From Rhodoluna limnophila (GTDB lineage: Bacteria; Actinomycetota; Actinomycetes; Actinomycetales; Microbacteriaceae), in contig NZ_CP040509.1 in the NCBI RefSeq assembly GCF_005845365.1, positions 62,001 through 126,000 on the forward strand: a stretch of DNA of 64,000 nucleotides. The letters run 5' to 3'. A program made the translations under genes and the position numbers. This document shows, piece after piece, positions 1 through 64,000 of the stretch. The notes beneath the pieces were generated by a model that worked only from the letters and a program-made list of their open reading frames with translations, was not told where the DNA came from and did not search any database. Within the stretch, counting starts at the first letter, position 1. The number at the start of each line of letters is the position of its first letter.

Positions 1-1
1 T

Positions 2-421
2 GGCAGTTCGTATGTCATTGCCTACTCGGATACTCCACCCAATTTCGCGGAACTCGCCGATGCTCCCCAGTGGCTGCTTGATGAAACAAAAACCGCGCAG
101 CTTAACGAGTACTCAGGGACTTTAGCTGACTGGATTGAAAACCTGAATCCCGCAACTGCCGATTATCGAGTGGTGGACGCTATCAAGCGATTCCCGACCG
201 AGGATTTCGATCACCAAGTAATGATCACCAAGCAGACCGAGCTCGTTCTACTTGGGGCAGCTGGACACCCAGGAATCGCCGAGGCGCTAGAGCTTTTCCA
301 GGCGCTCTGGCTCTTTGGCGATTACAACACAAACGAATACCGCATCGAATGGACTGCCGCTCTAGAGGGAGCTGTCCGCAAATTTGGCGGCCCTGAAGCA
401 AGCAAGGAAAAAAACAAATGA
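2..421 (+). CDS. DNA primase/polymerase, C-terminal part (partial)
   Basis: The reading frame is open from the window edge and encodes the last 139 residues of a longer protein. The segment SSYVIAYSDTPP followed by an APQWLL motif resembles the end of the bifunctional primase/polymerase (Prim-Pol) domain used by actinobacterial integrative plasmids and phages. The helical tail with GHPGIAEALELF is also typical of those proteins. The catalytic acidic residues would lie upstream, outside the window. Its stop overlaps the next start (ATGA at 418-421), so the two genes are translationally coupled. The partner is a RepA-like ATPase, which supports a replication role. A GTG at 170 is available, but the upstream codons stay open and look coding, so the gene is treated as 5'-truncated by the window. 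Confidence 0.55.
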   Translation, partial: GSSYVIAYSDTPPNFAELADAPQWLLDETKTAQLNEYSGTLADWIENLNPATADYRVVDAIKRFPTEDFDHQVMITKQTELVLLGAAGHPGIAEALELFQALWLFGDYNTNEYRIEWTAALEGAVRKFGGPEASKEKNK

Positions 422-1578
422 ACGACAACAGCAAATCTGCCCAAACCCTAAAAATTGCGGCGCTCGCCGAAATCAAATACGAAGAGATGAAGGCTACTGA
501 CGAGGCAAAGTCCAAAATCGCGTCTGAAAACTTCAACGGATCAATCGAACTGACACTCGAAGATTTGAAAGCTACCAAAGGCAGCTATCTGGTCGAAGAT
601 CTGATTTTTGTCGAGTCGATTAACTTCATGATCGCACGACCCAATCTCGGCAAGACCTATGCCTATGTGGACATGAGCTGCCGCATTGTCTTTGAGCTTC
701 CTTGGTTGGGCAAGCAAACGCGCTCAGGCAAGATCCTCATAGTTCTTGGCGAGGGTAAGGCGGGTTTTTATAAGCGTTTAGAGGCTTGGATTCAGGTACA
801 CGGGTATGACATGGATGACCTGCGAGGGAAACTATTTTTCATCGATGGCGCCAATCTGTTCAACGATGAAAGCATCAAAAAGATTTCTGATGTAGCTAAC
901 CGTGAAGCGGTGGATCTAATCATTTTTGATACCTGGGCGGCCACCTCGGGTGTCACCGATGAAAATGCGGGTGCATTGAATTCAGAGGCATTAAATCGCG
1001 CAGTCAAGATTCGCCCTGAATCAGCACTGCTATTCGTGCATCACCCAACGAAAAATACAGAGCAGACCGATCGCCCAGAAATGCGAGGATCAAGTGCTCT
1101 CAAGGGCCGCGCCGATTGTGTGATGACCATGTACGACGAAAGCAAGAGCTTCGTGCCAACCACGGGTGGAAAACAAGCCTGGATTGCGTTGTCCACTGAT
1201 TTTGCACATGGTGGCAAAAACCGCAATGCACTAACCGAAACCATTCGAGGGCTTTACCTTGCCGACATTGGAGAAGAGGGCAAGATCTTTACTCAGATTG
1301 AGTCTGAATCAATGTCGAAGCAAGCCTCTCGCGTGCGCGAGAAGTTGGTTGGCGTTATGACCGTGGTCGAATTCGCCAAAGCACTTCAAATGTCTGCGGC
1401 ATCAGCGCGACGTTACCTAGATAAGGCCACGTCAGAGGGGATTGCTGTCTGTCACAAGGGTGCAACGCCGACCGACGCAGATCGTTTTGAGCTGTCAGAA
1501 ACGGCAAAACGTTCAAAGGAACCGAACTTCGCCTACCTGGCTGAAGTAAACGAGATGAATAAGAAAAAGGAAATCTAA
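418..1578 (+). CDS. RepA-like AAA ATPase (replicative helicase)
   Basis: This 386-residue protein resembles the RecA-fold AAA_25/RepA hexameric helicases of plasmids, phages and satellites. The nucleotide-binding loop near residues 72-80 reads ARPNLGKTY: the GKT is present, but the usual first glycine of Walker A is alanine. A Walker B-like strand LIIFDTW lies near residue 164. The HHPTKN and MRGSSALKGRADCVMT segments match the sensor region of this family. The C-terminal 90 residues include a possible winged helix (VVEFAKALQMSAASARRYLDKA). The ATG overlaps the primase-polymerase stop, so the pair probably unwinds and primes the element's origin. It should act in the cytoplasm on DNA. The family assignment is good; activity of the altered loop is not known. 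Confidence 0.75.
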   Translation: MNDNSKSAQTLKIAALAEIKYEEMKATDEAKSKIASENFNGSIELTLEDLKATKGSYLVEDLIFVESINFMIARPNLGKTYAYVDMSCRIVFELPWLGKQTRSGKILIVLGEGKAGFYKRLEAWIQVHGYDMDDLRGKLFFIDGANLFNDESIKKISDVANREAVDLIIFDTWAATSGVTDENAGALNSEALNRAVKIRPESALLFVHHPTKNTEQTDRPEMRGSSALKGRADCVMTMYDESKSFVPTTGGKQAWIALSTDFAHGGKNRNALTETIRGLYLADIGEEGKIFTQIESESMSKQASRVREKLVGVMTVVEFAKALQMSAASARRYLDKATSEGIAVCHKGATPTDADRFELSETAKRSKEPNFAYLAEVNEMNKKKEI

Positions 1579-1580
1579 CT

Positions 1581-1988
1581 ATGGATGAAGAAATCACGGC
1601 ACGTCTACCTTTCGGGCCAGAACACCCCTGGTATGAGTTCGTGGCTGTTTATAAGCACCTGGCACTGAAGAAAACGCCGCACGGTGGGCTAAAGGAAGTA
1701 GCGGCCCGCTCAAGTTTGATCTCAGCAGGTTTGAAAATTAGCTCCACTTTCACTGAAACTCACGAGGTTGGTCGAATTAGCTTTCCGCTTTCTGATGTTG
1801 CCAAAGTTGGCAAGGAACTGCTGACCGTGCTTGAAGGTCGGGGGTGGGAACTGCTCACCCAGGGAAACGATCGTTTTGTTCTGAGAAAGTCGCTACCCCT
1901 ACAAAACGGTGAAACTACCATGCCTATGGCGTTTCTAAATGTCCTGCCACTGCTCGGAGTCAGCCCAAAACAGGACTGGTCAATCTAG
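1581..1988 (+). CDS. Hypothetical protein of the replication module
   Basis: This 135-residue soluble protein follows the RepA-like ATPase with a 2-base gap and is probably the last gene of the replication operon. I do not recognise a family. The N-terminus is acidic, the middle (about residues 60-105) alternates strands and helices, and the sequence ELLTVLEGRGWELLTQGNDRFVLRKS has the look of a small DNA- or protein-binding fold. There is no signal peptide, membrane helix or cysteine cluster. An accessory replication or copy-control role is a guess from position only. A 380-base intergenic region with nested inverted repeats follows. Confidence 0.6.
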   Translation: MDEEITARLPFGPEHPWYEFVAVYKHLALKKTPHGGLKEVAARSSLISAGLKISSTFTETHEVGRISFPLSDVAKVGKELLTVLEGRGWELLTQGNDRFVLRKSLPLQNGETTMPMAFLNVLPLLGVSPKQDWSI

Positions 1989-2367
1989 CCGCGTTTAGTA
2001 CCTTGATTGCAAATGTTGTTACTAATAAGGCGAGCTAGTTTTTCGTACACAAGCATTGCAAGATAACGCATATATATGATCAGCCTCAGGATATATCTAG
2101 AAGCCCTCGAACCCCAAAATCAACTGATTCCACATGGTTAGGTGTTTGAGGGCTTCTACGCGTCTCCAGTGCCCGCCTAGATATATCTCTGACTCATGCT
2201 GCTCTACTTTGGCTAATAATGTCTGATGTAATGGGTAGCTTGGATCCTGCGGGCAATTTCGATGGTTCTTTTTTGTATTAGAAGCTCGGTGGTTGGGTAC
2301 CCTGGCCGCGCTCGCCGCAAAGAATTGAAACTAGGCTGTAGTTAAAGGTCTTATTTAGGGGAATATT
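1989..2367. other. Intergenic region before hsdM with nested inverted repeats
   Basis: About 380 bases without a convincing gene. It contains the nested inverted repeats listed separately (2090-2187), several AT-rich ATATAT runs, and the ribosome-binding site AGGGGA (2357-2362) of hsdM. This position, right after the replication genes, would suit an origin of replication, a terminator, or both. I could not find a clear -35/-10 pair for hsdM. Confidence 0.45.
2090..2187. repeat. Nested inverted repeats
   Basis: An outer pair, GATATATCTAG at 2090-2100 and its reverse complement CTAGATATATC at 2177-2187, encloses an inner pair. The inner arms are 2098-2112 (TAGAAGCCCTCGAAC) and 2144-2158 (GTTTGAGGGCTTCTA), which form a 15-bp stem with one G-T wobble and a 31-base loop. 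No U-run follows either stem, so a simple terminator is unlikely. An origin, transfer or control site of the element is possible. Confidence 0.6.
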
Positions 2368-4323
2368 TTGGCTGAGCAAAACAACGCCGCGTTTATCTGG
2401 TCAATCGCAAACCTTTTGCGAGGAACCTACAAGCAGGCCGATTACGGCAAAGTTATTCTGCCGTTCACTGTGCTCCGCCGCCTTGATAGCGCACTTGAGG
2501 CAACGAAGGTTGCAGTTCTTGATACCTTCGAGATTCAAGGTGACAAACCGGCCGCTGACTTCCTGCTTCAGCAAGCATCCGGGTATAGCTTTTACAACAC
2601 CTCTCCTTACGACCTCAAACGAGCTGCAGGCGATACCGGCAACCTGAGAGCCAATCTGGTCGCATACATTGAAGGGTTCTCACCCAACGTTCGAGACATC
2701 TTCGAGCGTTACGACTTCACTGCTCAACTGAACAAACTTGATGAGAATGACTTGCTACTTCTGGTGACCCAGAAGTTCAGCCAGATTGATCTTCATCCTG
2801 AAACCGTGTCCAACGTTGAGATGGGCCTCATCTTCGAGGAACTGATTCGTAAGTTCGCTGAAGCTTCCAATGAGACTGCCGGTGAGCACTTCACCCCGCG
2901 AGACGTTGTGCGCTTGATCGTCAACCTACTGTTCGCAACCGATGACGAGATCCTAAGTAAGCCGGGCGTCGTTCGCAGTGTTTACGACCCGACCGCTGGT
3001 ACAGGCGGAATGCTCTCCGTGGCCGACGATTACATCCGCCACCTAAACCCAGAAGCCAGCCTCACTTTATTTGGCCAAGAACTCAACGGTGAGTCCTACG
3101 CAATTGCTAAGGCTGACATGGTAATCAAGGGCCAAGACATCGAAAACATGGTTTGGGGAGACACCCTCACCAATGATGGCCACCATGGCAAACACTTCGA
3201 CTACTGCCTCGCTAACCCACCATTCGGCGTCGAGTGGAAGAAGCAGCAATCATTTGTAGAACGTGAGCATCTGGACCGCGGTTTTGATGGCCGCTTTGGT
3301 CCAGGTACTCCTCGCGTTTCCGATGGCTCACTTCTTTTCCTATTGCACCTGGTTAAGAAAATGCGCCCCGTAACTAAAGAAGGTGGTGGCGGTCGCATTG
3401 GCATCGTACTAAACGGATCGCCGTTGTTTACCGGCGCTGCCGGATCAGGTGAATCCGAAATTCGCAAATACCTGCTCGAACAAGACCTTGTCGAAGCCAT
3501 AATCGGCCTTCCAAAAGACATGTTCTACAACACAGGCATCGCGACTTACATATGGATCCTAAGCAACCACAAGCCCGTAGAACGTCGCGGCAAAGTGCAG
3601 CTCATTGATGCCACTAGCCAGTTCGAGAAACTGCGCAAAAACTTGGGCGACAAGCGAGCCGAGATTTCGCAAGCAAATCTAGAAAACATCGTCCGCACCT
3701 ATCACGAATTTGAAGAAACCGAAACCTCAAAGATATTCAAAACCACAGATTTCGGCTACACCACAATTACGGTTGAACAGCCACTTAGACTCTCATGGGC
3801 CATAACTCCAGAACGCATAGAGGCCGCACTGGCTGCTAAGGCTTTCGAGAAACTATCCGCGGGTGATCGCATCCAACTCGAAGAGGCGCTCGCCGCAGAA
3901 ACAGCTTTGGACGCCGCATCAACAACCAACTCGACTGAGTTCGCCAAACGAGTTCAAAAAGCAGTAGCTGGCCTTGGCCTCAACGCCAGCCAAATCAAGA
4001 ATCTAGTTGCCGGTTTAGCCGAACACGATGACGATGCGCCACTGGTTCGAGACGCGAAGGGCAAGTTGGTTGCTGATGCGGCGCTCCGCGATACCGAGAA
4101 CGTACCACTTTCAGTGGACATCGATGACTATATTGCGCAAGAAATCGCCCCGCACCTACCTGATTTTTGGCTGGATCGCAGCAAAGACAAGGTTGGCTAC
4201 GAGATTCCGTTTACTCGTCACTTCTACAAGTACGAGGCTCCTCGCCCTTTGGAAGAGATTGATGCTGATCTCAACAAGTTAATTGCGGAAATCTCGCAAC
4301 TCCTAATCGAGATTGAGAAGTAG
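2368..4323 (+). CDS. hsdM: Type I restriction-modification methylase subunit HsdM
   Basis: This 651-residue N6-adenine methyltransferase subunit modifies the target of the HsdMSR complex using S-adenosylmethionine. The HsdM N-terminal helical domain covers about residues 1-140. The SAM-binding motif DPTAGTGG is at 207-214 and the catalytic NPPF motif at 283-286. The C-terminal region after about 480 is typical of HsdM and contacts HsdS. The start is a TTG preceded by AGGGGA at 2357-2362 with good spacing; no ATG fits better. hsdS begins 5 bases after the stop and hsdR follows, so the three form one operon inside an integrative element, probably as a defence cargo. All key motifs look intact. 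Confidence 0.95.
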   Translation: MAEQNNAAFIWSIANLLRGTYKQADYGKVILPFTVLRRLDSALEATKVAVLDTFEIQGDKPAADFLLQQASGYSFYNTSPYDLKRAAGDTGNLRANLVAYIEGFSPNVRDIFERYDFTAQLNKLDENDLLLLVTQKFSQIDLHPETVSNVEMGLIFEELIRKFAEASNETAGEHFTPRDVVRLIVNLLFATDDEILSKPGVVRSVYDPTAGTGGMLSVADDYIRHLNPEASLTLFGQELNGESYAIAKADMVIKGQDIENMVWGDTLTNDGHHGKHFDYCLANPPFGVEWKKQQSFVEREHLDRGFDGRFGPGTPRVSDGSLLFLLHLVKKMRPVTKEGGGGRIGIVLNGSPLFTGAAGSGESEIRKYLLEQDLVEAIIGLPKDMFYNTGIATYIWILSNHKPVERRGKVQLIDATSQFEKLRKNLGDKRAEISQANLENIVRTYHEFEETETSKIFKTTDFGYTTITVEQPLRLSWAITPERIEAALAAKAFEKLSAGDRIQLEEALAAETALDAASTTNSTEFAKRVQKAVAGLGLNASQIKNLVAGLAEHDDDAPLVRDAKGKLVADAALRDTENVPLSVDIDDYIAQEIAPHLPDFWLDRSKDKVGYEIPFTRHFYKYEAPRPLEEIDADLNKLIAEISQLLIEIEK

Positions 4324-4328
4324 CAAGC

Positions 4329-5615
4329 ATGAAGGACTCTGGAGTTAGTTGGCTTGGGGAAATACCAGAACACTGGTCCGTGGTGCCCCTCAAGACTGCA
4401 TTTACTCGGGTAAAGCGGAAACCTATTGAGGGCGCCGGAATCGTTACAGCTTTTCGTGACGGTGAAGTCACTCTTCGAAGTAATCGTCGTAGCGAGGGTT
4501 ACACAGAAGCGGACGACTACTCGGGCTACCAGCGAATTTTGCCCAACGATCTGGCGATTCACGCAATGGACGCGTTTGCTGGTGCAATTGGCGTGTCTGA
4601 TTCGGACGGAATGTGCTCTCCTGTCCTCTCAGTATGTGTTGCAAACTACGGCAATGATCCTCGATTCATGGGCTACCAGATAAGGCTCATGGCTAAACGA
4701 GGATGGATTGAATCATTAAGTCGTAGCGTTCGAGAACGCACCTCGGAGTTCAGATGGGCTGAAGCAGGAAAACAAAAGGTGGCCCTGCCTCCCGCCGATG
4801 AGCAGAAGTCTATCGCCGACTTCCTGGACCGGGAGCTGAGACTAATCACTGAGCTGACCGATTCTCAAGTGCGTTTCTTGGAACTCATCAAAGAACGACG
4901 GCAGCGTGAGATTGACTTGGCGGTGACAACTGGCTACCAATACAGCTCTGAGATGAAGGCCGTGAATTTGAATGGGATTCGGTCAGAAATCTTGTCTCAT
5001 TGGACGGTCAGGAAGTTAAAGTCGCTTTCAAGCCAGATTTCGAAAGGTACAACTCCGTCTACTCTCGGGGCAGCCTACGAATCTTCTGGTATCAGGTTCA
5101 TTCGGGGTGAGGACCTTGTGGATGGCAAACTCACTGATGAAGGGTCTGTTTTTATTTCGCACGAAGCACATGAAACCATGTCTAGATCGCAGCTCGCAGA
5201 CCAGGACATCCTCTATGTAATTGCAGGAACGCTTGGAAAAACCGCCCTAGTTCAGAGTCACCATTTGCCCTTAAATACGAATCAAGCGATTTGCTTCATT
5301 CGCCTCAAAAATAGGTGGATGGCAGAGTGGGTGAAATTCTGGCTTGAAAGTTCTCCTGCAAAAAACATTTCGTCAATGCTGGCCGTCACAGCAGCTCAAC
5401 CGAACTTGAGCATGGAAAGTCTTGGTTCGTTTGTTCTGCCAGTACCCAGCCGCTCTGAGCAGGAGGCGGCCGTCAAATACCTGAAACAAAATCTAGAAAA
5501 ACTTGACCTCCTAGCAGGAAAAGCCAAAACGCTCATTCGAGAATTGGAAGGTCGGCGTTCTGCCTTAGTCTCTGCGGCAGTCACAGGAAAGATCGATGTA
5601 CGGGGTAAGAGCTAA
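4329..5615 (+). CDS. hsdS: Type I restriction-modification specificity subunit HsdS
   Basis: This 428-residue specificity subunit has the usual two-fold organisation. Target-recognition domain 1 opens with SWLGEIPEHW (about residues 7-16). The first conserved helical spacer follows LPPADEQKSIADFLDRE (about 155-171). Domain 2 opens with HWTVRKLKSL near residue 225, and the second spacer follows VPSRSEQEAAVKYL near 377. Each domain reads half of a bipartite target, and the helices set the spacing and bind HsdM. The target sequence cannot be read from the protein by eye. The stop overlaps the hsdR start by one base (TAATG), which ensures coupled translation. No truncation or inverted domain copies are seen. 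Confidence 0.95.
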   Translation: MKDSGVSWLGEIPEHWSVVPLKTAFTRVKRKPIEGAGIVTAFRDGEVTLRSNRRSEGYTEADDYSGYQRILPNDLAIHAMDAFAGAIGVSDSDGMCSPVLSVCVANYGNDPRFMGYQIRLMAKRGWIESLSRSVRERTSEFRWAEAGKQKVALPPADEQKSIADFLDRELRLITELTDSQVRFLELIKERRQREIDLAVTTGYQYSSEMKAVNLNGIRSEILSHWTVRKLKSLSSQISKGTTPSTLGAAYESSGIRFIRGEDLVDGKLTDEGSVFISHEAHETMSRSQLADQDILYVIAGTLGKTALVQSHHLPLNTNQAICFIRLKNRWMAEWVKFWLESSPAKNISSMLAVTAAQPNLSMESLGSFVLPVPSRSEQEAAVKYLKQNLEKLDLLAGKAKTLIRELEGRRSALVSAAVTGKIDVRGKS

Positions 5616-8600
5616 TGGCCGACTATAACGAGTGCAAATTTGAACAGGAGCTTTGCGAGGCGCTCGCGGCATCAGGTTGGCGCTATTCAAAGAATGATGA
5701 TGGTTACGACCAAGCCCTAGCTCTCTACCCCGCTGACGCCCTAGCTTGGCTATCTGAGACTCAGCCTGATGAGCTAGGAAAGTTAATAAAACACTCTGAC
5801 AGTTCTGCAGCTCAGGAAAAAGCTCGCACGGCTCTAATGCAGCGGCTTGCTAAGAGTCTGGACCAACCTCTTGCCCAGGGCGGCGGAACGCTGAGTGTCC
5901 TGCGCAAGGGGTTCAAGGACGGCGCAGCCAAGTTTGAGATGTGCCAGTTCAAGCCAGCTGATACTTTAAATTCGACTACCTTGGATCGATATTCGAAAGT
6001 CCGGCTTCGAGTCATGCGCCAGGTGCATTATTCAACCAAGAATCGCAATAGCCTAGATCTAGTTTTCTTTGTAAATGGCCTGCCTGTGGCGACCCTTGAG
6101 TTGAAGACTGACTTTACCCAGAATGTTGAAGACGCCAAGATCCAATACAAGAAGGACCGTGACCCAAAGGGCGAACCTCTTCTAACATTCGGCCACCGTG
6201 CGCTCGTGCACTTTGCCGTGTCAAACGAAGAGGTCTACATGACCACCAAGTTGGCTGGCGATTCAACCTACTTCTTGCCATTCAACAAGGGCGATGATGG
6301 CCGAGCTGGAAACCCAATCAATCCTGAAGGCTCCAAGACCGCCTACCTTTGGGAGACCGTCTTCCAGAAAGACAACTGGCTACAAATACTTGGCCGCTTC
6401 ATGCACCTCAGCATCGAGAATCCGATCGATCCTGTAACCGGTGAACAAAGCAAGCGAGAGAGCCTCCTCTTCCCTCGCTACCACCAGTGGGAATCTGTTT
6501 CAAAACTTATTGATAGTGCAAAGGCTGAGGGGCCTGGACACAAGTATCTGATTCAGCACTCTGCCGGATCTGGCAAAACCAACTCAATCGCGTGGACGGC
6601 ACATCAGCTGTCAACCCTTCATGGCGAAGATGGCAAGAAAGTATTTGACTCAGTCATCGTTGTAACTGACCGTACTATTCTCGATGACCAGCTCAGCTCG
6701 GCTATCCAACAGATAGACCACAAGACCGGCGTAGTGGCCGCTATTGACAATAAGCAGGGCTCTAAGTCAACGGCGCTCGCGGACGCCCTAAGTGCCAATA
6801 AGCCGATCATCGTGGTTACGATGCAGACTTTCCCATTCATCCTTGGACAGATTCAGGAGTCCTCTGCGGCCAAGGGGAAAAACTTTGCAATCATTGCTGA
6901 TGAAGCTCACTCATCGCAGACAGGTAACACTGCAAGCACACTCAAGAAGGTGCTCTCTGATGAGGACTGGAAGTCTCTTCAAGATGGCGGTGAAATCGAT
7001 GTTGAAGACTTGCTTGCAGCAGAGATGGCTAACCGCGCTGACCCTGGCAACATCAGCTTCTTTGCTTACACTGCAACACCTAAAGCCAAGACCATGGAGT
7101 TGTTCGGTCGAGTTGGCGAATCAGGCAAGCCTGAACCATTCCACGTTTACACAATGCAGCAGGCTATCGAGGAGGGCTTCATCCTGGATGTGTTGCAAAA
7201 CTACACACCTTACAAACTTGCATTCAAGTTGACCCATAACGGACAGGACTATGACTCAGAGGGACTGCAGGTCGCTCAGAATGCGGCACTGAAAGAACTG
7301 ATGTATTGGGTACGGCTGCACCCGACAAACATCGCTTCAAAGGTTTCGATCATTATTGAACATTTCCGCGAGAATGTCGCATGGCGTCTCGATGGCAAGG
7401 CTAAGGCGATGGTTGTCACTGGTTCTCGCAAGGAGGCTGTTCGCTACAAACTGGCATTCGATAACTACATCAAGCAGCATGGTTACGCAGACGTGAAAGC
7501 AATGGTGGCATTCTCGGGCGAAGTAGAAGATTTAGAGAACAGCCCTGCGCCATTCAATGAAGCCAACATGAACCCAGATCTTCGAGGCCGCAAGCTCGCT
7601 GAAGCATTCAAGACTGAGGAATTCCAGGTAATGCTAGTTGCCAACAAGTTCCAGACTGGCTTTGACCAGCCTTTATTGGCGTCCATGTACGTAGACAAGA
7701 AACTATCCGGAGTTACTGCGGTTCAGACTCTTTCACGTCTAAATAGAACCGCCCGAGGCAAAGACACCACGTTCGTTCTCGATTTCGTAAATGATCCGAA
7801 CGAGATTCTGGAGGCGTTCGAGCCCTACTTCCGCGATGCGCGACTATCTGATGTGACCGACCCTAACCTGGTCCACGATATTGCCAACAAACTAGACCAC
7901 AGCGGAATCTATGATCAATCCGAGGTAGAGGCAGTTGCCAAGGCGTTTGTTGAGAAACGAGGCAACAGCAAACTTTCGGCCTCGCTTGCTCAGGCCAAGG
8001 ATCGATTCTGGAAGAAGTACGAAGGCGCAGAGCGTGCCAACAATCGGCTAGAACTTGACCGCCTCGATGACTTCCGTAAGAGCCTCGATGCGTTCACCAA
8101 AACTTATGACTTCCTTTCCCAGCTTTACAACTATGGCGATACCGACCTTGAAAAGAAGGCAATCTTCTGTCGCCTGCTGGCTAAAGAGGTGCGCAACACC
8201 CGCCGAAATGAGGCCATCGATTTAAGCAGTGTTGAGCTAACCAAACTCGGTTTCAAGAAGAACGACACAGTTTCGCTCAACCTCACGGGGGATAAGGCAG
8301 AGTTGAAGCCTCTAACAGATGTTGGCTCTGGTAAACCTCATGATCCGCTGATGGCCTCATTGCGTGAAGCGATTGAGAAAATGAACACCTTGTTCGATGG
8401 TGAATTCACTCCCGGTGACTATGAAGTTCTAGTAAACGCCGTAACAACTAAGGCGGCTGAAGACGAGAAGATCAAGAAGCAGGCCACCTCGGGCAATACT
8501 CTTGAGCAGTTTTTAGAAAGCCCTGATTTGAAGACTGTCCTGCTAACTGCGCTGCTCACGTCGAGTGACAACCTCAAGGCTATGGGCGATGAAGTGCTAG

Positions 8601-8671
8601 GTGATGATCAGAAACTGTCGCGGCTCGTGAAGATTATTGGTACAGTGCTGCACGCGAGAATGGCTAGTTAA
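5615..8671 (+). CDS. hsdR: Type I restriction endonuclease subunit HsdR
   Basis: This 1018-residue motor and nuclease subunit translocates and cuts unmodified DNA. The PD-(D/E)xK nuclease residues are visible as D148 and the E162-L-K164 motif (LELK). Walker A is AGSGKT near 317-322. The DEAD/DEAH motif is DEAH at 429-432, followed by an SF2 motif III region (FFAYTATP) and motif VI near QTLSRLNRTARGK. The C-terminal helical domain that contacts the methylase core is present, so the gene is full length. It starts one base before the hsdS stop ends. The next reading frame begins immediately after its TAA, with no spacer, suggesting that a small membrane protein is co-translated with the restriction complex. 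Confidence 0.95.
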   Translation: MADYNECKFEQELCEALAASGWRYSKNDDGYDQALALYPADALAWLSETQPDELGKLIKHSDSSAAQEKARTALMQRLAKSLDQPLAQGGGTLSVLRKGFKDGAAKFEMCQFKPADTLNSTTLDRYSKVRLRVMRQVHYSTKNRNSLDLVFFVNGLPVATLELKTDFTQNVEDAKIQYKKDRDPKGEPLLTFGHRALVHFAVSNEEVYMTTKLAGDSTYFLPFNKGDDGRAGNPINPEGSKTAYLWETVFQKDNWLQILGRFMHLSIENPIDPVTGEQSKRESLLFPRYHQWESVSKLIDSAKAEGPGHKYLIQHSAGSGKTNSIAWTAHQLSTLHGEDGKKVFDSVIVVTDRTILDDQLSSAIQQIDHKTGVVAAIDNKQGSKSTALADALSANKPIIVVTMQTFPFILGQIQESSAAKGKNFAIIADEAHSSQTGNTASTLKKVLSDEDWKSLQDGGEIDVEDLLAAEMANRADPGNISFFAYTATPKAKTMELFGRVGESGKPEPFHVYTMQQAIEEGFILDVLQNYTPYKLAFKLTHNGQDYDSEGLQVAQNAALKELMYWVRLHPTNIASKVSIIIEHFRENVAWRLDGKAKAMVVTGSRKEAVRYKLAFDNYIKQHGYADVKAMVAFSGEVEDLENSPAPFNEANMNPDLRGRKLAEAFKTEEFQVMLVANKFQTGFDQPLLASMYVDKKLSGVTAVQTLSRLNRTARGKDTTFVLDFVNDPNEILEAFEPYFRDARLSDVTDPNLVHDIANKLDHSGIYDQSEVEAVAKAFVEKRGNSKLSASLAQAKDRFWKKYEGAERANNRLELDRLDDFRKSLDAFTKTYDFLSQLYNYGDTDLEKKAIFCRLLAKEVRNTRRNEAIDLSSVELTKLGFKKNDTVSLNLTGDKAELKPLTDVGSGKPHDPLMASLREAIEKMNTLFDGEFTPGDYEVLVNAVTTKAAEDEKIKKQATSGNTLEQFLESPDLKTVLLTALLTSSDNLKAMGDEVLGDDQKLSRLVKIIGTVLHARMAS

Positions 8672-9133
8672 ATGTCAGTGAATGGAAAGATCACCTCAAC
8701 CACAGAAGTTGATCAATTCATGCTCCAGGAGATTCTTTGGAGGCGCGAAGAGGCGAATTCCGCTCTCTCGAATCTTTACTTGCGTGGCACGGTCCTAACA
8801 GCATTGGCAGTTTCACTCATAGGCCTCGTAGTTTCAAGTACCAATTCGTTCGAGATCCGACTGTACTTTGCGGGAGTATTAACGGCGGCGGCTGTACTTG
8901 GCCTTATCTCCTTTTGGCCACTCAAGAACAGAAAATACAAACTTGCCACAATTGAGAAGACCCTTAAAGATAATGCAGATCAAGCAAACCTTTTCTATCT
9001 GGAATTTGTTAAGAAAGACTATTTGGCAATTGAAAAAGCGATTACTTGGAAAACCAAGCTCATAAAAATTGGCTTCATAGTTTGCATAGCGTCCTTGCCC
9101 GCCCTACTAGCCCTAATAATTGGAGATCAATAA
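8672..9133 (+). CDS. Three-helix membrane protein coupled to hsdR
   Basis: This 153-residue protein of unknown family begins directly after the hsdR stop. Residues 1-37 form a charged, probably amphipathic helix. Hydrophobic segments lie at about 38-56, 64-84 and 130-150. The 45 residues between helices two and three are charged and likely form a cytoplasmic helical hairpin. This layout is reminiscent of small pore-forming or SLATT-type effector proteins found beside defence genes, but I cannot assign it to any of them. A second small open reading frame starts 2 bases after its stop. Its position in the hsd operon suggests a role linked to restriction or abortive infection; that is inference from context only. 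Confidence 0.75.
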   Translation: MSVNGKITSTTEVDQFMLQEILWRREEANSALSNLYLRGTVLTALAVSLIGLVVSSTNSFEIRLYFAGVLTAAAVLGLISFWPLKNRKYKLATIEKTLKDNADQANLFYLEFVKKDYLAIEKAITWKTKLIKIGFIVCIASLPALLALIIGDQ

Positions 9134-9135
9134 AA

Positions 9136-9264
9136 GTGACTGAAAAACAAGGTGATGAATCGCAAGAAGAGCAGATACTTCTGCCTGAGCCGGACAAGGG
9201 AAATAGTGAATGGTTCACCCGTAGCGCTGATCCCGATCTAACAAAGATTGTGAAGGGCGACTAG
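9136..9264 (+). CDS. Acidic 42-residue small protein at the end of the hsd operon
   Basis: A GTG at 9136 starts two bases after the previous stop, with GGAG at 9122-9125 ten bases upstream. The product is short, hydrophilic and rich in Asp, Glu, Gln and Ser (MTEKQGDESQEEQILLPEPD, then KGNSEWFTRSADPDLTKIVKGD). There is no membrane segment. A longer ATG-start version (from 9046) would overlap the membrane protein by 88 bases and is less likely. The protein could be an antitoxin-like or accessory peptide for the membrane protein upstream, but it could also be a chance frame. Confidence 0.45.
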   Translation: MTEKQGDESQEEQILLPEPDKGNSEWFTRSADPDLTKIVKGD

Positions 9265-9451
9265 CCGAATTGCGAGCAGGGGAGGTGGGGCTCGTGCCTC
9301 ATAGGGGCAGAGTTCGCTGTGCGACTTCCGTTTAGATTCCGTTCAACGGACGGAAACGGACGGAAACGGGCATATCTGTAAAGGGTGGCTTGACTAATAA
9401 AATACAGGGGTACATTGCCACTCAGGCTACATATATAGGTATTGCAACATA
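9265..9451. other. Non-coding end of the integrative element
   Basis: No gene is seen. The stretch holds a tandem repeat of GGACGGAAAC (two copies near 9350-9370) and a 13-mer AAAATACAGGGGT at 9399-9411 that recurs at 10754-10766. Short repeats next to a core attachment site can be arm sites for an integrase or excisionase; that is only a suggestion. Confidence 0.4.
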
Positions 9452-9494
9452 ACTACGGATCAGAAGGTTGGGGGTTCGAGTCCCTCCAAGCGCA
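9452..9494 (+). repeat. Attachment site: 3' half of tRNA-Arg(ACG)
   Basis: The 43 bases match, from memory, the actinobacterial tRNA-Arg(ACG) from the last base of the anticodon stem through the discriminator. The anticodon loop CTACGGA is at 9453-9459, the T-loop TTCGAGT lies between pairing GGGGG and CCCTC arms, and the acceptor strand CAAGCGC plus A ends at 9494. The 5' half that would pair with it is absent: the bases upstream (ATATATAGGTATTGCAACATA) are unrelated. It is therefore an att copy and not a working tRNA gene. Confidence 0.85.
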
Positions 9495-9496
9495 CG

Positions 9497-9536
9497 AAAC
9501 CCGGTTTCTTCTCACGAGAGCCGGGTTTTCTTTTTT
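9497..9536 (+). terminator. tRNA-type intrinsic terminator, copy 1
   Basis: An 8-bp stem (AAACCCGG at 9497-9504 with CCGGGTTT at 9521-9528) is followed by a T-rich run. It sits directly after the tRNA end. A closely similar hairpin follows the decayed tRNA copy at 11970, so the duplicated unit includes the terminator. Confidence 0.8.
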
Positions 9537-9566
9537 ACGCCGCAGGTCATGCCTTCAACTTCTGTT

Positions 9567-9983
9567 CTAGCGGCAGCTGTGATTTCGCCAGCGCACCTTG
9601 AAAACTTCCTCGGCGCTTCTTCCCTGCAGGGCGCGCGTATACATTGAGGCGTTGATGCTGCGGTTTATAACGTGCCCCTCGGTCGACAGGTCAAGGTACT
9701 GGCCACGAACCTCGTAATCGTCACCCAATTCCAGTTCCAACTTGAACTTCAAAGCGAGTGCCGACTCGTTCAGCTTTTTCAGCGTCTCCGAATCATCGAC
9801 GTAGAAGCTATCTGTGACTTTGCAATCATGAATTGACCCCTTGAATTGTTTGTTTAGCGCGTAGGCTTCGATTTTCAGAACGTCCGAAATCGGCGCAAGT
9901 TCTGGAAAGTCACCGATTTCGTTCCTAAACCACAGCGGCCAGGCCATCCAAGGCTCAATACAAATGTCAACCGCAATCCTCAA
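9567..9983 (-). CDS. Hypothetical protein downstream of YozG-like regulator
   Basis: About 138 residues, soluble, with no family that I recognise. A TTG at 9983 overlaps the stop of the upstream HTH gene (TTGA), and an ATG at 9947 is the alternative start. A longer ATG version from 10031 would overlap the regulator by about 50 bases and reads arginine-rich shadow sequence, so it is less likely. The N-terminus CIEPWMAWPLWFRNEIGDFPELA is tryptophan-rich. The rest mixes strands and helices, with the acidic stretch LELELGDDYEVRGQYLDLS. It belongs to the leftward three-gene operon DUF2975 - HTH - this gene, inside a small island bounded by tRNA fragments. Confidence 0.6.
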   Translation of the reverse strand: MRIAVDICIEPWMAWPLWFRNEIGDFPELAPISDVLKIEAYALNKQFKGSIHDCKVTDSFYVDDSETLKKLNESALALKFKLELELGDDYEVRGQYLDLSTEGHVINRSINASMYTRALQGRSAEEVFKVRWRNHSCR

Positions 9984-10183
9984 GGCTCGTACCGCAGAAT
10001 ATCTCCTGGTTGGCAGTCGAGCGCTTCGCATAACGCTGCCAAGGTTGAGAACCTCACGGCCCGTGCCCGATTGTTTTTTAGAACAAATAGATTTGCCTGA
10101 GTAATTCCAATTTTGTCTGCGAGTTGGGCAACAGTTAGTCCCTTTTTCTCTCGAAGTAGCTCAAAGTCGACAACGATAGCCAT
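9980..10183 (-). CDS. YozG-like Cro/C1-type HTH regulator
   Basis: This 67-residue protein is nearly all a helix-turn-helix domain: LTVAQLADKIGITQANLFVLKNNRARAVRFSTLAALCEALDCQPGDILRYEP. That matches the YozG-type XRE family, which is regularly paired with a DUF2975 membrane protein, as it is here (10184-10678). The genes abut with no gap, the regulator being second in the operon. A 34-base near-perfect palindrome just upstream of the operon is the obvious candidate operator, implying autoregulation. The signal sensed by such pairs is not established. Confidence 0.9.
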   Translation of the reverse strand: MAIVVDFELLREKKGLTVAQLADKIGITQANLFVLKNNRARAVRFSTLAALCEALDCQPGDILRYEP

Positions 10184-10678
10184 CTAGACACCTCCTTCAA
10201 GTTCTTCAGTCGCTGAGGTTGCCCGCCGGAGAAGCTTCAGCAAGCTGTGAGTGACTGCAGAAACTGCGAGGCAGAAAATCGTAAGTGCAATCAGCACGAG
10301 GAAAACCAAAGGAGGCAACGCCGCTTTCGAACTGAGCCACATCCCCAAGGCGACAAAAGAGGCAGCAAGAACTAAAGCGGTAATCGCAAGGAGCCTAACC
10401 CACTTGTAAACACTCCTAGAGAACATGCGGTTCAGGTGCACTAATCGCTGCAAATACATAACCTCCAGAAAGGCTGCCGAAGCACTCAACATCGGAATGG
10501 TCAGAGCGATTTGAATTGTCAGCTCGTCGTCTGAAAACTCAGAATAGCGAGAAGCAAGCTCGAGGCTAAATTGAGGCACCACGAAGTAAATGACGGCGGC
10601 GGCGGCCAAGATCAAAATGGCTAGAAATAGCTGACCAAAAAATAAGCTTGAGTTTTTGATTTTCTTGCACCTTTCCAT
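10184..10678 (-). CDS. DUF2975 family membrane protein
   Basis: This 164-residue integral membrane protein has four hydrophobic segments at about 15-36, 58-75, 93-114 and 121-145, the DUF2975 layout. It stands first in a leftward operon with the YozG-type regulator (0-base spacing). The pair is commonly conserved in Gram-positive bacteria, and the membrane protein is thought to influence the regulator, but its biochemical role is unknown. The start codon lies only two bases from a large palindrome, so transcription or translation initiation can be blocked directly. The gene lies in a small island flanked by attachment-site copies, so it was probably acquired. Confidence 0.85.
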   Translation of the reverse strand: MERCKKIKNSSLFFGQLFLAILILAAAAVIYFVVPQFSLELASRYSEFSDDELTIQIALTIPMLSASAAFLEVMYLQRLVHLNRMFSRSVYKWVRLLAITALVLAASFVALGMWLSSKAALPPLVFLVLIALTIFCLAVSAVTHSLLKLLRRATSATEELEGGV

Positions 10679-10680
10679 GT

Positions 10681-10714
10681 ACTATCGTTAAACAATAGAT
10701 TGTTTAACGATAGT
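10681..10714. promoter_or_regulatory. Large palindromic operator upstream of the DUF2975 operon
   Basis: Arms ACTATCGTTAAACAAT (10681-10696) and ATTGTTTAACGATAGT (10699-10714) are perfect 16-bp inverted repeats with a 2-base centre. The site begins 2 bases from the DUF2975 start codon. It is a likely operator for the HTH protein encoded in the same operon, or a regulatory hairpin. Confidence 0.75.
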
Positions 10715-10773
10715 CTATCGAATAAGTGCAACATGGCACGTCAACGAAATTTCAAAATACAGGGGTCAATAAA

Positions 10774-10833
10774 ATGCGACTAAAAACAACACTTGTCATC
10801 GGTGGCCCCTGCACGACAGCAACTTCCTTCTAA
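10774..10833 (+). CDS. Possible 19-residue leader peptide
   Basis: ATG at 10774 has AGGGG at 10761-10765 upstream. The frame encodes MRLKTTLVIGGPCTTATSF and stops at 10831-10833. Its TAA overlaps the AAGGA ribosome-binding site of the next membrane protein (start at 10845), so translation of the two could be coupled. The ribosome-binding site is part of the 13-mer repeated at 9399. The coding nature is unproven. Confidence 0.25.
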   Translation: MRLKTTLVIGGPCTTATSF

Positions 10834-10844
10834 GGACCCTACCG

Positions 10845-11261
10845 ATGCCATATTGGAAAATCTTTATCACCCTAATGTTTTTGCTGAGCGCGCTTTACAT
10901 TTTGGAAGCATCGGGCCTCCTGGGGCTCACAGGCGTTGGATTTACCTTTGACGCCAGCAGAGTGTTAGCAACTTGGCCATTCGCAATCGTCGCCGCGCCG
11001 CTCTACCTTGCCAGTGGTTACCCTCCTGCCTGGGCAAATGTGGTTTCGGGCTTGAGGCTAGTTACACGACCAGCAAAGAGAGTGCACCAGCAAATTTTGT
11101 TCTGGGCCAAGGCATTAAGCTACTCGATCCTGATTGTTGTCGTGGCAATCTGGGTGGCGAGGTCCTTTACTGAGCCATTTGCGTGGACAAGGCTTGTTTT
11201 GACGCTGGCTATGCTCATAGCCATTCCAACTGCGTTTAAGCGATTGTTGGAACGACGCTAA
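10845..11261 (+). CDS. Hypothetical four-helix membrane protein
   Basis: This 138-residue protein has hydrophobic segments at about 5-27, 42-60, 86-106 and 112-130, and positively charged ends. I do not recognise the family. AAGGA at 10832-10836 gives a well-spaced ribosome-binding site for the ATG. It lies alone on the plus strand between the divergent DUF2975 operon and a convergent membrane protein gene. All of these sit in the island between the two tRNA-Arg fragments, so it is accessory gene content of unknown role. Confidence 0.65.
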   Translation: MPYWKIFITLMFLLSALYILEASGLLGLTGVGFTFDASRVLATWPFAIVAAPLYLASGYPPAWANVVSGLRLVTRPAKRVHQQILFWAKALSYSILIVVVAIWVARSFTEPFAWTRLVLTLAMLIAIPTAFKRLLERR

Positions 11262-11338
11262 ACCGAATATCAAGCCAACTAGATGCAAATAGCGCCCTGA
11301 CGTGCCTAACGCTGAGAGGACTCGTTCGGGGCCCCCGT

Positions 11339-11797
11339 TTAAGCCCGTGCTGGCGCCGTCCTCGTTTCAATGGCCAGCGCAATCGATGAGATAGTAAGCA
11401 CAAATGCCGCAACAAACCAAATGATTCCCGTTTCAGAAGTTGAATACCAAACGACCCCATGCCAGCTGGAAAATCCCAATAAAACTGCTGCATCCGCTAA
11501 TAAGCATGGCCAATTTCGGTCTGGCCTGGCTAAATTAGTGAGGGTACCGATAGCTACCAGGAAGCCAATCAAAGCCAAATTCAGTGTCGGCAGGTCTGTG
11601 AGAAAAAAACTAAAGCACGTGATGCTGGCCAAGCCCAGCGTCATTTTGTTCCAGAAGCTGAGTTGAAACAGAGACTCTAAGGCAAGCGCAGCACCAAAGA
11701 GAACTCCGAACACTTGAGGGCCGATGAGTAAAGCTGCTAGAGACATACAAAAGTAAAGGGCTCCGCGACCCCTGGAGAACCGAATTAGATTCGTCAT
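11339..11797 (-). CDS. Hypothetical multi-pass membrane protein
   Basis: This 152-residue protein is very hydrophobic, with four or five predicted membrane helices: about 14-38, 48-66, 70-88, 96-112 and 122-142. No catalytic or binding motif is evident and no family is recognised. The general look (short loops, SSWHGVVWYSTSETGIIWFVAAFV near the end) recalls small DoxX- or DUF-type membrane proteins, but the match is too weak to name. It is convergent with the previous gene and is the last gene before the decayed attachment site. Confidence 0.6.
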   Translation of the reverse strand: MTNLIRFSRGRGALYFCMSLAALLIGPQVFGVLFGAALALESLFQLSFWNKMTLGLASITCFSFFLTDLPTLNLALIGFLVAIGTLTNLARPDRNWPCLLADAAVLLGFSSWHGVVWYSTSETGIIWFVAAFVLTISSIALAIETRTAPARA

Positions 11798-11930
11798 CAG
11801 CGTGAACTACAGGCCTCCCTCGGTACTCCAATTGGAACCATGAATAGTTTGCACTCTAAAGTTCAAAGGACTCACTACCCTGGTCAATTTGTTTAAGAGT
11901 AACTGTGTGATGTAACGCGCGCGCCAACCA

Positions 11931-11958
11931 TTCAGAATGTCGAGTCTCTCCAAGCGCA
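11931..11958 (+). repeat. Decayed second copy of the tRNA-Arg 3' end
   Basis: TCGAGTCTCTCCAAGCGCA at 11940-11958 differs by one base from the intact copy ending at 9494. TTCAGAA before it matches ATCAGAA of the anticodon stem side, with about 8 bases of the T-arm side lost. Such a fragment is best explained as an older attachment-site scar. Confidence 0.75.
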
Positions 11959-11969
11959 CAGGGTGAGAC

Positions 11970-12002
11970 CCCGGCTCCCTTCTCACGAGAGCCGGGTTTT
12001 CA
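11970..12002 (+). terminator. tRNA-type intrinsic terminator, copy 2
   Basis: CCCGGCTC (11970-11977) pairs with GAGCCGGG (11989-11996) and is followed by a T-run. The segment TTCTCACGAGAGCCGGGTTTTC is shared with the terminator at 9497, confirming the duplication of the tRNA end plus terminator. Confidence 0.8.
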
Positions 12003-12070
12003 CTTTTAACTAGGTTTGAGCCTCAGATACGCTTGCCTTCTAGCTAAATCCACAAACGGTTTGGAGCGTC

Positions 12071-12350
12071 GTGATAAAGCTGATTGATAATCAGGTTCTG
12101 AGGCTTCAGCATGTGCCAGGGTTAGGTGCTTGGACCTATCACTTACGAATTCCCGGCACGATGGATTTGGATAGCCGTTGGGGCTTTTTGAAAGTTTCCG
12201 GCACAATTGACGGTCACGAGATCAAGAACATCAACCTTGCCCCCGCGAAAGGGTGAGGACAAACTCATCTCAATCAACAAATCGATCAGAGATGCCATCG
12301 GCAAATCGGGTGGCGACGAGGTCACCGTCAATCTTTACCTGCACGACTAG
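12071..12350 (+). pseudogene. Frameshifted DUF1905 family gene
   Basis: Frame one reads GAWTYHLRIPGTMDLDSRWGFLKVSGTIDGHEIKNINLAP and stops at 12254-12256. The natural continuation, GEDKLISINKSIRDAIGKSGGDEVTVNLYLHD, is in the next frame and ends at 12348-12350. Together they give the complete DUF1905 pattern (small beta-barrel proteins often fused to YdeI-like domains). A one-base shift near the GCGAAAGGGTGAG run (about 12246-12256) breaks it. The N-terminus also looks shortened, with no good start. Either a real decayed gene beside the attachment scar or a sequencing error in the A/G run would explain it. Confidence 0.7.
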
Positions 12351-14686
12351 TAAGTCAGCGTGATGGTTGTCCTGCGGTACTTGGTCTTCTCGCTAACGGT
12401 GGTTTTGCCCAGGGTGGTTCGGCTAGTGATTGAGCCGGCCTTCGAAATCATGTAGTCACAGACTGCCTGAGCACGTCGCTTAGCCAGACTCATGTCAACT
12501 CGCAGCACGGTTGGGCCCATTGTGTAGCCAGTGCAGCGAATCTTCGTCGGGTCGGAAACCGAGTTCAAGAACGAATTCATAGAGCTCTTCATGGCAGCAG
12601 TTAGCTCAGCTGAACCGCCAGCAAAACCGCCCACCTCGATGGTGCGCTTTCGGGGCGCCGGAGACGGCGTCGGGGTTGGGCTTGGTGTCGGGTCGACAGT
12701 AGGGCTTGGAGTCGGGGTTGGCTCAGTAGCAATTACAACCTCGTTGGCGGCAGTAATCACTGGGTCTTCGGTGAAGCGCAAAGTGAGCTCTCCGGCTCGT
12801 TCTGCGTTGCCAACAATCCGTGCTGTCTCACCGATGATTTGCCAAGCGGTTGCACCCTCAACAATTGATGAGTTCATGAGCGTTAGAACAATCGGTGTTG
12901 TGGCATTTTCCACGACCATCGGGGTGTTCACGTCGTCACCCTTTGACCAGGTCACGGCCAGGTTCACAAAGTACTCGCGTTCATCGCTGATGCGGGCCTT
13001 GGCAAGTTGGTCGTCAAGAAGTCGCCAAAATATTACCTCGGTGCCAGCCGCCAGGGCATTTGCCGGAATCTGGATGCGCACCGAGTTGTCGGTTCCGGCA
13101 GCAACGGTCAGGTCGATGCTTTCATTTGCAACGATGTTCCAGGTCAGCACCTTTGATCGACTGCCTGGGGTTACACCAAGCAGCGAGTTCTGAACCCACT
13201 GTGCTGTCAGGGTTGGGTTAGACGCTCCTACTGTGTAGGTGTCGCCAGCGGCGTACGAGACGTTACCGTCTTTCCATCCGGTAAAGGTGAAGTTGGTTCT
13301 GGTTGGGCCGGCAGCAACCGTAAAAGTGTCGCCGGCGTTGAAGGTTCGTCCAGCTGCCAAACCGGTTACCGTGGCCAGAGTGCCCGACTCATAGGTGAGA
13401 GTGCGGGTAGACACAATGCCTGGCTTTACAGCAATCGGTAGCGAGATCTGACCCGCACCGAATGGGTTGATGGCTCGCAATCGGACCGAGTAGTCAGTTC
13501 CGTTGGTTAGCCCGCTGATGGTAATTGGTGAGCTGGTTGATGCTGGGCTGCGGGTAATCCAAGTCACACCTTCATCAACTGAGTACGCGTAGTTGGTGAC
13601 TGCCAAACCACCATCGTTCTCTGGTGGGCTGAAGTTGATAGATACCGATCCGTCACCAGCGCTGTAGCTCTGGTTGGCTGGGCGTGACGGGGTGCCGGTA
13701 GGCACAACTGATCGGCCGTACGATGACGCCGAGCCGGCAGCGTTGTTTGCCGTAACTCTTAGCGTGTATGCAGTTCCGTTGGTCAAACCGGTAACGGTCG
13801 AGGTTCTGGAGGTGCCAGGCACAGTGCCAAAAACTTTGAAGGTTGAGTCTGGCTGGCTTGATTCTTTGTACTCAACTAGATAGTTGTCTACCGCACCGCC
13901 GGCACCTGGGTCTTTCCAGGTCACGGTTACCTGGCGGTCACCAGGTGAAACCGGAAGGTTGGCGTTGCTCAATGGGTAGCGGAACAGCGATGCGGCTCCG
14001 TCCGGCACGTTCCAAGCACCGTTGGCAATGGCTGGGTTGAAGCGGCTTCCGCTACAAGACACCGAGCAAGAGTTTTTGATGATGATCCGGCTTGGGTGGT
14101 TGTTACGTAAGGCCGGCGCCCAAATAAGGTTTTGGCTCGCGGTACTCATGTCTGGCAGGGTTGCCGAGAATGTTCCGCCAGCAATCGCGCTCTGATTTGC
14201 TTCAAAACCGGTTAGGTATTTGTGAATCAAGAGGTAGTCATATTCGATAACGTCACGTGCATCAGCAACTCTGCGACCCACGGCAACCTCAGCACCAGGG
14301 TAGTCAAGTAGCGCAATTCCGTTTAGAACGCCGTTCCAGTCCTCTTCGCCACCGCCCTCGGTGCCGCCACTGTCGGTTCGGTAGCCCCCGTTTCCGCCCA
14401 TCGGAACAATGTAGATGTAGGTCTCGCCACTTTCTGGGTAGACATCAAGAGTCTGAATGTTGTTTACCTGATCTGGCCAACTCACCATGTTTTGATAGAA
14501 GAGCCGAGTAATCTCGGTGTCGTTGCCCATGAACACAGCAAAGTCATTGTCGGCCAGCACCTTTAGCTGAACCTGGTTGAACACCGGTCCGGCAGGTGGC
14601 TGTGGCAAGTCGGCTGATGCCGCTGACGGCACCAAAGCCTGAAGAATGCCCAGAACCAAAGTCAGTACGATGGCCTTAATTTTCAC
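12347..14686 (-). CDS. Exported Fn3 / InlB-repeat / OmpA-like surface protein
   Basis: This 779-residue protein starts at a GTG preceded by AGGGG. A Sec signal peptide covers residues 1-25 (AASA-D cleavage). About residues 30-240 are an unrecognised N-terminal domain containing a cysteine pair (SCSVSCSG). Two fibronectin type III domains follow (about 245-330 and 333-422). Next comes an InlB/Listeria-Bacteroides-type repeat (about 430-497, ending LTAQW), a further beta-rich region, and a Pro-Thr-Ser linker near 655-680. The C-terminal OmpA-like domain ends TTLGKTTVSEKTKYRRTTITLTY. There is no LPXTG motif or C-terminal membrane helix, so it is probably secreted or held to peptidoglycan by the OmpA-like domain. 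The function is unknown; a cell-wall or adhesion role is inferred. Confidence 0.85.
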   Translation of the reverse strand: MKIKAIVLTLVLGILQALVPSAASADLPQPPAGPVFNQVQLKVLADNDFAVFMGNDTEITRLFYQNMVSWPDQVNNIQTLDVYPESGETYIYIVPMGGNGGYRTDSGGTEGGGEEDWNGVLNGIALLDYPGAEVAVGRRVADARDVIEYDYLLIHKYLTGFEANQSAIAGGTFSATLPDMSTASQNLIWAPALRNNHPSRIIIKNSCSVSCSGSRFNPAIANGAWNVPDGAASLFRYPLSNANLPVSPGDRQVTVTWKDPGAGGAVDNYLVEYKESSQPDSTFKVFGTVPGTSRTSTVTGLTNGTAYTLRVTANNAAGSASSYGRSVVPTGTPSRPANQSYSAGDGSVSINFSPPENDGGLAVTNYAYSVDEGVTWITRSPASTSSPITISGLTNGTDYSVRLRAINPFGAGQISLPIAVKPGIVSTRTLTYESGTLATVTGLAAGRTFNAGDTFTVAAGPTRTNFTFTGWKDGNVSYAAGDTYTVGASNPTLTAQWVQNSLLGVTPGSRSKVLTWNIVANESIDLTVAAGTDNSVRIQIPANALAAGTEVIFWRLLDDQLAKARISDEREYFVNLAVTWSKGDDVNTPMVVENATTPIVLTLMNSSIVEGATAWQIIGETARIVGNAERAGELTLRFTEDPVITAANEVVIATEPTPTPSPTVDPTPSPTPTPSPAPRKRTIEVGGFAGGSAELTAAMKSSMNSFLNSVSDPTKIRCTGYTMGPTVLRVDMSLAKRRAQAVCDYMISKAGSITSRTTLGKTTVSEKTKYRRTTITLTY

Positions 14687-14790
14687 GGCTAACCCCTATC
14701 AAACAGTCAGAATCCGAAGTGAATTCGGACTCGACTGAATGTTAGGTAAAAATCACCTTGGCCCCGATTTTTCCATACATCTGTTCGTGA

Positions 14791-15132
14791 TTAGGTGCGC
14801 AAAATCTTTTCCATGGCACGGCCCTTGGCAAGCTCGTCAACGATCTTGTCCATGTACCGAATTTTCTGCATCAGCGGGTCTTCGATTTCTTCCACTCGCA
14901 TGCCACAAATCACTCCTGTGATTAGTCCAGCGTTTTCATTCATGCGGGCTCGGTCAAAGAACTCCGTGAAAGTCGCATCCGAGTCAATCAAGGCCTGAAG
15001 TTCGTCAGCACTAAAACCGGTAAGCCAGCAAATTACCTGATCAAGCTCGGCTTGGGTTCGACCCTTCCGCTCGACCTTGGCGATGTAGAGCGGGTACACC
15101 CTTGAGAACGCCATCGAATAAATCTTGTGCAT
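14791..15132 (-). CDS. DUF2200 family protein
   Basis: This 113-residue cytoplasmic protein matches the DUF2200 family: the MAFSRVYPLYIAKVERKGRTQAELDQVICWLTGF opening and the CGMRVEEIEDPLMQKIRYMDKIVDELAKG end are characteristic. The family has no known function. The start is supported by a leaderless promoter pattern: TAGACT (complement of 15139-15144), exactly six bases, then ATG. Divergent pdxH begins 91 bases away, and an 8-bp inverted repeat lies between them. No operon partner is visible. Confidence 0.85.
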   Translation of the reverse strand: MHKIYSMAFSRVYPLYIAKVERKGRTQAELDQVICWLTGFSADELQALIDSDATFTEFFDRARMNENAGLITGVICGMRVEEIEDPLMQKIRYMDKIVDELAKGRAMEKILRT

Positions 15133-15138
15133 GCGGCC

Positions 15139-15144
15139 AGTCTA
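15139..15144 (-). promoter_or_regulatory. Leaderless -10 box of the DUF2200 gene
   Basis: Read on the minus strand, TAGACT is followed by six bases and then the ATG at 15132. Initiation seven bases after the -10 box would place +1 on the A of the start codon. Confidence 0.55.
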
Positions 15145-15165
15145 TTTTCAGTTCGTGCGTAGGGG

Positions 15166-15189
15166 TTAGGTTTATAAAATCAAACCTAA
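15166..15189. promoter_or_regulatory. Inverted repeat overlapping the pdxH promoter
   Basis: TTAGGTTT (15166-15173) and AAACCTAA (15182-15189) flank ATAAAATC, which contains a possible -10 box (TAAAAT or TATAAA) for pdxH. This is a plausible operator; the regulator is unknown. Confidence 0.45.
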
Positions 15190-15223
15190 GACGGGCTGTT
15201 GGCCCAAGGGCAGAGGCGGTCAC

Positions 15224-15877
15224 ATGGATTCACTAAACCGGCATGAGGACTACGGTCAGTCAGCGCTTGATGAGACCCACTTGCTTGCCGACCCTATTGA
15301 GCAGTTCAAGGCGTGGTTGATAGACGCAGAGGCCGCACAAATTTACGAGCCAAACGCATTTGTGTTGGCCACTATCGATGCTGAAAACCAGTCGCGCGCC
15401 CGCACGGTTTTGCTCAAGGGCGTTGATCAGCGCGGATTCTTTTTTGCTACCAATTACCTTTCGCGCAAAGGTGAGGCAGTGGCGGCAAACCCCAGCGTCA
15501 GTGCCGTCTTTGGTTGGTACTCAATGTATCGGCAGGTGCTGATTCAGGGCATTGCCGAGAAAGTCGAACCTCAAGAGTCAGACGATTACTTTGCCTCGCG
15601 CCCGCATGACTCGCAGGTGGCCGCATGGTCAAGCCACCAGTCGCAGCCAATTCAAGATCGCGCCGCACTCGATGACCAATTCACCTCGGCCCTGGCCAAG
15701 TTTTCAAACTCTGATGTCCCTCGCCCCGAATACTGGGGAGGTTATCGAATCATTCCAACTCGGATTGAGTTTTGGAAGGGCCGCTCAAACCGCATGCATG
15801 ACCGCATCGAGTTTGTGCGAGAAATCGGTGCCGACGGTCAACCGGGTCAGTGGCAGGTTCAGCGGCTTCAGCCCTGA
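15224..15877 (+). CDS. pdxH: Pyridoxamine 5'-phosphate oxidase
   Basis: This 217-residue FMN enzyme oxidises pyridoxine- or pyridoxamine-phosphate to pyridoxal phosphate in the cytoplasm. The FMN-binding strand RTVLLKGVDQRGFFFATNY is near residues 62-80. The C-terminal family signature IEFWKGRSNRMHDRIEF is at about 180-196. The length is normal for the family. AGAGG lies before the ATG. The gene is monocistronic and overlaps the convergent transporter gene by ten bases at its 3' end. The PLP made here is needed by, among others, the HemL enzyme encoded at 24 kb. Confidence 0.95.
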   Translation: MDSLNRHEDYGQSALDETHLLADPIEQFKAWLIDAEAAQIYEPNAFVLATIDAENQSRARTVLLKGVDQRGFFFATNYLSRKGEAVAANPSVSAVFGWYSMYRQVLIQGIAEKVEPQESDDYFASRPHDSQVAAWSSHQSQPIQDRAALDDQFTSALAKFSNSDVPRPEYWGGYRIIPTRIEFWKGRSNRMHDRIEFVREIGADGQPGQWQVQRLQP

Positions 15878-17028
15878 GGTATCAGGCGCTTGTTGATTGC
15901 CCACAGCACCAAGGCGCCTAAGGCAAATGCGGCACCCAAAAGTTGAATGCCAGCCCAACCCAAAGTTGGCCACAGCACAGCGGTCATGGCTGAGCCAATT
16001 GCCGCACCGATAAAGTTCACAGTCACAAAACCCGCATTCACTCGGCTGCGCGACTCCGGAAAACTTGAAATCAGTTTGGTCTGATTGCTGATTCCAATTG
16101 CCTGTAACGCAGCGTCCATCAGCAGCAATTGAATCGCTAGATAAATAAGTGACTTTTCGGCCAGGGCACCAACTGCCATTCCAATCGCAGTCGCTATCCA
16201 GGCAATTTTGGTGGCAAATTCAGCCTTTCCGGCATCGATCAATCGCCCAGTGCCGCGTGCACCAACCGCACCGATAATTCCAAACAGCCCCCAGAGCCCA
16301 ATCTCAGTGGTTGACATGTTGAATTGCGGTCCAGCAAGCAGCAGGGTAGACGATGTCCAGACGGCACTAAAAATCATCATGCCAATTGCGTTGGTGCTCA
16401 TCAGTCTGAATGCCCAAGGGTTTTTGACCATCAGGGCAAAAATGCCTGCTACCAACTTTGGGTAGGCCAGCTGAGGTTTTGGTTCAAGGTTTGGAATTGT
16501 GCGGTACAGCGCCAAGGCCAACGAGATGTTGGCAACACCGATAATCGCAAAAGCAGTGTGCCAGCCGGCTAGATCGGTCAGCATTCCACTGATAGTTCGG
16601 GCTCCCAAAATTCCAATCAGGATTCCTGAAACTACAAAACTTACGTTGCGCCCGCGGTGTGATTCATCGCTAAGCTCGCTGGTTAGCGGAATCAAAATCT
16701 GCCCCGAAATCGTTGTGAATCCAACCGCAAAAAGGGCAATTAGCAAGGTGTTGAAGTCGAGAGACAGGCTAATTGCAACCTGCCCTAAGCCCGCCAGCGT
16801 GACCATCAGGGGCACAAACTTTTTGCGTGACTTCACATCTCCGAGAGGTAGAAGAAAAACAATGCCCGATGCGTACCCCAATTGCACCGCTGTCACCAAC
16901 CAGCCATTTTGAGTGGCCGAGGTGCCCAGGTCGGCTGAAATTTCACCAAGCAGCGGCTGAATGAAATACAGGTTGCCAACTGCCAAGCCCCCGGCAATTG
17001 CAAACAAAAACAGCATCGATTTCTTCAT
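15868..17028 (-). CDS. MFS transporter
   Basis: This 386-residue protein has about twelve membrane helices and the major-facilitator motif A-like loop LGDVKSRKKFVP between helices two and three (about residues 62-73). It most resembles the DHA1 drug/metabolite efflux group. The substrate cannot be told from the sequence. A leaderless promoter is apparent: TAGGTT (complement of 17035-17040), six bases, then ATG at 17028. The gene converges on pdxH with a ten-base overlap. No adjacent regulator is present. Confidence 0.85.
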   Translation of the reverse strand: MKKSMLFLFAIAGGLAVGNLYFIQPLLGEISADLGTSATQNGWLVTAVQLGYASGIVFLLPLGDVKSRKKFVPLMVTLAGLGQVAISLSLDFNTLLIALFAVGFTTISGQILIPLTSELSDESHRGRNVSFVVSGILIGILGARTISGMLTDLAGWHTAFAIIGVANISLALALYRTIPNLEPKPQLAYPKLVAGIFALMVKNPWAFRLMSTNAIGMMIFSAVWTSSTLLLAGPQFNMSTTEIGLWGLFGIIGAVGARGTGRLIDAGKAEFATKIAWIATAIGMAVGALAEKSLIYLAIQLLLMDAALQAIGISNQTKLISSFPESRSRVNAGFVTVNFIGAAIGSAMTAVLWPTLGWAGIQLLGAAFALGALVLWAINKRLIPQG

Positions 17029-17149
17029 GTTCTCAACCTAAGCCTGGGCCGGGACTTTGGATAGGAGTCTTGCTGGCCCCCTTAAGACAGGTTCTGCCGC
17101 ACCCCCTCTAAGAACTCCCGTGAGTATGCAAACTGCTAGTCTCTTGGCC

Positions 17150-17602
17150 ATGGGATTATCCAGTTGGCCCTGGAATTGGGCAGACTTCAAAGACACTAAT
17201 CTCGGGCTGGCACGCACGGTTGATCTTCCGCTCAACGGCCACTTCGCAGTACTGGCATTTGCTGCAGGACCCGGCAGGGCACATGAGATTCCCAATGTTT
17301 ACGCGCCTGTCATGGAGGTCCGTGGAGACGGGCCTGCGACGTTTTCGATTCCAACGGATGAAGACAAAGAAGATATTCATTTCTTTCTGACGACTTATTT
17401 AGCAGACGCTGATATTCCTGAACCACCCGAGGGTGTAACTTGGCGACTCGCACTGCCAGCTGGCATATCCTTCGAACACCTTCAGACTTTTCAGCAAAGA
17501 GTTTTTGACACTGTCCTTCATCTGCACGGCGCAGAGCAGACTAAAGAAGCGGCCATCAGATTACGAGTTGCCTTGTCGCGTTTGTATAACGAGTCAAGTT
17601 GA
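17150..17602 (+). CDS. Hypothetical protein
   Basis: About 150 residues from the ATG at 17150, which follows an extended -10-like TGCTAGTCT by seven bases. Longer versions from 17057 or 17126 are open but lack a ribosome-binding site. The protein is soluble: GLSSWPWNWADFKDTNLGLARTVDLPLNGHFAVLAFAAGPG at the start, acidic in the middle, and a C-terminal helix with basic residues. I recognise no family. The following DUF429 gene has its own promoter right at this gene's stop, so they need not be functionally linked. Confidence 0.55.
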   Translation: MGLSSWPWNWADFKDTNLGLARTVDLPLNGHFAVLAFAAGPGRAHEIPNVYAPVMEVRGDGPATFSIPTDEDKEDIHFFLTTYLADADIPEPPEGVTWRLALPAGISFEHLQTFQQRVFDTVLHLHGAEQTKEAAIRLRVALSRLYNESS

Positions 17603-17607
17603 TTGGC

Positions 17608-17613
17608 TAGGGT
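17608..17613 (+). promoter_or_regulatory. Leaderless -10 box of the DUF429 gene
   Basis: TAGGGT, six bases (TTATCC), then ATG at 17620. The same TANNNT-N6-start layout is seen at several other genes in this window. Confidence 0.5.
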
Positions 17614-17619
17614 TTATCC

Positions 17620-18366
17620 ATGTTGATCGCAGGGGTGGACTTAGCCGCTGAGCCAAAAGGCACAGCCTTGGCCGTGATCGATTGGATTCCTGGTCGCGCA
17701 GTCCTGACTGATTTACAACTTGGCGTCGCCGACGAGGCCATTGTTGCCGCAGCGACCGGTGTTACCAAAATAGGTATTGACTGTGCCCTTGGTTGGCCCG
17801 TCGAGTTCATAAATTTCGTAAATCTTCAAGCTGAAATCAGCACGGGTTCTCCACAATTTGATGGCGGAATCGATTGGCGTCGCAAGCTTGCATACCGAGA
17901 GACTGACCGGCGCGTTCGGCAGGTAACTGGCCGTTGGCCATTGAGTGTTTCCACGGATCGCCTTGGCATGACCGCAATGCGCGCAACTGGTTTACTTTCA
18001 AAAATGGCTCACCATAGAATCCCGATAGATCGCTCGGGGGAGGGCAAGGTCGTCGAAATTTACCCGGCGGCATCGATGCGAATCTGGGGTTTTCAAACCT
18101 CGGGTTATCGAGCCTCACGCGACATTCGAGCCCAGCTCCTCAAATCAGTTTTGGCCGAAGCCCCCTGGCTTGACCTTCAATCCAACACAGAACTGATGAT
18201 TGACTCTTGTGATGCCTTCGATGCAGTTATTGCTGCGCTGGCTACTCGTTCGGCTGCGCTTGGTCAATACCAGGCACCCGAGGCAGCTCTGCTTGAGCAG
18301 GCAAAAATTGAAGGTTGGGTTGCCCTGCCGAACGCAAGCCTTGGTGGTTTGGTGCAGTCGGACTAA
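17620..18366 (+). CDS. DUF429 family protein (RNase H-fold, predicted nuclease)
   Basis: This 248-residue protein opens with AGVDLAAEPKGTALAVI and continues with KIGIDCALGWPVEF, the two acidic strand motifs of the DUF429 family, which has an RNase H-like fold and is predicted, not proven, to be a nuclease. Further acidic residues fall in VVEIYPAASMRIWG and LMIDSCDAFDAVIAALATR near the C-terminus, matching the expected metal-binding positions. It has no signal peptide. It is preceded by a leaderless promoter and is convergent with the SOUL-family gene, so it stands alone. Confidence 0.8.
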   Translation: MLIAGVDLAAEPKGTALAVIDWIPGRAVLTDLQLGVADEAIVAAATGVTKIGIDCALGWPVEFINFVNLQAEISTGSPQFDGGIDWRRKLAYRETDRRVRQVTGRWPLSVSTDRLGMTAMRATGLLSKMAHHRIPIDRSGEGKVVEIYPAASMRIWGFQTSGYRASRDIRAQLLKSVLAEAPWLDLQSNTELMIDSCDAFDAVIAALATRSAALGQYQAPEAALLEQAKIEGWVALPNASLGGLVQSD

Positions 18367-18376
18367 CCGCAAGTGG

Positions 18377-18895
18377 TTAGTCAGAAACTCTGACCAAAAC
18401 CTCATTTCGCCTCAAAATAGGCGGAGTTAGCGGCGGGTTATAAACCGCGCTTGATACCTCGCCGACCGGTGCCAAACCAGCAGCTGCCACCCCGGCCAGT
18501 AACTCATCGCGCATCTGGTCAAAGATTCGGTTGTTCCAAACGCCCCGATACCTGAGCGCTGCAAACTTACCCGCCTCAACTTTTCGCAGTCGAATCGACT
18601 GTCCGTTTGGTACCGGGATGTGCTCTGGTGAAAAACTACTCGGCACCACAAAAGAAACCTTCCAGCCGCCAGAGTCCGGCATTTGTTGCACCGGAGCGGT
18701 CATCGAGATCTTTTGTCCGCGCGAATTCTCGCCACTGATGTAGCCAAACAATCGATTGAAGGCCTGGTTCGAGGCAGACCTGAGATCCTTAACCGCGGTC
18801 ACATCACACTCGGCTAGCCAATACTCTTTGTATTCACGAATCTCAATTGCCCCGATGCTCCTAAGTACTCGGTACTCTGGCTTCTCAATTGCCAT
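18377..18895 (-). CDS. SOUL family haem-binding protein
   Basis: This 172-residue protein matches the SOUL/HBP family: PEYRVLRSIGAIEIREYKEYWLAE at the N-terminus, then AFNRLFGYISGENSRGQKISMTAPVQ, which is the most conserved block. Members bind haem or other tetrapyrroles in several organisms; whether this one does is not shown. It lacks a signal peptide and is probably cytoplasmic. GGAGGGAG precedes the ATG. It stands divergent from the DCC-family gene. Its presence in a genome segment with a whole haem pathway is suggestive but the genes are 5 kb apart. Confidence 0.85.
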   Translation of the reverse strand: MAIEKPEYRVLRSIGAIEIREYKEYWLAECDVTAVKDLRSASNQAFNRLFGYISGENSRGQKISMTAPVQQMPDSGGWKVSFVVPSSFSPEHIPVPNGQSIRLRKVEAGKFAALRYRGVWNNRIFDQMRDELLAGVAAAGLAPVGEVSSAVYNPPLTPPILRRNEVLVRVSD

Positions 18896-18941
18896 GACTG
18901 GCTCCCTCCGTTGGGCTCAACTCAACAATAAGTCGCAGGCG

Positions 18942-18947
18942 TAGTAT
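18942..18947 (+). promoter_or_regulatory. Leaderless -10 box of the DCC-family gene
   Basis: TAGTAT, six bases (CAAAGT), then ATG at 18954; no ribosome-binding site can fit between them. Confidence 0.55.
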
Positions 18948-18953
18948 CAAAGT

Positions 18954-19331
18954 ATGGGGCAAATAAAACCGGTTCTTATTTTTGATGGTGACTGCGGTTT
19001 CTGTACGACCACCGCCAACTTGATTCGCGAAAAATCAAGCACACCGATAGAGATTCATCCGTGGCAATTTATTGATGTCACCAAATACGGTTTGACCCAA
19101 GCCCAGACCATGGACAAAGTCTTTGTGGTCGAGGGTGTTAAAACCTTTGGTGGCCACCGCGCCTTTGCCAAGATCTTGTTGCTGCAGAAAAACCCGTTGC
19201 TGAAGCTGGCCGGTGCACTGATTATGTACACTCCGATAGCTTGGCTCGCCCGCCCTGGTTACCGACTCGTTGCCAAGTATCGCCACAAGTTGCCGGGTGG
19301 TACCCCTGCCTGCAAAATCGAGCCGCGTTGA
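18954..19331 (+). CDS. DCC family thiol-disulfide oxidoreductase-like protein (DUF393)
   Basis: This 125-residue protein opens with the family signature VLIFDGDCGFCTTTANLI, giving the DGxCxxC motif at residues 11-17. The family is thioredoxin-like and predicted to be redox-active. A hydrophobic stretch near 80-100 (LAGALIMYTPIAWLARPGYRLVAKYRHKLPGG) is typical of it. It is translated from a leaderless transcript, and its stop overlaps the TTG start of the next gene (TTGA), so the two are an operon. The physiological substrate is unknown. Confidence 0.85.
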   Translation: MGQIKPVLIFDGDCGFCTTTANLIREKSSTPIEIHPWQFIDVTKYGLTQAQTMDKVFVVEGVKTFGGHRAFAKILLLQKNPLLKLAGALIMYTPIAWLARPGYRLVAKYRHKLPGGTPACKIEPR

Positions 19332-20233
19332 AACCAGTTGTAATTGCTGGTGGTTCGGGCACTCTCGGCCGAGCGCTTGCTAGGCACCTGGCCACCCAAG
19401 GGCATTTGGTATCGATTCTGACTCGCAACCCACAGTCAAACTCTGAGTTTCAAGAAATCCAGTGGAACGGCATCGATGCTGAAGAAAGCTGGGGGAGCCA
19501 GCTGAGTGGTTGCATTCTTATCAACCTTGCCGGCGAGCTGGTTGACCGGGTACCGACAGAAGAAAACATTGACCTTCTTGAGCGCTCACGAGTGCTGCCC
19601 ACGCGTGCGCTAGCAACTGCGTCTAACCAATTTGGGGCGCCAAGTCTTTGGTTGCAAATGAGCACGCTGGCCATCTACGGTGATGCCGGTGAGCGCGACC
19701 TTACAGAAATTAGCCGACCAGCCGATGGCCCTCGTCAGATGGCAGGTGTGGCAAAGGCCTGGGAGGCAGCCATGGTCGGAGCAAACGCCGATCGCACTGT
19801 GATTTTGCGAACCGCTGTTGTGCTGCAACCAAGCTCCCCAGCGCTTGATCGACTCTTGACCATAACCAAGAGGTTTATGGGCGGTACGGTAGGCAATGGC
19901 CAGCAATGGGTGTCTTGGATTCACATCGAAGATTTCTTGCGCGCGATTGATTTTTTGATTGGCCATCAAGGCATCCAGGGCGTTGTTCACGTGACAAGCC
20001 CAAGCCCAATCCGCAACCGCGACATGATGAAGGCCCTGAGGGGTGTTGCGCGCAGGCCGTGGGTTCCACCCATTCCAAAGTTTGCCATTCAACTTGGTGC
20101 ACGGCTGTTGTTCCGGACCGACCCACAACTGGCGCTGACTGGTCGCCGCGGCCTACCTAACCGGCTTTTGCGAGAAGGCTTTGAGTTCAGGTTTCCTAAT
20201 TTTGCCGCTGCTATTCAGGATTTGGTCAAATAA
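19328..20233 (+). CDS. TIGR01777 family NAD-dependent epimerase-like protein
   Basis: This 301-residue protein starts at a TTG overlapping the previous stop. Reading from there it begins KPVVIAGGSGTLGRALARHLATQGH, a clean Rossmann fold with GGSGTLG. Typical family blocks follow: LINLAGELVDRVPTEE, WLQMSTLAIYGDAGE, and the C-terminal DUF1731-like GRRGLPNRLLREGFEFRFP. Proteins of this family (YfcH-like) are short-chain dehydrogenase relatives of unknown substrate. A longer ATG frame from 19241 runs inside the DCC gene and is rejected. The pairing with a DCC protein suggests a redox role, not further defined. Confidence 0.85.
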   Translation: MKPVVIAGGSGTLGRALARHLATQGHLVSILTRNPQSNSEFQEIQWNGIDAEESWGSQLSGCILINLAGELVDRVPTEENIDLLERSRVLPTRALATASNQFGAPSLWLQMSTLAIYGDAGERDLTEISRPADGPRQMAGVAKAWEAAMVGANADRTVILRTAVVLQPSSPALDRLLTITKRFMGGTVGNGQQWVSWIHIEDFLRAIDFLIGHQGIQGVVHVTSPSPIRNRDMMKALRGVARRPWVPPIPKFAIQLGARLLFRTDPQLALTGRRGLPNRLLREGFEFRFPNFAAAIQDLVK

Positions 20234-20290
20234 TCCCGCAGCCGGTGCCGTGATGTAAATGAGATGTTTAGTGCAAAAAATTACAGAAAA

Positions 20291-20306
20291 CTGTAATCGT
20301 TTACAG
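20291..20306. promoter_or_regulatory. LacI-type operator upstream of the sugar transporter
   Basis: CTGTAATCGTTTACAG is a 16-base palindrome with a central CG, one mismatched pair, characteristic of LacI-family operators. Its core TGTAATCGTTTAC matches 12 of 13 bases of the site before the sucrose phosphorylase gene (50781-50793, minus strand). Confidence 0.7.
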
Positions 20307-20489
20307 GAAAACAATTCTAATTTTCCATTACCCCATAAATAGGCAGACCAGATTGGCCTACCGGCCTAAATCCTTTATAAACAAAGGAAGGCTGCCAAAA
20401 CCTTCGTGGTCCTCGCGATGCCAACCCCAGCCACGTATGCGATCATGAACTGTCCAATAAGCCCATATGTTTCAAATTGCTAACGAAAA

Positions 20490-20505
20490 CTGTAAACGCT
20501 ACCTG
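20490..20505. promoter_or_regulatory. Second, weaker LacI-type operator
   Basis: CTGTAAACGCTACCTG keeps the left half (CTGTAAACG) and the outer CTG/CTG-type end of the consensus but has a degenerate right half. Two sites 200 bases apart would allow looping. Confidence 0.4.
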
Positions 20506-20635
20506 TGAGCAAAATCAGTGGGTAAATTTGGTGTTGGTCATGACGCGTAACTTATGCGTTTTGCTCATCCATAAATCGAGGTTCCTTAGGTCCATCAACT
20601 ACCTGAGACCAACCTCCATGAAAACAGGAGAAAAA

Positions 20636-21970
20636 TTGATCAAGAAACTTATTGCTGTTGCAGTAACAGCTGGTTTGGTCACCACTCTTTCAGCTTGTGC
20701 ACCTGCCGAGACCGGCAATGGCGCAGCTTGTGAGACCAAGACCAAGGTAACCATGCTTGGAACCATCAAGGTAGAGATCCAGGACGAATTCCTAGCTGCT
20801 GTTGACGAGTACAACTCATCGCAGGAATGCTACGAAGTTGAGTCAATTGCTGGTACCCCAGACCTTACCTTCCTAGCTAACGTAACACCGATGTACGCAG
20901 CTAACGAAGCACCAACCATCATGTACACCCTTCAGGAGATCCCTGACATGGCCGACAAGGTTATGGACTGGACCGGCACTGAACTTGCTGGCCTAGCTGG
21001 CGAAGGCCTTCTAGCAGCAGCTACCATCGACGGCAAGATTGTTGGTGTTCCATCAACTGCTGAGGCTTTCGGTCTTCTATACAACAAGGCTGTCCTTGAC
21101 GCCGCAGGTGTAGACCCAGCTGCAATCGCAACCCGCTCAGACCTAGAGGATGCTTTCAAGGCAATCGAGGCTTCAGGCAAGGGTGCAATCCACTTCTCAG
21201 CTCTATGGTGGTCACTTGGTGCACACTTCACCAACAAGTACTTCGCAATGGCAGCTGAGGACCACGAGGGTCGTCTAGCAGTTCTTGACGGGCTTGCAGA
21301 TGGCACCAAGGACCTAGACGCTGACCCAGTGTTCCAGAACTGGCTAGCTACCTTCGAGTTGCTAAAGAAGTACAACGCTTCAACCCCGAACCTAACTGAC
21401 ACCGAGTACGACGAGGCTCTGCTAAACCTTGCAGATGGCAACGTAGGTTTCTGGTTCATGGGTAACTGGGCTGAGCCAAACCTAATCACCAACGGTGCAG
21501 GCACCGACTTCGGAATCATGCCTCTTCCAATCAGCGATGACGCTGCCTCATACGGCAACGACTCAATCTCAGTTGGTGTACCTGGTTACTTCATGGTTGA
21601 CAACGAGCAGTCGACTCAGGAAGAGCGCGATGGCGCTGTTGACTTCCTAACCTGGTTGTACACCACCCCAGAGGGTCAGCTACACGTTGCAGGTTCAGTT
21701 GAAGACGGCAACATGAGCTTCATCCCTGTTTACAGCGGCTTCACCGTTGAACCAACCACTTTCATGGCAAAGCAGATTTCAGAGTACGTAACTGCTGGCA
21801 AGACCATCGAGTGGATCAACACCTACTACCCAGCTGGCGGCCAGGACCTATACGGTGCTTCAGGCCAGAAGCTAATCACCGGCAAGATCAACGGCGCTCA
21901 GTACGCTGATGAAATTGAGAAGGCCTGGCTTGGCGTTGCCAAGACCTGGCGTGGCGAGAAGGTCGAGTAA
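20636..21970 (+). CDS. Sugar ABC transporter substrate-binding lipoprotein
   Basis: This 444-residue extracytoplasmic solute-binding protein of the carbohydrate family (MalE/UgpB-like) is lipid-anchored. The start is taken as TTG at 20636 because AGGAG (20626-20630) lies five bases before it. This gives a compact lipoprotein signal, with IKKLIAVAVTAGLVTTLSAC and lipobox LSAC at residues 18-21. An ATG at 20618 is in frame but has no ribosome-binding site. The body has the usual family look: APTIMYTLQEIPDMADKVMDW, VGFWFMGNWAEPN, and YYPAGGQDLYGASGQKLITG near the end. Two permeases follow but no ATPase, so it must share one encoded elsewhere. A matching operator links it to sucrose phosphorylase, so sucrose or a related glucoside is the likely ligand. 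Confidence 0.9.
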   Translation: MIKKLIAVAVTAGLVTTLSACAPAETGNGAACETKTKVTMLGTIKVEIQDEFLAAVDEYNSSQECYEVESIAGTPDLTFLANVTPMYAANEAPTIMYTLQEIPDMADKVMDWTGTELAGLAGEGLLAAATIDGKIVGVPSTAEAFGLLYNKAVLDAAGVDPAAIATRSDLEDAFKAIEASGKGAIHFSALWWSLGAHFTNKYFAMAAEDHEGRLAVLDGLADGTKDLDADPVFQNWLATFELLKKYNASTPNLTDTEYDEALLNLADGNVGFWFMGNWAEPNLITNGAGTDFGIMPLPISDDAASYGNDSISVGVPGYFMVDNEQSTQEERDGAVDFLTWLYTTPEGQLHVAGSVEDGNMSFIPVYSGFTVEPTTFMAKQISEYVTAGKTIEWINTYYPAGGQDLYGASGQKLITGKINGAQYADEIEKAWLGVAKTWRGEKVE

Positions 21971-22011
21971 GTTCTAACGAACTTGACTTTCTAGTCGAAT
22001 AGTTTCAAATG

Positions 22012-22050
22012 GGACCATCCTGAGGCGGTAATGCCGCCTCAGGATGGTCC
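22012..22050 (+). promoter_or_regulatory. Intercistronic hairpin between binding protein and permease genes
   Basis: Perfect 17-bp stem: 22012-22028 (GGACCATCCTGAGGCGG) pairs with 22034-22050 around the loop TAATG. No T-run follows, so it is probably an mRNA-stabilising or partially terminating hairpin that keeps binding protein levels above permease levels, as known for malE-malF type operons. Confidence 0.75.
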
Positions 22051-22095
22051 TAAACTCTTAGTAACCAAGCAATACATGAAAGCCAGGAGGCAGGA

Positions 22096-22968
22096 ATGCA
22101 CAAGGGCAAAAACATCAAAAAATTCCTGATATTTGCAGCCATACCGCTATCGATTTTCTTCATCGTTCTAGTGGTTCCTTTCAGCCAGGGTCTCTTCCTG
22201 ACTTTCACCGACTGGAACGGCTTCGACTTCAACAAGTTCGTTGGACTCGAGAACTACGCCCGTTCCTTCGAAGACGAGCGCTTCTGGGCGACTCTAGGAT
22301 TCACCGCCTCCTTCGTGGTCGTGTCAATCATTCTGACCAACGTCGTGGCTTTCTCGCTGGCACTTTTGGTAACCGCCAAACTACGCAGCGCAAACATCTT
22401 CAGAACCTTCTTTTTCGTGCCAAACCTTATCGGTGGTGTAATCCTCGGTGTTATTTGGCAGTTCATCTTCAACCGTGCTTTGGTTTCGATTGCCAAAAAC
22501 TACGAATGGCCAGAGTTCTTCCAGTCATCATGGCTAAACGAAACTGACACAGCTTTCTGGGCGCTCATCATCGTGACCACCTGGCAGGCATCTGGTTACA
22601 TGATGATCATTTACATCACCGGTCTTATGAGCGTTGAGCAAGATGTTCTTGAGGCAGCCCGCATTGACGGCGCCGGTGCTCTACGCACCCTGTTCTCAAT
22701 CAAGATGCCACTGATGGCTCAGGCCTTCACCATCTCACTATTCCTAACCTTGCGTGCCGGCTTCATGGCCTACGACGTCAACGTAGCTCTTACCGGCGGT
22801 GGCCCATTCCGCACTACCGAGCTAATCTCGGCACACATTTTCAACGAGGCTTTCGTTTACGGAAACTTTGACACCGGACAATCAAAGGCAGTAATGATGT
22901 TCTTGATCGTGGCTATCGCAGCTACTGTTCAGGTGGCTATTAGCAAGCGCATGGAGGTCCAGCGATAA
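22096..22968 (+). CDS. Sugar ABC transporter permease (MalF-type)
   Basis: This 290-residue inner-membrane permease has six predicted helices, the first at about 12-33. The EAA loop that docks the ATPase reads DVLEAARIDGAGALRTLFSIKMPLM at about residues 180-204, with the conserved EAA-x3-G pattern. It pairs with the second permease, whose start overlaps its stop. AGGAGG precedes the ATG at 22096. Together with the binding lipoprotein it forms a CUT1-type importer lacking its own ATPase. Such importers in actinobacteria commonly use a shared MsiK-type ATPase; that applies here by inference. Confidence 0.9.
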   Translation: MHKGKNIKKFLIFAAIPLSIFFIVLVVPFSQGLFLTFTDWNGFDFNKFVGLENYARSFEDERFWATLGFTASFVVVSIILTNVVAFSLALLVTAKLRSANIFRTFFFVPNLIGGVILGVIWQFIFNRALVSIAKNYEWPEFFQSSWLNETDTAFWALIIVTTWQASGYMMIIYITGLMSVEQDVLEAARIDGAGALRTLFSIKMPLMAQAFTISLFLTLRAGFMAYDVNVALTGGGPFRTTELISAHIFNEAFVYGNFDTGQSKAVMMFLIVAIAATVQVAISKRMEVQR

Positions 22969-23789
22969 TGAAGAAATCAAAACTAGGTCTCAGAATCACA
23001 TTCTGGGTTGGCGGAATCCTTTCGCTGATCTATGCGTTCCCGTTCTTCTTGGTTCTAGTCAACTCATTCAAGCCAAAGCGTGAGATTCTAGACAACCCTC
23101 TATCGTTCCCGATTGAGTTCACCACCGATAACTTCGAGCAAGCTGTCAAGAAGATGGACTTCTTTGCCTCGCTGACCAACTCAGTTGTCATCACCGTTTT
23201 CTCAGTGGTCGCTCTGATCTTGGTTTCATCGATGTTGGCCTACTACCTGTCACGCATGCACAACAAGTTCTCAAAGGTCACCTTCATGATCTTGGTTGCA
23301 TCGATGATCGTGCCTTTCCAGGCTCTGATGATTCCGTTCATGGGGTTGTTTGCACCGATTCTTTCGATCAACGACCGAGCATCTTTGATCTTCTTCTACA
23401 TCGGTTTCGGTGTGGCGTTGTCTACGTTCTTGTACCACGGCTTCATTTCTAACATTCCAACTGAGCTTGATGAAGCGGCCGCCCTCGATGGTGCGAGCGA
23501 CTTCACCATCTTCTGGAAGATCATCTTCCCGATGCTTTCACCAGTTACCGCTACCGTGGCGATTGTTAACGCACTGTGGATTTGGAACGACTTCTTGCTA
23601 CCGGTTCTGACACTTGACCGTGACTCACGAACCTTGCCGTTGTCTACCTACCTGTTCTACGGTCAGTATTCATCAAACTACGGTCAGGCTATGGCGGGTC
23701 TACTGCTTGCAGTTATCCCAATCATTGCCTTCTACCTAATCCTGCAGCGCCAGTTCATTTCAGGTATCTCAAGCGGTGCCGTGAAATAA
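22968..23789 (+). CDS. Sugar ABC transporter permease (MalG-type)
   Basis: This 273-residue second permease of the CUT1 importer has six helices. The EAA loop TELDEAAALDGASDFTIFWKIIFPML lies at about residues 164-189. The start codon overlaps the stop of the first permease (TAATG). The end FYLILQRQFISGISSGAVK is the standard C-terminus of this family. A bidirectional terminator follows within 15 bases, so the operon is binding protein, permease, permease, with no hydrolase or regulator attached. Confidence 0.9.
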   Translation: MKKSKLGLRITFWVGGILSLIYAFPFFLVLVNSFKPKREILDNPLSFPIEFTTDNFEQAVKKMDFFASLTNSVVITVFSVVALILVSSMLAYYLSRMHNKFSKVTFMILVASMIVPFQALMIPFMGLFAPILSINDRASLIFFYIGFGVALSTFLYHGFISNIPTELDEAAALDGASDFTIFWKIIFPMLSPVTATVAIVNALWIWNDFLLPVLTLDRDSRTLPLSTYLFYGQYSSNYGQAMAGLLLAVIPIIAFYLILQRQFISGISSGAVK

Positions 23790-23796
23790 ATCAGCC

Positions 23797-23837
23797 AAAG
23801 AAAAAGAGCCCTCTGCTACAGGGGGCTCTTTTTCTTT
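23797..23837. terminator. Bidirectional terminator between sugar operon and hemL
   Basis: AAAGAAAAAGAGCCC (23797-23811) and GGGCTCTTTTTCTTT (23823-23837) form a 15-bp stem. A-rich and T-rich flanks make it work in both directions for two convergent operons. Confidence 0.9.
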
Positions 23838-23847
23838 AACTAGAAGT

Positions 23848-25158
23848 TCAACTTACGGCTGCAGCTGACTTTGCGGCCAGCTTTGCCACTGACTCAATCT
23901 TCTCGATGTCGGCATCGGTGTGGGCCCCTGATACAAACCAGGCCTCGAAGGCTGATGGCGGCAGTGAGACACCGTTTTCAAGCATGGCGTGGAAGAACGC
24001 GTTGAATGCCTTGGTGTTCTGAGTCTGGGCATCGGCAAAAGTCACGACTGGCTTATCAGTGAAGAAGAATGAGAACAGGTTGCCACCGAATTGGGTTTGG
24101 TGAGCCACGCCCTCAGCGGTCAGTGCCGCCGAGATTACCTCGCCGACCTGCTTGGCGCGCAGGTCCAGGGTGTCATACAGTGCAGGGTCACAAAGTTCGA
24201 GAGTCGCAAGTCCGGCGGCAGTTGCTACCGGGTTTCCGCTTAGGGTTCCGGCCTGATACACCGAACCCAGCGGAGCCAATAGGTTCATGACCTTGGCCCT
24301 GCCAGCAACGGCAGCTACCGGGTAACCGCCACCGATTACCTTGCCGTAGGTCAGGATGTCGGGTTCCCAGCCCTCGCTTGGGTTGACCAAGCCCCACCAG
24401 CCACCTGCAGAAACTCTGAAGCCGGTCATTACCTCGTCGAGAATCATCAGCGCACCGTGCTTTGCCGTGATTTCACGAATCTTGCCGTTGAAGTTGTTGA
24501 TCGGTGGAACCACACCCATGTTGGCAGGGGTTGGTTCGGTAATCACGGCAGCGATTTCGTGACCACGCGCGGCAAATAGTTGCTCGAGCGCAGCGGCATC
24601 GTTGTAAGGCAGAACCACAGTGTCTTGCGCCTGGCCAGGGGTAACGCCGGGTGAGTTTGGCAGACCGAGGGTGAGCACACCAGAGCCGGCCTGAACCAAA
24701 AGTGCGTCACTGTGGCCGTGATAGCAGCCGGCAAACTTGACGATGACGTTGCGGTTGGTGGCGGCACGTGCCAAACGCACAGCGGTCATAACGGCCTCGG
24801 TGCCTGAAGAAACAAACCGCACGCGTTCGGCAATTACAACGCGCTTGGTGATTTCTTCGGCAAGCAAAACCTCGTTTGGGCTCGGTGCTCCGAAAGAAGC
24901 CGATAGGGCCGCCGCTTCAGTAACCTTGGCCACAACGTGATCGTGGGCGTGGCCAACAATCATTGGGCCCCATGAGCCAACTAGGTCAACGTACTCGTTG
25001 CCGTCGACATCCCAAATGCGCGAACCTTTGCCGCGAACAAAATAGCGCGGATTGCCGCCAACGCCAGAGAATGCTCGAACCGGTGAGCTAACTCCACCGG
25101 GAATTACATTTTGCGCGCGGTTGTGCCAAGCAATTGAGGCATCGATGTTTTGGTTCAT
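23848..25158 (-). CDS. hemL: Glutamate-1-semialdehyde 2,1-aminomutase
   Basis: This 436-residue PLP enzyme converts glutamate-1-semialdehyde to 5-aminolevulinate, the second committed step of the C5 haem route. [20 protein letters not shown] (about 116-135) binds the cofactor. The catalytic lysine is in [11 protein letters not shown] near residue 266. The length matches the family. It is the last gene of the leftward operon hemA-hemCD-hemB-hemL and overlaps the hemB stop by one base. A shared bidirectional terminator ends the operon. Confidence 0.97.
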
Positions 25159-26144
25159 TAGAGGGTCTTTCGTGCGTAGAACATCTCGGCAAGTTCAAGT
25201 GCCCAGTAGGTGCAAATCACATTTGCGCCAGCCCGGCGCACCGATGCAACCGCCTCGAGGATGGCCCGCTCACGGTCAATCAAACCTTGCTCGGCTGCCA
25301 GCTCAATCATTGCCATCTCGCCCGAGACCAAGTAGGCGGCAACCGGAACATCAACGCTCTGGGCAGTCTCGCGAATGACATCTAGGTAGGCCAAAGCTGG
25401 CTTCACCATCACGATGTCGGCACCCTGCTCAACGTCTAGGCGTACCTCACGCATTGACTCGATGAAGTTGCGTGGGTCTTGCTGGTAGGTTCGGCGGTCG
25501 CCATCAAGTTCAGACTCAACGGCATCGCGAAATGGACCATAAAAGGCACTGGCGTATTTAGCCGAGTAGGCCAGTATCGAGACATCGGTGTAGCCAGCTT
25601 CGTCAAGTTGTTGCCGCACGTAACCAACCTGGCCATCCATCATGCCGCTGGCGCCCAGCATGTGAGCGCCGGCCTTGGCCAACTCAACTGCCATGCGTCC
25701 ATAAGCCACGAGCGTTGCATCGTTGTCAACGTTTCCGTGATCATCGAGCACACCGCAGTGCCCGTGACTGGTGAACTCATCAAGGCAAAGATCGGCCACT
25801 ACAACTAACTTGTCGCCAGCGTGTTTGCGCACGGCAGCAACCGCGCGGTTCAAGATTCCATTTGGCTCGCAGGCCGCCGAACCCAGTTCATCGCGCTCAG
25901 CCGGAATACCAAAAATCATGATTCCACCGATGCCGGCAGCAATCGCGCGGTCAACTTTGGCTAGCAGTGAGGCTTCGGTGTTTTGAAAAACTCCCGGCAG
26001 GCCTTTGATCGGCTTTGGCTCGGTCAGGCCCTCTTTGATAAAAGTTGGGTAAATCAGTTGGCTCGGCACAACAGTGGTCTCGGCAACGAGGTTGCGCATT
26101 GCCTGAGTGGTTCGCAGTCGGCGTGGGCGTTCAATCAAACTCAT
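25158..26144 (-). CDS. hemB: Delta-aminolevulinic acid dehydratase (porphobilinogen synthase)
   Basis: This 328-residue enzyme condenses two 5-aminolevulinate molecules to porphobilinogen. The two Schiff-base lysines are in [16 protein letters not shown] and [11 protein letters not shown]. The metal site reads [12 protein letters not shown]120 and C130 are kept, but D122 stands where zinc-dependent enzymes have the middle cysteine. This mixed C-D-C ligand set is different from both the all-cysteine zinc type and the cysteine-free magnesium type. The gene overlaps hemCD (ATGA) and hemL, so it is in the middle of the operon. Confidence 0.97.
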
Positions 26145-27814
26145 GCTGTTCTCCTGTTGCTGGCGGCTTCTACCAGTGCAGCCGGGGTGGTCCCGTTGGT
26201 CAGAGCAATGTTGCTAAATCCAAGTTTCTTTGCCTGTTCCAGTGTGGCATTGCCGGTCACCAAAACCAGAGTGGCCAAGTCTTTAGGGGTAACAAAACTG
26301 GCCACCGCACGGGCCGCACTTGGTGAGCGCAACACCAAAACATCGATGTCACCTTGCGCTAGCGCCTTTGCAGTTCGAGGCTCAGAAGTCACTGTCTCGG
26401 TGGTGTAGACCACATCGGTGACGAGGTCAACGCCCGCAAAAGTTACTGCGTCTTGCAGTGACTTCATGGCAATGCTTGATGCAGGCAGAATTACGCGCTT
26501 TGGATTGTGTACCAAGATTGACTGGCTCAGTGAGACCGCATTGGCCGCATCGGCAAGCAACACATCACCGACGCCCAGGGCCTTAACCTCGGCAGCGCTG
26601 CGTTCGCCGATTGCTGCAAATCTCAGGTTTGGGTTGGCAATCGCAGCCTGCAGCGCAACCATGCCAACCTGCTCGGCAAAGTAGCGCACTGCGTTTATCG
26701 AGGTAATTACCAACCAGGTGTCTGGCTCGGCATTGACCAGGGCGTCTAGCATTCGGCCCGCGCCGACCGGGTTTTCAAAGTTAGAAATCTGCAGGTAGGC
26801 GTCACTAATCACGTTGAAACCGGCCGCCTCAAAGGCATCTGAGTCTGGTTTGTTGTCACTTGAACGCACCAGCAACACCGATTTCTCGCGCGGGGTGCCA
26901 AGCTTCAGGCCAAGATCGGTCTGCATCAATTGATCAGCAACCTTTAGGCCCAGTGAGCGGGTCTTAGCCAAGGTTGCTTCTGCAGCATCGATAGAGATCG
27001 AGATCCGCTCATGCCAATCAGAGTCATTGTCAGAGAGCTCAGCCGTAAGTTGAATCAGCCCGCCCTCGATTACCGCGTGGGCTCCGATAGCGGTCGTGCA
27101 AGAGGCCGAGATGCCTCGCAATACGGCTCGCTCGGCTGAGACCAGAAGCTCAGTTTGAGCGTGATTGATTTTGTGCAGTTCGGCCAATAGCTCGTGGTCG
27201 TCCGAACGGCACTCAATGGCTAGTGCGCCCTGGGCTGGCGCTGGTAGCAGTTCATCGTCGGTAAAAAAGTTGCTGTCCCCCTGTCGCAGACCAACCCGAT
27301 TGAGCCCTGCTGCGGCAAGAATTGTCGCGTCGAATTCGCCGTCATCAATCTTCTTTAGGCGGGTATCGATGTTGCCGCGGATGGGCTTGACCTCAAGGTC
27401 TGGGCGCAGGTGCTTTACGCGCGCGGCTCGTCGCGGAGATGATGTGCCGACCACTGAACCTGCCGGTAGATCAGCCAAGGTCAGCCCATCGCGGCTAATC
27501 AAAATGTCACGGTAGTCCTCGCGCTGCGGAATGGCTGCCAACGTGATGCCAGCCAAGGGTGCAGAGGGTAGATCTTTGAACGAGTGCACGATGTAATCGA
27601 CTTCACCGGCAAGCAGCGCGTCTCTAAGGGAAGAAACAAAAACACCTGGGCGCTTTGGGGCAAACAGATTGCTGGCTGGGTTGTCACCCTCGGTCTTAAT
27701 AAACACGAGTTGGCTTTCGAGGCCGGTAGCTGCAAGAACCTGGTCGGCAATCATGCCCGACTGGGTTTTGGCTAGCAAGCTGGCACGGGTGCCAAGCTTC
27801 AAGACCCTACTTGG
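26141..27814 (-). CDS. hemCD: Fused hydroxymethylbilane synthase / uroporphyrinogen-III synthase
   Basis: This 557-residue two-domain enzyme performs two consecutive steps, making the tetrapyrrole chain and closing it to uroporphyrinogen III. Residues 1 to about 305 are HemC: LKLGTRASLLAKTQSG at the start, HSFKDLP, GTSSPRRAARVKHLRPDLEVKPIRGNIDTRL, and the dipyrromethane-cofactor cysteine in ISASCTTAIGAHA. From about 320, LLVRSSDNKPDSDAFEAAGF begins the HemD domain, with ITSINAVRYFAEQ and SPSAARAVASF. The start chosen is ATG at 27814 (MPSRVLKLGTR), which overlaps the last codons of hemA by eight bases. A longer upstream version reads hemA out of frame. Fusion avoids release of the unstable intermediate. 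Confidence 0.95.
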   Translation of the reverse strand, partial: PSRVLKLGTRASLLAKTQSGMIADQVLAATGLESQLVFIKTEGDNPASNLFAPKRPGVFVSSLRDALLAGEVDYIVHSFKDLPSAPLAGITLAAIPQREDYRDILISRDGLTLADLPAGSVVGTSSPRRAARVKHLRPDLEVKPIRGNIDTRLKKIDDGEFDATILAAAGLNRVGLRQGDSNFFTDDELLPAPAQGALAIECRSDDHELLAELHKINHAQTELLVSAERAVLRGISASCTTAIGAHAVIEGGLIQLTAELSDNDSDWHERISISIDAAEATLAKTRSLGLKVADQLMQTDLGLKLGTPREKSVLLVRSSDNKPDSDAFEAAGFNVISDAYLQISNFENPVGAGRMLDALVNAEPDTWLVITSINAVRYFAEQVGMVALQAAIANPNLRFAAIGERSAAEVKALGVGDVLLADAANAVSLSQSILVHNPKRVILPASSIAMKSLQDAVTFAGVDLVTDVVYTTETVTSEPRTAKALAQGDIDVLVLRSPSAARAVASFVTPKDLATLVLVTGNATLEQAKKLGFSNIALTNGTTPAALVEAASNRRTA

Positions 27815-29072
27815 CATCGGCCACGCGGTTGATTTCGATGCCGAAGACCATGCGAAGGGCATCGATGAACTGCTTTTCGTTGCCTTCTTTTGCCGAAGTC
27901 TTAGCGGCCAAAGTTGGTACGTGCATAAAGGTTGAAGTCACTCTCTTTAAACTGCGATGAACCTCTTCAGCCATTTCGTCGCCCGATTTATTTCTAACTC
28001 GTTCGACTTCTTCTTCAATCAGTTGGGCAATGTGCTTGCGCATTGCCACCACCATTGGGTCTGCGGCACGGGCAATTGCTTCATTCTCAAAATCGCTTAC
28101 CTGGTGGCGCACAATTTCTTGGGCTCGCAGAATTGCCTCGCTGTGCTCACTCGGAGTGTGCAGGCGAATGTAATCGAGGTCCATGATCGATACGCCGGAA
28201 AGGTCGTAGACCGGAGGTGCAACGTCGGCCGACAAGGCCACATCGATGATGCGCAATTCTTTTGACTCAATAGCCAACACGGCTTTGGCAAGTTTGAAGT
28301 CGATCATGTGGCCGCTGCCTCCGCTGGCAGTCACGGTAAAGTCGCAGGCCGCCATGGTCTCGGCTAGCTCAGCCTTGGCAATCGGGGTTGCCCCGCGGCC
28401 TTCACTAAATTCTTCGGCGCGGCCGCTCGATGAGTAAACAAAAACCTGCGCAACGTTCTCGCGCTGCAAAGCGGCCACCACAACGCGGGCGTATGCACCC
28501 GTACCCATGACCAAAACCTTATTGCCCTCGATAGGGCCAAACTTTTCTTTGTGCAGTGCAAGGGCGGCTGTAAAAACTGAGCGCCCAGCTTCGCCGAGGC
28601 CGGTCTCGTTAGAAACCTTTTTTGCCACCTGAGCTGCAGACTGAAACAGCTTCTCGATCTCGGTTGAAGTGTGTGAATCTGCCTGGGCTACCTGCAGGCT
28701 GCGCTTTACCTGGCCGGCAATTTCGCCTTCGCCAACAATCATCGATTCAAGGCCTGAGGTTACCGAGTAGAGGTGTTGAACCGCTGCCGAACCGTAGCTA
28801 ACGCGCAGCAGCTTGCTGCAGTAATCCCGGTCGAGGCCAGTAATTTCTGAAACCACACCGATTACATTCTCAACGGCGCTGTGAAACCGATCGGTGTCTA
28901 GGTAGACCTCAAAGCGGTTGCAAGTACCAATGGCAACGCCCCCGCTGATGCCGCTTTCTTCTTTTGAAATTGAAAAAAGTTTGCTGCGAATTGAATCGGT
29001 GTGACGTTCAAGATTTTCTAGTTCACTCAACGGGATGTCGTTGTAATTGGCGCCTAGCAATACGAGAGTCAC
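27807..29072 (-). CDS. hemA: Glutamyl-tRNA reductase
   Basis: This 421-residue NADPH enzyme reduces glutamyl-tRNA to glutamate-1-semialdehyde, the first step of the C5 pathway. The catalytic cysteine is C51 in IGTCNRFEVYLDT. The NADPH-binding region contains VLVMGTGAYARVVVAALQR, and the C-terminal dimerisation helices are present. The GTG start is set by a leaderless promoter: TAGAAT (complement of 29079-29084), six bases, then GTG. It is first in the leftward haem operon and divergent from hemE, with only about 50 bases between, so both halves of the pathway can share control. Confidence 0.97.
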   Translation of the reverse strand: MTLVLLGANYNDIPLSELENLERHTDSIRSKLFSISKEESGISGGVAIGTCNRFEVYLDTDRFHSAVENVIGVVSEITGLDRDYCSKLLRVSYGSAAVQHLYSVTSGLESMIVGEGEIAGQVKRSLQVAQADSHTSTEIEKLFQSAAQVAKKVSNETGLGEAGRSVFTAALALHKEKFGPIEGNKVLVMGTGAYARVVVAALQRENVAQVFVYSSSGRAEEFSEGRGATPIAKAELAETMAACDFTVTASGGSGHMIDFKLAKAVLAIESKELRIIDVALSADVAPPVYDLSGVSIMDLDYIRLHTPSEHSEAILRAQEIVRHQVSDFENEAIARAADPMVVAMRKHIAQLIEEEVERVRNKSGDEMAEEVHRSLKRVTSTFMHVPTLAAKTSAKEGNEKQFIDALRMVFGIEINRVADAK

Positions 29073-29078
29073 AGGTAA

Positions 29079-29084
29079 ATTCTA
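29079..29084 (-). promoter_or_regulatory. Leaderless -10 box of hemA operon
   Basis: On the minus strand TAGAAT is followed by TTACCT and then GTG at 29072. The spacing puts the transcription start on the start codon, so the mRNA has no leader. Confidence 0.65.
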
Positions 29085-29108
29085 AGCGCCGAGTGATTGC
29101 CCCGGCCA

Positions 29109-29117
29109 TGTAATGAT
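29109..29117 (+). promoter_or_regulatory. Extended -10 box of hemE operon, probably leaderless
   Basis: TGTAATGAT has the TG-N extension. Its hexamer AATGAT is six bases from the GTG at 29124. No ribosome-binding site exists in front of hemE. Confidence 0.5.
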
Positions 29118-29123
29118 TAATTG

Positions 29124-30182
29124 GTGAACCTACCTAGCGCGCACCCACTTGCCTCCGGAAAAACCTCAAACTCCCTACTGGTCAGGTCTTACCTGGGTGA
29201 GAAGACCGAGAGCAAAGCCATTTGGCTAATGCGTCAGGCCGGGCGTTCGCTACCGGAGTATCGCAAAGTGCGCGAGGGCGTTGCCATGTTGGACTCTTGC
29301 TTGCGACCAGAGCTAGCTGCTGAGATCACCATGCAGCCGGTCCGCCGCCACAAAGTGGACGCAGCTATTTTCTTTAGCGACATCGTGGTACCACTGAAAC
29401 TAGCTGGAGTAAACGTTGAAATTGCCCCGGGCATTGGGCCGGTACTAGAAAACCCGATTCGCACCCGAGCCAACTTTGAGCGCCTTGAAGAGTTGGACCC
29501 GGCCAGCCTTGCACCGATTACCGAGGCGATCGGGTTGATTACCGCCGAGCTTGGCGAGACCCCACTGATTGGTTTTGGTGGCGCACCCTTCACCTTGGCG
29601 TCTTACCTAATTGAGGGCGGGCCGTCAAAAGAGTTGCCAGTTAGCCGCGCGATGATGGCCAACGACCCAGACCTGTGGAATGACATTTTGGCGTGGACTG
29701 CCCGGGTTACCGCAACCTTTATCCGTGGCCAGGTGTTGGCCGGTGCCAGTGCGCTGCAACTCTTTGACTCATGGGCCGGCCGACTGGGCCTCGAAGATTA
29801 CAAAAAGTTTGCGGCGCCACATTCAAAGGCAGTCATGGATTCACTGCTTGACCTGCCGGTGTCTCGCGTTCACTTTGGGGTTCAGACCAAAGACCTACTT
29901 GCCGAAATGTATGGCGTTGGTGCAACTGTTATGGGTGTTGACTATGAGACTCCGCTTGACGAAGCCAACCGAATTCTTGGCGGAAAAGTGCCGCTTCAGG
30001 GAAACATTAACCCAGACTTCTTGTTCAAACCTTGGGCAGAGCTTGAGGCTCATGTTCGCGATGTTATTGCCCGAGGCGAGAGTGCGCCGGGTCACGTTGT
30101 GAACCTGGGTCACGGTGTTCCGCCAGAAACCGACCCAGACGTGATCACAAAAATGGTTGCCCTAGTCCACGGAGATATCTAG
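29124..30182 (+). CDS. hemE: Uroporphyrinogen decarboxylase
   Basis: This protein of about 352 residues removes the four acetate carboxyls of uroporphyrinogen III to give coproporphyrinogen III. The signature WLMRQAGRSLPEYRKVR lies at about residues 35-51, and the second conserved block GFGGAPFTLASYLIEGG lies near 152-168. GTG at 29124 is preferred over TTG at 29121 because of the -10 spacing. It opens the rightward operon hemE-hemY-hemQ-hemH, and its stop is six bases before the next start. All expected active-site segments are intact. Confidence 0.95.
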   Translation: MNLPSAHPLASGKTSNSLLVRSYLGEKTESKAIWLMRQAGRSLPEYRKVREGVAMLDSCLRPELAAEITMQPVRRHKVDAAIFFSDIVVPLKLAGVNVEIAPGIGPVLENPIRTRANFERLEELDPASLAPITEAIGLITAELGETPLIGFGGAPFTLASYLIEGGPSKELPVSRAMMANDPDLWNDILAWTARVTATFIRGQVLAGASALQLFDSWAGRLGLEDYKKFAAPHSKAVMDSLLDLPVSRVHFGVQTKDLLAEMYGVGATVMGVDYETPLDEANRILGGKVPLQGNINPDFLFKPWAELEAHVRDVIARGESAPGHVVNLGHGVPPETDPDVITKMVALVHGDI

Positions 30183-30187
30183 ACCCA

Positions 30188-31465
30188 ATGCCCAAAACCG
30201 CTGCAGTAGTTGGCGCCGGAATCGCAGGATTGGTTTCGGCTAAGCAACTAATTGAAGCTGGTTATCAGGTTGAAATCTTTGAAAGCAGCGGCCGAGTCGG
30301 CGGACTAATTGCGTCAGCCAACCTTGGTGGTCACCTCATCGACATCGGTGCTGAAGCTTTTGCCGTGGCAAAAAACACCGTTCCCGAGCTTTGCGCCGAA
30401 TTGGGTATTGAGCAGCTGATAGTTTCGCCACAGCGCAGCGATGCCAGAATCCTCACCAGCGGCGGTGCCCACCTGATTCCTCACGGGGTACTCGGTATTC
30501 CGAGCAGCCTTGATGACCCAGCAGTTGTCGATGTGGTCGGAGCCGATGCCGTGGCGGCCGCAAAGATTCTTGATGCCCAACCGTGGGCGGCTGCCCCAGA
30601 CATCACTATCGGTGCCCTGGTTGAGGCAAGGCTAGGTCGGGCATTTGTCGATAATTTCTTAACGCCGGTTATTGCCGGGGTCCATTCATCTGATGCCATG
30701 ACTCTCGAGGCAGCCACGGTCGCGCCGGGCCTTTTGGCCAAGGCAGCGGAGCTTGGTTCACTAGTGGCGGCAGTCGGGGCAACCAGAAATTCTGCCGCCC
30801 GGCCAGGCGCTGCGGTGGCATCAATATCCGGTGGAATGCACAGGTTAGTAAGCGCACTTGAAAGCCATCTGATCAAAGCCGGTGCCAAGATTCACCTCAA
30901 CCGTCCGGTGGAGTCCCTAGCTGAACTGGATGCTTTCGATCGAGTCGTTTTGGCTGCCGGAATTGAGGGTGCCGCGCACCTATTCGCCGACCTGGCGTCT
31001 ATCCGCGGTGTTGATGCAGCGGTGGTTGCACTCTTGGTCGAGTCAGAGCAACTTAACGAGATGCCTCGAGGTAGCGGTGTTTTGGTGGCCGCCGACGTTG
31101 AGGGCATCAGTGCCAAGGCCGCCACACACGTCAACGCCAAGTGGGCTTGGGTCAATTCTGAGTTGCCGCCAAACCAGCACATTTTGCGTTTTTCATTTGG
31201 CCGCAATGGCATCCTGCCGGCTCACACAGATTCTCTCGCTGCGCTCGCCGAGGCGGATGCAGCCAAGATCTTCGGTGTCGAGGACATCCGGGTGGTTGAA
31301 TCTGTGACTCAACTCTGGCCCAAAGCTTTGGTGCAACCCGGTCCGGGGCACTCGGTTATCGTCAAGCGGGTTAGAGCGGCGCTGGCCGCTGATGACCGTC
31401 TGGCAATCATCGGTGCTGGGCTCGGGGGAAACGGCATTACTGGAATTCTGAGCGAAGGAAGATGA
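30188..31465 (+). CDS. hemY: Coproporphyrinogen III oxidase (HemY/CgoX-type)
   Basis: This 425-residue FAD enzyme has the dinucleotide motif [33 protein letters not shown] at residues 6-38 and a closing FAD segment [16 protein letters not shown]. In organisms that also have HemQ, as here, this HemG/HemY-type enzyme oxidises coproporphyrinogen III to coproporphyrin III. The neighbours (hemE before, hemQ and hemH after) fit this coproporphyrin route. It is slightly shorter than the usual 450-470 residues, and the C-terminus ends soon after the last FAD motif. Its TGA overlaps the hemQ start. Confidence 0.92.
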
Positions 31466-32178
31466 ACAACATGACTGAATCGACAACCCCAGCAGCCCGC
31501 CCAACGCCGGCCGAAATCAACGACACCATTCACTACACAACCTTTTTGGCGTATCAGCTAGACACTCGCGTGGCCGACGGTGCTTCGGCTAGCCGCAGCT
31601 ACACCGCTTGGGTCGCTGAATGTGCCGCGGCCGGTGTGACGGTGCGTGGTGCCTATGACCTAACCGCCTTGCGTGCCGACGCAGCGCTGTTGCTTTGGCT
31701 GCACGCTGACACCGCCGAGCAACTGCAGCGGGCAACTCATGCCTTTGCCCGCACCGAGTTTGGTGCAAACTTCTCACCAACCTGGTCTGGAATGGGCATC
31801 CATCGCCCAGCCGAGTTCAACCGCTCACACGTGCCAGCTTTCATGCAGGGTTATGCACCAAAGACCTGGCTGTGCTTCTACCCATTCGTTCGTTCATACG
31901 AGTGGTACCTGTTGCCAGAGGCCGAGCGTTCAGAGATGCTTCGTGAGCACGGAATGGCTGGTCACACCTACAAGGGTGTTCAGAGCAACACGGTCTCGTC
32001 GTTCGCATTGGGTGACTACGAGTGGCTGCTTGCCCTTGAGTCAGAAGATCTTCACGAAATTGTCGACATGATGCGCACTTTGAGAAATACTGAGGCCCGC
32101 CGTCATGTTCGAGAAGAAGTACCGTTCTTCACCGGCAGCATTCTTGACGCAAACCTAATCGGAGAGACCTTCGCATGA
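31462..32178 (+). CDS. hemQ: Coproheme decarboxylase HemQ (ChdC)
   Basis: This 238-residue member of the chlorite dismutase-like family decarboxylates coproheme to haem b with peroxide, the last step of the Gram-positive pathway. H123, Y140 and H163 have exactly the spacing (17 and 23) of the distal histidine, catalytic tyrosine and haem-ligand histidine (118, 135, 158) that I recall for the actinobacterial enzyme. They lie in SHVPAF, CFYPFV and REHG. The block [17 protein letters not shown] is also typical. The start overlaps the hemY stop (ATGA), with GAAGGA upstream; an alternative ATG lies nine bases later. The stop overlaps hemH. Confidence 0.95.
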
Positions 32179-33281
32179 CCTACGACGCAATTCTTTTGAC
32201 CTCATTCGGTGGCCCAGAAGGCCCTGACGAAGTTATGCCGTATCTTGAACGCGTAACTGCTGGCCGCGGTGTGCCTCGCGAGCGTCTTGAAGAGGTCTCT
32301 CACCACTACCTAGCTCTCGGTGGCGTTAGCCCAATCAACGAGCAGAACCGCGCGCTGTTGGCAGCCATGCGTAGCCACTTTCCGTCACGTGGCATCGACA
32401 TTCCGATTTACTGGGGTAACCGCAACTCAGAGCCATACTTTGCCGATGTCCTGAAGCAGATGTATGAAGACGGCCACCGCAATGTTTTGGCTTGGGTAAC
32501 TAGCGCCTACTCGTCTTACTCGGGTTGCCGTCAGTACCGTGAGAACCTTGCGGTTGCGCTCATCGAGACCGGCTTAGAGGGCAAATTGAACATCGATAAG
32601 GTGCGCCACTACTTTGACCACCCGGGTTTCATCACCCCAATTGCCGATGACCTAGCCACCCAAATCTCGGCAATGTATGACCAAGGTCTTGCCGCCGGTG
32701 ACATCTCAATCATGTTTGCCACCCACTCAATTCCAACTGCGATGGGCGTTAGCTCGGGCCCTGAAGCCCGCCGTGAAGAATTTGCCGAGCTGGCCGGTGA
32801 GGGTGGAGCCTATGCGGCTCAGCACCTAGCCGCTGCCTCAGAGACCATGAAAAAGGTTGCCGAAAAAATCGGTGCTGAATTGCCTGCCTGGTCACTGGTT
32901 TACCAGTCACGATCAGGTTCACCATCGGTGCCTTGGCTAGAGCCAGATGTAAACGATGCCATCAACGCTGCAGCTGATGCCGGAACCAAGGGCGTCATTA
33001 TTGTGCCGATTGGTTTTGTCAGCGACCACGTTGAGGTTATCTGGGACCTCGACAATGAGGCCAAAGAAACTGCCGAGGAGCGCGAGCTGAAGTTTGCCCG
33101 CGTGGTGACCTCAGGTGTAGCGCCAGAGTTTGTTGACGGAATCGCCGACCTAATTCTTGAGCGCCAGGCTGGTGCCGAGAAGAAGGCCCTGTCTAAACTG
33201 GGCCCATGGGTAGATGCTTGTGCAGTGGGCTGTTGCCCGAACCTGCGTAAAGAACTACCGGTAATTGCCGAAGCCGTCTAA
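32175..33281 (+). CDS. hemH: Coproporphyrin III ferrochelatase
   Basis: This 368-residue enzyme inserts iron into coproporphyrin III. ATHSIP near residue 180 carries the metal-handling histidine. WGNRNSEP at about 80-87 and [17 protein letters not shown] near 275-291 are conserved blocks. Cysteines C118 (SGCRQYREN), C349, C353 and C354 (CAVGCC) fit the [2Fe-2S] cluster known in actinobacterial ferrochelatases, although the C-terminal spacing should be compared with a solved example. It is the last haem gene of the rightward operon. The copper genes follow after 28 bases with their own ribosome-binding site. Confidence 0.95.
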
Positions 33282-33309
33282 AGCCTAGGCCTCTACAAAA
33301 GGGGTAATA

Positions 33310-33525
33310 ATGTCATCGAAAAAAACTCTTCAGCTTGAAGGAATGACCTGCGGCCACTGCGTTGCATCGGTGACAAAAGAACTCGAAATGGTTGCCGGCG
33401 TGACCGATGTATCGGTTGACCTGGCATCTCAGTCGGCAACAATTCAGGCTGAGGACGGTGTCTCGCAAGACCAACTGAGTGCGGCCATTGATGAGGCCGG
33501 CTACAAACTCGTTTCGGTCAGCTAG
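33310..33525 (+). CDS. copZ: CopZ-like heavy-metal chaperone
   Basis: This 71-residue heavy-metal-associated domain has the metal motif GMTCGHC at residues 12-18. The fold pattern beta-alpha-beta-beta-alpha-beta is complete. Such proteins bind Cu(I) and hand it to the CopA pump, which is encoded 7 bases downstream. AAGGGG precedes the ATG. The gene follows hemH by 28 bases without a visible terminator, so it may be expressed with the haem operon. Confidence 0.9.
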   Translation: MSSKKTLQLEGMTCGHCVASVTKELEMVAGVTDVSVDLASQSATIQAEDGVSQDQLSAAIDEAGYKLVSVS

Positions 33526-33532
33526 GTCGGCC

Positions 33533-35635
33533 ATGAGCTCGGCCGAAGTCAAGAGCCTTGATCTCGACATAGAGGGCATGACCTGCACGGCTTGCTCGAG
33601 GCGGGTTGAGAAGAGCCTGAACAAGGTTGCCGGCGTCAGTGCTTACGTTGACTTTGCGTCAGAAAAAGCGCACCTGACTTTGTCTGCTGACGTTGACCGT
33701 GCAGATCTTGTCAAAGCTGTCGAAGATGCCGGCTACGCGGTTGGTGCCGAGCGCAATGAACTCAAGAGCACCCTGGTGCGGCTTTGGGTTGGAGCAGTAA
33801 TCGCGCTGCCGGTTGCCCTAATCAGCATGGTGCACGAGTGGATGCCACCTAACTGGAATTTGATCGCGGCTATTGCCACATTGCCGATAGTTATCTGGGT
33901 TGCCTGGCCATTTCACTCGGCTGCACTGAAGAACCTCAAGCACCAGGCCACCACGATGGATACCCTGGTGTCACTCGGCGTGATTATTGCCTACGGCTAT
34001 AGCCTCATCGAGTTGCTGATGGGTGGCCACGAAGCCTACTTTGAGGTTGCCGCGGTGGTGCCGACTGTTGTGCTGCTCGGCCGCTGGTTAGAGTTGCGCA
34101 CGCGTCGTTCAGCAACCGATTCAGTTCGGGCACTGCTTTCGGCTATTCCAGACACTGCGGTGGTTCGACGAGGGGACCAACAGCTGACCGTTGCCACCAA
34201 CCAGGTTTTGGTGGGTGACCTAGTCATAGTTGCCTCGGGTCAAAAAGTGCCGGTTGATGGCACTGTGGTTGAGGGCCACAGTCAAATCGATAATTCTCTA
34301 ATCACCGGTGAATCGGTGCCAACGGAGGCAGCCGTCGGCATGACTGTTGCCGCAGGTTCGCTAAATCTAGGCGCCAGCTTGGTCATCAAAACCACCGCTG
34401 CAAGTGCCAACAGCCGAATCGCTCAAATCGCAGACCTCGTTCGTGAGGCCACCGCCCACAAAGCCAAAATCTCAAGCCTGACCGACAAAATCTCGGCTGT
34501 CTTTGTGCCAGCGGTAATTGCAATTTCAATACTCACATTTGCCGCCTGGTGGTTGATTGGCGGCGATGCTCAGGCTGGTCTGCGAGCAGGTATCGCAGTT
34601 TTGGTAATTGCATGCCCATGCGCTCTTGGCATTGCAGTGCCAATGAGTCTGGCGGTTGCCACGTCGGTGGGCGCTCGTCGCGGAATTGTGATTCGAAACC
34701 CAGATGCGCTGTCTCTGCTGAGCAAAGTGAAGAGCGTACTGCTGGATAAAACTGGCACTCTAACCACCGGTCAGCTGAGAGTTGCTAAGACCATTCCGTT
34801 GGCGGGCTTTGATGAGCCGCGGGCCATTGCCCTGGCAGCTGCGATAGAACGTAACTCGGTGCACCCTATCGCCAAGGCCATCGCTGCCCTAGATTCATCG
34901 CTCAGCGCAGAGGGAGTTATTGAAACCGCCGGTACCGGAGTCTCGGGCAGGGTTGATGGTATTGCGGTTGAGGTCTCAAGGCGCGATGCCAGCACTTTCA
35001 GCAACCCAGATGCCCTTGTTGCCGCAATCGCCCAAGCCGGCCCTCGGTCGCTGGCAATTACCTCCATTGATAACCAGTCTGTGCTGTTGATTGCTCTTGA
35101 GGATGACCTGCGTCAAGAAGCCCTCGGAACTATTTCCAACCTCAAAGAACTTGGCATAGAACCTATTTTGCTTTCGGGTGATGTTGAGGCCAGAGTGGCA
35201 TCAGTTGCCAAGGAGCTGGGTATTGAAACTTACTTTGCCGGTGTAGCGCCAGAGCAAAAACTTGATGTAGTCAGTGAGATCAAAACCAAGGCACCCGGTG
35301 GCTTGATTGCAATGGTCGGAGATGGCCTGAACGACGTTGCTGCGCTCGCCGGAGCCGATGTTGGGTTGGCCATGGGTTCAGGCACTCACGCTGCCCAATC
35401 GGCAGCTGCCATAACCCTGGTTGACGACGACCCGCTTTCTATTCCGTACGCGCTCTCTTTGGGCCGCCGGACATGGTCAAACATCAAGCAAAATCTTGGT
35501 TGGGCTTTTGGTTACAACGTCATCTTGATTCCGGTGGCTGCCCTTGGGCTTCTGAACCCAATGCTGGCCGGAACCGCGATGGCCTTTTCGAGCATCTCGG
35601 TGGTCCTGAACGCGCTGCGTCTAAACCGGCGGTAA
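33533..35635 (+). CDS. copA: Copper-exporting P1B-type ATPase
   Basis: This 700-residue pump exports Cu(I) across the membrane. A heavy-metal domain with GMTCTAC is at residues 15-21. The ion-path motif CPCALG is near 360, the phosphorylation motif DKTGTLT near 404, the HP motif in NSVHPIAKAI near 445 and GDGLND near 596. The last helices carry YNVILIP and MAFSSISVVLNALRL, the copper-type signature. ATG at 33533 is preferred over 33479, because the extra residues would overlap copZ. The 3' end overlaps the convergent glycosyltransferase gene by 15 bases. Confidence 0.93.
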   Translation: MSSAEVKSLDLDIEGMTCTACSRRVEKSLNKVAGVSAYVDFASEKAHLTLSADVDRADLVKAVEDAGYAVGAERNELKSTLVRLWVGAVIALPVALISMVHEWMPPNWNLIAAIATLPIVIWVAWPFHSAALKNLKHQATTMDTLVSLGVIIAYGYSLIELLMGGHEAYFEVAAVVPTVVLLGRWLELRTRRSATDSVRALLSAIPDTAVVRRGDQQLTVATNQVLVGDLVIVASGQKVPVDGTVVEGHSQIDNSLITGESVPTEAAVGMTVAAGSLNLGASLVIKTTAASANSRIAQIADLVREATAHKAKISSLTDKISAVFVPAVIAISILTFAAWWLIGGDAQAGLRAGIAVLVIACPCALGIAVPMSLAVATSVGARRGIVIRNPDALSLLSKVKSVLLDKTGTLTTGQLRVAKTIPLAGFDEPRAIALAAAIERNSVHPIAKAIAALDSSLSAEGVIETAGTGVSGRVDGIAVEVSRRDASTFSNPDALVAAIAQAGPRSLAITSIDNQSVLLIALEDDLRQEALGTISNLKELGIEPILLSGDVEARVASVAKELGIETYFAGVAPEQKLDVVSEIKTKAPGGLIAMVGDGLNDVAALAGADVGLAMGSGTHAAQSAAAITLVDDDPLSIPYALSLGRRTWSNIKQNLGWAFGYNVILIPVAALGLLNPMLAGTAMAFSSISVVLNALRLNRR

Positions 35636-37879
35636 AACGCTGCGGTTTCTGCTGGCCGGGACCATGGCAAGCGTGGTGTATCGGTGTAGCCAAGATGTTT
35701 CTGCCCACTGGGTAGTACCACCGATGCGGAACCATTCGTCCTCACCAAGAATTACGTTCTTGACCTCAAGGTTGCCTCGAACGACCAAACCGTCTTCGAG
35801 GGTTAGCGATACCGGAACAATTTCACCAACTGCCCAGGCATCGGTCTCACACATAAACGCAGCACCGTAGATGCTGAGGTCAATGCAGTTGGCCGGCAGT
35901 TCAGCCAAGTTTGCCGACAGCGATACCGGAACACGAGGAGCACGTCTGGCCCAAGCCTGGTTGCGGGCAACGTAAGGTTCAACGACATAGCAGTGCTCAA
36001 CGACTGCATCTCGATCAGTATCGGTGTTCCACTCGACTGGTCCACCCAAACGTACGGTCGCCCCAGCTTCTGAATAAGGCCGAACGTTTGACACAGCTAA
36101 TACGCCACGGGCAAGAATGGAAGAACCTTCGGTGGTCCGGCATTGAATTGTGAATGGAACGCGGGACCCTTCCGCTATTGCCAAGTCATCCACGGTAGAT
36201 TTTGCAACAATTACACCAGCGCCAGCGTGATGCAAATCAATGCACTTAGCTTTATCGCCGGCAACCTTGGCCGCTAGGCTAACGGGAAATCTCCAGAGCT
36301 TTCGATACTGACGCCGGTTGTAGACTCTCGCAGTCATGCTGAACACAATTGCTGCTTCGACCACGCCAAAAATACTCGCCACGATAATGCCCGTGGCTGT
36401 AATCGGAGTTAGAAATCCCTGACCGGTCACAGCGGTCAAATACAAATCAACCCACCGAATGAGTAAGGCCAGAAGTGTGATGCTGGTGATAATTATCGGC
36501 AACCTAAGTAGCTTGACCGATCGCCAGCCACCGAGATCGACTTCATTTTTTGGAGTGACTACAAATGGCATTTCCTTGTTGGAGAACATGGAGGGCAGGG
36601 CATTCAGAAATGCCTCGAAAACAATAAGGTGATTGCGAATTCCCTCTAATGGTTGGGTGACACCACGCTCGAGTGCTGAGACGGCCAACATTGATAGCAG
36701 CACCCAGGCTCCCCAGAAATATAGGTAGTACTCTCCCGCATAGCCGACGGGTTGAATGGCAAATAGAGTCACCGCCAAAATACTGACCGTATAAGCCAGG
36801 CGCTGCAGCGGAGTCACATGGTAGATGAGTCCTCCGGTGTACGAAAAGCGCTGAGCAAAACTAAGTTTGGGGCTCCAAGCCTTTCGACCGCCCTTGCGAT
36901 AGGAGCCGATGGTTCCTTGAGCCCATCGGAATCGCTGAATTGTGTAGGCCTCTAGGTTGTCGGGGGCCAAACCTTGAACGAGGTGCTCGTTGTGATACTT
37001 AATCTCGTACCCCGCCACTTGAAGAGAAAGCGAGGTCTCAAAGTCTTCCGTAGATGTCGCGATTGCCATGCCACCGACGGAGACAAGAGCTGCCCGGCGA
37101 ATAAGCCCAGCAGAGCCGCACCAAAAAACAGATTTAAGTCGGTTACGCCCTGGGAGCAAAACATCAAAAAACAGCGACTGTTCGTGGCGACCAACCTCCT
37201 CATGCATCACTGAGTTATGGTTTCGAAACGAGTGTGCTGTTTGAACCAAGGCCAATTTCGGGTCAGAAAAATATCCGGTTGTTGCCTCTAGAAAATCTGG
37301 TGAAGGAACGTGGTCAGCATCCAGAACTAGGATTAGGTCGCCCTTAAGTTTTGGAAGAACTGCATTTATATTGCCGGCCTTCGCGTAGCGGTTGTTATCG
37401 CGAACCTGGTAATTGATGCCGTATTTTTCGGCCAACAGGCGCATCTCTTCTCGCCGCCCGTCATCGCACAACCAGATGGTTGTTCGTCCACGGACCTGCA
37501 ATGCGCCTATTACTGTCGGAAGAATAATGTCGATGTCTTCGTCATAGGTGGCGATAATGATGTCCACCGCCAGATCCAATGGTGGCAAGCGCGGAGTGAG
37601 TGGAATTTCCCAAGCTTCTACAACCAGAATCAGGAATGTCACAAATCCAAAGGCCTCTGCCAAAAACAGCGGCCAAAAGAAGAATGGATTTGCATCGGGC
37701 AAGGTGAAGACTAGGCGCCACCAAAGGTAAAAAGAACCTGCACCGAGAGCAACTATTGAAACAAATTTGCCAACCGTAGGGTGTTGCTGGAACCACGAGC
37801 CAAGGCGAAGACGAGTCTTAACCACCGATGCAGGCATGGGTGCGTAGGGTTGGGTCGGTTCTTGGGGGTTTTTCTCCAT
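35621..37879 (-). CDS. Cellulose synthase-like GT2 glycosyltransferase with PilZ domain
   Basis: This 752-residue membrane glycosyltransferase resembles the cellulose synthase catalytic subunit. Two helices precede the GT domain. The catalytic motifs are all present: DDG (139-141), DAD (187-189), TED (277-279) and QRFRW (315-319). About five helices follow (about 350-540). The C-terminal part holds a PilZ-type domain with RRAPR and IDLSIYGAAF, the c-di-GMP-binding RxxxR and DxSxxG pattern. The polymer may be cellulose or another beta-glucan; no bcsB or cellulase lies nearby. The divergent GGDEF-EAL gene is a likely source of the c-di-GMP that controls it. Confidence 0.88.
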   Translation of the reverse strand: MEKNPQEPTQPYAPMPASVVKTRLRLGSWFQQHPTVGKFVSIVALGAGSFYLWWRLVFTLPDANPFFFWPLFLAEAFGFVTFLILVVEAWEIPLTPRLPPLDLAVDIIIATYDEDIDIILPTVIGALQVRGRTTIWLCDDGRREEMRLLAEKYGINYQVRDNNRYAKAGNINAVLPKLKGDLILVLDADHVPSPDFLEATTGYFSDPKLALVQTAHSFRNHNSVMHEEVGRHEQSLFFDVLLPGRNRLKSVFWCGSAGLIRRAALVSVGGMAIATSTEDFETSLSLQVAGYEIKYHNEHLVQGLAPDNLEAYTIQRFRWAQGTIGSYRKGGRKAWSPKLSFAQRFSYTGGLIYHVTPLQRLAYTVSILAVTLFAIQPVGYAGEYYLYFWGAWVLLSMLAVSALERGVTQPLEGIRNHLIVFEAFLNALPSMFSNKEMPFVVTPKNEVDLGGWRSVKLLRLPIIITSITLLALLIRWVDLYLTAVTGQGFLTPITATGIIVASIFGVVEAAIVFSMTARVYNRRQYRKLWRFPVSLAAKVAGDKAKCIDLHHAGAGVIVAKSTVDDLAIAEGSRVPFTIQCRTTEGSSILARGVLAVSNVRPYSEAGATVRLGGPVEWNTDTDRDAVVEHCYVVEPYVARNQAWARRAPRVPVSLSANLAELPANCIDLSIYGAAFMCETDAWAVGEIVPVSLTLEDGLVVRGNLEVKNVILGEDEWFRIGGTTQWAETSWLHRYTTLAMVPASRNRSVLPPV

Positions 37880-37978
37880 GGGGCCGAGCTATTCGTTTCT
37901 ACTTGGTCAGCAAAAAATTAGACCTCACTTACGCGGTCTATCAGGCTAAACTCATGCTAGCAGCGGAGGTGATTGGAA

Positions 37979-39640
37979 TTGCAGGACTTGAATGGCAGCG
38001 ATGCTGCCGTTTCTGGATCACCCGCTCAGGAAAACTTGATGCGGGTTAGCGAAGGTCGGTTTGACGAAAACTTTAACCTGATTGCCAAAGAGATCATGGA
38101 CGAAGCGCTCATTAATCTCGACTGGTGGGCTGGTCAGGTGTGGTGGTTCTTGCCGAACGGCTTAGAAGCTGGACCATGGCAGCTTCACCCGAGTGCCCCT
38201 GCGAGCCTGAATAAACTAAACGACATCCGCGCCTCAGTGCTAAATGAAATCCCGACAGCGCTGTATGGCTCACCAACGATAGTGCCAATCGAGTACGCGG
38301 AATGGTTGCCTGACGTCAGGAACCTAAGAGCAATCGGTGTCCGCCAACTCGTCGTCCTCGACATTATTGCCGAAGACCGACCAAGCGCTCGAATGCTATT
38401 TATCGTGCCGACCCGTGATTCGTTAGGTCAGGTCGAACAGCAATTTCTCAATGTATCTGCCCTTCTCTTGCCAAAAATGGTCGTGCGAGAGCGGGCGCGA
38501 ACTGAGCTGCAGTACCGTGCCAGTCACGACCCTCTAACAGGTCTCCTCAATCGACGAGGACTGAATCAACTGCTTGAGTTGGCACCGGCAGTGAAAAAGA
38601 CTCTTCGTGCTGTCCTCTTTATTGACCTAAACAAGTTCAAAGAGGTAAACGACCTGTATGGCCATGCGGCTGGTGATGAGTTGCTGTCGCATGTTGCAAA
38701 CGAGTTAGCGGGACAGATTCGACCAACAGATGCCCTAGCGCGCATCGGCGGCGATGAGTTCGTAGTTGTCGCTGCAGAAGTAGCCTCGCCCGAAGCAGCA
38801 GAACTTTTCGCCAAGCGCCTTTGGTCGGCAGTTGCCGCGCCATTTACTTTTACTAACGGGTTGACCTGGAACGGCAGCGGAAGCATCGGTGTGGCTATTT
38901 GGCAGCCGGGCGATACCTATGCAGAGGCGCTGCGAGAAGCCGATGCACTCATGTATCGAGCTAAAAAAGCGGGTGGCGGCATTGAGATTCAGTCTGGTGC
39001 TGCAGCCGAAGATGCCGGGCGTGGGCTAGAAGACATTCTGACTCTCACCCCAGTCACTGATCTTCGTTCTGGTGATGCACACGGATTCATGGTCTCGATC
39101 GAGAGTGTTCTGAGCCTGCCTGAAACTGAAAAACTTGGGGCAATGATTGTCGAGGTGCTCGATGCCGAACGCGTCGATAAGTGCAAAGGCGTATGGCTAA
39201 AGCTTCCAAAGGGCTTTTGGTTAGATAGCGAGAGAATCGCTGGCTTGCTTGAAGTTATTCGTGTTTTGGCTCCGGCTATCAAAATTGACTTAGTGCTTTC
39301 ATGCGCAAGCGCCTCATACGAGTCACGCCTAGTTGCTCGCGAACTCATGGACAGATTTGGTGTCGGGCTGGTTCTTGACGCGTTTGGCTCGGGTAACCGT
39401 GACCTTGAACTTTTGCAGCTGCTGACTCCGGCGGCGCTGATTGTTGACTCGCTTTCAATGCAACCGGATGACCTTGGTGGAGAAAACCAAACTGACTTCG
39501 ACTGGGCTGTTCCGCGTTCGGTGATTGCAATTGCCAATGTTTTGGGTGTCGATTCAGTTGCTCCGCTAGGCGCAACGGCATCGCAGTTAAAGAGTTTTGA
39601 GAATTTGGGCTGCGACCTTTGGTTCGGCACAGGTAAGTAA
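37979..39640 (+). CDS. GGDEF protein with degenerate EAL domain
   Basis: This protein of about 553 residues is soluble. Residues 1-165 look GAF-like. The GGDEF domain (about 170-330) has an intact RIGGDEF motif near 255-261 and DPLTGLLNRRG at its start, so it should make c-di-GMP. The C-terminal EAL-type domain lacks the catalytic glutamate and the usual DDFGTG/KID residues (it has LDAFGSGN and IVDSLS), so it is unlikely to hydrolyse c-di-GMP and may only bind it. The start is set as TTG 37979, eight bases after GGAGGT; TTG 37973 is too close. It is divergent from the PilZ glycosyltransferase. Confidence 0.85.
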   Translation: MQDLNGSDAAVSGSPAQENLMRVSEGRFDENFNLIAKEIMDEALINLDWWAGQVWWFLPNGLEAGPWQLHPSAPASLNKLNDIRASVLNEIPTALYGSPTIVPIEYAEWLPDVRNLRAIGVRQLVVLDIIAEDRPSARMLFIVPTRDSLGQVEQQFLNVSALLLPKMVVRERARTELQYRASHDPLTGLLNRRGLNQLLELAPAVKKTLRAVLFIDLNKFKEVNDLYGHAAGDELLSHVANELAGQIRPTDALARIGGDEFVVVAAEVASPEAAELFAKRLWSAVAAPFTFTNGLTWNGSGSIGVAIWQPGDTYAEALREADALMYRAKKAGGGIEIQSGAAAEDAGRGLEDILTLTPVTDLRSGDAHGFMVSIESVLSLPETEKLGAMIVEVLDAERVDKCKGVWLKLPKGFWLDSERIAGLLEVIRVLAPAIKIDLVLSCASASYESRLVARELMDRFGVGLVLDAFGSGNRDLELLQLLTPAALIVDSLSMQPDDLGGENQTDFDWAVPRSVIAIANVLGVDSVAPLGATASQLKSFENLGCDLWFGTGK

Positions 39641-39658
39641 ATAAATCAGGGGGATGGA

Positions 39659-40204
39659 ATGAAAAAATTAGGTGCGGTGCTTTTGGCACTAGCAATTGGA
39701 GCAACACTGAGCGGTTGTTCGAGCAGTGCTGTGGGGGCTGCAAGCACACCAAGTGCGTCGGCCGCGGTTGAAAACCCTTACGGTGGTTTTCCGGTTGACC
39801 CACCGGCTGATGACGAAGTGGTGTTGACTGTAACCGGCACCGAGTCAATCGACTACACAATGCCGGAGCTTGAGGCGTTGGCTCAGGTTGAATCAACCAT
39901 TAACGAACCTTTTGTTGGCCTGCAGCAGACCTTTACCGGTGTTGAACTTGAGACCCTTTTCGAAGCTTCAGGTATTGAACTGACCGATACCGTTTCAACC
40001 ATCGCGCTCAATGACTACAAGTATGACGACGCAGCCTCGGCCTTTGTTGGCTCGAAGGGCATCCTTGCCCTAACTCGCGATGGCAGCATTATTCCGATGG
40101 ACCAGGGTGGCCCAATCCGCATTGTGTTTCCTAACGGCCAGGACTATTCAGACTTCTTGGATGCCTGGAACTGGAGCCTACGCACCATCGAGGTGGCTAA
40201 GTAG
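39659..40204 (+). CDS. Lipoprotein with molybdopterin-oxidoreductase-like fold
   Basis: This 181-residue lipoprotein has the signal MKKLGAVLLALAIGATLSGC (lipobox LSGC, Cys at 20). The mature part (DDEVVLTVTGTESIDYTMPELEALAQVE ... FTGVELETLFEASGI ... GPIRIVFPNGQDYSDFLDAWNWSLRTIEV) matches the cofactor-binding domain fold of sulfite-oxidase-like proteins, in the short form that usually lacks the cofactor. AGGGGGA precedes the ATG. The next gene begins three bases after its stop. Lying between two cyclic-di-GMP genes, it may be an extracytoplasmic sensor part for the second one; that is inference. Confidence 0.75.
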   Translation: MKKLGAVLLALAIGATLSGCSSSAVGAASTPSASAAVENPYGGFPVDPPADDEVVLTVTGTESIDYTMPELEALAQVESTINEPFVGLQQTFTGVELETLFEASGIELTDTVSTIALNDYKYDDAASAFVGSKGILALTRDGSIIPMDQGGPIRIVFPNGQDYSDFLDAWNWSLRTIEVAK

Positions 40205-40207
40205 TTC

Positions 40208-42499
40208 ATGAGTGAATCCACCAAGGCCAAACCTAACGCGAAGAAGAATATCTTCCGCGTTAAGGTCGGTCACGTCTTGCTGGGGCTTATTGCCTTTGGC
40301 TCTTTGGTGGGTCTCATGCTCTACTCGCTTACCGCTCTAAGTGCGCACGAACTAGACAAGCGGGCCCTGCTGAATCAAGAGGGTGATGCCTCGGCAATGA
40401 CCTTTGTGCAGCGCGAGTCATTTAACGTGCTGCTAGATTTTCACGAGTGGACCATGGGCGAAATGTCAGCCCGCGAGGTGCAGATTAGCAGGGCGATGCT
40501 GGGGCAGAGACTTTCGGTGGTCACAGAGTCGGGTCAAGCAACTTTTGACTTGACTGAAGAAAGCTACCGAGATGCTTTGGTCGAACTTGACCAGATCATC
40601 ATGCAGATTGCGGATGTTCCAGATGCTGAACGTGTGGAGTTTGAGCAGGGAATTGAAGGCAAAATCGATGACTTTGCCAGCGAAACCCGTTATTTGAGCC
40701 AGACCTTTGAGGCTTTGACCGAGGCCCAGACTGAGGCCACAGTGGCTGAGCGAGTGCAGGCCGAGGTTATTCAGGCCGTGCTGCTGGCAATCGGTATGCT
40801 TGCCGGTGGTGCGCTAGGCGCCTGGGTGACCGTTGATATTGTTCGCGGTTTCCGCACTGTGCAGCGCAAGATTCAGCAGCAGCGCGAAAACCTGGAGTGG
40901 ACTCGCAACCGCCTTTTGCTGGTGCAAAAAGTTGACGAAAAGTGCCGCGAGCTGATCCGCAGCATTCACATCGGCAAGCCAACTGAGGTTTTGCTGGCCG
41001 AGCTCAAGGAATACCTCTTCTCGTTGGCTACCGACTTGTGGCTAGATGTTGAAATCGACAACGGTGAGATCACTAAGTTTGAGTTGATCAAGGACCCAGC
41101 GTCAGACATCAGTGATGAAGACCGCGAGTTTATGCACCACCGAATGAACGAGGTTTTGCAGGCTGCGTTGTCTCGCGATGTTCAGGATCAGGTGCTGACC
41201 TTTGAGCGCGAGTACGACAATCTCACTGGGTTGCCAAACCGCAACCTCTTTACCGCGACTATTGAGAACAAGGTGCGTGAGTGCGCCAATTCACAGGTGG
41301 TTGCCATCATGCTGATCGACATCGATAGATTCCGCGATGTCAACGGCTCACTTGGCTACGAAGCCGGAGACGTTTTGCTTCGTGAAGTAGCTGATCACAT
41401 TGGTCGTTTCAAGTCAGGCAATGAGCATGCTGCCCGACTATCGGGCGACGAGTTTGGTTTTGCGGGTGTTTTTGAATCTCGCGAGGCGGCCGCAGCAAGA
41501 GCAGCTGAACTTATTGAAGACCTAAAATTCTCAACCACCTTGGCCGGCCTCGATTCAGTGGTTACCAGCAGCGTTGGTGTTGCAATTTCTGAACCGGGAT
41601 CAGCTGATGCAACTGAACTTGCCCGCTGTGCCTCACTGGCAATCTATCTAGCCAAAGCTGAGGGCGAGCGCTCGGGCTTCACCATCTTCTCGCCAACCGA
41701 GCACGAGGCAATGCTCACTACCTGGCAAGAAGAAATCGCGGTTAGAAATGCCCTGCGATCTGTTGAGTTTGTCATGCACTTCCAGCCGATTGTCTCGCTC
41801 GAGACTCACAAGCCGGTTGGTGTTGAGGCACTAATCCGTTGGGAGCGCCCGGGTCACGGACTAGTACCGCCAGACCAATTCTTGCCCATTGTGAACCGTG
41901 CCGGTCTGACTGCAGAACTCGGCAGTGAGGTTCTGCGTGAATCTCTAGCCACTTGGTCTCGAACCATTTCGAGGGTGTTCACGAAGCTGGATTTGCCGAC
42001 TCCATACGTATCGATCAACGTTGAGGTTGCCCAGCTCGAGGACCCGAGTTTTGTGCAGTTTGTTCTGACCCAAGCGGCCAATGCACACGTGCCCACCACC
42101 GCCATTGTGCTTGAGGTAACCGAGCACACTCTGGCCGCCGGAGACGTGGTTTTGGGCCAGCTGCAGCGCCTTCGCGAGGCTGGAGTGCGTATTGCTCTTG
42201 ACGACTTTGGTACCGGCTATTCAAACCTTGGGCAGGCGCAAAAGATGCCTCTCGATATTCTTAAGATCGACAAATCTTTCCTTGAGGCAGTAGACACCGA
42301 TGACCGCAGTCACCGCATGGTTTCAGACGTAACCAACATGGCCAAGGGGCAAAACCTAAAGGTTACCGCTGAGGGCATCGAGAGCCAATTGGTCGCTGAG
42401 TTGCTAGCGGGCATGACCGTTGATTACGGCCAGGGTTACCACTTCAGTAAGGCTTTGCCTGAGGCTGACCTAGAGCGCTGGTTAGACAACTTTTCGTAG
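40208..42499 (+). CDS. Membrane GGDEF-EAL cyclic-di-GMP protein
   Basis: This 763-residue protein has membrane helices at about 20-42 and 190-212 enclosing an external helical sensor region. A coiled coil and a linker domain follow, then GGDEF (motif RLSGDEFGF, first glycine replaced by serine) and EAL. The EAL domain is complete: GVEALIRWERPG, SINVEV, VLEVTEH, DDFGTGYSNL, ILKIDKSF and TAEGIES. It should therefore hydrolyse c-di-GMP, while synthase activity is less certain. The three-base gap to the lipoprotein gene suggests that the lipoprotein feeds the external sensor region. Together with the PilZ glycosyltransferase it forms a local c-di-GMP control block. Confidence 0.9.
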   Translation: MSESTKAKPNAKKNIFRVKVGHVLLGLIAFGSLVGLMLYSLTALSAHELDKRALLNQEGDASAMTFVQRESFNVLLDFHEWTMGEMSAREVQISRAMLGQRLSVVTESGQATFDLTEESYRDALVELDQIIMQIADVPDAERVEFEQGIEGKIDDFASETRYLSQTFEALTEAQTEATVAERVQAEVIQAVLLAIGMLAGGALGAWVTVDIVRGFRTVQRKIQQQRENLEWTRNRLLLVQKVDEKCRELIRSIHIGKPTEVLLAELKEYLFSLATDLWLDVEIDNGEITKFELIKDPASDISDEDREFMHHRMNEVLQAALSRDVQDQVLTFEREYDNLTGLPNRNLFTATIENKVRECANSQVVAIMLIDIDRFRDVNGSLGYEAGDVLLREVADHIGRFKSGNEHAARLSGDEFGFAGVFESREAAAARAAELIEDLKFSTTLAGLDSVVTSSVGVAISEPGSADATELARCASLAIYLAKAEGERSGFTIFSPTEHEAMLTTWQEEIAVRNALRSVEFVMHFQPIVSLETHKPVGVEALIRWERPGHGLVPPDQFLPIVNRAGLTAELGSEVLRESLATWSRTISRVFTKLDLPTPYVSINVEVAQLEDPSFVQFVLTQAANAHVPTTAIVLEVTEHTLAAGDVVLGQLQRLREAGVRIALDDFGTGYSNLGQAQKMPLDILKIDKSFLEAVDTDDRSHRMVSDVTNMAKGQNLKVTAEGIESQLVAELLAGMTVDYGQGYHFSKALPEADLERWLDNFS

Positions 42500-42533
42500 C
42501 CAAGCGCCAAGGCATCGCGGTTATTCTTGACGC

Positions 42534-42668
42534 ATGCCGGTAGCCAAAACAAAGAATGGGTTTGAACCCAAAATCTGCGAACGCTGTGGTCTGCCTTTTG
42601 AATGGCGCAAAAAATGGGCTCGCGACTGGGCCAACGTAAAGTACTGCTCACAGAAGTGCAAGGGCTAG
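42534..42668 (+). CDS. DUF2256 mini-protein
   Basis: This 44-residue protein contains [30 protein letters not shown], the DUF2256 motif with two Cys-x2/x3-Cys pairs (a treble-clef-like zinc site). The family is found next to, or fused with, cryptochromes and photolyases. Here the cryptochrome frame starts six bases after its stop. It is very small and easy to miss. A 'zinc-binding partner' of the photolyase is suggested by context; the biochemical role is not known. Confidence 0.88.
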
Positions 42669-42673
42669 AAGCA

Positions 42674-44173
42674 TTGGCTAATTTGGCTGCAGCTGGCAAA
42701 CCAACCCGCCTGCTCTACATCGCCCACGACCACCTGAATTTTGATCACGGTGTTCTAAAAACGGCAGACCCAAACACTGATGCCCTGGTGCTCGTCGAAA
42801 GCCAGCGCATGATCACTGGGCGCCCTTGGCACAAAGAGCGCCTCTTCTTCTTACTGTCATCAGCACGACACTTTGTGGCTGAGGCCGAGGCCCGCGGATT
42901 CACTGTTCGCTACATCCAAGCACCAACCACCATCGATGGCCTCAAGGCCACCCGCGCTGAATTTGGTGACCTACCGATCCAATGTGCCGAGCCATCATCG
43001 TTTCGTCAGTATCAGCACCTCAAAGATTTTGGTGTTGAGTTTGTTGAAAACGACCTATTTCTAACCACTCGCAGGTTGTTTGATCTGTGGGCGCAGAAGC
43101 AAAAATCATTTGTGATGGAGAACTTCTATCGAGCCCAGCGCGTGCGCCTTGGCATCTTGGTTAACAACGGTGAACCAGAGGGTGGGCGTTGGAATTACGA
43201 TGCCGAGAACCGCTTGCCGCCACCAAAGAATTACACCTGGCCGGCGTACCTTACCCACGAGCGTGACGACATCGATGCCGCAGTTGCTGCACAGCTGGGC
43301 CACGAGCCTACCGATGCTTGGGCCACCACCCGAGTGGGTGCACAAAGACAACTAGCCAACTTCATCGAGCACCACCTGGCCGGTTTTGGTCCTTATGAAG
43401 ACGCAGTCGCGGCTGACAACTGGGCTCTGCACCACTCGCTGCTCAGCCCGTATCTCAACAACGGTTTGCTTCACGCCAGCGAGGTTGTTGCCGCCGTGGT
43501 TGATGCCTCTCGAGCCGGCAGAGCCCCGATTGAATCGGTCGAGGCTTTTGTTCGACAGGTCATCGGTTGGCGCGAATACATCAATGGAATGTATTGGTTT
43601 TTGGGCGAGGATTACCGAAACCTCAACCGGCTCAATGCTGATCGCAAACTCTTGCCGCTGTTCAACGATTCTTCTAAAACTCAGATGAACTGCGTGCGCT
43701 CAGTGGTCGCCGATGTTGAGGCGCGCGCCTGGACCCATCACATTCCGCGCCTGATGATTCTGAGTAATTTGGCATTAGTTACCGGCACAAACCCGCAGCA
43801 ATTTTTGGACTGGATGCGCGAGCAGTTTATCGATGCTGCTGAATGGGTAATGGTGCCAAACATCATCGGTATGGCGACTCATGCTGATGGTGGTTTGCTA
43901 ATGACCAAGCCTTACGCTGCTGGTGGCGCTTATCTCAGCCGCATGACTCAGCACTGCAAGTCGTGTGTCTACGACCCTAAAAAGCGGGTTGGCACCGATG
44001 CCTGCCCGTTCACCACTTTGTACTGGGATTTCCTTGAGCGGCACAAAGATACGTTCGTAAAGAACCATCGAATGAGCCAGCAGGTGTTTGGGCTTAAGCG
44101 CCTAAGCGATTTGCCTGAGCTGCAAGAGCGCGCCCAAGAGGTGCTTGCCGGGCTCGACGCCGGCACAATCTAG
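42674..44173 (+). CDS. Iron-sulfur bacterial cryptochrome/photolyase (PhrB/CryPro type)
   Basis: This protein of about 499 residues belongs to the FeS-BCP family of flavoproteins, which in studied members repair (6-4) photoproducts or sense light. The antenna-domain opening TRLLYIAHDHLNFDHGVL is present. The FAD domain contains WREYINGMYWF and DWMREQFIDAAEWVMVPNIIGMATHADGG. Four cluster cysteines are visible: one in QMNCVRSVV and three in HCKSCVYDPKKRVGTDACPFT. A TTG at 42674 or 42683 would begin just after the DUF2256 stop, with AAGGG upstream. An ATG at 42602 is possible but overlaps DUF2256 by 67 bases in another frame and adds no conserved sequence. The C-terminus is complete. Confidence 0.9.
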   Translation: MANLAAAGKPTRLLYIAHDHLNFDHGVLKTADPNTDALVLVESQRMITGRPWHKERLFFLLSSARHFVAEAEARGFTVRYIQAPTTIDGLKATRAEFGDLPIQCAEPSSFRQYQHLKDFGVEFVENDLFLTTRRLFDLWAQKQKSFVMENFYRAQRVRLGILVNNGEPEGGRWNYDAENRLPPPKNYTWPAYLTHERDDIDAAVAAQLGHEPTDAWATTRVGAQRQLANFIEHHLAGFGPYEDAVAADNWALHHSLLSPYLNNGLLHASEVVAAVVDASRAGRAPIESVEAFVRQVIGWREYINGMYWFLGEDYRNLNRLNADRKLLPLFNDSSKTQMNCVRSVVADVEARAWTHHIPRLMILSNLALVTGTNPQQFLDWMREQFIDAAEWVMVPNIIGMATHADGGLLMTKPYAAGGAYLSRMTQHCKSCVYDPKKRVGTDACPFTTLYWDFLERHKDTFVKNHRMSQQVFGLKRLSDLPELQERAQEVLAGLDAGTI

Positions 44174-44179
44174 CTGGGC

Positions 44180-44440
44180 TCAGGCCTTCCAGCGTTCAAG
44201 AGTCGGAATCTGTTTTTTGGCCAGAAAGCGCATCATCCGGCCGCTGCCATTTTCAATTAGCGCCTGGTCAACAATCGCCTGCATTTCAGTAACCGTGCAG
44301 TTTGGTTGTAAAAACTTTCCGTCGGCGTAGCAGAGTGAACACCACTTATCGCTGCGGCTTCCATCGGCTTCAGTGCCTCGGCAGTCGCCAGCCTTTTTAG
44401 TCTGCAGCGGCATGCCGCAGCTTTGGCATTGTTTGCTCAT
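44180..44440 (-). CDS. Putative zinc-ribbon domain protein
   Basis: This 86-residue protein starts MSKQCQSCGMPLQ with AAGGGGG five bases upstream. An earlier in-frame ATG at 44470 lacks this support. Cysteines fall in two pairs, CQSCGMP and CSLCYADG, plus an isolated C in AGDCRGTE, as in the 'putative zinc ribbon' family (PF12674 type) common in bacteria. The C-terminus is helical and basic. The function is unknown. It ends seven bases from the convergent cryptochrome gene. Confidence 0.85.
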   Translation of the reverse strand: MSKQCQSCGMPLQTKKAGDCRGTEADGSRSDKWCSLCYADGKFLQPNCTVTEMQAIVDQALIENGSGRMMRFLAKKQIPTLERWKA

Positions 44441-44513
44441 GATTGCCCCCTTTGTGCCAAGCATAAACAAAAGAAGAGGGTGACCGAAGCCACCCTCTCC
44501 TGTTTAGTTGAGA

Positions 44514-46121
44514 CTACTGAAAGTCAACCGCGGTCCAGTCGGCAACAGTCATTAGGTACAACTGTCCACCTTCAACCAGCTTCAAGAGCTCTGCTTGAGT
44601 GGTTGCATCGGTGATGTCTGGGCGTGCAGTTGCTGTCGGCACGTGAACCTGTGCGTCTAGCAGGTAGTAGCTGTTGGTGTCGGCCGCATTCTTCTTGAAC
44701 ATTCTGGTCACGTCGATGATGCCTGAAGACTCTTCGTCCTCGGTCATCTTCGCGGTTGCCAAGGTTGCGTCTGGTGAGAAGTAAACATCCTTGAAGCGGG
44801 CAACAACGGCCATCTTGGTGGTTGCAATGTTGTACGCAATCACACGTGAGATCTGAGCGTTGTTACCTGGATCCTCCTGGATCAAGATGTTGCCTGAGCG
44901 GTCGACGGTGATGTTGTCTGGCATGTTTAGGTAAGGCGCCTCGGTGCCGTCTAGAACTAGGGTCAAGGTTGCTCCAAGGAGAGGGTTCTTGACGTCAACG
45001 AAAGACAACTTCCAAAGTGCTCCACCGTCACGCTTGATAACGCTTGGGTCAGTTGGGTTCAATGAGGTTGCGCCCGCATCCTTTGCCGAGCTCTTCTGAA
45101 CAAAGTAGTAGTCGTTCTTGTTCATTGGGTCAAAAGAGCCGTCTTCGATAGCTGAGAAGCCGAAGCCACCGTTTAGAGTGTCAACGTTCTGGGCAGCGCC
45201 ACCCTGGTTCCAGTCAACTTCGCTGAAGTTAACGGCGGTTGCCTTGCCCTTGCCAATGATTGAACGGTAGGCGGTGTCAGTCTTGATTCCACCGATGTTA
45301 AGAACGTAGTTCTTACCGTTGTTTAGGCCGGCACGGTCATACCAAGCGCCCTTTGAAGTCTTGGTTCCTACGTATAGGCGTAGCTCAGACTTGTTGTCGG
45401 CACCGTCTTCAGTGCCGATAACTGCAGTCTTCAAAGATCCGGTCGGAACCGCGTTGAAGGTCTCCCATGAGCCAAGGCCAAGGCGTGGAAGCTGAACTAG
45501 TTCGCCCTGAGAGTTCAGGCCAAATCCGCGGCCTTCGTCGCCCACTTCTTCACCGGTCAGGTAGATTCCACCGGTGTAACCAACGGTCTTCTTGCCAACC
45601 TTTACAGCAAAGGTTCCAGCAGTCTCGAATGAAGACGAGCAGAAGCGGCTAAGTGCATTGGTGTGGTAGCTGCCGTATGAGTCTGAAAGAACAGAACCGC
45701 TCTTTGGTGCCGAGGCCTTGGTTGAGAACTTTGAAGTCTTGTAGTTGTAGAAAGACACCCGCTTGATTGCCTCTTTGGCGGTGATTACCTTACCGGTTAG
45801 AGGGTCAATGGTGAATTCAGTGATGGTGGTTCCGGTGGTCTTGCCGTTGGCGCGGGTAATGGTGCCTGCAATGCCAGAGGCCGAAATTTCGTGGTTCATC
45901 AGAACCTTAACGTTGGAACCCTGCTTGTATGCGCCCAGACCATCTGGAATGCCAGGAAGGTAGTAGTTTCCGAACTTGTCACCAGCGGTGGCAAGGGTGG
46001 TCAGGGTGGTTCCAGCAGCTACGGCTTCCATGTAGACCGGAGTCTCGGCAGCATAGGCTGCAACAGAGCCGGTAACAACTAGGGCGGCCGCAGCGGTGGT
46101 AGCTGCAATGCGCTTAATCAA
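44514..46121 (-). CDS. Exported PhoX-like (DUF839) phosphatase
   Basis: This 535-residue secreted protein has the signal IKRIAATTAAAALVVTGSVAAYA (cleavage after AYA). The start is TTG at 46121, following AAGGAG; upstream ATGs lack this. The mature protein matches the DUF839/PhoX family of calcium- and iron-dependent alkaline phosphatases: NHEISASG, YLTGEEVGDEGRGFG, and a long beta-propeller-like body with QEDPGNNAQISRVIAYN. The signal has KR rather than the twin arginine of classical PhoX. It probably liberates phosphate outside the cell. I see only one Pho-box-like heptamer upstream, so phosphate control is not established. Confidence 0.82.
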   Translation of the reverse strand: MIKRIAATTAAAALVVTGSVAAYAAETPVYMEAVAAGTTLTTLATAGDKFGNYYLPGIPDGLGAYKQGSNVKVLMNHEISASGIAGTITRANGKTTGTTITEFTIDPLTGKVITAKEAIKRVSFYNYKTSKFSTKASAPKSGSVLSDSYGSYHTNALSRFCSSSFETAGTFAVKVGKKTVGYTGGIYLTGEEVGDEGRGFGLNSQGELVQLPRLGLGSWETFNAVPTGSLKTAVIGTEDGADNKSELRLYVGTKTSKGAWYDRAGLNNGKNYVLNIGGIKTDTAYRSIIGKGKATAVNFSEVDWNQGGAAQNVDTLNGGFGFSAIEDGSFDPMNKNDYYFVQKSSAKDAGATSLNPTDPSVIKRDGGALWKLSFVDVKNPLLGATLTLVLDGTEAPYLNMPDNITVDRSGNILIQEDPGNNAQISRVIAYNIATTKMAVVARFKDVYFSPDATLATAKMTEDEESSGIIDVTRMFKKNAADTNSYYLLDAQVHVPTATARPDITDATTQAELLKLVEGGQLYLMTVADWTAVDFQ

Positions 46122-46371
46122 TGTTTTCTCCTTAGTAACTGCAAATCCTGCAGTACTTAGGAGTTCACCTTCACAAAGCAAACATTTGGTTCAGCATCGG
46201 CAAAGTCTCAGCAAACTGCCGTAACCGATTTTGTAAACGCCAAGCGAATTTTCGACAGCCCTTGCCGCCGAATTTTCGCCCATACATTTGTATGAGCATG
46301 TAGGGCTAACCGTAGACTCAACTTAATCTTTTGGTTCCATTTACGGCAACCCAGATTGAGAGGCGGTGGTC
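46122..46371. other. Divergent promoter region, PhoX-like gene / response regulator
   Basis: Contains the AAGGAG site of the PhoX-like gene and the GAGAGGCGG site of the response regulator. AT-rich stretches are consistent with promoters, but no firm -35/-10 pair or operator was resolved. Confidence 0.4.
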
Positions 46372-47043
46372 ATGAGAGCACTCAGAGTTCTGTTCGTTGA
46401 GAACGACGCCGCGCTGCTCGGTCTGCTTGCCGTTTCTCTCCGCGCTCACCCGGCCATCGATTCAGTCATCACCGCGTCATCATCGAGTGAAGCATTTGCC
46501 GAGAACATCAGCATGGTAGACGTAGCCCTGCTTGATGTTGGTCTCGGCAGCCACTCGCTCTCGGGCATTGAGCTTGGCCTAGAGTTGCGTGCCCGAAACT
46601 CAAACATCGGCATCGTCCTTTACTCGCAACTAATCTCAGCGTCCTTCACCGACTCACTTCCGCAAGATTCGGGGTACGGCTGGTCAATGATCCAAAAATC
46701 AGCGGACCTATCAATTGACTACTTGGTCAACGTGCTCAACTCAACCGCCAAAGGCCTAAACATTATTGACCCAAAGGTGAGGCTCAACGCTGCTGCAGTT
46801 GCCACCACCGGCGGCCTCAGCGCCCTGACTGCAAAGCAGCGGCAAATCATGGCGCTCGCGGCATCTGGTTTAGATGCAGTTGAAATTGCCAACCAACTCG
46901 GATTCGCACCGGTCACAATTCGTCAAGATTTATCCAAGGTTTATAAGGTGCTGGTGCCCAACCCAAAGCCGGGCACAGATCTTCGAACCACCGCCGTGCT
47001 AAATTACCTGCGTGAGAGCAGAAGCACTGAATTCAATGTCTAG
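46372..47043 (+). CDS. Two-component response regulator (LuxR-type)
   Basis: This 223-residue protein has a receiver domain with the acidic pocket in LFVENDAALLGLL, the phospho-acceptor aspartate in DVALLDVGLGSHSLSG (about residue 50) and a conserved lysine region near IQKSADLSIDYLV. The C-terminal HTH is LSALTAKQRQIMALAASGLDAVEIANQLGFAPVTIRQDLSKVYKVL, LuxR-like. ATG at 46372 follows GAGAGGCGG; an upstream GTG at 46366 is less well placed. The histidine kinase start overlaps the stop by eight bases. The regulon is unknown. Confidence 0.88.
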   Translation: MRALRVLFVENDAALLGLLAVSLRAHPAIDSVITASSSSEAFAENISMVDVALLDVGLGSHSLSGIELGLELRARNSNIGIVLYSQLISASFTDSLPQDSGYGWSMIQKSADLSIDYLVNVLNSTAKGLNIIDPKVRLNAAAVATTGGLSALTAKQRQIMALAASGLDAVEIANQLGFAPVTIRQDLSKVYKVLVPNPKPGTDLRTTAVLNYLRESRSTEFNV

Positions 47044-48148
47044 CCGAGTGCAGGCATTATTTAGGGCGCTTGGGCCGTGGCCGATTAGAGACAAAGAAAT
47101 CGCATTTATCCTGAGCCTGTTTGTCTTGCTTTCGGGCTCGGTTGTCGAGATGAACGTTGGCGACGAAGCCACGCGCCTCACGGCTTTTCAGGCGTTGCAA
47201 AAGATGGCATTGCCTTCGGTAATTACCGCCGTCGTGGTTTTCTTGACTCTCCGTCTGGGGCGCACATTACTTGCCAGGTTCACCGGCTACCAGCGCCTGA
47301 TTTACTTCTCAACAGCAGTACTTCTCGGCTCCCTCATTGTGCCAATGCGTTGGATTCTGATCGACGTGTTTGATGTCCGCCTCAACAGTGATTTAGCCGA
47401 CGGCTTTCCGCTCTTCTGGGTCACAGGGCTTATGTACTTGGCAATCAATGCATCGATGGGCAGGTCCACAGCAAAGTTGGCTGCTGAGGTAGAGCGCACT
47501 CAAACTCTGCTCCACGAACTTGAGGGTCAGCGCACCAAGATTGTTGACGCCCAAGAGCAGGTTCGTAAAGAGATTGCCACCTATCTGCACGATGGCCTCC
47601 AGTCGCAGTTGGTTGTTCTGGGTTTGCAAATGCGCAACTCAATCAAAAATCTACCTGCCGACCAAGCAGCAATCGCCAACTCGTTTATCGAAGAAATTGA
47701 GCACATTCGCCGGGTTGATGTGCGCAAAGCTAGTCAGCAACTGTCGCCTGATCTGCAGCAAATCTCGGTGGCCACTGCCATCCGTGATATTGCCGACCGC
47801 TACTCACCAGAGGTCAAGGTTGCCATCGGTATTGACTCAGCGGTCCAATCGCCGGCCTTGCCAGAGCGCACCAAACTAGCGCTCTATCGAATTGCCGAGC
47901 AGGTTATTCTCAACGCCGCCGCGCACGGTCAGGCCCGCAACGTTTGGCTTTCAATTGCCTCGCAGGGTGACTGCTTTGATTTTCAGATTGCCAACGATGG
48001 TCACCTACTGATTTACCCGCAGCAACCAGGCGGTGGCGCGGCAATCATCAGCAGTTGGGTTGATTACCTCGATGGCTCGTGGTCATTAACTCAAGAGGCC
48101 GGCCAGCACGTGCTGTTTCAGGCCAAGCTCAAGTTCAAGACTGTTTAG
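47036..48148 (+). CDS. Sensor histidine kinase (HisKA_3-like)
   Basis: This kinase of about 370 residues has four or five N-terminal membrane helices (about 20-145). The phosphoacceptor site is in KEIATYLHDGLQSQLVVLGLQ (His near residue 185), as in the DesK/NarL-type kinases that partner LuxR-type regulators. The ATP-binding domain is weakly conserved: the N-box reads EQVILNAAAHGQARN and the G-boxes are reduced (IANDGHLLIY, GGGAAIISSWVDYLDG). ATG at 47036 overlaps the regulator's stop; a start at 47012 would overlap further. Kinase activity needs testing because of the altered ATP site. Confidence 0.8.
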   Translation: MSSRVQALFRALGPWPIRDKEIAFILSLFVLLSGSVVEMNVGDEATRLTAFQALQKMALPSVITAVVVFLTLRLGRTLLARFTGYQRLIYFSTAVLLGSLIVPMRWILIDVFDVRLNSDLADGFPLFWVTGLMYLAINASMGRSTAKLAAEVERTQTLLHELEGQRTKIVDAQEQVRKEIATYLHDGLQSQLVVLGLQMRNSIKNLPADQAAIANSFIEEIEHIRRVDVRKASQQLSPDLQQISVATAIRDIADRYSPEVKVAIGIDSAVQSPALPERTKLALYRIAEQVILNAAAHGQARNVWLSIASQGDCFDFQIANDGHLLIYPQQPGGGAAIISSWVDYLDGSWSLTQEAGQHVLFQAKLKFKTV

Positions 48149-48166
48149 CGGCAGTGCAAGATTGGC

Positions 48167-49276
48167 TTAGCGAATAGCCTTCACTATCTTGCGACCTAGG
48201 GCCTGCAGCGGGCGCTCGAAGATCCAGTTGGCTCCGGCCGCAAGCATGATCGAGATGAACGAGACCATAACAATCTTGGTGATCAGATAAACAGTCCACT
48301 GCTCATCACCAGGGAATGGTGAGCCCTTGGCTACTGGCACAAACTTGTCGTAGTTGAGAGACACCACAACGTGGAATGCGTAAATACCAAAAGACATCTT
48401 GCCCAAGAAGGTCAAGAACCTTCCCCAAAGTCCACTGGCACTTGGGTTGAACTGAGATGCCTGAAGCACCACCAGGGCAAATACCGGGCCGGCAAAGTAA
48501 GTGGTCCAGTAGACCATGTCGTCCTGGAAGAATCGGTGTGATTCAAACAGCAACCAGCCTGCAGCTAGTGAAATAACAAACATCCACCAGTTTCTAATCT
48601 TCGACAAAACTGCAAAGTGCTTACGAACCAGCAGACCCAAACCAAAGCCAAGCATGGCGCGGCCCAGGGCCTCCCACTCGCGAATCGGGCCCGAGCCAAA
48701 GGTGCTCGAGTTCCCAATCCAGTCTTGGTCATTATTTAGGCCGTGCCAAAGCATGACGTAGCCGGCGATGATTCCGAGCCAGATACCAAAGCCCTTGAGC
48801 GCGGTGAGTGGGGTGAAAATCAGGTTGGCAAACCACTCGGCTGAGAGTGACCATAGTGACCAGTTCATGGCAATGGCTGCTGATACCCAGATATGCATGA
48901 GCAGCAGTGACTGCACAAATAGTTCAGAGGTGAAGTTGGGGTCCGGGAAGGTCGGTGCCGGCTTCAGAATGGTCTCGGCCTGAATCAAATAGGTGTGGGC
49001 TGCCCAGGTGAATAGCAGTACTGCCAAAAGCATTGGCCAGAATCTGAAGACGCGTTTTACAACGAAGCGCAGCGCATCTTTTGGAAAGCTGCGGATTTTC
49101 TGCGGCATTGACGGAAACAGCACAAAGCCCGACAGTACAAAGAAGAAGTCAACTAGCAGGTACCAGGAGTCTAGGTACGGGTAGATCGACAATACGACTA
49201 CGTGGAATGACAGCACGCCAAGGGCGGCAAAACCGCGCATGCCATCAAGGAGCGTAAAGCGGTTCTGCTCGGCCAT
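48167..49276 (-). CDS. Acyltransferase family 3 membrane protein
   Basis: This 369-residue protein has the family opening NRFTLLDGMRGFAALGVLSFHVVVL with the conserved arginine and histidine, about ten membrane helices and an ending typical of the OafA/NodX acyltransferase-3 family. Such enzymes O-acetylate or otherwise acylate sugars of envelope polysaccharides or glycans. It begins two bases after the stop of the sucrose phosphorylase gene, so the two are co-transcribed; why they are linked is unclear. It is convergent with the histidine kinase. Confidence 0.85.
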   Translation of the reverse strand: MAEQNRFTLLDGMRGFAALGVLSFHVVVLSIYPYLDSWYLLVDFFFVLSGFVLFPSMPQKIRSFPKDALRFVVKRVFRFWPMLLAVLLFTWAAHTYLIQAETILKPAPTFPDPNFTSELFVQSLLLMHIWVSAAIAMNWSLWSLSAEWFANLIFTPLTALKGFGIWLGIIAGYVMLWHGLNNDQDWIGNSSTFGSGPIREWEALGRAMLGFGLGLLVRKHFAVLSKIRNWWMFVISLAAGWLLFESHRFFQDDMVYWTTYFAGPVFALVVLQASQFNPSASGLWGRFLTFLGKMSFGIYAFHVVVSLNYDKFVPVAKGSPFPGDEQWTVYLITKIVMVSFISIMLAAGANWIFERPLQALGRKIVKAIR

Positions 49277-49278
49277 GA

Positions 49279-50748
49279 TTACTCTGCGTTTCCTAGTGCT
49301 TCAACTGAGTCATAGCTGCGGGTGCCTGAGGCATCCTTGACTTCAATCACAAACTCTGGCGCATCTACTGAGGTGTTGAACTCAAGTGAGATTGAGTTAT
49401 CTCCGTTCACCCAACCCATGCGCAAGCTGCTGTCGCCGGTTACTGTCCAAGAGAACTCGCCATCAAAGACAGGCAGGTTGCGTAGGCGAGCCAAAGCGAT
49501 GATTGCCTTGGTTACCGGCTGCTCTAGGGCAACCGCAATTTCTTCAGGGGTGTAGTTGTGGCGGTTCACGTCACGGCCCTGCTCGGTCTTGTTGAATAGC
49601 TCAACGTCATCCATGCCGTTGAAAAGACCTACGTAGTAAACCTGAGGCTCACCTGGCAAGAAGAACTGGACCGCACGCATGATTGTGTAGGCGGTGTCAT
49701 TAGCCACGATGTTTGGCAAGGTGGCGTTGATCTGGTGAGGCAGGGTGAACCACTGCGGCACAACCGATGCAATTGCCGAGTGACCGTTGGTGTTTTCTTC
49801 GGCCTTCTTGAAGATGAACGCCATTTCATCCTGGGTAATCAAACCTGGGCGGCCGTTGATTGGCCCACCATCGATAACTCCGTAGCCGTCGTGGGTGTCG
49901 AGCACGTTGAGGCAGTTGTTTGGGCGAATCTTGAACCAGTTGTCTAGGCGGTCAACCGTGCCGGTAAAGAATGAGTGCAATAGCAGGGGAGCGGTCTGGA
50001 AGTCATAGATCAGGTCAACCAGCGGAGCAATGTCTAGCTGCTGGGTGTAGTGAGCGTGAACCTCAACCAAAACGCGCATGCCGTATGACTGAATCAGTTC
50101 GGTGATCTCTTCAACAAACTCGAGGGTCTCTGGGGTCATGAATGAGTCGGTGCCCGGGGTCTTGACTGCGTATCCGACTGCGTCAAGGCGAACAACCTTT
50201 ACGCCACCCGACTGAAGCGCCTCAAGAACACTCTTTAGGTAGTTCTGGCCCTTCTCGTGCTTGATGTCGATGTCAACCTGTGACGGCATGAAGGTGGTCC
50301 ACACTAGGCGGCGCTTGCCAGCAACCTCGTATGCGGTGAACGGCATACCCGGGCGTGGGCGGTAGAAAGAGGTGATTCCCTCTTCGGTGCCACCGTTAGG
50401 GAACACGGTGTCGAAGGTCAAGAACAGGCCGGCGTACTCAGAGGCATCGCCCTTTTCTTGCCAGTCGATAAATTCTGGAGACAGCGCTGAAGCGTGGTTA
50501 ACGATTAGGTCAGCGGTTAGCTCGTGGGTTTCTGAGATGCGCTTGAAATCAGCCCAGTTTCCAAGACGTGGGTCAACAATCTTGTGGTCGATCGGGTCAA
50601 AACCGGCGTCGTCGCCGTCGTATGGGTGAAAGAACGGCAGTACGTGAATGCCGCTGAAGTCCTTTAGTGGACCCTTTAGTAGTTTCTCAATCTCCCCAAG
50701 ATTGCCGCCAACGCGTTCTGCATAAACCAGGATGCTGGCACCAGTCAT
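49279..50748 (-). CDS. gtfA: Sucrose phosphorylase (GH13_18)
   Basis: This 489-residue enzyme splits sucrose with phosphate to glucose-1-phosphate and fructose. Catalytic residues are D189 (VRLDAVGY), E229 (VEVHAHY) and D287 (DTHDGYG). All three lie exactly three positions before D192, E232 and D290 of the well-known Bifidobacterium enzyme. RPRPGMPFTAY, FQTAPLLLHSF, IRPNN and AVQFFLPGEPQVYYVGLFNG also match that enzyme closely, favouring sucrose over glucosylglycerate. CGAGGAGAAACAAA precedes the ATG. A LacI-type operator sits just upstream (50781-50793) and matches that of the ABC importer at 20.3 kb. The acyltransferase gene follows. Confidence 0.92.
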   Translation of the reverse strand: MTGASILVYAERVGGNLGEIEKLLKGPLKDFSGIHVLPFFHPYDGDDAGFDPIDHKIVDPRLGNWADFKRISETHELTADLIVNHASALSPEFIDWQEKGDASEYAGLFLTFDTVFPNGGTEEGITSFYRPRPGMPFTAYEVAGKRRLVWTTFMPSQVDIDIKHEKGQNYLKSVLEALQSGGVKVVRLDAVGYAVKTPGTDSFMTPETLEFVEEITELIQSYGMRVLVEVHAHYTQQLDIAPLVDLIYDFQTAPLLLHSFFTGTVDRLDNWFKIRPNNCLNVLDTHDGYGVIDGGPINGRPGLITQDEMAFIFKKAEENTNGHSAIASVVPQWFTLPHQINATLPNIVANDTAYTIMRAVQFFLPGEPQVYYVGLFNGMDDVELFNKTEQGRDVNRHNYTPEEIAVALEQPVTKAIIALARLRNLPVFDGEFSWTVTGDSSLRMGWVNGDNSISLEFNTSVDAPEFVIEVKDASGTRSYDSVEALGNAE

Positions 50749-50780
50749 TTTGTTTCTCCTCGTGTTTTCGACCCAAATCA

Positions 50781-50793
50781 GTAAGCGATTACA
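50781..50793 (-). promoter_or_regulatory. LacI-type operator of the sucrose phosphorylase gene
   Basis: On the minus strand TGTAATCGCTTAC, differing in one base from TGTAATCGTTTAC of the transporter operator at 20292-20304. It lies about 33 bases before the start codon, where it would block transcription. Confidence 0.7.
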
Positions 50794-50911
50794 TATCGGT
50801 CCCAGACAATGATATAGCCCCTCTAGGCCAAAAAACAGGCTGAAGGTAAACTGTTATAGAGCCCGCAAATCTTTTGCCAGGGCTGCGTCTTTCAAATCTT
50901 TAGGAGCCCAA

Positions 50912-52099
50912 ATGTCTGAACTACGGCAGGTGCGCCCGAAGACCGAGGGTTGGAAGCAGCAAAAAGACGCTGAGGGCAAGCCACTACTGATGTTTGCTGA
51001 GCCAAAGCGCGGCAAACCTCCGGTTCACTTGGTCGACATGACCGCTGAAGAACGCGCTGCCAAAATGAAGGAACTTGGCATGCCGGCCTTCCGTGCCAAG
51101 CAAATTGCCGCCCACTACTTCACCAAATACACCAGCGATCCAGCTGAGATGACTGACCTCCCGGCTGCCGGTCGCGAAGAGTTGGTGGCCGGAATGTTGC
51201 CTCCTCTGCTTACAGAAGTAAAGCGCTTACAGACCGATAACGGTGACACCATCAAGTTCTTGTGGCGCCTATTTGACGGCGCTTTGGTCGAGTCAGTTTT
51301 GATGCGCTACACCGGCCGAATCACCCTCTGTATTTCATCGCAGGCCGGTTGTGGCATGAACTGCCCGTTCTGCGCCACCGGTCAGGCTGGTCTGACCCGC
51401 AACATGTCGGCTGCCGAAATCGTCGAGCAGGTAGTGCGCGCCAACCAGGCAATCGCTGCCGGTGAGCTTGGTGGCAGCAAGGCCAAGCTGGCCGATGCCC
51501 CTTCGCGCGTGACCAACATCGTATTCATGGGTATGGGCGAGCCACTGGCCAACTACTCACGCGTGATGACTGCCGTGCGAACCATGGTTGCCCCGCAGCC
51601 CGAGGGCTTGGGCATGTCTGCTCGCGGTGTGACCGTATCAACCGTTGGTCTGGTTCCGGCCATTAAGAAGCTGGCCGAAGAGAACATCCCGGTGACATTT
51701 GCCCTGTCACTGCACGCACCTGATGACGAGCTGCGCGATGAGTTGATTCCGGTCAACTCAAAGTGGAAGGTCGATGAGGCTCTCGATGCAGCCCGCGCCT
51801 ACTTTGATGCCACCGGCCGCCGAGTCTCGATTGAGTACGCGCTGATCAAAGATATGAACGACCACGCCTGGCGTGCCGATCTGTTGGCCGAAAAGCTCAA
51901 CGCCCGCGGCAAGGGCTGGGTGCACGTAAACCCAATTCCGCTAAACCCAACCCCGGGTTCAATCTGGACTGCCTCGACCCGCGATGTAACCGATGAGTTT
52001 GTGCGCCGCCTCGAAAAAGCCGGTGTGCCAACCACCCTGCGCGACACCCGTGGCAAAGAGATCGACGGCGCATGCGGCCAGCTTGCTGCGGCTGACTAA
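50912..52099 (+). CDS. rlmN: 23S rRNA (adenine-2503-C2)-methyltransferase RlmN
   Basis: This 395-residue radical SAM enzyme methylates A2503 of 23S rRNA and a base of some tRNAs. The cluster motif is CGMNCPFC (about residues 147-154), and the methyl-carrying cysteine is near the C-terminus in [20 protein letters not shown] and [12 protein letters not shown] are conserved family blocks. AGGAG is placed correctly before the ATG. It is a housekeeping gene followed after seven bases by a glycosyltransferase gene on the same strand. Confidence 0.95.
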
Positions 52100-52106
52100 G
52101 GCCCGC

Positions 52107-53105
52107 ATGAAACCCCTGCTTCGCGCCGGCTACAACCTGCTTTCGCACCCGTTTGCCGCCAAGGTCTCTGATGCTCTGCTCATGGCCAAGTACCACCGTA
52201 TTTCTAGGCCGCAAAGCACCGATGCCAGCACCCCAAAAATCAGCACCCCAAAGATCACCGTGGTCGTGCCGGTCTACAACGTTGAGCGCTACTTGGCCCT
52301 GTGCCTGCAGAGCCTGGTTGCCCAAAACTACCCAAACCTTGGAGTCATCGCGGTAAATGACGGATCAACCGACGGCTCACTAAAGGTTGCGCAGAGCTTT
52401 GCTGGCCAGCTAAATCTGACCATCGTTGATCAAGCCAATGCCGGCCTTGGTGCCGCCCGCAATGCTGGTGTGCGTGCCATTACCGACACCGATTACCTGA
52501 TGTTTTTAGATAGCGATGACGCTCTGACACCAAATGCCCTGCAAGACCTCGCGGCCCAGGCCATCAAGACCGGCAGTGATTTTGTGGTTGGCGACGTCAC
52601 CCGAATCAAGGGCCTTACCCGCATCAAGCGCGTTGATACCCGCCAGGTTTTTGCCAAGGGCACTCTTAGCCGCACCACCTTGGCCCAGCACCCGGCGGCC
52701 ATCCAAGATGTCACAGCCTGGAACCGCCTGTTCAAGTTCAGCTTCTGGCAGCACCATGAGTTTGAGTTTCCGACTGGGGTTTTCTTCGAAGACATGACCC
52801 TGATGACCCGCGCCTACCTAGTCAGCAATTCTTTCGACATCCTGGCCAAGCCGATCTATTTGTGGCGGGTGCGTACCGAGGGCGCCAAGTCAATCACGCA
52901 GCAGACCAACGACACCCAAAAACTGGCCGATCGCCTGCTGTCTTTGCGCCAGATCAAGGCGTTGCTTGAGAGCGGTTTGGCCAGCGGCCGCACCAATCAA
53001 ACCAACATCGATGCCTTCAAGGCGCGCGTGCAAAAACACGACATCAAGTTGTATGAAAATTCTGTGCCCGGCTCGGCCGAACAGTTTGCCGACATCCTCA
53101 GTTAG
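52107..53105 (+). CDS. Family 2 glycosyltransferase
   Basis: This 332-residue protein starts at the ATG at 52107; a frame from 51993 lies inside rlmN and is rejected. The GT-A core reads ITVVVPVYNVERYLALCLQSLVAQ, VNDGSTDGS, NAGLGAARNAGV and the DxD motif FLDSDD. The C-terminal part GVFFEDMTLMTRAYLVSN is typical of teichoic-acid- or capsule-type transferases of this family. It has no membrane helix. It is convergent with galU and probably belongs to the same envelope-glycan function. Confidence 0.88.
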   Translation: MKPLLRAGYNLLSHPFAAKVSDALLMAKYHRISRPQSTDASTPKISTPKITVVVPVYNVERYLALCLQSLVAQNYPNLGVIAVNDGSTDGSLKVAQSFAGQLNLTIVDQANAGLGAARNAGVRAITDTDYLMFLDSDDALTPNALQDLAAQAIKTGSDFVVGDVTRIKGLTRIKRVDTRQVFAKGTLSRTTLAQHPAAIQDVTAWNRLFKFSFWQHHEFEFPTGVFFEDMTLMTRAYLVSNSFDILAKPIYLWRVRTEGAKSITQQTNDTQKLADRLLSLRQIKALLESGLASGRTNQTNIDAFKARVQKHDIKLYENSVPGSAEQFADILS

Positions 53106-53138
53106 TCAGGCAGAAGAGCCGGCACAAAGCCCAGCGCC

Positions 53139-54023
53139 TTATTTATCAGCGATGAACTGCTTCATCCAGGTCAGAAGATCTGCACCTAGACCTTCACGCT
53201 TGGTGGCCAGCTGAATGGTGGCCTTCAGGTACTCAAGCTTGTCGCCGGCGTCGTAGCGCTCACCCGAGAACAGCACGCCAACCACGCCACCAGAGGTCTC
53301 TGGGTTGCGGGCAGCAATTGCCAAGGCGTCAGTCAGCTGAATCTCGCCACCGGCACCAGGCTCAAGGGTTTCAATGATGTCTAGGATTTCTGGGCGCAAA
53401 ATGTAGCGGCCAATTACCGCAAAGTTTGAAGGCGCAACTTCAGCCTTCGGCTTTTCAACAAAGTCAGATACATTCACAATGTCGCCGGTCTGGCCAGCTG
53501 GCTTAACAGAGCCGTACTTGTGAATCTCGGTCATCGGTACTTCGATGAGGGCCACAACGCTGGACTGAGTCTCAACAAAGACTTCGATCATGCGCTCGAG
53601 CAGGTGGCTAGTTTCTTCGATTACGTCGTCACCCAGCAACACGGCAAAAGGCTCGCCGCCTGTGAATGATCGGGCTGCCAAAACAGCGTGGCCAAGACCC
53701 TTGGCTCCACCCTGGCGAACATAGTGGATGTTGCCAAGGTGGGTTGGGTTCTGAACTAGGGCAAGCTTTTCGTCGTCACCCTTTTCTTCTAGTCGAGACT
53801 CGAGGGCCTCGGCTGAGTCAAAGTGGTTCTCGAGCGCATACTTATCGCGCCCGGTTACAAACAGGATGTCTCGGAGGCCGTATCGCACGGCCTCCTCGAC
53901 AACATACTGAATGACTGGCTTATCAACCAAAGGCAGCATCTCTTTAGGCATGGCCTTAGTGGCCGGCAAGAAACGTGTTCCTAGCCCGGCTACCGGGATA
54001 ACTGCTTTGGTTGGAGCCTTCAT
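53139..54023 (-). CDS. galU: UTP-glucose-1-phosphate uridylyltransferase
   Basis: This 294-residue nucleotidyltransferase makes UDP-glucose. The signature VAGLGTRFLPATKAMPKEMLPLVDKPVIQYVVEEA covers residues 12-46, and FVEKPKAEVAP lies near 188. The gene follows the pyruvyltransferase-GT8 gene with no gap (stop 54024, start 54023), so UDP-glucose production and its use in a surface glycan are coupled. Glucose-1-phosphate for this enzyme could come from the sucrose phosphorylase encoded nearby. It ends 33 bases from the convergent GT2 gene. Confidence 0.95.
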   Translation of the reverse strand: MKAPTKAVIPVAGLGTRFLPATKAMPKEMLPLVDKPVIQYVVEEAVRYGLRDILFVTGRDKYALENHFDSAEALESRLEEKGDDEKLALVQNPTHLGNIHYVRQGGAKGLGHAVLAARSFTGGEPFAVLLGDDVIEETSHLLERMIEVFVETQSSVVALIEVPMTEIHKYGSVKPAGQTGDIVNVSDFVEKPKAEVAPSNFAVIGRYILRPEILDIIETLEPGAGGEIQLTDALAIAARNPETSGGVVGVLFSGERYDAGDKLEYLKATIQLATKREGLGADLLTWMKQFIADK

Positions 54024-56594
54024 TTATTTTCCGATCTTCAAACCAAGTTCTTTGGCGTAGCTCTGGAACTCATCCTTGTACAGAGCAAAGCCCTGCTTCC
54101 AAGGCTTGCCCGGGCCAGCCCAGTGAACAATCTGCGGGTTCTTTGAGTAGTCCTGAGTTGGAACATAGTTCCAGTCATCGTTCAGGGCAACCGCGCGGCC
54201 GCGTGACCAGAAGTTCATAACATCCTGGTCGTTTAGGCGTAGCTCTTCTACTAGGTAGAGGTTGCTCTCAACAAAGTTCTCAGCACGCATCTTCTTTAGG
54301 TTCATAACCAAGATGCCCGCGTTGTAGGTATCAGCAGTTAGGTCGCCGGTAGCGTGTGCACGGCGGCGTAGCGCCCATGCCTGCTTAGCTGGCAACTGCA
54401 AGCTGATGCGGGTGATGACGTCGATCAAGCTTGACCAACCATCCAGGCGGCTCTTCTTACCGGCAAAGGCGTAGTCGCCCAGCGCGGTGTCGTAAAGCTC
54501 GCCAACATCTCCGCGAACCAAGATGTCTACGTCTAGGTAAAGCACCTTGTCTAGCTCGGTCAAAACCTGTGGCAAGAACAAGCGGTCAAATGTTGAAACA
54601 GTGATGTGCTTCATCAAGTTGACCTTGCTGCCATAGCTGATGTCAGAGAAGTCGTGGAAGTAGAAGTTCACCGTCGGGAACAAGCTAGCTACCTTGGCAA
54701 AGTAGTCGTCAGAAAGACCGCGAGTCAGAATGTGGGCGTTTACTTCACGCTTGGTGTTCTTCATCATCGATGCAATCACAACGATTAGCTCGTTCTGCAG
54801 GTTCTGGTCACACGCAAACGCAACGTCAACAGCCTTCTTGCCGCGCTTGTTGTCGTTTAGCTTCACAACGTGTGAGTTGAACTTCTTGTAAACCTCAGGA
54901 AGGTCAATTGCTGACTCGCCCAAAGGCTCAAGGTTGGTTGCGTACTGCTCAGCAAACTCAACGTCTGGCTGAACTAGCTCGCGCCAGATCTTCATAACTT
55001 CTTCGTATGACTTGCCCTCAAGAATGTGGCCAACAATAACCTCAAGCTTGTGCTCGATGCCGTGGCGAATCTTGTTGAAGTCAGCCTCGTTTAGGTCTAG
55101 TAGACCCTCGAAGCGAACATCTGAGCGCTTGCCAGGAACAAACTCAACTGGGAGACCCATTGAGCGTGCTGGTAGGTAGCAGTGCAGGCGCTTGGTGATG
55201 ACCTTGCCGTAGTCGGCGTACTTGGCCAACATGCCACGTGCGTCTTCGATGCCCTCAACTAGTGAGAAGCGGCGTACGTAGTCACCGATCTGGATGTAGA
55301 ACCACTTCCACATGAACATGTAGCGGAACTTCATCCACTTACGACCAGCCTCAACAACTGCAAGCTTTGGAATCTTGCCGCCGAAGCGTGCCTTTGGCAG
55401 AACCTGACCAACGGTGGTGGTTACACAGCCAGAGAAGAATGCAGGTACACCCCAGTCGCGCAAGCGGTAAACGGTGGTCCAGTCGCGGCAACCGATTGGG
55501 CCAAACTTCTTTAGCTCAGCGGCAACCTTGGCGTTCAATACGTCTGCGTCCTGAATGTGGAACGAGATCATGATTGGGTTGACGTTCTTTGGGTACGGGA
55601 AGTCAACTTCACCCTTATAAGGGCGGTGCATGAACCAACCGTTAGAGATCAACCAGGTGTTCTCTGGGTATTCGCGGCCCGATGAGTAGTCGCGGTGCAG
55701 CTCAACTGGCTGAACCTTGACCGGGGCCTTACCCTCAATGCGGCGGTGCTTCTGAACGTGTGACTTTAGCTTGGTTAGGTAGCCAGCTAGGTCGCTGCCG
55801 CCTACGTACTCAACGTTCTGAAAACGCAGTAGGTGTGAGATTGCAGCAAGGGTCTGAACGTAGTCACCACGGTTAGATGATGAACGCCAGTAGTCGAGCA
55901 TGTTGTAGTCCATTACCGCAAAGTTCACGGTGTTCTTGAGGGCCTTAACCTGCTTGCCGTCGTCAGCCAGCATCTTGACCCACCAGTCAAGCTCAATAAC
56001 CTCAAGCTCGCTTAGCTTCTTGCGGTTGCTTGGGGTGTCAAGGTTGGCAACCCACTTGCGCACGTCTTTGGTGTGCTGGTTCTTGATGGCAACACGGATT
56101 AGCTGTGCGTAGTCGCTTGGGTTCAAGGTGGTGCCGTTTAGCAGCGAGTCAACCTCGGCAAGGGCCTTCTTAGGCTCTTCCTTTACATAAACGTCAAAGT
56201 ACTCAAAGGTTGCTACGCGCTTGGCTAGGTCAACGCCTGCTTCACGGAAGAAACCGAGTGCTGACTCTGACAAACCGTCGAGGGCCAAGAAGGTACCGAA
56301 CGCCAGTGCACCGAGGGTGCGAGTTGACTCGGTTTCGTAGATGCGCTGTAGCGCACCGCGGGCAGCAACGCGGTTGCCCTTTGGGTAAGTTGAACGAACG
56401 TGAGCAACCAGAATCTCGTCTAGTGGCTTACCTTTTTCAAGCTTCTTGATTAGCTGGGCGTTGATGTCATCTGGGCCCATGAGGAGCAACTTTTCGCTCA
56501 ACTCATTTAGTTTCAGGGTGTAGCGGCGAACCTTGCCGCGCTTTAGTGCGTACTTGCTGGCACGCAGTAAAAAGTCTTTCAAAAGTGACCTCAT
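54024..56594 (-). CDS. Fused polysaccharide pyruvyltransferase / GT8 glycosyltransferase
   Basis: This 856-residue cytoplasmic protein has three regions. Residues 1-250 are helical and repeat-like, with no known domain. Residues about 260-520 match the polysaccharide pyruvyl-transferase family: LISNGWFMHRP, GPIGCRDWTTVYRLRDWGVPAFFSGCVTTTV and ITKRLHCYLPARSMG. Residues about 590-856 are a GT8-type transferase (VDVAFACDQN, YLDVDILVRGDVGELYD with the DxD motif, NAGILVMNLKKMR, LNDQDVMNFW, HWAGPGKPWKQG). It probably builds and decorates a pyruvylated surface polysaccharide. Frame and codon use look uniform throughout, so this is a true fusion. It is directly followed by galU. Confidence 0.85.
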   Translation of the reverse strand: MRSLLKDFLLRASKYALKRGKVRRYTLKLNELSEKLLLMGPDDINAQLIKKLEKGKPLDEILVAHVRSTYPKGNRVAARGALQRIYETESTRTLGALAFGTFLALDGLSESALGFFREAGVDLAKRVATFEYFDVYVKEEPKKALAEVDSLLNGTTLNPSDYAQLIRVAIKNQHTKDVRKWVANLDTPSNRKKLSELEVIELDWWVKMLADDGKQVKALKNTVNFAVMDYNMLDYWRSSSNRGDYVQTLAAISHLLRFQNVEYVGGSDLAGYLTKLKSHVQKHRRIEGKAPVKVQPVELHRDYSSGREYPENTWLISNGWFMHRPYKGEVDFPYPKNVNPIMISFHIQDADVLNAKVAAELKKFGPIGCRDWTTVYRLRDWGVPAFFSGCVTTTVGQVLPKARFGGKIPKLAVVEAGRKWMKFRYMFMWKWFYIQIGDYVRRFSLVEGIEDARGMLAKYADYGKVITKRLHCYLPARSMGLPVEFVPGKRSDVRFEGLLDLNEADFNKIRHGIEHKLEVIVGHILEGKSYEEVMKIWRELVQPDVEFAEQYATNLEPLGESAIDLPEVYKKFNSHVVKLNDNKRGKKAVDVAFACDQNLQNELIVVIASMMKNTKREVNAHILTRGLSDDYFAKVASLFPTVNFYFHDFSDISYGSKVNLMKHITVSTFDRLFLPQVLTELDKVLYLDVDILVRGDVGELYDTALGDYAFAGKKSRLDGWSSLIDVITRISLQLPAKQAWALRRRAHATGDLTADTYNAGILVMNLKKMRAENFVESNLYLVEELRLNDQDVMNFWSRGRAVALNDDWNYVPTQDYSKNPQIVHWAGPGKPWKQGFALYKDEFQSYAKELGLKIGK

Positions 56595-56633
56595 TTTTTT
56601 CGGTTATTCAAGGGTCAAGCATACCGTGAAGGG

Positions 56634-57371
56634 CTATTTATAGGGCTTTGCCTTGATCTCGGACACGTCTAGTCGGTGGGCCTTAAAATCGTTGATTGCC
56701 GCGTCAGATGGGTATCCAATTGCCACCCCGCACAGCAGGCGATACTTCTTTGGCACCTCAAACTCACTGCGCACCACGTCATCCCAGATAGCAACGGCAC
56801 CTTGGGCGCAAGTGCCCAGCCCGCGCGAGTGCGCACTGAGCATCAGGTTTTGCATAAATAGGCCGGCATCCGAGGCCGAAAAAATGTCCAGGCTACTGTG
56901 AACGAAGATAAAAAGTTCGGTCGGGGCGCCAAAGAATTCGTAGTTTTTAGCCCACATCGCATCGCGGCCAACTTTGTCACCGCGTTCTACACCGATGGCC
57001 GAGTAGAGCTCTTTGCCAACCCGCGCGGCACGCCCCTTGAGCTCGGCTGGGTATGGTTTGGCAATCATCCGGTTGCTGGTTGGCAAGCCGTAGCGGGTCA
57101 GTGCCAACTTCAACTTCGGCATCAGGCCACCGACTCGGGCAGCTGACAAAGCAGCCCAGCGCTTCAAAAATTCGGCACTGATTCGGTCGCGCTTCTCGCC
57201 ACTGGCAACGGCAACTAAAAATGGGCGAGTGTTTGACCAGCTGGGGGAGGTGAGGGCATCGGTAATCAATTCATCGATCACGCTCTCGGGCACGGGCGTC
57301 GGCAAAAAATCGCGTGTGGTTCGGCGAGATGCCGCAAAGGCTGAGAACTGCTCCGAGGTAATTTTGGCCAT
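56634..57371 (-). CDS. Nitroreductase family protein
   Basis: This 245-residue FMN-dependent oxidoreductase has SRRTTRDFLPTPVPESVIDELITDALTSPSWSNTRPFLVAVAS at the N-terminus, the usual flavin-binding arginine block, and SAHSRGLGTCAQGAVAIWDD plus LLCGVAIGYPSDAAIN near the C-terminus. A leaderless promoter sets the start: TAGGTT (complement of 57378-57383), six bases, then ATG at 57371, making an ATG two codons earlier unlikely. The substrate is unknown. It is divergent from the flavin monooxygenase-like gene. Confidence 0.88.
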   Translation of the reverse strand: MAKITSEQFSAFAASRRTTRDFLPTPVPESVIDELITDALTSPSWSNTRPFLVAVASGEKRDRISAEFLKRWAALSAARVGGLMPKLKLALTRYGLPTSNRMIAKPYPAELKGRAARVGKELYSAIGVERGDKVGRDAMWAKNYEFFGAPTELFIFVHSSLDIFSASDAGLFMQNLMLSAHSRGLGTCAQGAVAIWDDVVRSEFEVPKKYRLLCGVAIGYPSDAAINDFKAHRLDVSEIKAKPYK

Positions 57372-57377
57372 AGTCAA

Positions 57378-57383
57378 AACCTA
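57378..57383 (-). promoter_or_regulatory. Leaderless -10 box of the nitroreductase gene
   Basis: On the minus strand TAGGTT, then TTGACT, then ATG at 57371. The layout is the same as at the MFS transporter gene (17035-17040), where the hexamer is identical. Confidence 0.55.
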
Positions 57384-57432
57384 CGGCATTCGGTGGGAAC
57401 AAATTCTTGTCAAGTGGTGGTTTACTTATCTC

Positions 57433-58479
57433 GTGAGTATTTCAAAAGACATCAAATTTGGCCTGGACACCTTTGGCGATATGACCAACGACCTTGCCGG
57501 TAACCCACAGTCAGCCGGTGTCGTGCTGCGCAATGTGGTCGAGCAGGCCAAGCTTGCTGACTCGCTGGGCATCGATGCATTCAATGTGGGTGAACACCAC
57601 CGCGATGACTTTGCGGTCTCAGCCCCAGACACCATGCTTGCCGGCATCGCGACCGTAACTAAAAACATCACCCTCGGCACTGGTGTTACCGTGCTGTCGA
57701 GTGAAGACCCAGTGCGGGTTTATCAGCGCTTTGCCACGATTGATGCGCTATCAAATGGCCGCGTCGAGATCACTGCTGGCCGCGGTTCGTTCACCGAGTC
57801 ATTCCCGCTGTTTGGCTATAACCTCAGTGACTACAACGTTCTGTTCGAAGAAAAACTTGAGCTTCTGGTGCAGCTGTGGGGAGAGCAGGCCATCACCTGG
57901 TCGGGCACCACCCGCAGTTCACTGCACAACCAAGAGATCTACCCAAAGACTGATCGCGGCCGCATGGGCATCCGGGTTGGTGTTGGTGGTAGCCCAGAGT
58001 CTGTGATGCGTGCTGCCCGCCTTGGTCTGCCGCTTGCGCTGGCCATCATCGGTGGCGACCCTGCCCGGTTTGCGCCTTTTGCCAACCTTTACCGTCAGCA
58101 GCTCAATGAACTTGGCAAAGAGCAGTTACCCATCTCAATTCACTCACCGGGTCATATTGCCGAAGATGACGAACAGGCGGCCAACGAACTTTGGCCTGCT
58201 TACCTGGCTGGTTTTGGTCGCATTGGCCAAGAACGCGGATGGGCTCCGCCGACTCCGCAGCACTTTATGAGTGAGGTTATTCACGGGTCTGTCTATGCAG
58301 GTTCACCTGAGACTGTTGCCAAGAAGATTGTTCACGCTATTACCTCAGTAGGCGCTCAGCGTTTTGACCTCAAGTACGCTAACGGCCCAATGCCGCATGA
58401 GCGTCTGATGAAGTCAATTGAGCTATACGGTACCGAGGTTATTCCTCGTGTGCGCAAGCTGCTCGAGGCCTTCGAGTAA
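57433..58479 (+). CDS. LLM class flavin-dependent oxidoreductase
   Basis: This luciferase-like monooxygenase family protein has about 348 residues. The mature-looking start is GTG at 57433 (SISKDIKFGLDTFGDM); upstream codons in the frame overlap the divergent nitroreductase promoter. Family blocks are LADSLGIDAFNVGEHHRDDFAVSAPD, NITLGTGVTVLSSEDPVRVYQRFATIDALSNGRVEITAGRGSF and GRMGIRVGVGGSPESVMRAARLGLPLALAIIGG. The substrate is unknown. Its 3' end overlaps the convergent bioQ-like gene by 57 bases. Confidence 0.88.
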   Translation: MSISKDIKFGLDTFGDMTNDLAGNPQSAGVVLRNVVEQAKLADSLGIDAFNVGEHHRDDFAVSAPDTMLAGIATVTKNITLGTGVTVLSSEDPVRVYQRFATIDALSNGRVEITAGRGSFTESFPLFGYNLSDYNVLFEEKLELLVQLWGEQAITWSGTTRSSLHNQEIYPKTDRGRMGIRVGVGGSPESVMRAARLGLPLALAIIGGDPARFAPFANLYRQQLNELGKEQLPISIHSPGHIAEDDEQAANELWPAYLAGFGRIGQERGWAPPTPQHFMSEVIHGSVYAGSPETVAKKIVHAITSVGAQRFDLKYANGPMPHERLMKSIELYGTEVIPRVRKLLEAFE

Positions 58480-59064
58480 CAGCGCAATTCCAAGCTCAAA
58501 CGCCTGGTTGCTCGGCAGTCCAAGGGCTGCGTGCTCTGGGGTCACGGCAGCGGTTCCGCTAACCACGCCCAGGCTGTCGGCCTGAATGCGCTGCTGTTCG
58601 TGCCAAACCTGGCCCAAAATCAGGTGCAAAATTGCGGCCGCTGCTGTCTCGGCAGTCGCGGCATCAAACCCGCCGCCAGTTAGTGCCTTGGTTAATCGTG
58701 CCTGCGCCTGATTGGCACCCAGACCCAAGGCCAGGGTGCTGCTCACAACTTCGGCACCGTCTCTAAAAGCAAGTAGCGCATTGCGCAGTGACTCAGCCTC
58801 TGCGCGGGTCGCGGCTTTCCAATCCAAACCCACACCGATTCCCTGTGCGCGATCGATGATTTCGTCGGCGATGCAGGCCAGCAGGGTTTGTTTATTGGCA
58901 AAGTGCCAGTAGAGCGCACTCGGTTGAACCTCAAGGGTCGCGGCCAATCGGCGCATAGTTAGGTCTGGCAGGCCCAGTTCATCAAGAATCTTCATGGCAG
59001 CAGCCAGTACGTCAGCCCTTGTGTGGCGCAAAGTCTTGCCGTTAGATTCAGTGAAGTTGCTCAT
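58423..59064 (-). CDS. bioQ: TetR family repressor, probably BioQ
   Basis: This 213-residue TetR regulator has the N-terminal HTH GLPDLTMRRLAATLEVQPSALYWHFANKQTLLACIADEI, and its C-terminal domain ends in a helical ligand/dimer region. It is divergent from bioY-bioM-bioN. Between them lie two copies of a GAAC-N3-GTTC palindrome, of the type recognised by BioQ in actinobacteria. It is therefore a likely repressor of biotin uptake. A possible -10 (TAGTAT, complement of 59077-59082) overlaps the operator region, implying autoregulation. The assignment rests on context plus operator; direct similarity was not tested. Confidence 0.75.
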   Translation of the reverse strand: MSNFTESNGKTLRHTRADVLAAAMKILDELGLPDLTMRRLAATLEVQPSALYWHFANKQTLLACIADEIIDRAQGIGVGLDWKAATRAEAESLRNALLAFRDGAEVVSSTLALGLGANQAQARLTKALTGGGFDAATAETAAAAILHLILGQVWHEQQRIQADSLGVVSGTAAVTPEHAALGLPSNQAFELGIALLLEGLEQLAHTRNNLGTV

Positions 59065-59089
59065 TTGATAATCAGCATACTATGCTCTT

Positions 59090-59115
59090 GAACAGTGTTC
59101 AGGTGAACAGCGTTC
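59090..59115. promoter_or_regulatory. Twin BioQ-type operators
   Basis: GAACAGTGTTC (59090-59100) and GAACAGCGTTC (59105-59115) are two palindromes 15 bases apart centre to centre, between the divergent repressor and bioY genes. They lie next to the probable -10 boxes of both (59077-59082 leftward, about 59116 rightward). Confidence 0.75.
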
Positions 59116-59133
59116 TAGAGATGCGGTTCACCG

Positions 59134-59143
59134 CCCCCCCCCC
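59134..59143 (+). other. Run of ten C in the bioY leader
   Basis: A homopolymer of ten C lies 34 bases before the bioY start codon, in the probable 5' leader. It is flanked by GGTTCACCG and CGTTGAACG, which resemble operator halves. Homopolymers of this length slip during replication. Confidence 0.6.
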
Positions 59144-59177
59144 GTTGAACGCCGAAGCAAAATAAGGAGCTCCACCC

Positions 59178-59741
59178 ATGTCAAACCGCAAGCCAATCGA
59201 AGTTCGCGACCTTTCAAAGATTGCTGTTTTTGCTGCGATTATTGCAGTTTTGGGTCTGCCGGGCACCATTCCGCTATTCGGTGGCGCAGTGCCAATTTCT
59301 GCTCAGACCCTGGGCGTCATGCTGGCCGGTGCCGTACTTGGCCCTTGGCGCGGTGCGCTTGCCGTGGTGGTTTTTGAGCTTCTAGTTGCAGCAGGTCTGC
59401 CCCTTCTTGCCGGTGGCCGCGGTGGCTTGGGTGTCTTTGTTGGCCCGACCGTCGGATTCCTAATCGGCTGGATCGTCGGCGCGATTGTGATCGGCCTTAT
59501 CGTTCGTGCTCACCTAGGTAAGCCAAACGTGGTTCGCACTGTCATCGGCTTCATCCTCGGCGGAATCGTGGCCATCTATACTTTCGGTGTTCCGTTCATG
59601 GCACTAATTCTCGGCATTTCATTCACCGAAGCTTTGCTAGGGGCATCAGTATTCTTGATTGGTGACGGTATCAAGGTCGTAATTGCAACAGTTGTAACCC
59701 TCGCGCTTTACCGCGCCTACCCTAAGGCTTTCGCAAAGTAG
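59178..59741 (+). CDS. bioY: Biotin transporter substrate-binding subunit BioY
   Basis: This 187-residue S-component of an energy-coupling-factor importer binds biotin in the membrane. It has six hydrophobic segments and the family block SAQTLGVMLAGAVLGPWRGALAVVVFELLVAAGLPLLAGGRGG. AAGGAG is well placed before the ATG. The ATPase gene bioM begins two bases after its stop and bioN follows, so the operon encodes a complete dedicated BioMNY importer. Regulation by the divergent BioQ-like repressor is likely. Confidence 0.95.
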   Translation: MSNRKPIEVRDLSKIAVFAAIIAVLGLPGTIPLFGGAVPISAQTLGVMLAGAVLGPWRGALAVVVFELLVAAGLPLLAGGRGGLGVFVGPTVGFLIGWIVGAIVIGLIVRAHLGKPNVVRTVIGFILGGIVAIYTFGVPFMALILGISFTEALLGASVFLIGDGIKVVIATVVTLALYRAYPKAFAK

Positions 59742-59742
59742 C

Positions 59743-60432
59743 ATGCCAACCACCACTGCAATCAGCTTCGACAACGTGACCGTCCGGTTCGGCGGCCGCT
59801 CGGTTTTGCGCAACCTGAACATCAAGTTGGACCAGCGCAGAATTGGTGTCATTGGGCTGAATGCATCTGGCAAATCAACTTTTGTGCGTTTGTTGAATGG
59901 CCTAGTGGCTGCAACAGACGGCCGAGTTTTGGTTCACGAGATTGACCCGGGCAAAAACCCGATGGCTGCTCGCCGAGAGGTTGGCTTTATTTTTAGCAAC
60001 CCTGACATGCAGATCATCATGCCTACCGTTCAAGAAGACGTTGCGTTTTCTCTTCGCGGTTCGGGCCTCGAAAATGCTGAGATTGATGCCAAGGTTCGCG
60101 CGGCACTAATCAAGTTTGGGCTTTTGAATGTTGCCGAAGAACCGGCCCACTCGCTCAGCGGTGGTCAAAAGCAGCTGTTGGCAATCTGTGCAATTTGGGT
60201 AGCCAACCCGGGGCTGATTGTTGCCGACGAACCTACTGCGTTGCTTGATGCAGCCAACACCAAGCAAATTGCCAACCTCTTGCTTGATGAGCTTGATCAG
60301 CAGTTGGTTTTGGTCACCCACGATATGAATCTGGCTGCACGCTGCGATGTCGTTCTGCACTTTGAAGACGGCCGACTCGAACAAATGGGTGAACCTGCTG
60401 CGGTTATCGAGCGCTACCTGGCGAGTGTTTAG
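59743..60432 (+). CDS. bioM: Biotin ECF transporter ATPase BioM
   Basis: This 229-residue ABC ATPase has Walker A GLNASGKST (about 38-46), signature LSGGQKQL (about 136-143), Walker B LIVADEPT and the H-loop VTHD. It powers biotin import with BioN and BioY. The start is two bases after bioY, and the stop overlaps the bioN GTG start (TAGTG). It is slightly shorter than two-domain EcfA proteins, as is normal for BioM. Confidence 0.93.
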   Translation: MPTTTAISFDNVTVRFGGRSVLRNLNIKLDQRRIGVIGLNASGKSTFVRLLNGLVAATDGRVLVHEIDPGKNPMAARREVGFIFSNPDMQIIMPTVQEDVAFSLRGSGLENAEIDAKVRAALIKFGLLNVAEEPAHSLSGGQKQLLAICAIWVANPGLIVADEPTALLDAANTKQIANLLLDELDQQLVLVTHDMNLAARCDVVLHFEDGRLEQMGEPAAVIERYLASV

Positions 60433-61064
60433 TGTTCAGTCTCTTCAGGCCAGGCAACAGCATCCTGCACCGCATCAACGGCGGGCCAAAGATCGTTGCC
60501 CTGGCAGTCATCGTTCTGCTGATCTCAATTTTTGGTCGCAACTATCTGGCGCTCTCAATTGCGGCAGTGGCCATGGTCGCAGGTTTCCTACTGGCTGGGT
60601 TCGGTTTCAAGAGTTTCTTGCGAGACCTCTGGCAAACCCGTTGGCTGGCACTTTTGATGGTTGTGCCTCAGCTCATCTTTTTGACTCTCGAGCAAACCGT
60701 GGTCAACTCCGGCCGCGTTCTGATCAGCGTGATGTTTGCCACCCTGCTGTCGCTAACCACCAAGACTTCAGACATGATGATCGCCATCGAGTGTGTGCTT
60801 GGCCCGTTTCGCAGGTTTGGTGTTGCGCCAGAGGTTGTTGCTCTCCTGCTCTCCATCACCATCACCACAATTCCGGTGCTGGCTGGTTTTGTAAATCAGG
60901 TTCGCCTAGCTCAGGTGGCCAGAGGTGCCAGACCAAGGCTTAGCCGCACTGCGGTGCCGGTGTTGGTGTTAGCGCTCAAGCACGCTGATGAAATGGCCGA
61001 TGCCATGGCTGCCCGAGGGGTAACCACAGACCGCGCCCCAGCCAAGCCGAAGCAAAAAGCCTAG
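60432..61064 (+). CDS. bioN: Biotin ECF transporter transmembrane subunit BioN
   Basis: This 210-residue EcfT-type membrane subunit has about five helices. Two short coupling motifs near the C-terminus contact the ATPase: VARGARPRLSRT and AMAARGVTTDRA (A-R-G cores). The GTG start overlaps the bioM stop. The 3' end overlaps the convergent ldh gene by four bases. The length fits BioN-type proteins, which are shorter than EcfT of group II transporters. Confidence 0.9.
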   Translation: MFSLFRPGNSILHRINGGPKIVALAVIVLLISIFGRNYLALSIAAVAMVAGFLLAGFGFKSFLRDLWQTRWLALLMVVPQLIFLTLEQTVVNSGRVLISVMFATLLSLTTKTSDMMIAIECVLGPFRRFGVAPEVVALLLSITITTIPVLAGFVNQVRLAQVARGARPRLSRTAVPVLVLALKHADEMADAMAARGVTTDRAPAKPKQKA

Positions 61065-62011
61065 AGCTTTAGCTGCGCGAGTGAGTTTGCAATTGCGCTC
61101 GCCGAAGCCTCAAACAATAACTGCTCCGATGCATCCATCGGCACATCAATCGCTCTGACCGCACCGTTTCGGTTCACCAGCGTTGGCACAGACATTGCAA
61201 TGCCGTCTACACCTCGATAGTTGCTGAGCACTGAGCTCACCGGCAAAATCGCGTTCTCGTCACGCACGATTGCCTCAACAATCCGTGCACCTGAAAGCCC
61301 AATCGCAAAGTTGGTTGCGCCCTTGCCCTCAATAACTTTGTAGGCGGCGGTCTTCACCGATGCAGCAAGCTCGTCAAGATCGGTGCGGGTTAGCGCAGAG
61401 CCGGTGTCCGTTATCCATTTGCTTAGCGGAACTGGGCCAATGTGCGCCTGGCTCCAGAGTGCAAACTCAGAGTCACCGTGCTCGCCAACAATCAGCGCGT
61501 GAATGCTGTCGGTGCTGACCCCAAGTTTTGCTCCGAGCAACCAGCGCAAACGTGATGAGTCCAAAACTGTGCCCGATGAGAACACGCGGTTAGAAGGTAG
61601 CCCGGTCAGCTTTAGCGCTGCGGTTGCCAACACATCACACGGATTTGTCACCAGCAAAAAGATGGCCTCTGGCGAGTGTTCGAGCAGCTTGGGAATCATC
61701 GATTCAAGAATCGAGAAGTTGACCCCGGCAAGTTCAAGGCGTGTTTGCCCTGGGTTTTGCTTGGCACCAGCGGTGATCACAATCACATCTGAATTAGCGG
61801 TCAGGGCAATGTCGGTGCCGCCGGTGATCGAAGATGCGCCGGTGAACTGAGTGCCGTGGGCCAGGTCAAGAACCTCGGCGGTTACCTTGGCTTCATTGAT
61901 GTCGTAGAGTACAACCTCGCGCGCAGACTCACGAATGAGCATGGCGTAGGCCATTGAGGCGCCGACCGAGCCGGCACCGACAACCGAGACCTTAGAGCTT
62001 CGCGAGAGCAT
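61061..62011 (-). CDS. ldh: L-lactate dehydrogenase
   Basis: This 316-residue NAD enzyme interconverts pyruvate and L-lactate. VSVVGAGSVGASMAYAML binds NAD, and GEHGDSEFALWSQ carries the catalytic histidine. The specificity loop is AGAKQNPGQTRLEL, with glutamine where malate dehydrogenases have arginine, which supports lactate. The ATG overlaps the 3' end of ptsI by 20 bases in a different frame, an unusually close link between a PEP phosphotransferase gene and fermentation. Confidence 0.92.
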   Translation of the reverse strand: MLSRSSKVSVVGAGSVGASMAYAMLIRESAREVVLYDINEAKVTAEVLDLAHGTQFTGASSITGGTDIALTANSDVIVITAGAKQNPGQTRLELAGVNFSILESMIPKLLEHSPEAIFLLVTNPCDVLATAALKLTGLPSNRVFSSGTVLDSSRLRWLLGAKLGVSTDSIHALIVGEHGDSEFALWSQAHIGPVPLSKWITDTGSALTRTDLDELAASVKTAAYKVIEGKGATNFAIGLSGARIVEAIVRDENAILPVSSVLSNYRGVDGIAMSVPTLVNRNGAVRAIDVPMDASEQLLFEASASAIANSLAQLKL

Positions 62012-63620
62012 TCAGTGCCGCAGCCTTTGCATCTTCTGCAGAGGTTGCCGCCAAAACCTTGTTGGCAATCTCTTTGCAGTCGGCTAGGTCTAGTGAAGAC
62101 AACGCGTTGCGAACCACGGTCACCTGTGACTTAGAAACACTCACCGATGAAATGCCAAGACCGGCAAGCACCACCGCAAAGGCTGGGTCAGATGCGCTCT
62201 CGCCACAAACACCAACTGAGATTCCGGCCTTCTTGCCGCCATCAGCAATGCGGGCCAGGGTACGAATCAATCCAGGTTGCCAGTGGTTTAGCAAAGCGCC
62301 CAAAGATGGGTTCATGCGGTCAGCGGCAAATAGGTACTGAGATAGGTCGTTGGTGCCGATGCTGACAAAGTCAACTACGCCCTCAAGCTGGTCAACCATT
62401 GCTGCAATAGACGGTGTCTCAACCATCACGCCAACCTTGTAACCACCGATGCCGCGTGCTAGCTCGGCAAACTGCTTGGCCTCTTGCACGGTTGCAATCA
62501 TCGGGGCCATAACCCAAACCTCGCGGCCGGTGGCCAAGCGTGCAGCCTCAAGGCTGGTCAGCTGGTCTTCGATGAACTGGCGGTGGTCCTGAATCAAACG
62601 GAATCCGCGAACACCAAGTGACGGGTTCTCTTCGTGAGGCATGTGCAAGAACGGCACGGGCTTGTCTGAACCAGCATCTATGGTGCGAACCACGATTGGG
62701 CCAGCTGGGGCCGCAGCAAGAATCTCGCTGTAGCTAGCCACCTGCTGATCAATGGTCGGTGCAGTAGCAGCCGATAGGTAAAGCAACTCGGTGCGGAACA
62801 AGCCAACACCCTCAGCCAAAGTTTCGGCCGATGCACCCTGGGCGTCTGCCAAGGTACCGATGTTTGCGCGAACCGGAATCACTGGGTCTTCGTTCAAGGC
62901 CACAAACTCGATCGCCTTGGTTGCCAAAGACTCGTCTCCGCCGGTAACTACGCGGTCGCCAACTGGGTCAACCAAAACGGTGTCACCGTTAGCTAGGTCG
63001 GCGGCTGCGCCACAAGAGACCACAGCCGGAATGCTGCGTGAACGGCAGATGATTGCGGTGTGGCTGGTTGGTCCACCCTTGAGGGTGATCACGCCAACTA
63101 CAGCCTTAGTGAACTGAGCGGTGTCGGCTGGGCTAAAGTCCTCGCCAACCAAAACAATGCGTCCGGTCTCTGGCAGGGTTAGTGCCATTTCGATTCCGGC
63201 TAGGTCTGCCTGCACACGCTTTGAAAGGTCCTGTAGGTCCTTTACGCGCTCGTCAAAATCAGGGTCGCCGCCAAGTAGCTCGGCAAAGGTATCAACCGCT
63301 TGGCCATAGCCAGCGCCGGCAGTCCAGCCTTCATCGATGTTTGATTCAGCTAGCTCAAAAAGCTCTTCATCTTCAAGCAAAAACTTAAGTGCTTCGAAGA
63401 TCTCGGCAGTGGTTCCGCCGGCGCGCTCGCCGAGGGTGTCGAGGGTGTTGGCCACGTTTGCAATTGCTTGCTTTAGTGCGGCCTTCTCGTCTGCTGCAGA
63501 CTGCGATGACTTGCTCCACGCAGGTAGCGGGGCCTGAGGCTTAACAACAAGTACCTCGCCGACAGACGAGTTTAGGCCGACACCTAGGCCAGACAGAATG
63601 GTGCCCTGAGCTAGAGACAA
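61992..63620 (-). CDS. ptsI: PTS enzyme I (PEP-protein phosphotransferase)
   Basis: This 542-residue enzyme transfers phosphate from PEP to HPr. The active-site histidine is in LKGGPTSHTAIICRSRSIPAVVSCG (about residues 179-203). The PEP-binding barrel has GLFRTELLYL, MPHEENPSLGVRGFRL and DFVSIGTNDLSQYLFAADR. The length is a little below the 570 residues common in other phyla. It follows ptsH by four bases on the same strand, and ldh overlaps its end. No sugar-specific EII gene is in the window. Confidence 0.95.
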   Translation of the reverse strand: MSLAQGTILSGLGVGLNSSVGEVLVVKPQAPLPAWSKSSQSAADEKAALKQAIANVANTLDTLGERAGGTTAEIFEALKFLLEDEELFELAESNIDEGWTAGAGYGQAVDTFAELLGGDPDFDERVKDLQDLSKRVQADLAGIEMALTLPETGRIVLVGEDFSPADTAQFTKAVVGVITLKGGPTSHTAIICRSRSIPAVVSCGAAADLANGDTVLVDPVGDRVVTGGDESLATKAIEFVALNEDPVIPVRANIGTLADAQGASAETLAEGVGLFRTELLYLSAATAPTIDQQVASYSEILAAAPAGPIVVRTIDAGSDKPVPFLHMPHEENPSLGVRGFRLIQDHRQFIEDQLTSLEAARLATGREVWVMAPMIATVQEAKQFAELARGIGGYKVGVMVETPSIAAMVDQLEGVVDFVSIGTNDLSQYLFAADRMNPSLGALLNHWQPGLIRTLARIADGGKKAGISVGVCGESASDPAFAVVLAGLGISSVSVSKSQVTVVRNALSSLDLADCKEIANKVLAATSAEDAKAAALNALAKL

Positions 63621-63624
63621 GGTA

Positions 63625-63894
63625 CTAGCCCTTCAAGAACTCTTGGATCTGAACGTGCAGGTCTGATGCAACTGCAGCGTCTTCGGTCTCAAACTGAAGA
63701 GTCAGCTTCTCGCCGGTCTTAATCTTTAGAGACATCAGCATCAGTGCTGAATTTGCCTTGACGAAGTCCTCGCCTGGGCGACCGATGGTGATGGTCAAGC
63801 CTGACTCTTTAACCAGCTTTACAATCTGGCTGGCTGGGCGAGCGTGCAGACCAATCGGGTCAAGAACCTCAACCTCAAGAGAGATAACAGACAT
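63625..63894 (-). CDS. ptsH: PTS phosphocarrier protein HPr
   Basis: This 89-residue protein starts MSVISLEVEV; a longer frame from 63957 has no homology before this methionine, and CGGAGT is placed correctly here. GLHARPAS gives the phosphorylated histidine at 17 or nearby. NSALMLMSLKIKTGE contains the serine region that is regulatory in Firmicutes. It is the first gene of ptsH-ptsI-ldh. Confidence 0.95.
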   Translation of the reverse strand: MSVISLEVEVLDPIGLHARPASQIVKLVKESGLTITIGRPGEDFVKANSALMLMSLKIKTGEKLTLQFETEDAAVASDLHVQIQEFLKG

Positions 63895-64000
63895 CAAATA
63901 CTCCGTTTTTATATAAGTGAGTGGGGTGAACGTACAGTTTCCCACACATATACCCAAGGTGACAACACACCGCTTTAGCTGAGTTGCCCGGTCATTTGGG
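63895..64000. other. Promoter region of ptsH
   Basis: The right edge of the window. Read leftward it contains TTGTCA and, further on, TATAAA-like sequence, then the ribosome-binding site of ptsH. No gene can be recognised. Confidence 0.35.

What the first reader, a model, noticed from the sequence alone, without database searches (positions are those of the whole stretch)
9452..9494. tRNA-Arg(ACG) 3' half marks the right end of an integrative element
Seen: a 43-base fragment running from the anticodon loop to the discriminator, without any 5' half, directly after an hsd operon. Known: tyrosine integrases commonly use tRNA 3' halves as attachment sites. It places the prim-pol/RepA-like module and hsdMSR in one mobile element whose other end is left of the window.
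Basis: partly seen in the sequence, partly recalled or inferred. Interest (0 to 1): 0.6.

Follow-up and report, generated by a model that had tools for sequence, protein, structure and literature searches.

The report
tRNA-anchored mobile element with restriction genes
The tRNA fragment is the far end of a 14-kb mobile element carrying an integrase, replication genes and a restriction system, inserted in a tRNA gene where related bacteria keep other gene blocks, in one case a whole heme-making pathway.

Summary
Window 9452-9495 (44 bp, one base longer than stated) is identical to the 3' end of an intact tRNA-Arg(ACG) 14.2 kb to the left, at C1:57244-57317. A 417-aa tyrosine integrase lies between them. 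A relative, G025, lacks the 14.2-kb insert: its sequence runs from the tRNA straight into window 9452 onward. Prim-pol, the AAA_25 ATPase and hsdMSR therefore lie in one integrated element.

Beyond the finding: (1) tRNA-Arg(ACG) is an accretion site. A second, decayed tRNA end lies at window 11940-12001; 12 of 19 genomes I looked into have partial copies behind an intact tRNA. (2) A 112-bp arm inside the right end matches 8 of 67 genomes, including beside cassettes without integrase: ABC/two-component, beta-oxidation, and a nine-enzyme heme pathway. (3) The ABC cassette is 99.84% identical over 6,420 bp between two species whose rho region is 80% identical, stopping exactly at the tRNA end.

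This is a new member of a known class, tRNA-anchored islands with non-autonomous neighbours (CIMEs, Dehalococcoides ssrA islands, tycheposons). Excision was not observed.

The parts
9452..9495 (+). attR core: 44 bp identical to the 3' end of tRNA-Arg(ACG) (C1:57274-57317 is the attL copy)
9326..9451 (+). right arm: TTCCGTT repeats plus a conserved stretch; 112 bp of it (9340-9451) matches 8 of 67 genomes of the genus
   Evidence: reading it as integrase-binding sites is inference
1..421 (+). 3' part of the prim-pol gene (whole gene C1:61570-62421, 283 aa)
   Evidence: Pfam Prim-Pol E 6.2e-15
418..1578 (+). AAA_25 ATPase, RepA-like, 386 aa
   Evidence: Pfam AAA_25 E 8.4e-17; PHROG 906 E 1.7e-32
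1581..1988 (+). 135-aa ORF of unknown role; relative after the prim-pol/ATPase gene in G049
   Evidence: 47% over 135 aa
2368..4323 (+). hsdM, type I methyltransferase subunit, 651 aa
   Evidence: PADLOC E 4.3e-277
4329..5615 (+). hsdS, type I specificity subunit, 428 aa
5615..8671 (+). hsdR, type I restriction subunit, 1018 aa
   Evidence: PADLOC E 5.7e-36; NCBIfam hsdR E 1e-53 but below its cut-off
8672..9133 (+). 153-aa ORF, no family match at E 0.001
9496..11939 (.). probable older insertion between the attR core and a decayed tRNA-Arg end; small ORFs of unknown role
   Evidence: inference from the two boundaries and the loss of synteny with G025 in between
11940..12001 (+). decayed tRNA-Arg 3' end plus its terminator (81% over 62 bp)
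   Evidence: E 8.6e-11

Best explanation
The fragment is the attR core of a 14.2-kb integrative element (C1:57274-71495) inserted in the 3' end of tRNA-Arg(ACG). SHOWN: two identical 44-bp cores, an integrase gene between them, a relative without the insert, and the same 18-bp repeat inside both ends. INFERRED: the integrase binds the TTCCGTT repeats and recombines the two cores to excise a circle; prim-pol and the AAA_25 ATPase replicate it; the element re-enters tRNA-Arg and rebuilds the tRNA 3' end at attL; hsdMSR is swappable defence cargo. Older insertions remain behind it as layers bounded by tRNA 3' ends. Cassettes that keep the arm and core but have no integrase can move when an integrase of this family acts on them, or when carried along with a neighbouring element. 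How DNA passes between cells is unknown; no conjugation or packaging gene was recognised among the proteins scanned.
For: Identical core and intact tRNA; integrase with Phage_integrase E 2.7e-23 and R, K, HxxR, H, Y positions kept in 4 aligned integrases (roles recalled); site without the insert in G025; TTCCGTTTAGATTCCGTT exactly twice in the 19-kb locus L004, once inside each end; the arm in 8 of 67 genomes, next to a tRNA core in 7 of the 8; relatives of the integrase beside the same tRNA with other cargo; near-identical cassette in two species ending at the core.
Against: No excised circle was seen. No excisionase was recognised in G000. The arm is absent from 59 of 67 genomes, and many tRNA fragments in the genus lack it, so this integrase family explains only part of the hotspot. 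G001 and G005 cassettes lack the left-end repeat and may no longer be able to move. Relatives of the integrase and ATPase were not found in viral contigs, so no carrier is known.
Confidence: 0.88

Rival explanations
1. The site is a fossil. The G000 element is integrated but no longer moves, and the integrase-free cassettes are fixed remnants spread by ordinary homologous recombination between shared flanks.
For: No excision seen; a decayed tRNA end at 11940-12001 and a degraded left end of the ABC cassette in G058 show that decay happens; left-end repeats are missing in G001 and G005.
Against: The G000 cores are identical and the integrase frame is open. The ABC cassette is 99.84% identical in two species while the sequences just outside it differ, and identity stops at the last base of the core; homologous recombination would need shared flanks.
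Confidence: 0.2
2. It is an actinomycete conjugative element (AICE) or a prophage or phage satellite rather than a separate kind of island.
For: AICEs often have a tyrosine integrase, a tRNA 3' site and Prim-Pol with a replication protein (PMC3218068, passages).
Against: No FtsK/SpoIIIE protein, capsid or terminase among the element proteins scanned; no confirmed relatives of the integrase or ATPase in viral contigs. HsdM and HsdR were scanned with PADLOC and NCBIfam only, and ORFs under 79 aa were not scanned.
Confidence: 0.08
3. The fragment is a chance duplicate or a decayed tRNA gene with no mobile element.
For: Nothing beyond the missing 5' half.
Against: Integrase, matching core, site without the insert, and shared arm.
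Confidence: 0.01

Closest known systems
Dehalococcoides ssrA genomic islands (PMC3146451; passages read)
   Same: Tandem islands bounded by the 3' end of one RNA gene and its direct repeats; an integration module in some (16) and none in others (15); cargo with a history different from the integration module; a conserved motif next to the repeat.
   Different: There the integrase is a serine recombinase and the site is ssrA (20-bp repeat). Here it is a tyrosine integrase at tRNA-Arg with a 44-bp core and a ~112-bp conserved arm; the cargo is restriction, transport and biosynthesis instead of dehalogenases.
CIMEs, cis-mobilizable elements left by ICE/IME decay and accretion (PMC5704250; passages)
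   Same: Segments that keep att sites but have no integration genes, in tandem with an element that has them.
   Different: No conjugative parent was seen. For G001 and G005 the left arm is missing, so retained attL function is doubtful.
Tycheposons and additive flexible islands of plankton (PMC10872708, passages; the original tycheposon paper was not read)
   Same: tRNA-bordered islands with a tyrosine recombinase and metabolic cargo in streamlined plankton; repeats of a tRNA 3' end (20 bp of tRNA-Lys); heme genes among the cargo of one.
   Different: Other phylum, other tRNA; here integrase-bearing and integrase-free units share a long arm. Common descent was not tested.
AICEs of Actinobacteria (PMC3218068; passages)
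   Same: Tyrosine integrase, tRNA 3' end, Prim-Pol next to a replication protein.
   Different: No FtsK/SpoIIIE transfer protein found among the proteins scanned.

Membership tests
tRNA-integrated tyrosine-integrase element | Direct repeat of the tRNA 3' end at the far boundary | tested here: met
   44 bp identical
tRNA-integrated tyrosine-integrase element | Tyrosine integrase gene between the repeats | tested here: met
   Pfam Phage_integrase E 2.7e-23; catalytic positions kept
tRNA-integrated tyrosine-integrase element | A relative with the site unoccupied by this element | tested here: met
   G025; an older, different segment follows there too
tRNA-integrated tyrosine-integrase element | Excision as a circle | not testable with these tools
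   needs PCR or reads
AICE | Integrase plus Rep/Prim-Pol module | tested here: met
AICE | FtsK/SpoIIIE transfer protein | tested here: not met
   none among the element proteins scanned; not every small ORF was scanned
CIME (for the integrase-free cassettes) | att core at both ends and no integrase | tested here: met
   met for the ABC cassette in G049 (both cores; 6 of 7 ORFs scanned); in G058 the left core is degraded; in G001 and G005 both cores are present but the left arm is not
CIME (for the integrase-free cassettes) | Mobilised through its att sites by a neighbour's integrase | not testable with these tools
   indirect support only: 99.84% identity ending at the core
Phage satellite | Packaging or capsid-remodelling genes, or presence in virions | tested here: inconclusive
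   no such PHROG among 9 proteins scanned; no viral-contig relatives confirmed; several ORFs unknown
Tycheposon | tRNA border, tyrosine recombinase, cargo | tested here: met
   description as passed on in PMC10872708
Tycheposon | Common descent with the Prochlorococcus elements | not tested
   resemblance only

The most novel reading that the evidence does not exclude
tRNA-Arg(ACG) works as a plug-in port for this genus. An integrase family encoded by small defence-carrying elements also moves integrase-free cassettes that share its ~112-bp attachment arm, so whole pathways, heme synthesis included, are gained and lost in one step between species of a lineage in which heme genes are patchy.
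Probability: 0.35. Interest if true: 0.68.

Novelty: new member of a known kind. Interest (0 to 1): 0.5.

Why it matters
It suggests how bacteria with streamlined ~1.4-Mb genomes can exchange defence and metabolic genes at one site. It gives a sequence tag (44-bp core plus ~112-bp arm) for finding such cassettes. It also makes a question testable: is the ability to make heme a mobile trait in a group where it is patchy?

Tried and rejected
Viral or plasmid origin: an exact arm pattern gave 0 stretches in viral contigs; the integrase (2 stretches) and the ATPase (14 stretches) gave pattern matches there but no confirmed relative. Phage records hold only distant integrases: 2325 of 2325 matching records under 60% identity, the 8 listed at 27-30%. 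Plasmid records hold only distant ATPases: 9 records, all under 60%.

Spread outside the genus: the arm with core at E 1e-17 in 1 of 396 genomes drawn from the order, the own one; the integrase at E 1e-60 in 2 of 398 drawn from the family, the own one and one at 35% identity.

p210, next to the integrase in all four element types, and p291 have no family match at E 0.001. Very weak Pfam lines (sigma-70 region 4 for two p210 relatives, E about 0.1; DUF5677 for p291, E 0.047) were not used. No fold was run: those proteins lie outside the window, and the fold tool states which sequences it takes.

Measuring divergence of G049 from G058 with G049 contig C37 failed (only 204 bp matched) and rpoB was found in neither bin; the rho region served.

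Full report
1. OBSERVATION. The window is C1:62001-126000 of a 1,398,704-bp single-contig genome. Window 9452-9495 holds 44 bp from the anticodon arm to the end of a tRNA-Arg(ACG); no tRNA gene is called in the window. The same 44 bp end the intact tRNA-Arg(ACG) at C1:57244-57317. From core start to core start is 14,178 bp.

2. THE ELEMENT. From left to right (L004 = C1:54001-73000): tRNA-Arg/attL core; a 290-aa ORF; a 291-aa ORF; a 417-aa tyrosine integrase at C1:59167-60420, minus strand; a 210-aa ORF next to it; a 79-aa ORF; prim-pol, 283 aa; AAA_25 ATPase, 386 aa (window 418-1578); a 135-aa ORF; hsdM, hsdS, hsdR; a 153-aa ORF; the right arm; the attR core. The 290-aa ORF looked DUF3800-like by eye, which Pfam did not confirm; the gene beyond p291 in G049 does match DUF3800, E 5.5e-17. 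Four aligned integrases (G000, G049, G048, G058) keep the R, K, HxxR, H and Y positions (roles recalled). GC is 0.50 in the element, 0.55 in the left flank, 0.53 in the right flank.

3. SITE WITHOUT THE INSERT. In G025, a complete genome of the same genus (rpoB segment 98.6% identical), L030 1-1841 matches L004 1481-3322 at 94%, through the intact tRNA; from L030 1794 it matches window 9452-9979 at 89%. The two matches overlap by 48 bp, essentially the core. The 14.2 kb is either an insertion in G000 or a precise loss in G025; with an integrase inside, both are the same reaction.

4. OLDER LAYER. Window 11940-12001 is a decayed tRNA-Arg end plus terminator (81% over 62 bp, E 8.6e-11); synteny with G025 resumes at window 12347. 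Window 9496-11939 is thus probably an older insertion. G025 is empty only of the newer one: after the first ~480 bp its own sequence up to the resumed synteny differs.

5. A HOTSPOT. A search with the tRNA-Ser/tRNA-Arg region matched 59 of 67 genomes of the genus (some matches are to tRNA-Ser only, and the printed list was cut). I looked into 19 genomes: 16 chosen because they looked informative, plus G000, G049 and G058, so not a random sample. In one search, 12 of the 19 show an intact tRNA-Arg and at least one further partial copy downstream on the same strand (G000, G001, G005, G033, G040, G046, G048, G055, G056, G058, G065, G066); 4 show partial copies while an intact tRNA is on another contig or was not found (G009 two, G015 four, G028 two, G049 two); G032 shows one diverged copy, its tRNA lying outside the fetched stretch; G025 and G036 show the tRNA alone. 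Odd cases: the copy in G040 covers tRNA bases 7-52 only, and G055 has two full copies and a 17-74 copy. Of the 25 copies printed, 7 carry the arm described next (G000, G001, G005, G048, G058, two in G049); the others do not visibly, so other integrases or decay must be involved.

6. THE SHARED ARM. Window 9340-9451 matched 8 of 67 genomes at E 0.001: G000, G001 (94%), G005 (91%), G049 (two places, 92% and 89% over 72 bp), G058 (92%), G031 (82%), G055 (89% over 80 bp), G048 (79% over 62 bp). It abuts a tRNA-Arg core in 7 of the 8; in G055 it lies elsewhere in the genome, followed only by a 17-bp remnant-like match to the tRNA (E 0.002). A degenerate exact pattern in genome contigs gave 6 stretches on 5 contigs, all titled Microbacteriaceae; the genus name was not established. 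TTCCGTTTAGATTCCGTT occurs twice in L004, once inside each end; the same kind of double repeat follows the tRNA in G048 and G058. Reading the arm as integrase-binding sites is inference.

7. CASSETTES WITHOUT INTEGRASE. (a) G049 and G058: ABC transporter plus two-component system; 6 of its 7 ORFs of 70 aa or more were scanned, none an integrase. It is 99.844% identical over 6,420 bp (10 mismatches) between the two, while the rho region is 79.98% identical over 2,388 columns. On the right, identity stops at the last base of the core. On the left it starts at the end of the core or in the terminator in G049, where G058 has a degraded sequence. Of 67 genomes only these 2 hold the cassette; 14 others gave short weak matches. 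In both an integrase-bearing element lies to its left, but the integrases differ (90% and 46% identical to that of G000). Both genomes are binned and incomplete, but each junction lies inside one contig. (b) G001: acyl-CoA oxidase, enoyl-CoA hydratase, thiolase, 3-hydroxyacyl-CoA dehydrogenase, 7.4 kb; 4 of 5 ORFs scanned. The gene to the right of its core lies 52 bp after the intact tRNA in G052 and about 280 bp after it in G044, so those lack the cassette. (c) G005: 10.4 kb with ferrochelatase, HemQ-type, HemY-like oxidase, HemE, HemA, HemC, HemD, HemB, HemL-type aminotransferase and a TetR regulator; 10 of 10 ORFs scanned (Hem names given from the Pfam families and gene order). Its core has two changed bases near the start. 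G001 and G005 lack the left-end repeat, and no genome with the G005 flanks but without its cassette was found. These two may be stranded cargo.

8. HEME. HemB was found in 7 of 67 genomes, 6 of 22 among those at least 90% complete and at most 5% contaminated; absence in incomplete bins is weak evidence. In G000 the cluster is at window 23896-33266, in G025 at the matching place, in G001 elsewhere; in G058, G018 and G020 the 20 kb fetched held only hemA, C, D, B and L. Only in G005 does it lie between tRNA cores. Its HemB is 56-61% identical to the others; HemH 81-86%. PMC12381374 (passages) reports heme auxotrophy for Rhodoluna, a genus of the same family; whether this genome is Rhodoluna was not established.

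9. MODULARITY. G048 carries an hsd element at the same tRNA: HsdM 86%, HsdR 80%, HsdS 27% identical, but integrase 50%, ATPase 38%, prim-pol 38%. Cargo and core have different histories, and the specificity subunit differs most.

10. MECHANISM AND LIMITS. Recombination by the integrase at the tRNA is strongly supported by anatomy. Replication by prim-pol/ATPase, action of the integrase on the cassettes in trans, and the route between cells are inferred or unknown. No excision was observed. No excisionase was recognised in G000; G058 has a 73-aa ORF with a weak HTH_17 match (E 0.01, below cut-off).

11. NOVELTY. Accretion at an RNA gene with integrase-free members is known: Dehalococcoides ssrA islands (PMC3146451, passages), CIMEs (PMC5704250, passages), additive islands and tycheposons of plankton, one with heme genes (PMC10872708, passages). 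My searches (open-licence papers only) listed no title or abstract on this tRNA-Arg site. I therefore call it a new member of a known kind. Its strongest points are the long shared arm, the near-identical cassette in two species, and a heme pathway as cargo.

Noticed in passing
window 23896-33266: A nine-gene heme cluster (hemL, B, D, C, A, E, Y, Q, H by similarity to G005) sits here, at the same place in G025 but elsewhere or not found in other genomes of the genus.
   Followed up: partly
L072:3433-3478 (G040): A partial tRNA-Arg copy covering bases 7-52, without the 3' end, unlike the other copies.
   Followed up: no
L061 (G055): Two full tRNA-Arg copies and a 17-74 copy flank an element with a different integrase (24% identical) and an HsdM relative (28%), possibly another type I restriction system.
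   Followed up: no
L103:9953-10032 (G055): The arm (89% over 80 bp) lies here away from the tRNA-Arg locus, perhaps a remnant of another insertion.
   Followed up: no
L065 (G033): 17 kb between tRNA-Arg copies with genes that by eye look metabolic (cytochrome P450, aldehyde dehydrogenase, transporter); no arm seen. Families were not scanned.
   Followed up: no
L092:4455-4610: Arm (92%) and full core in a named Microbacteriaceae bin, next to genes that by eye resemble a cation-efflux and a redox protein; probably a further cassette. Families were not scanned.
   Followed up: no
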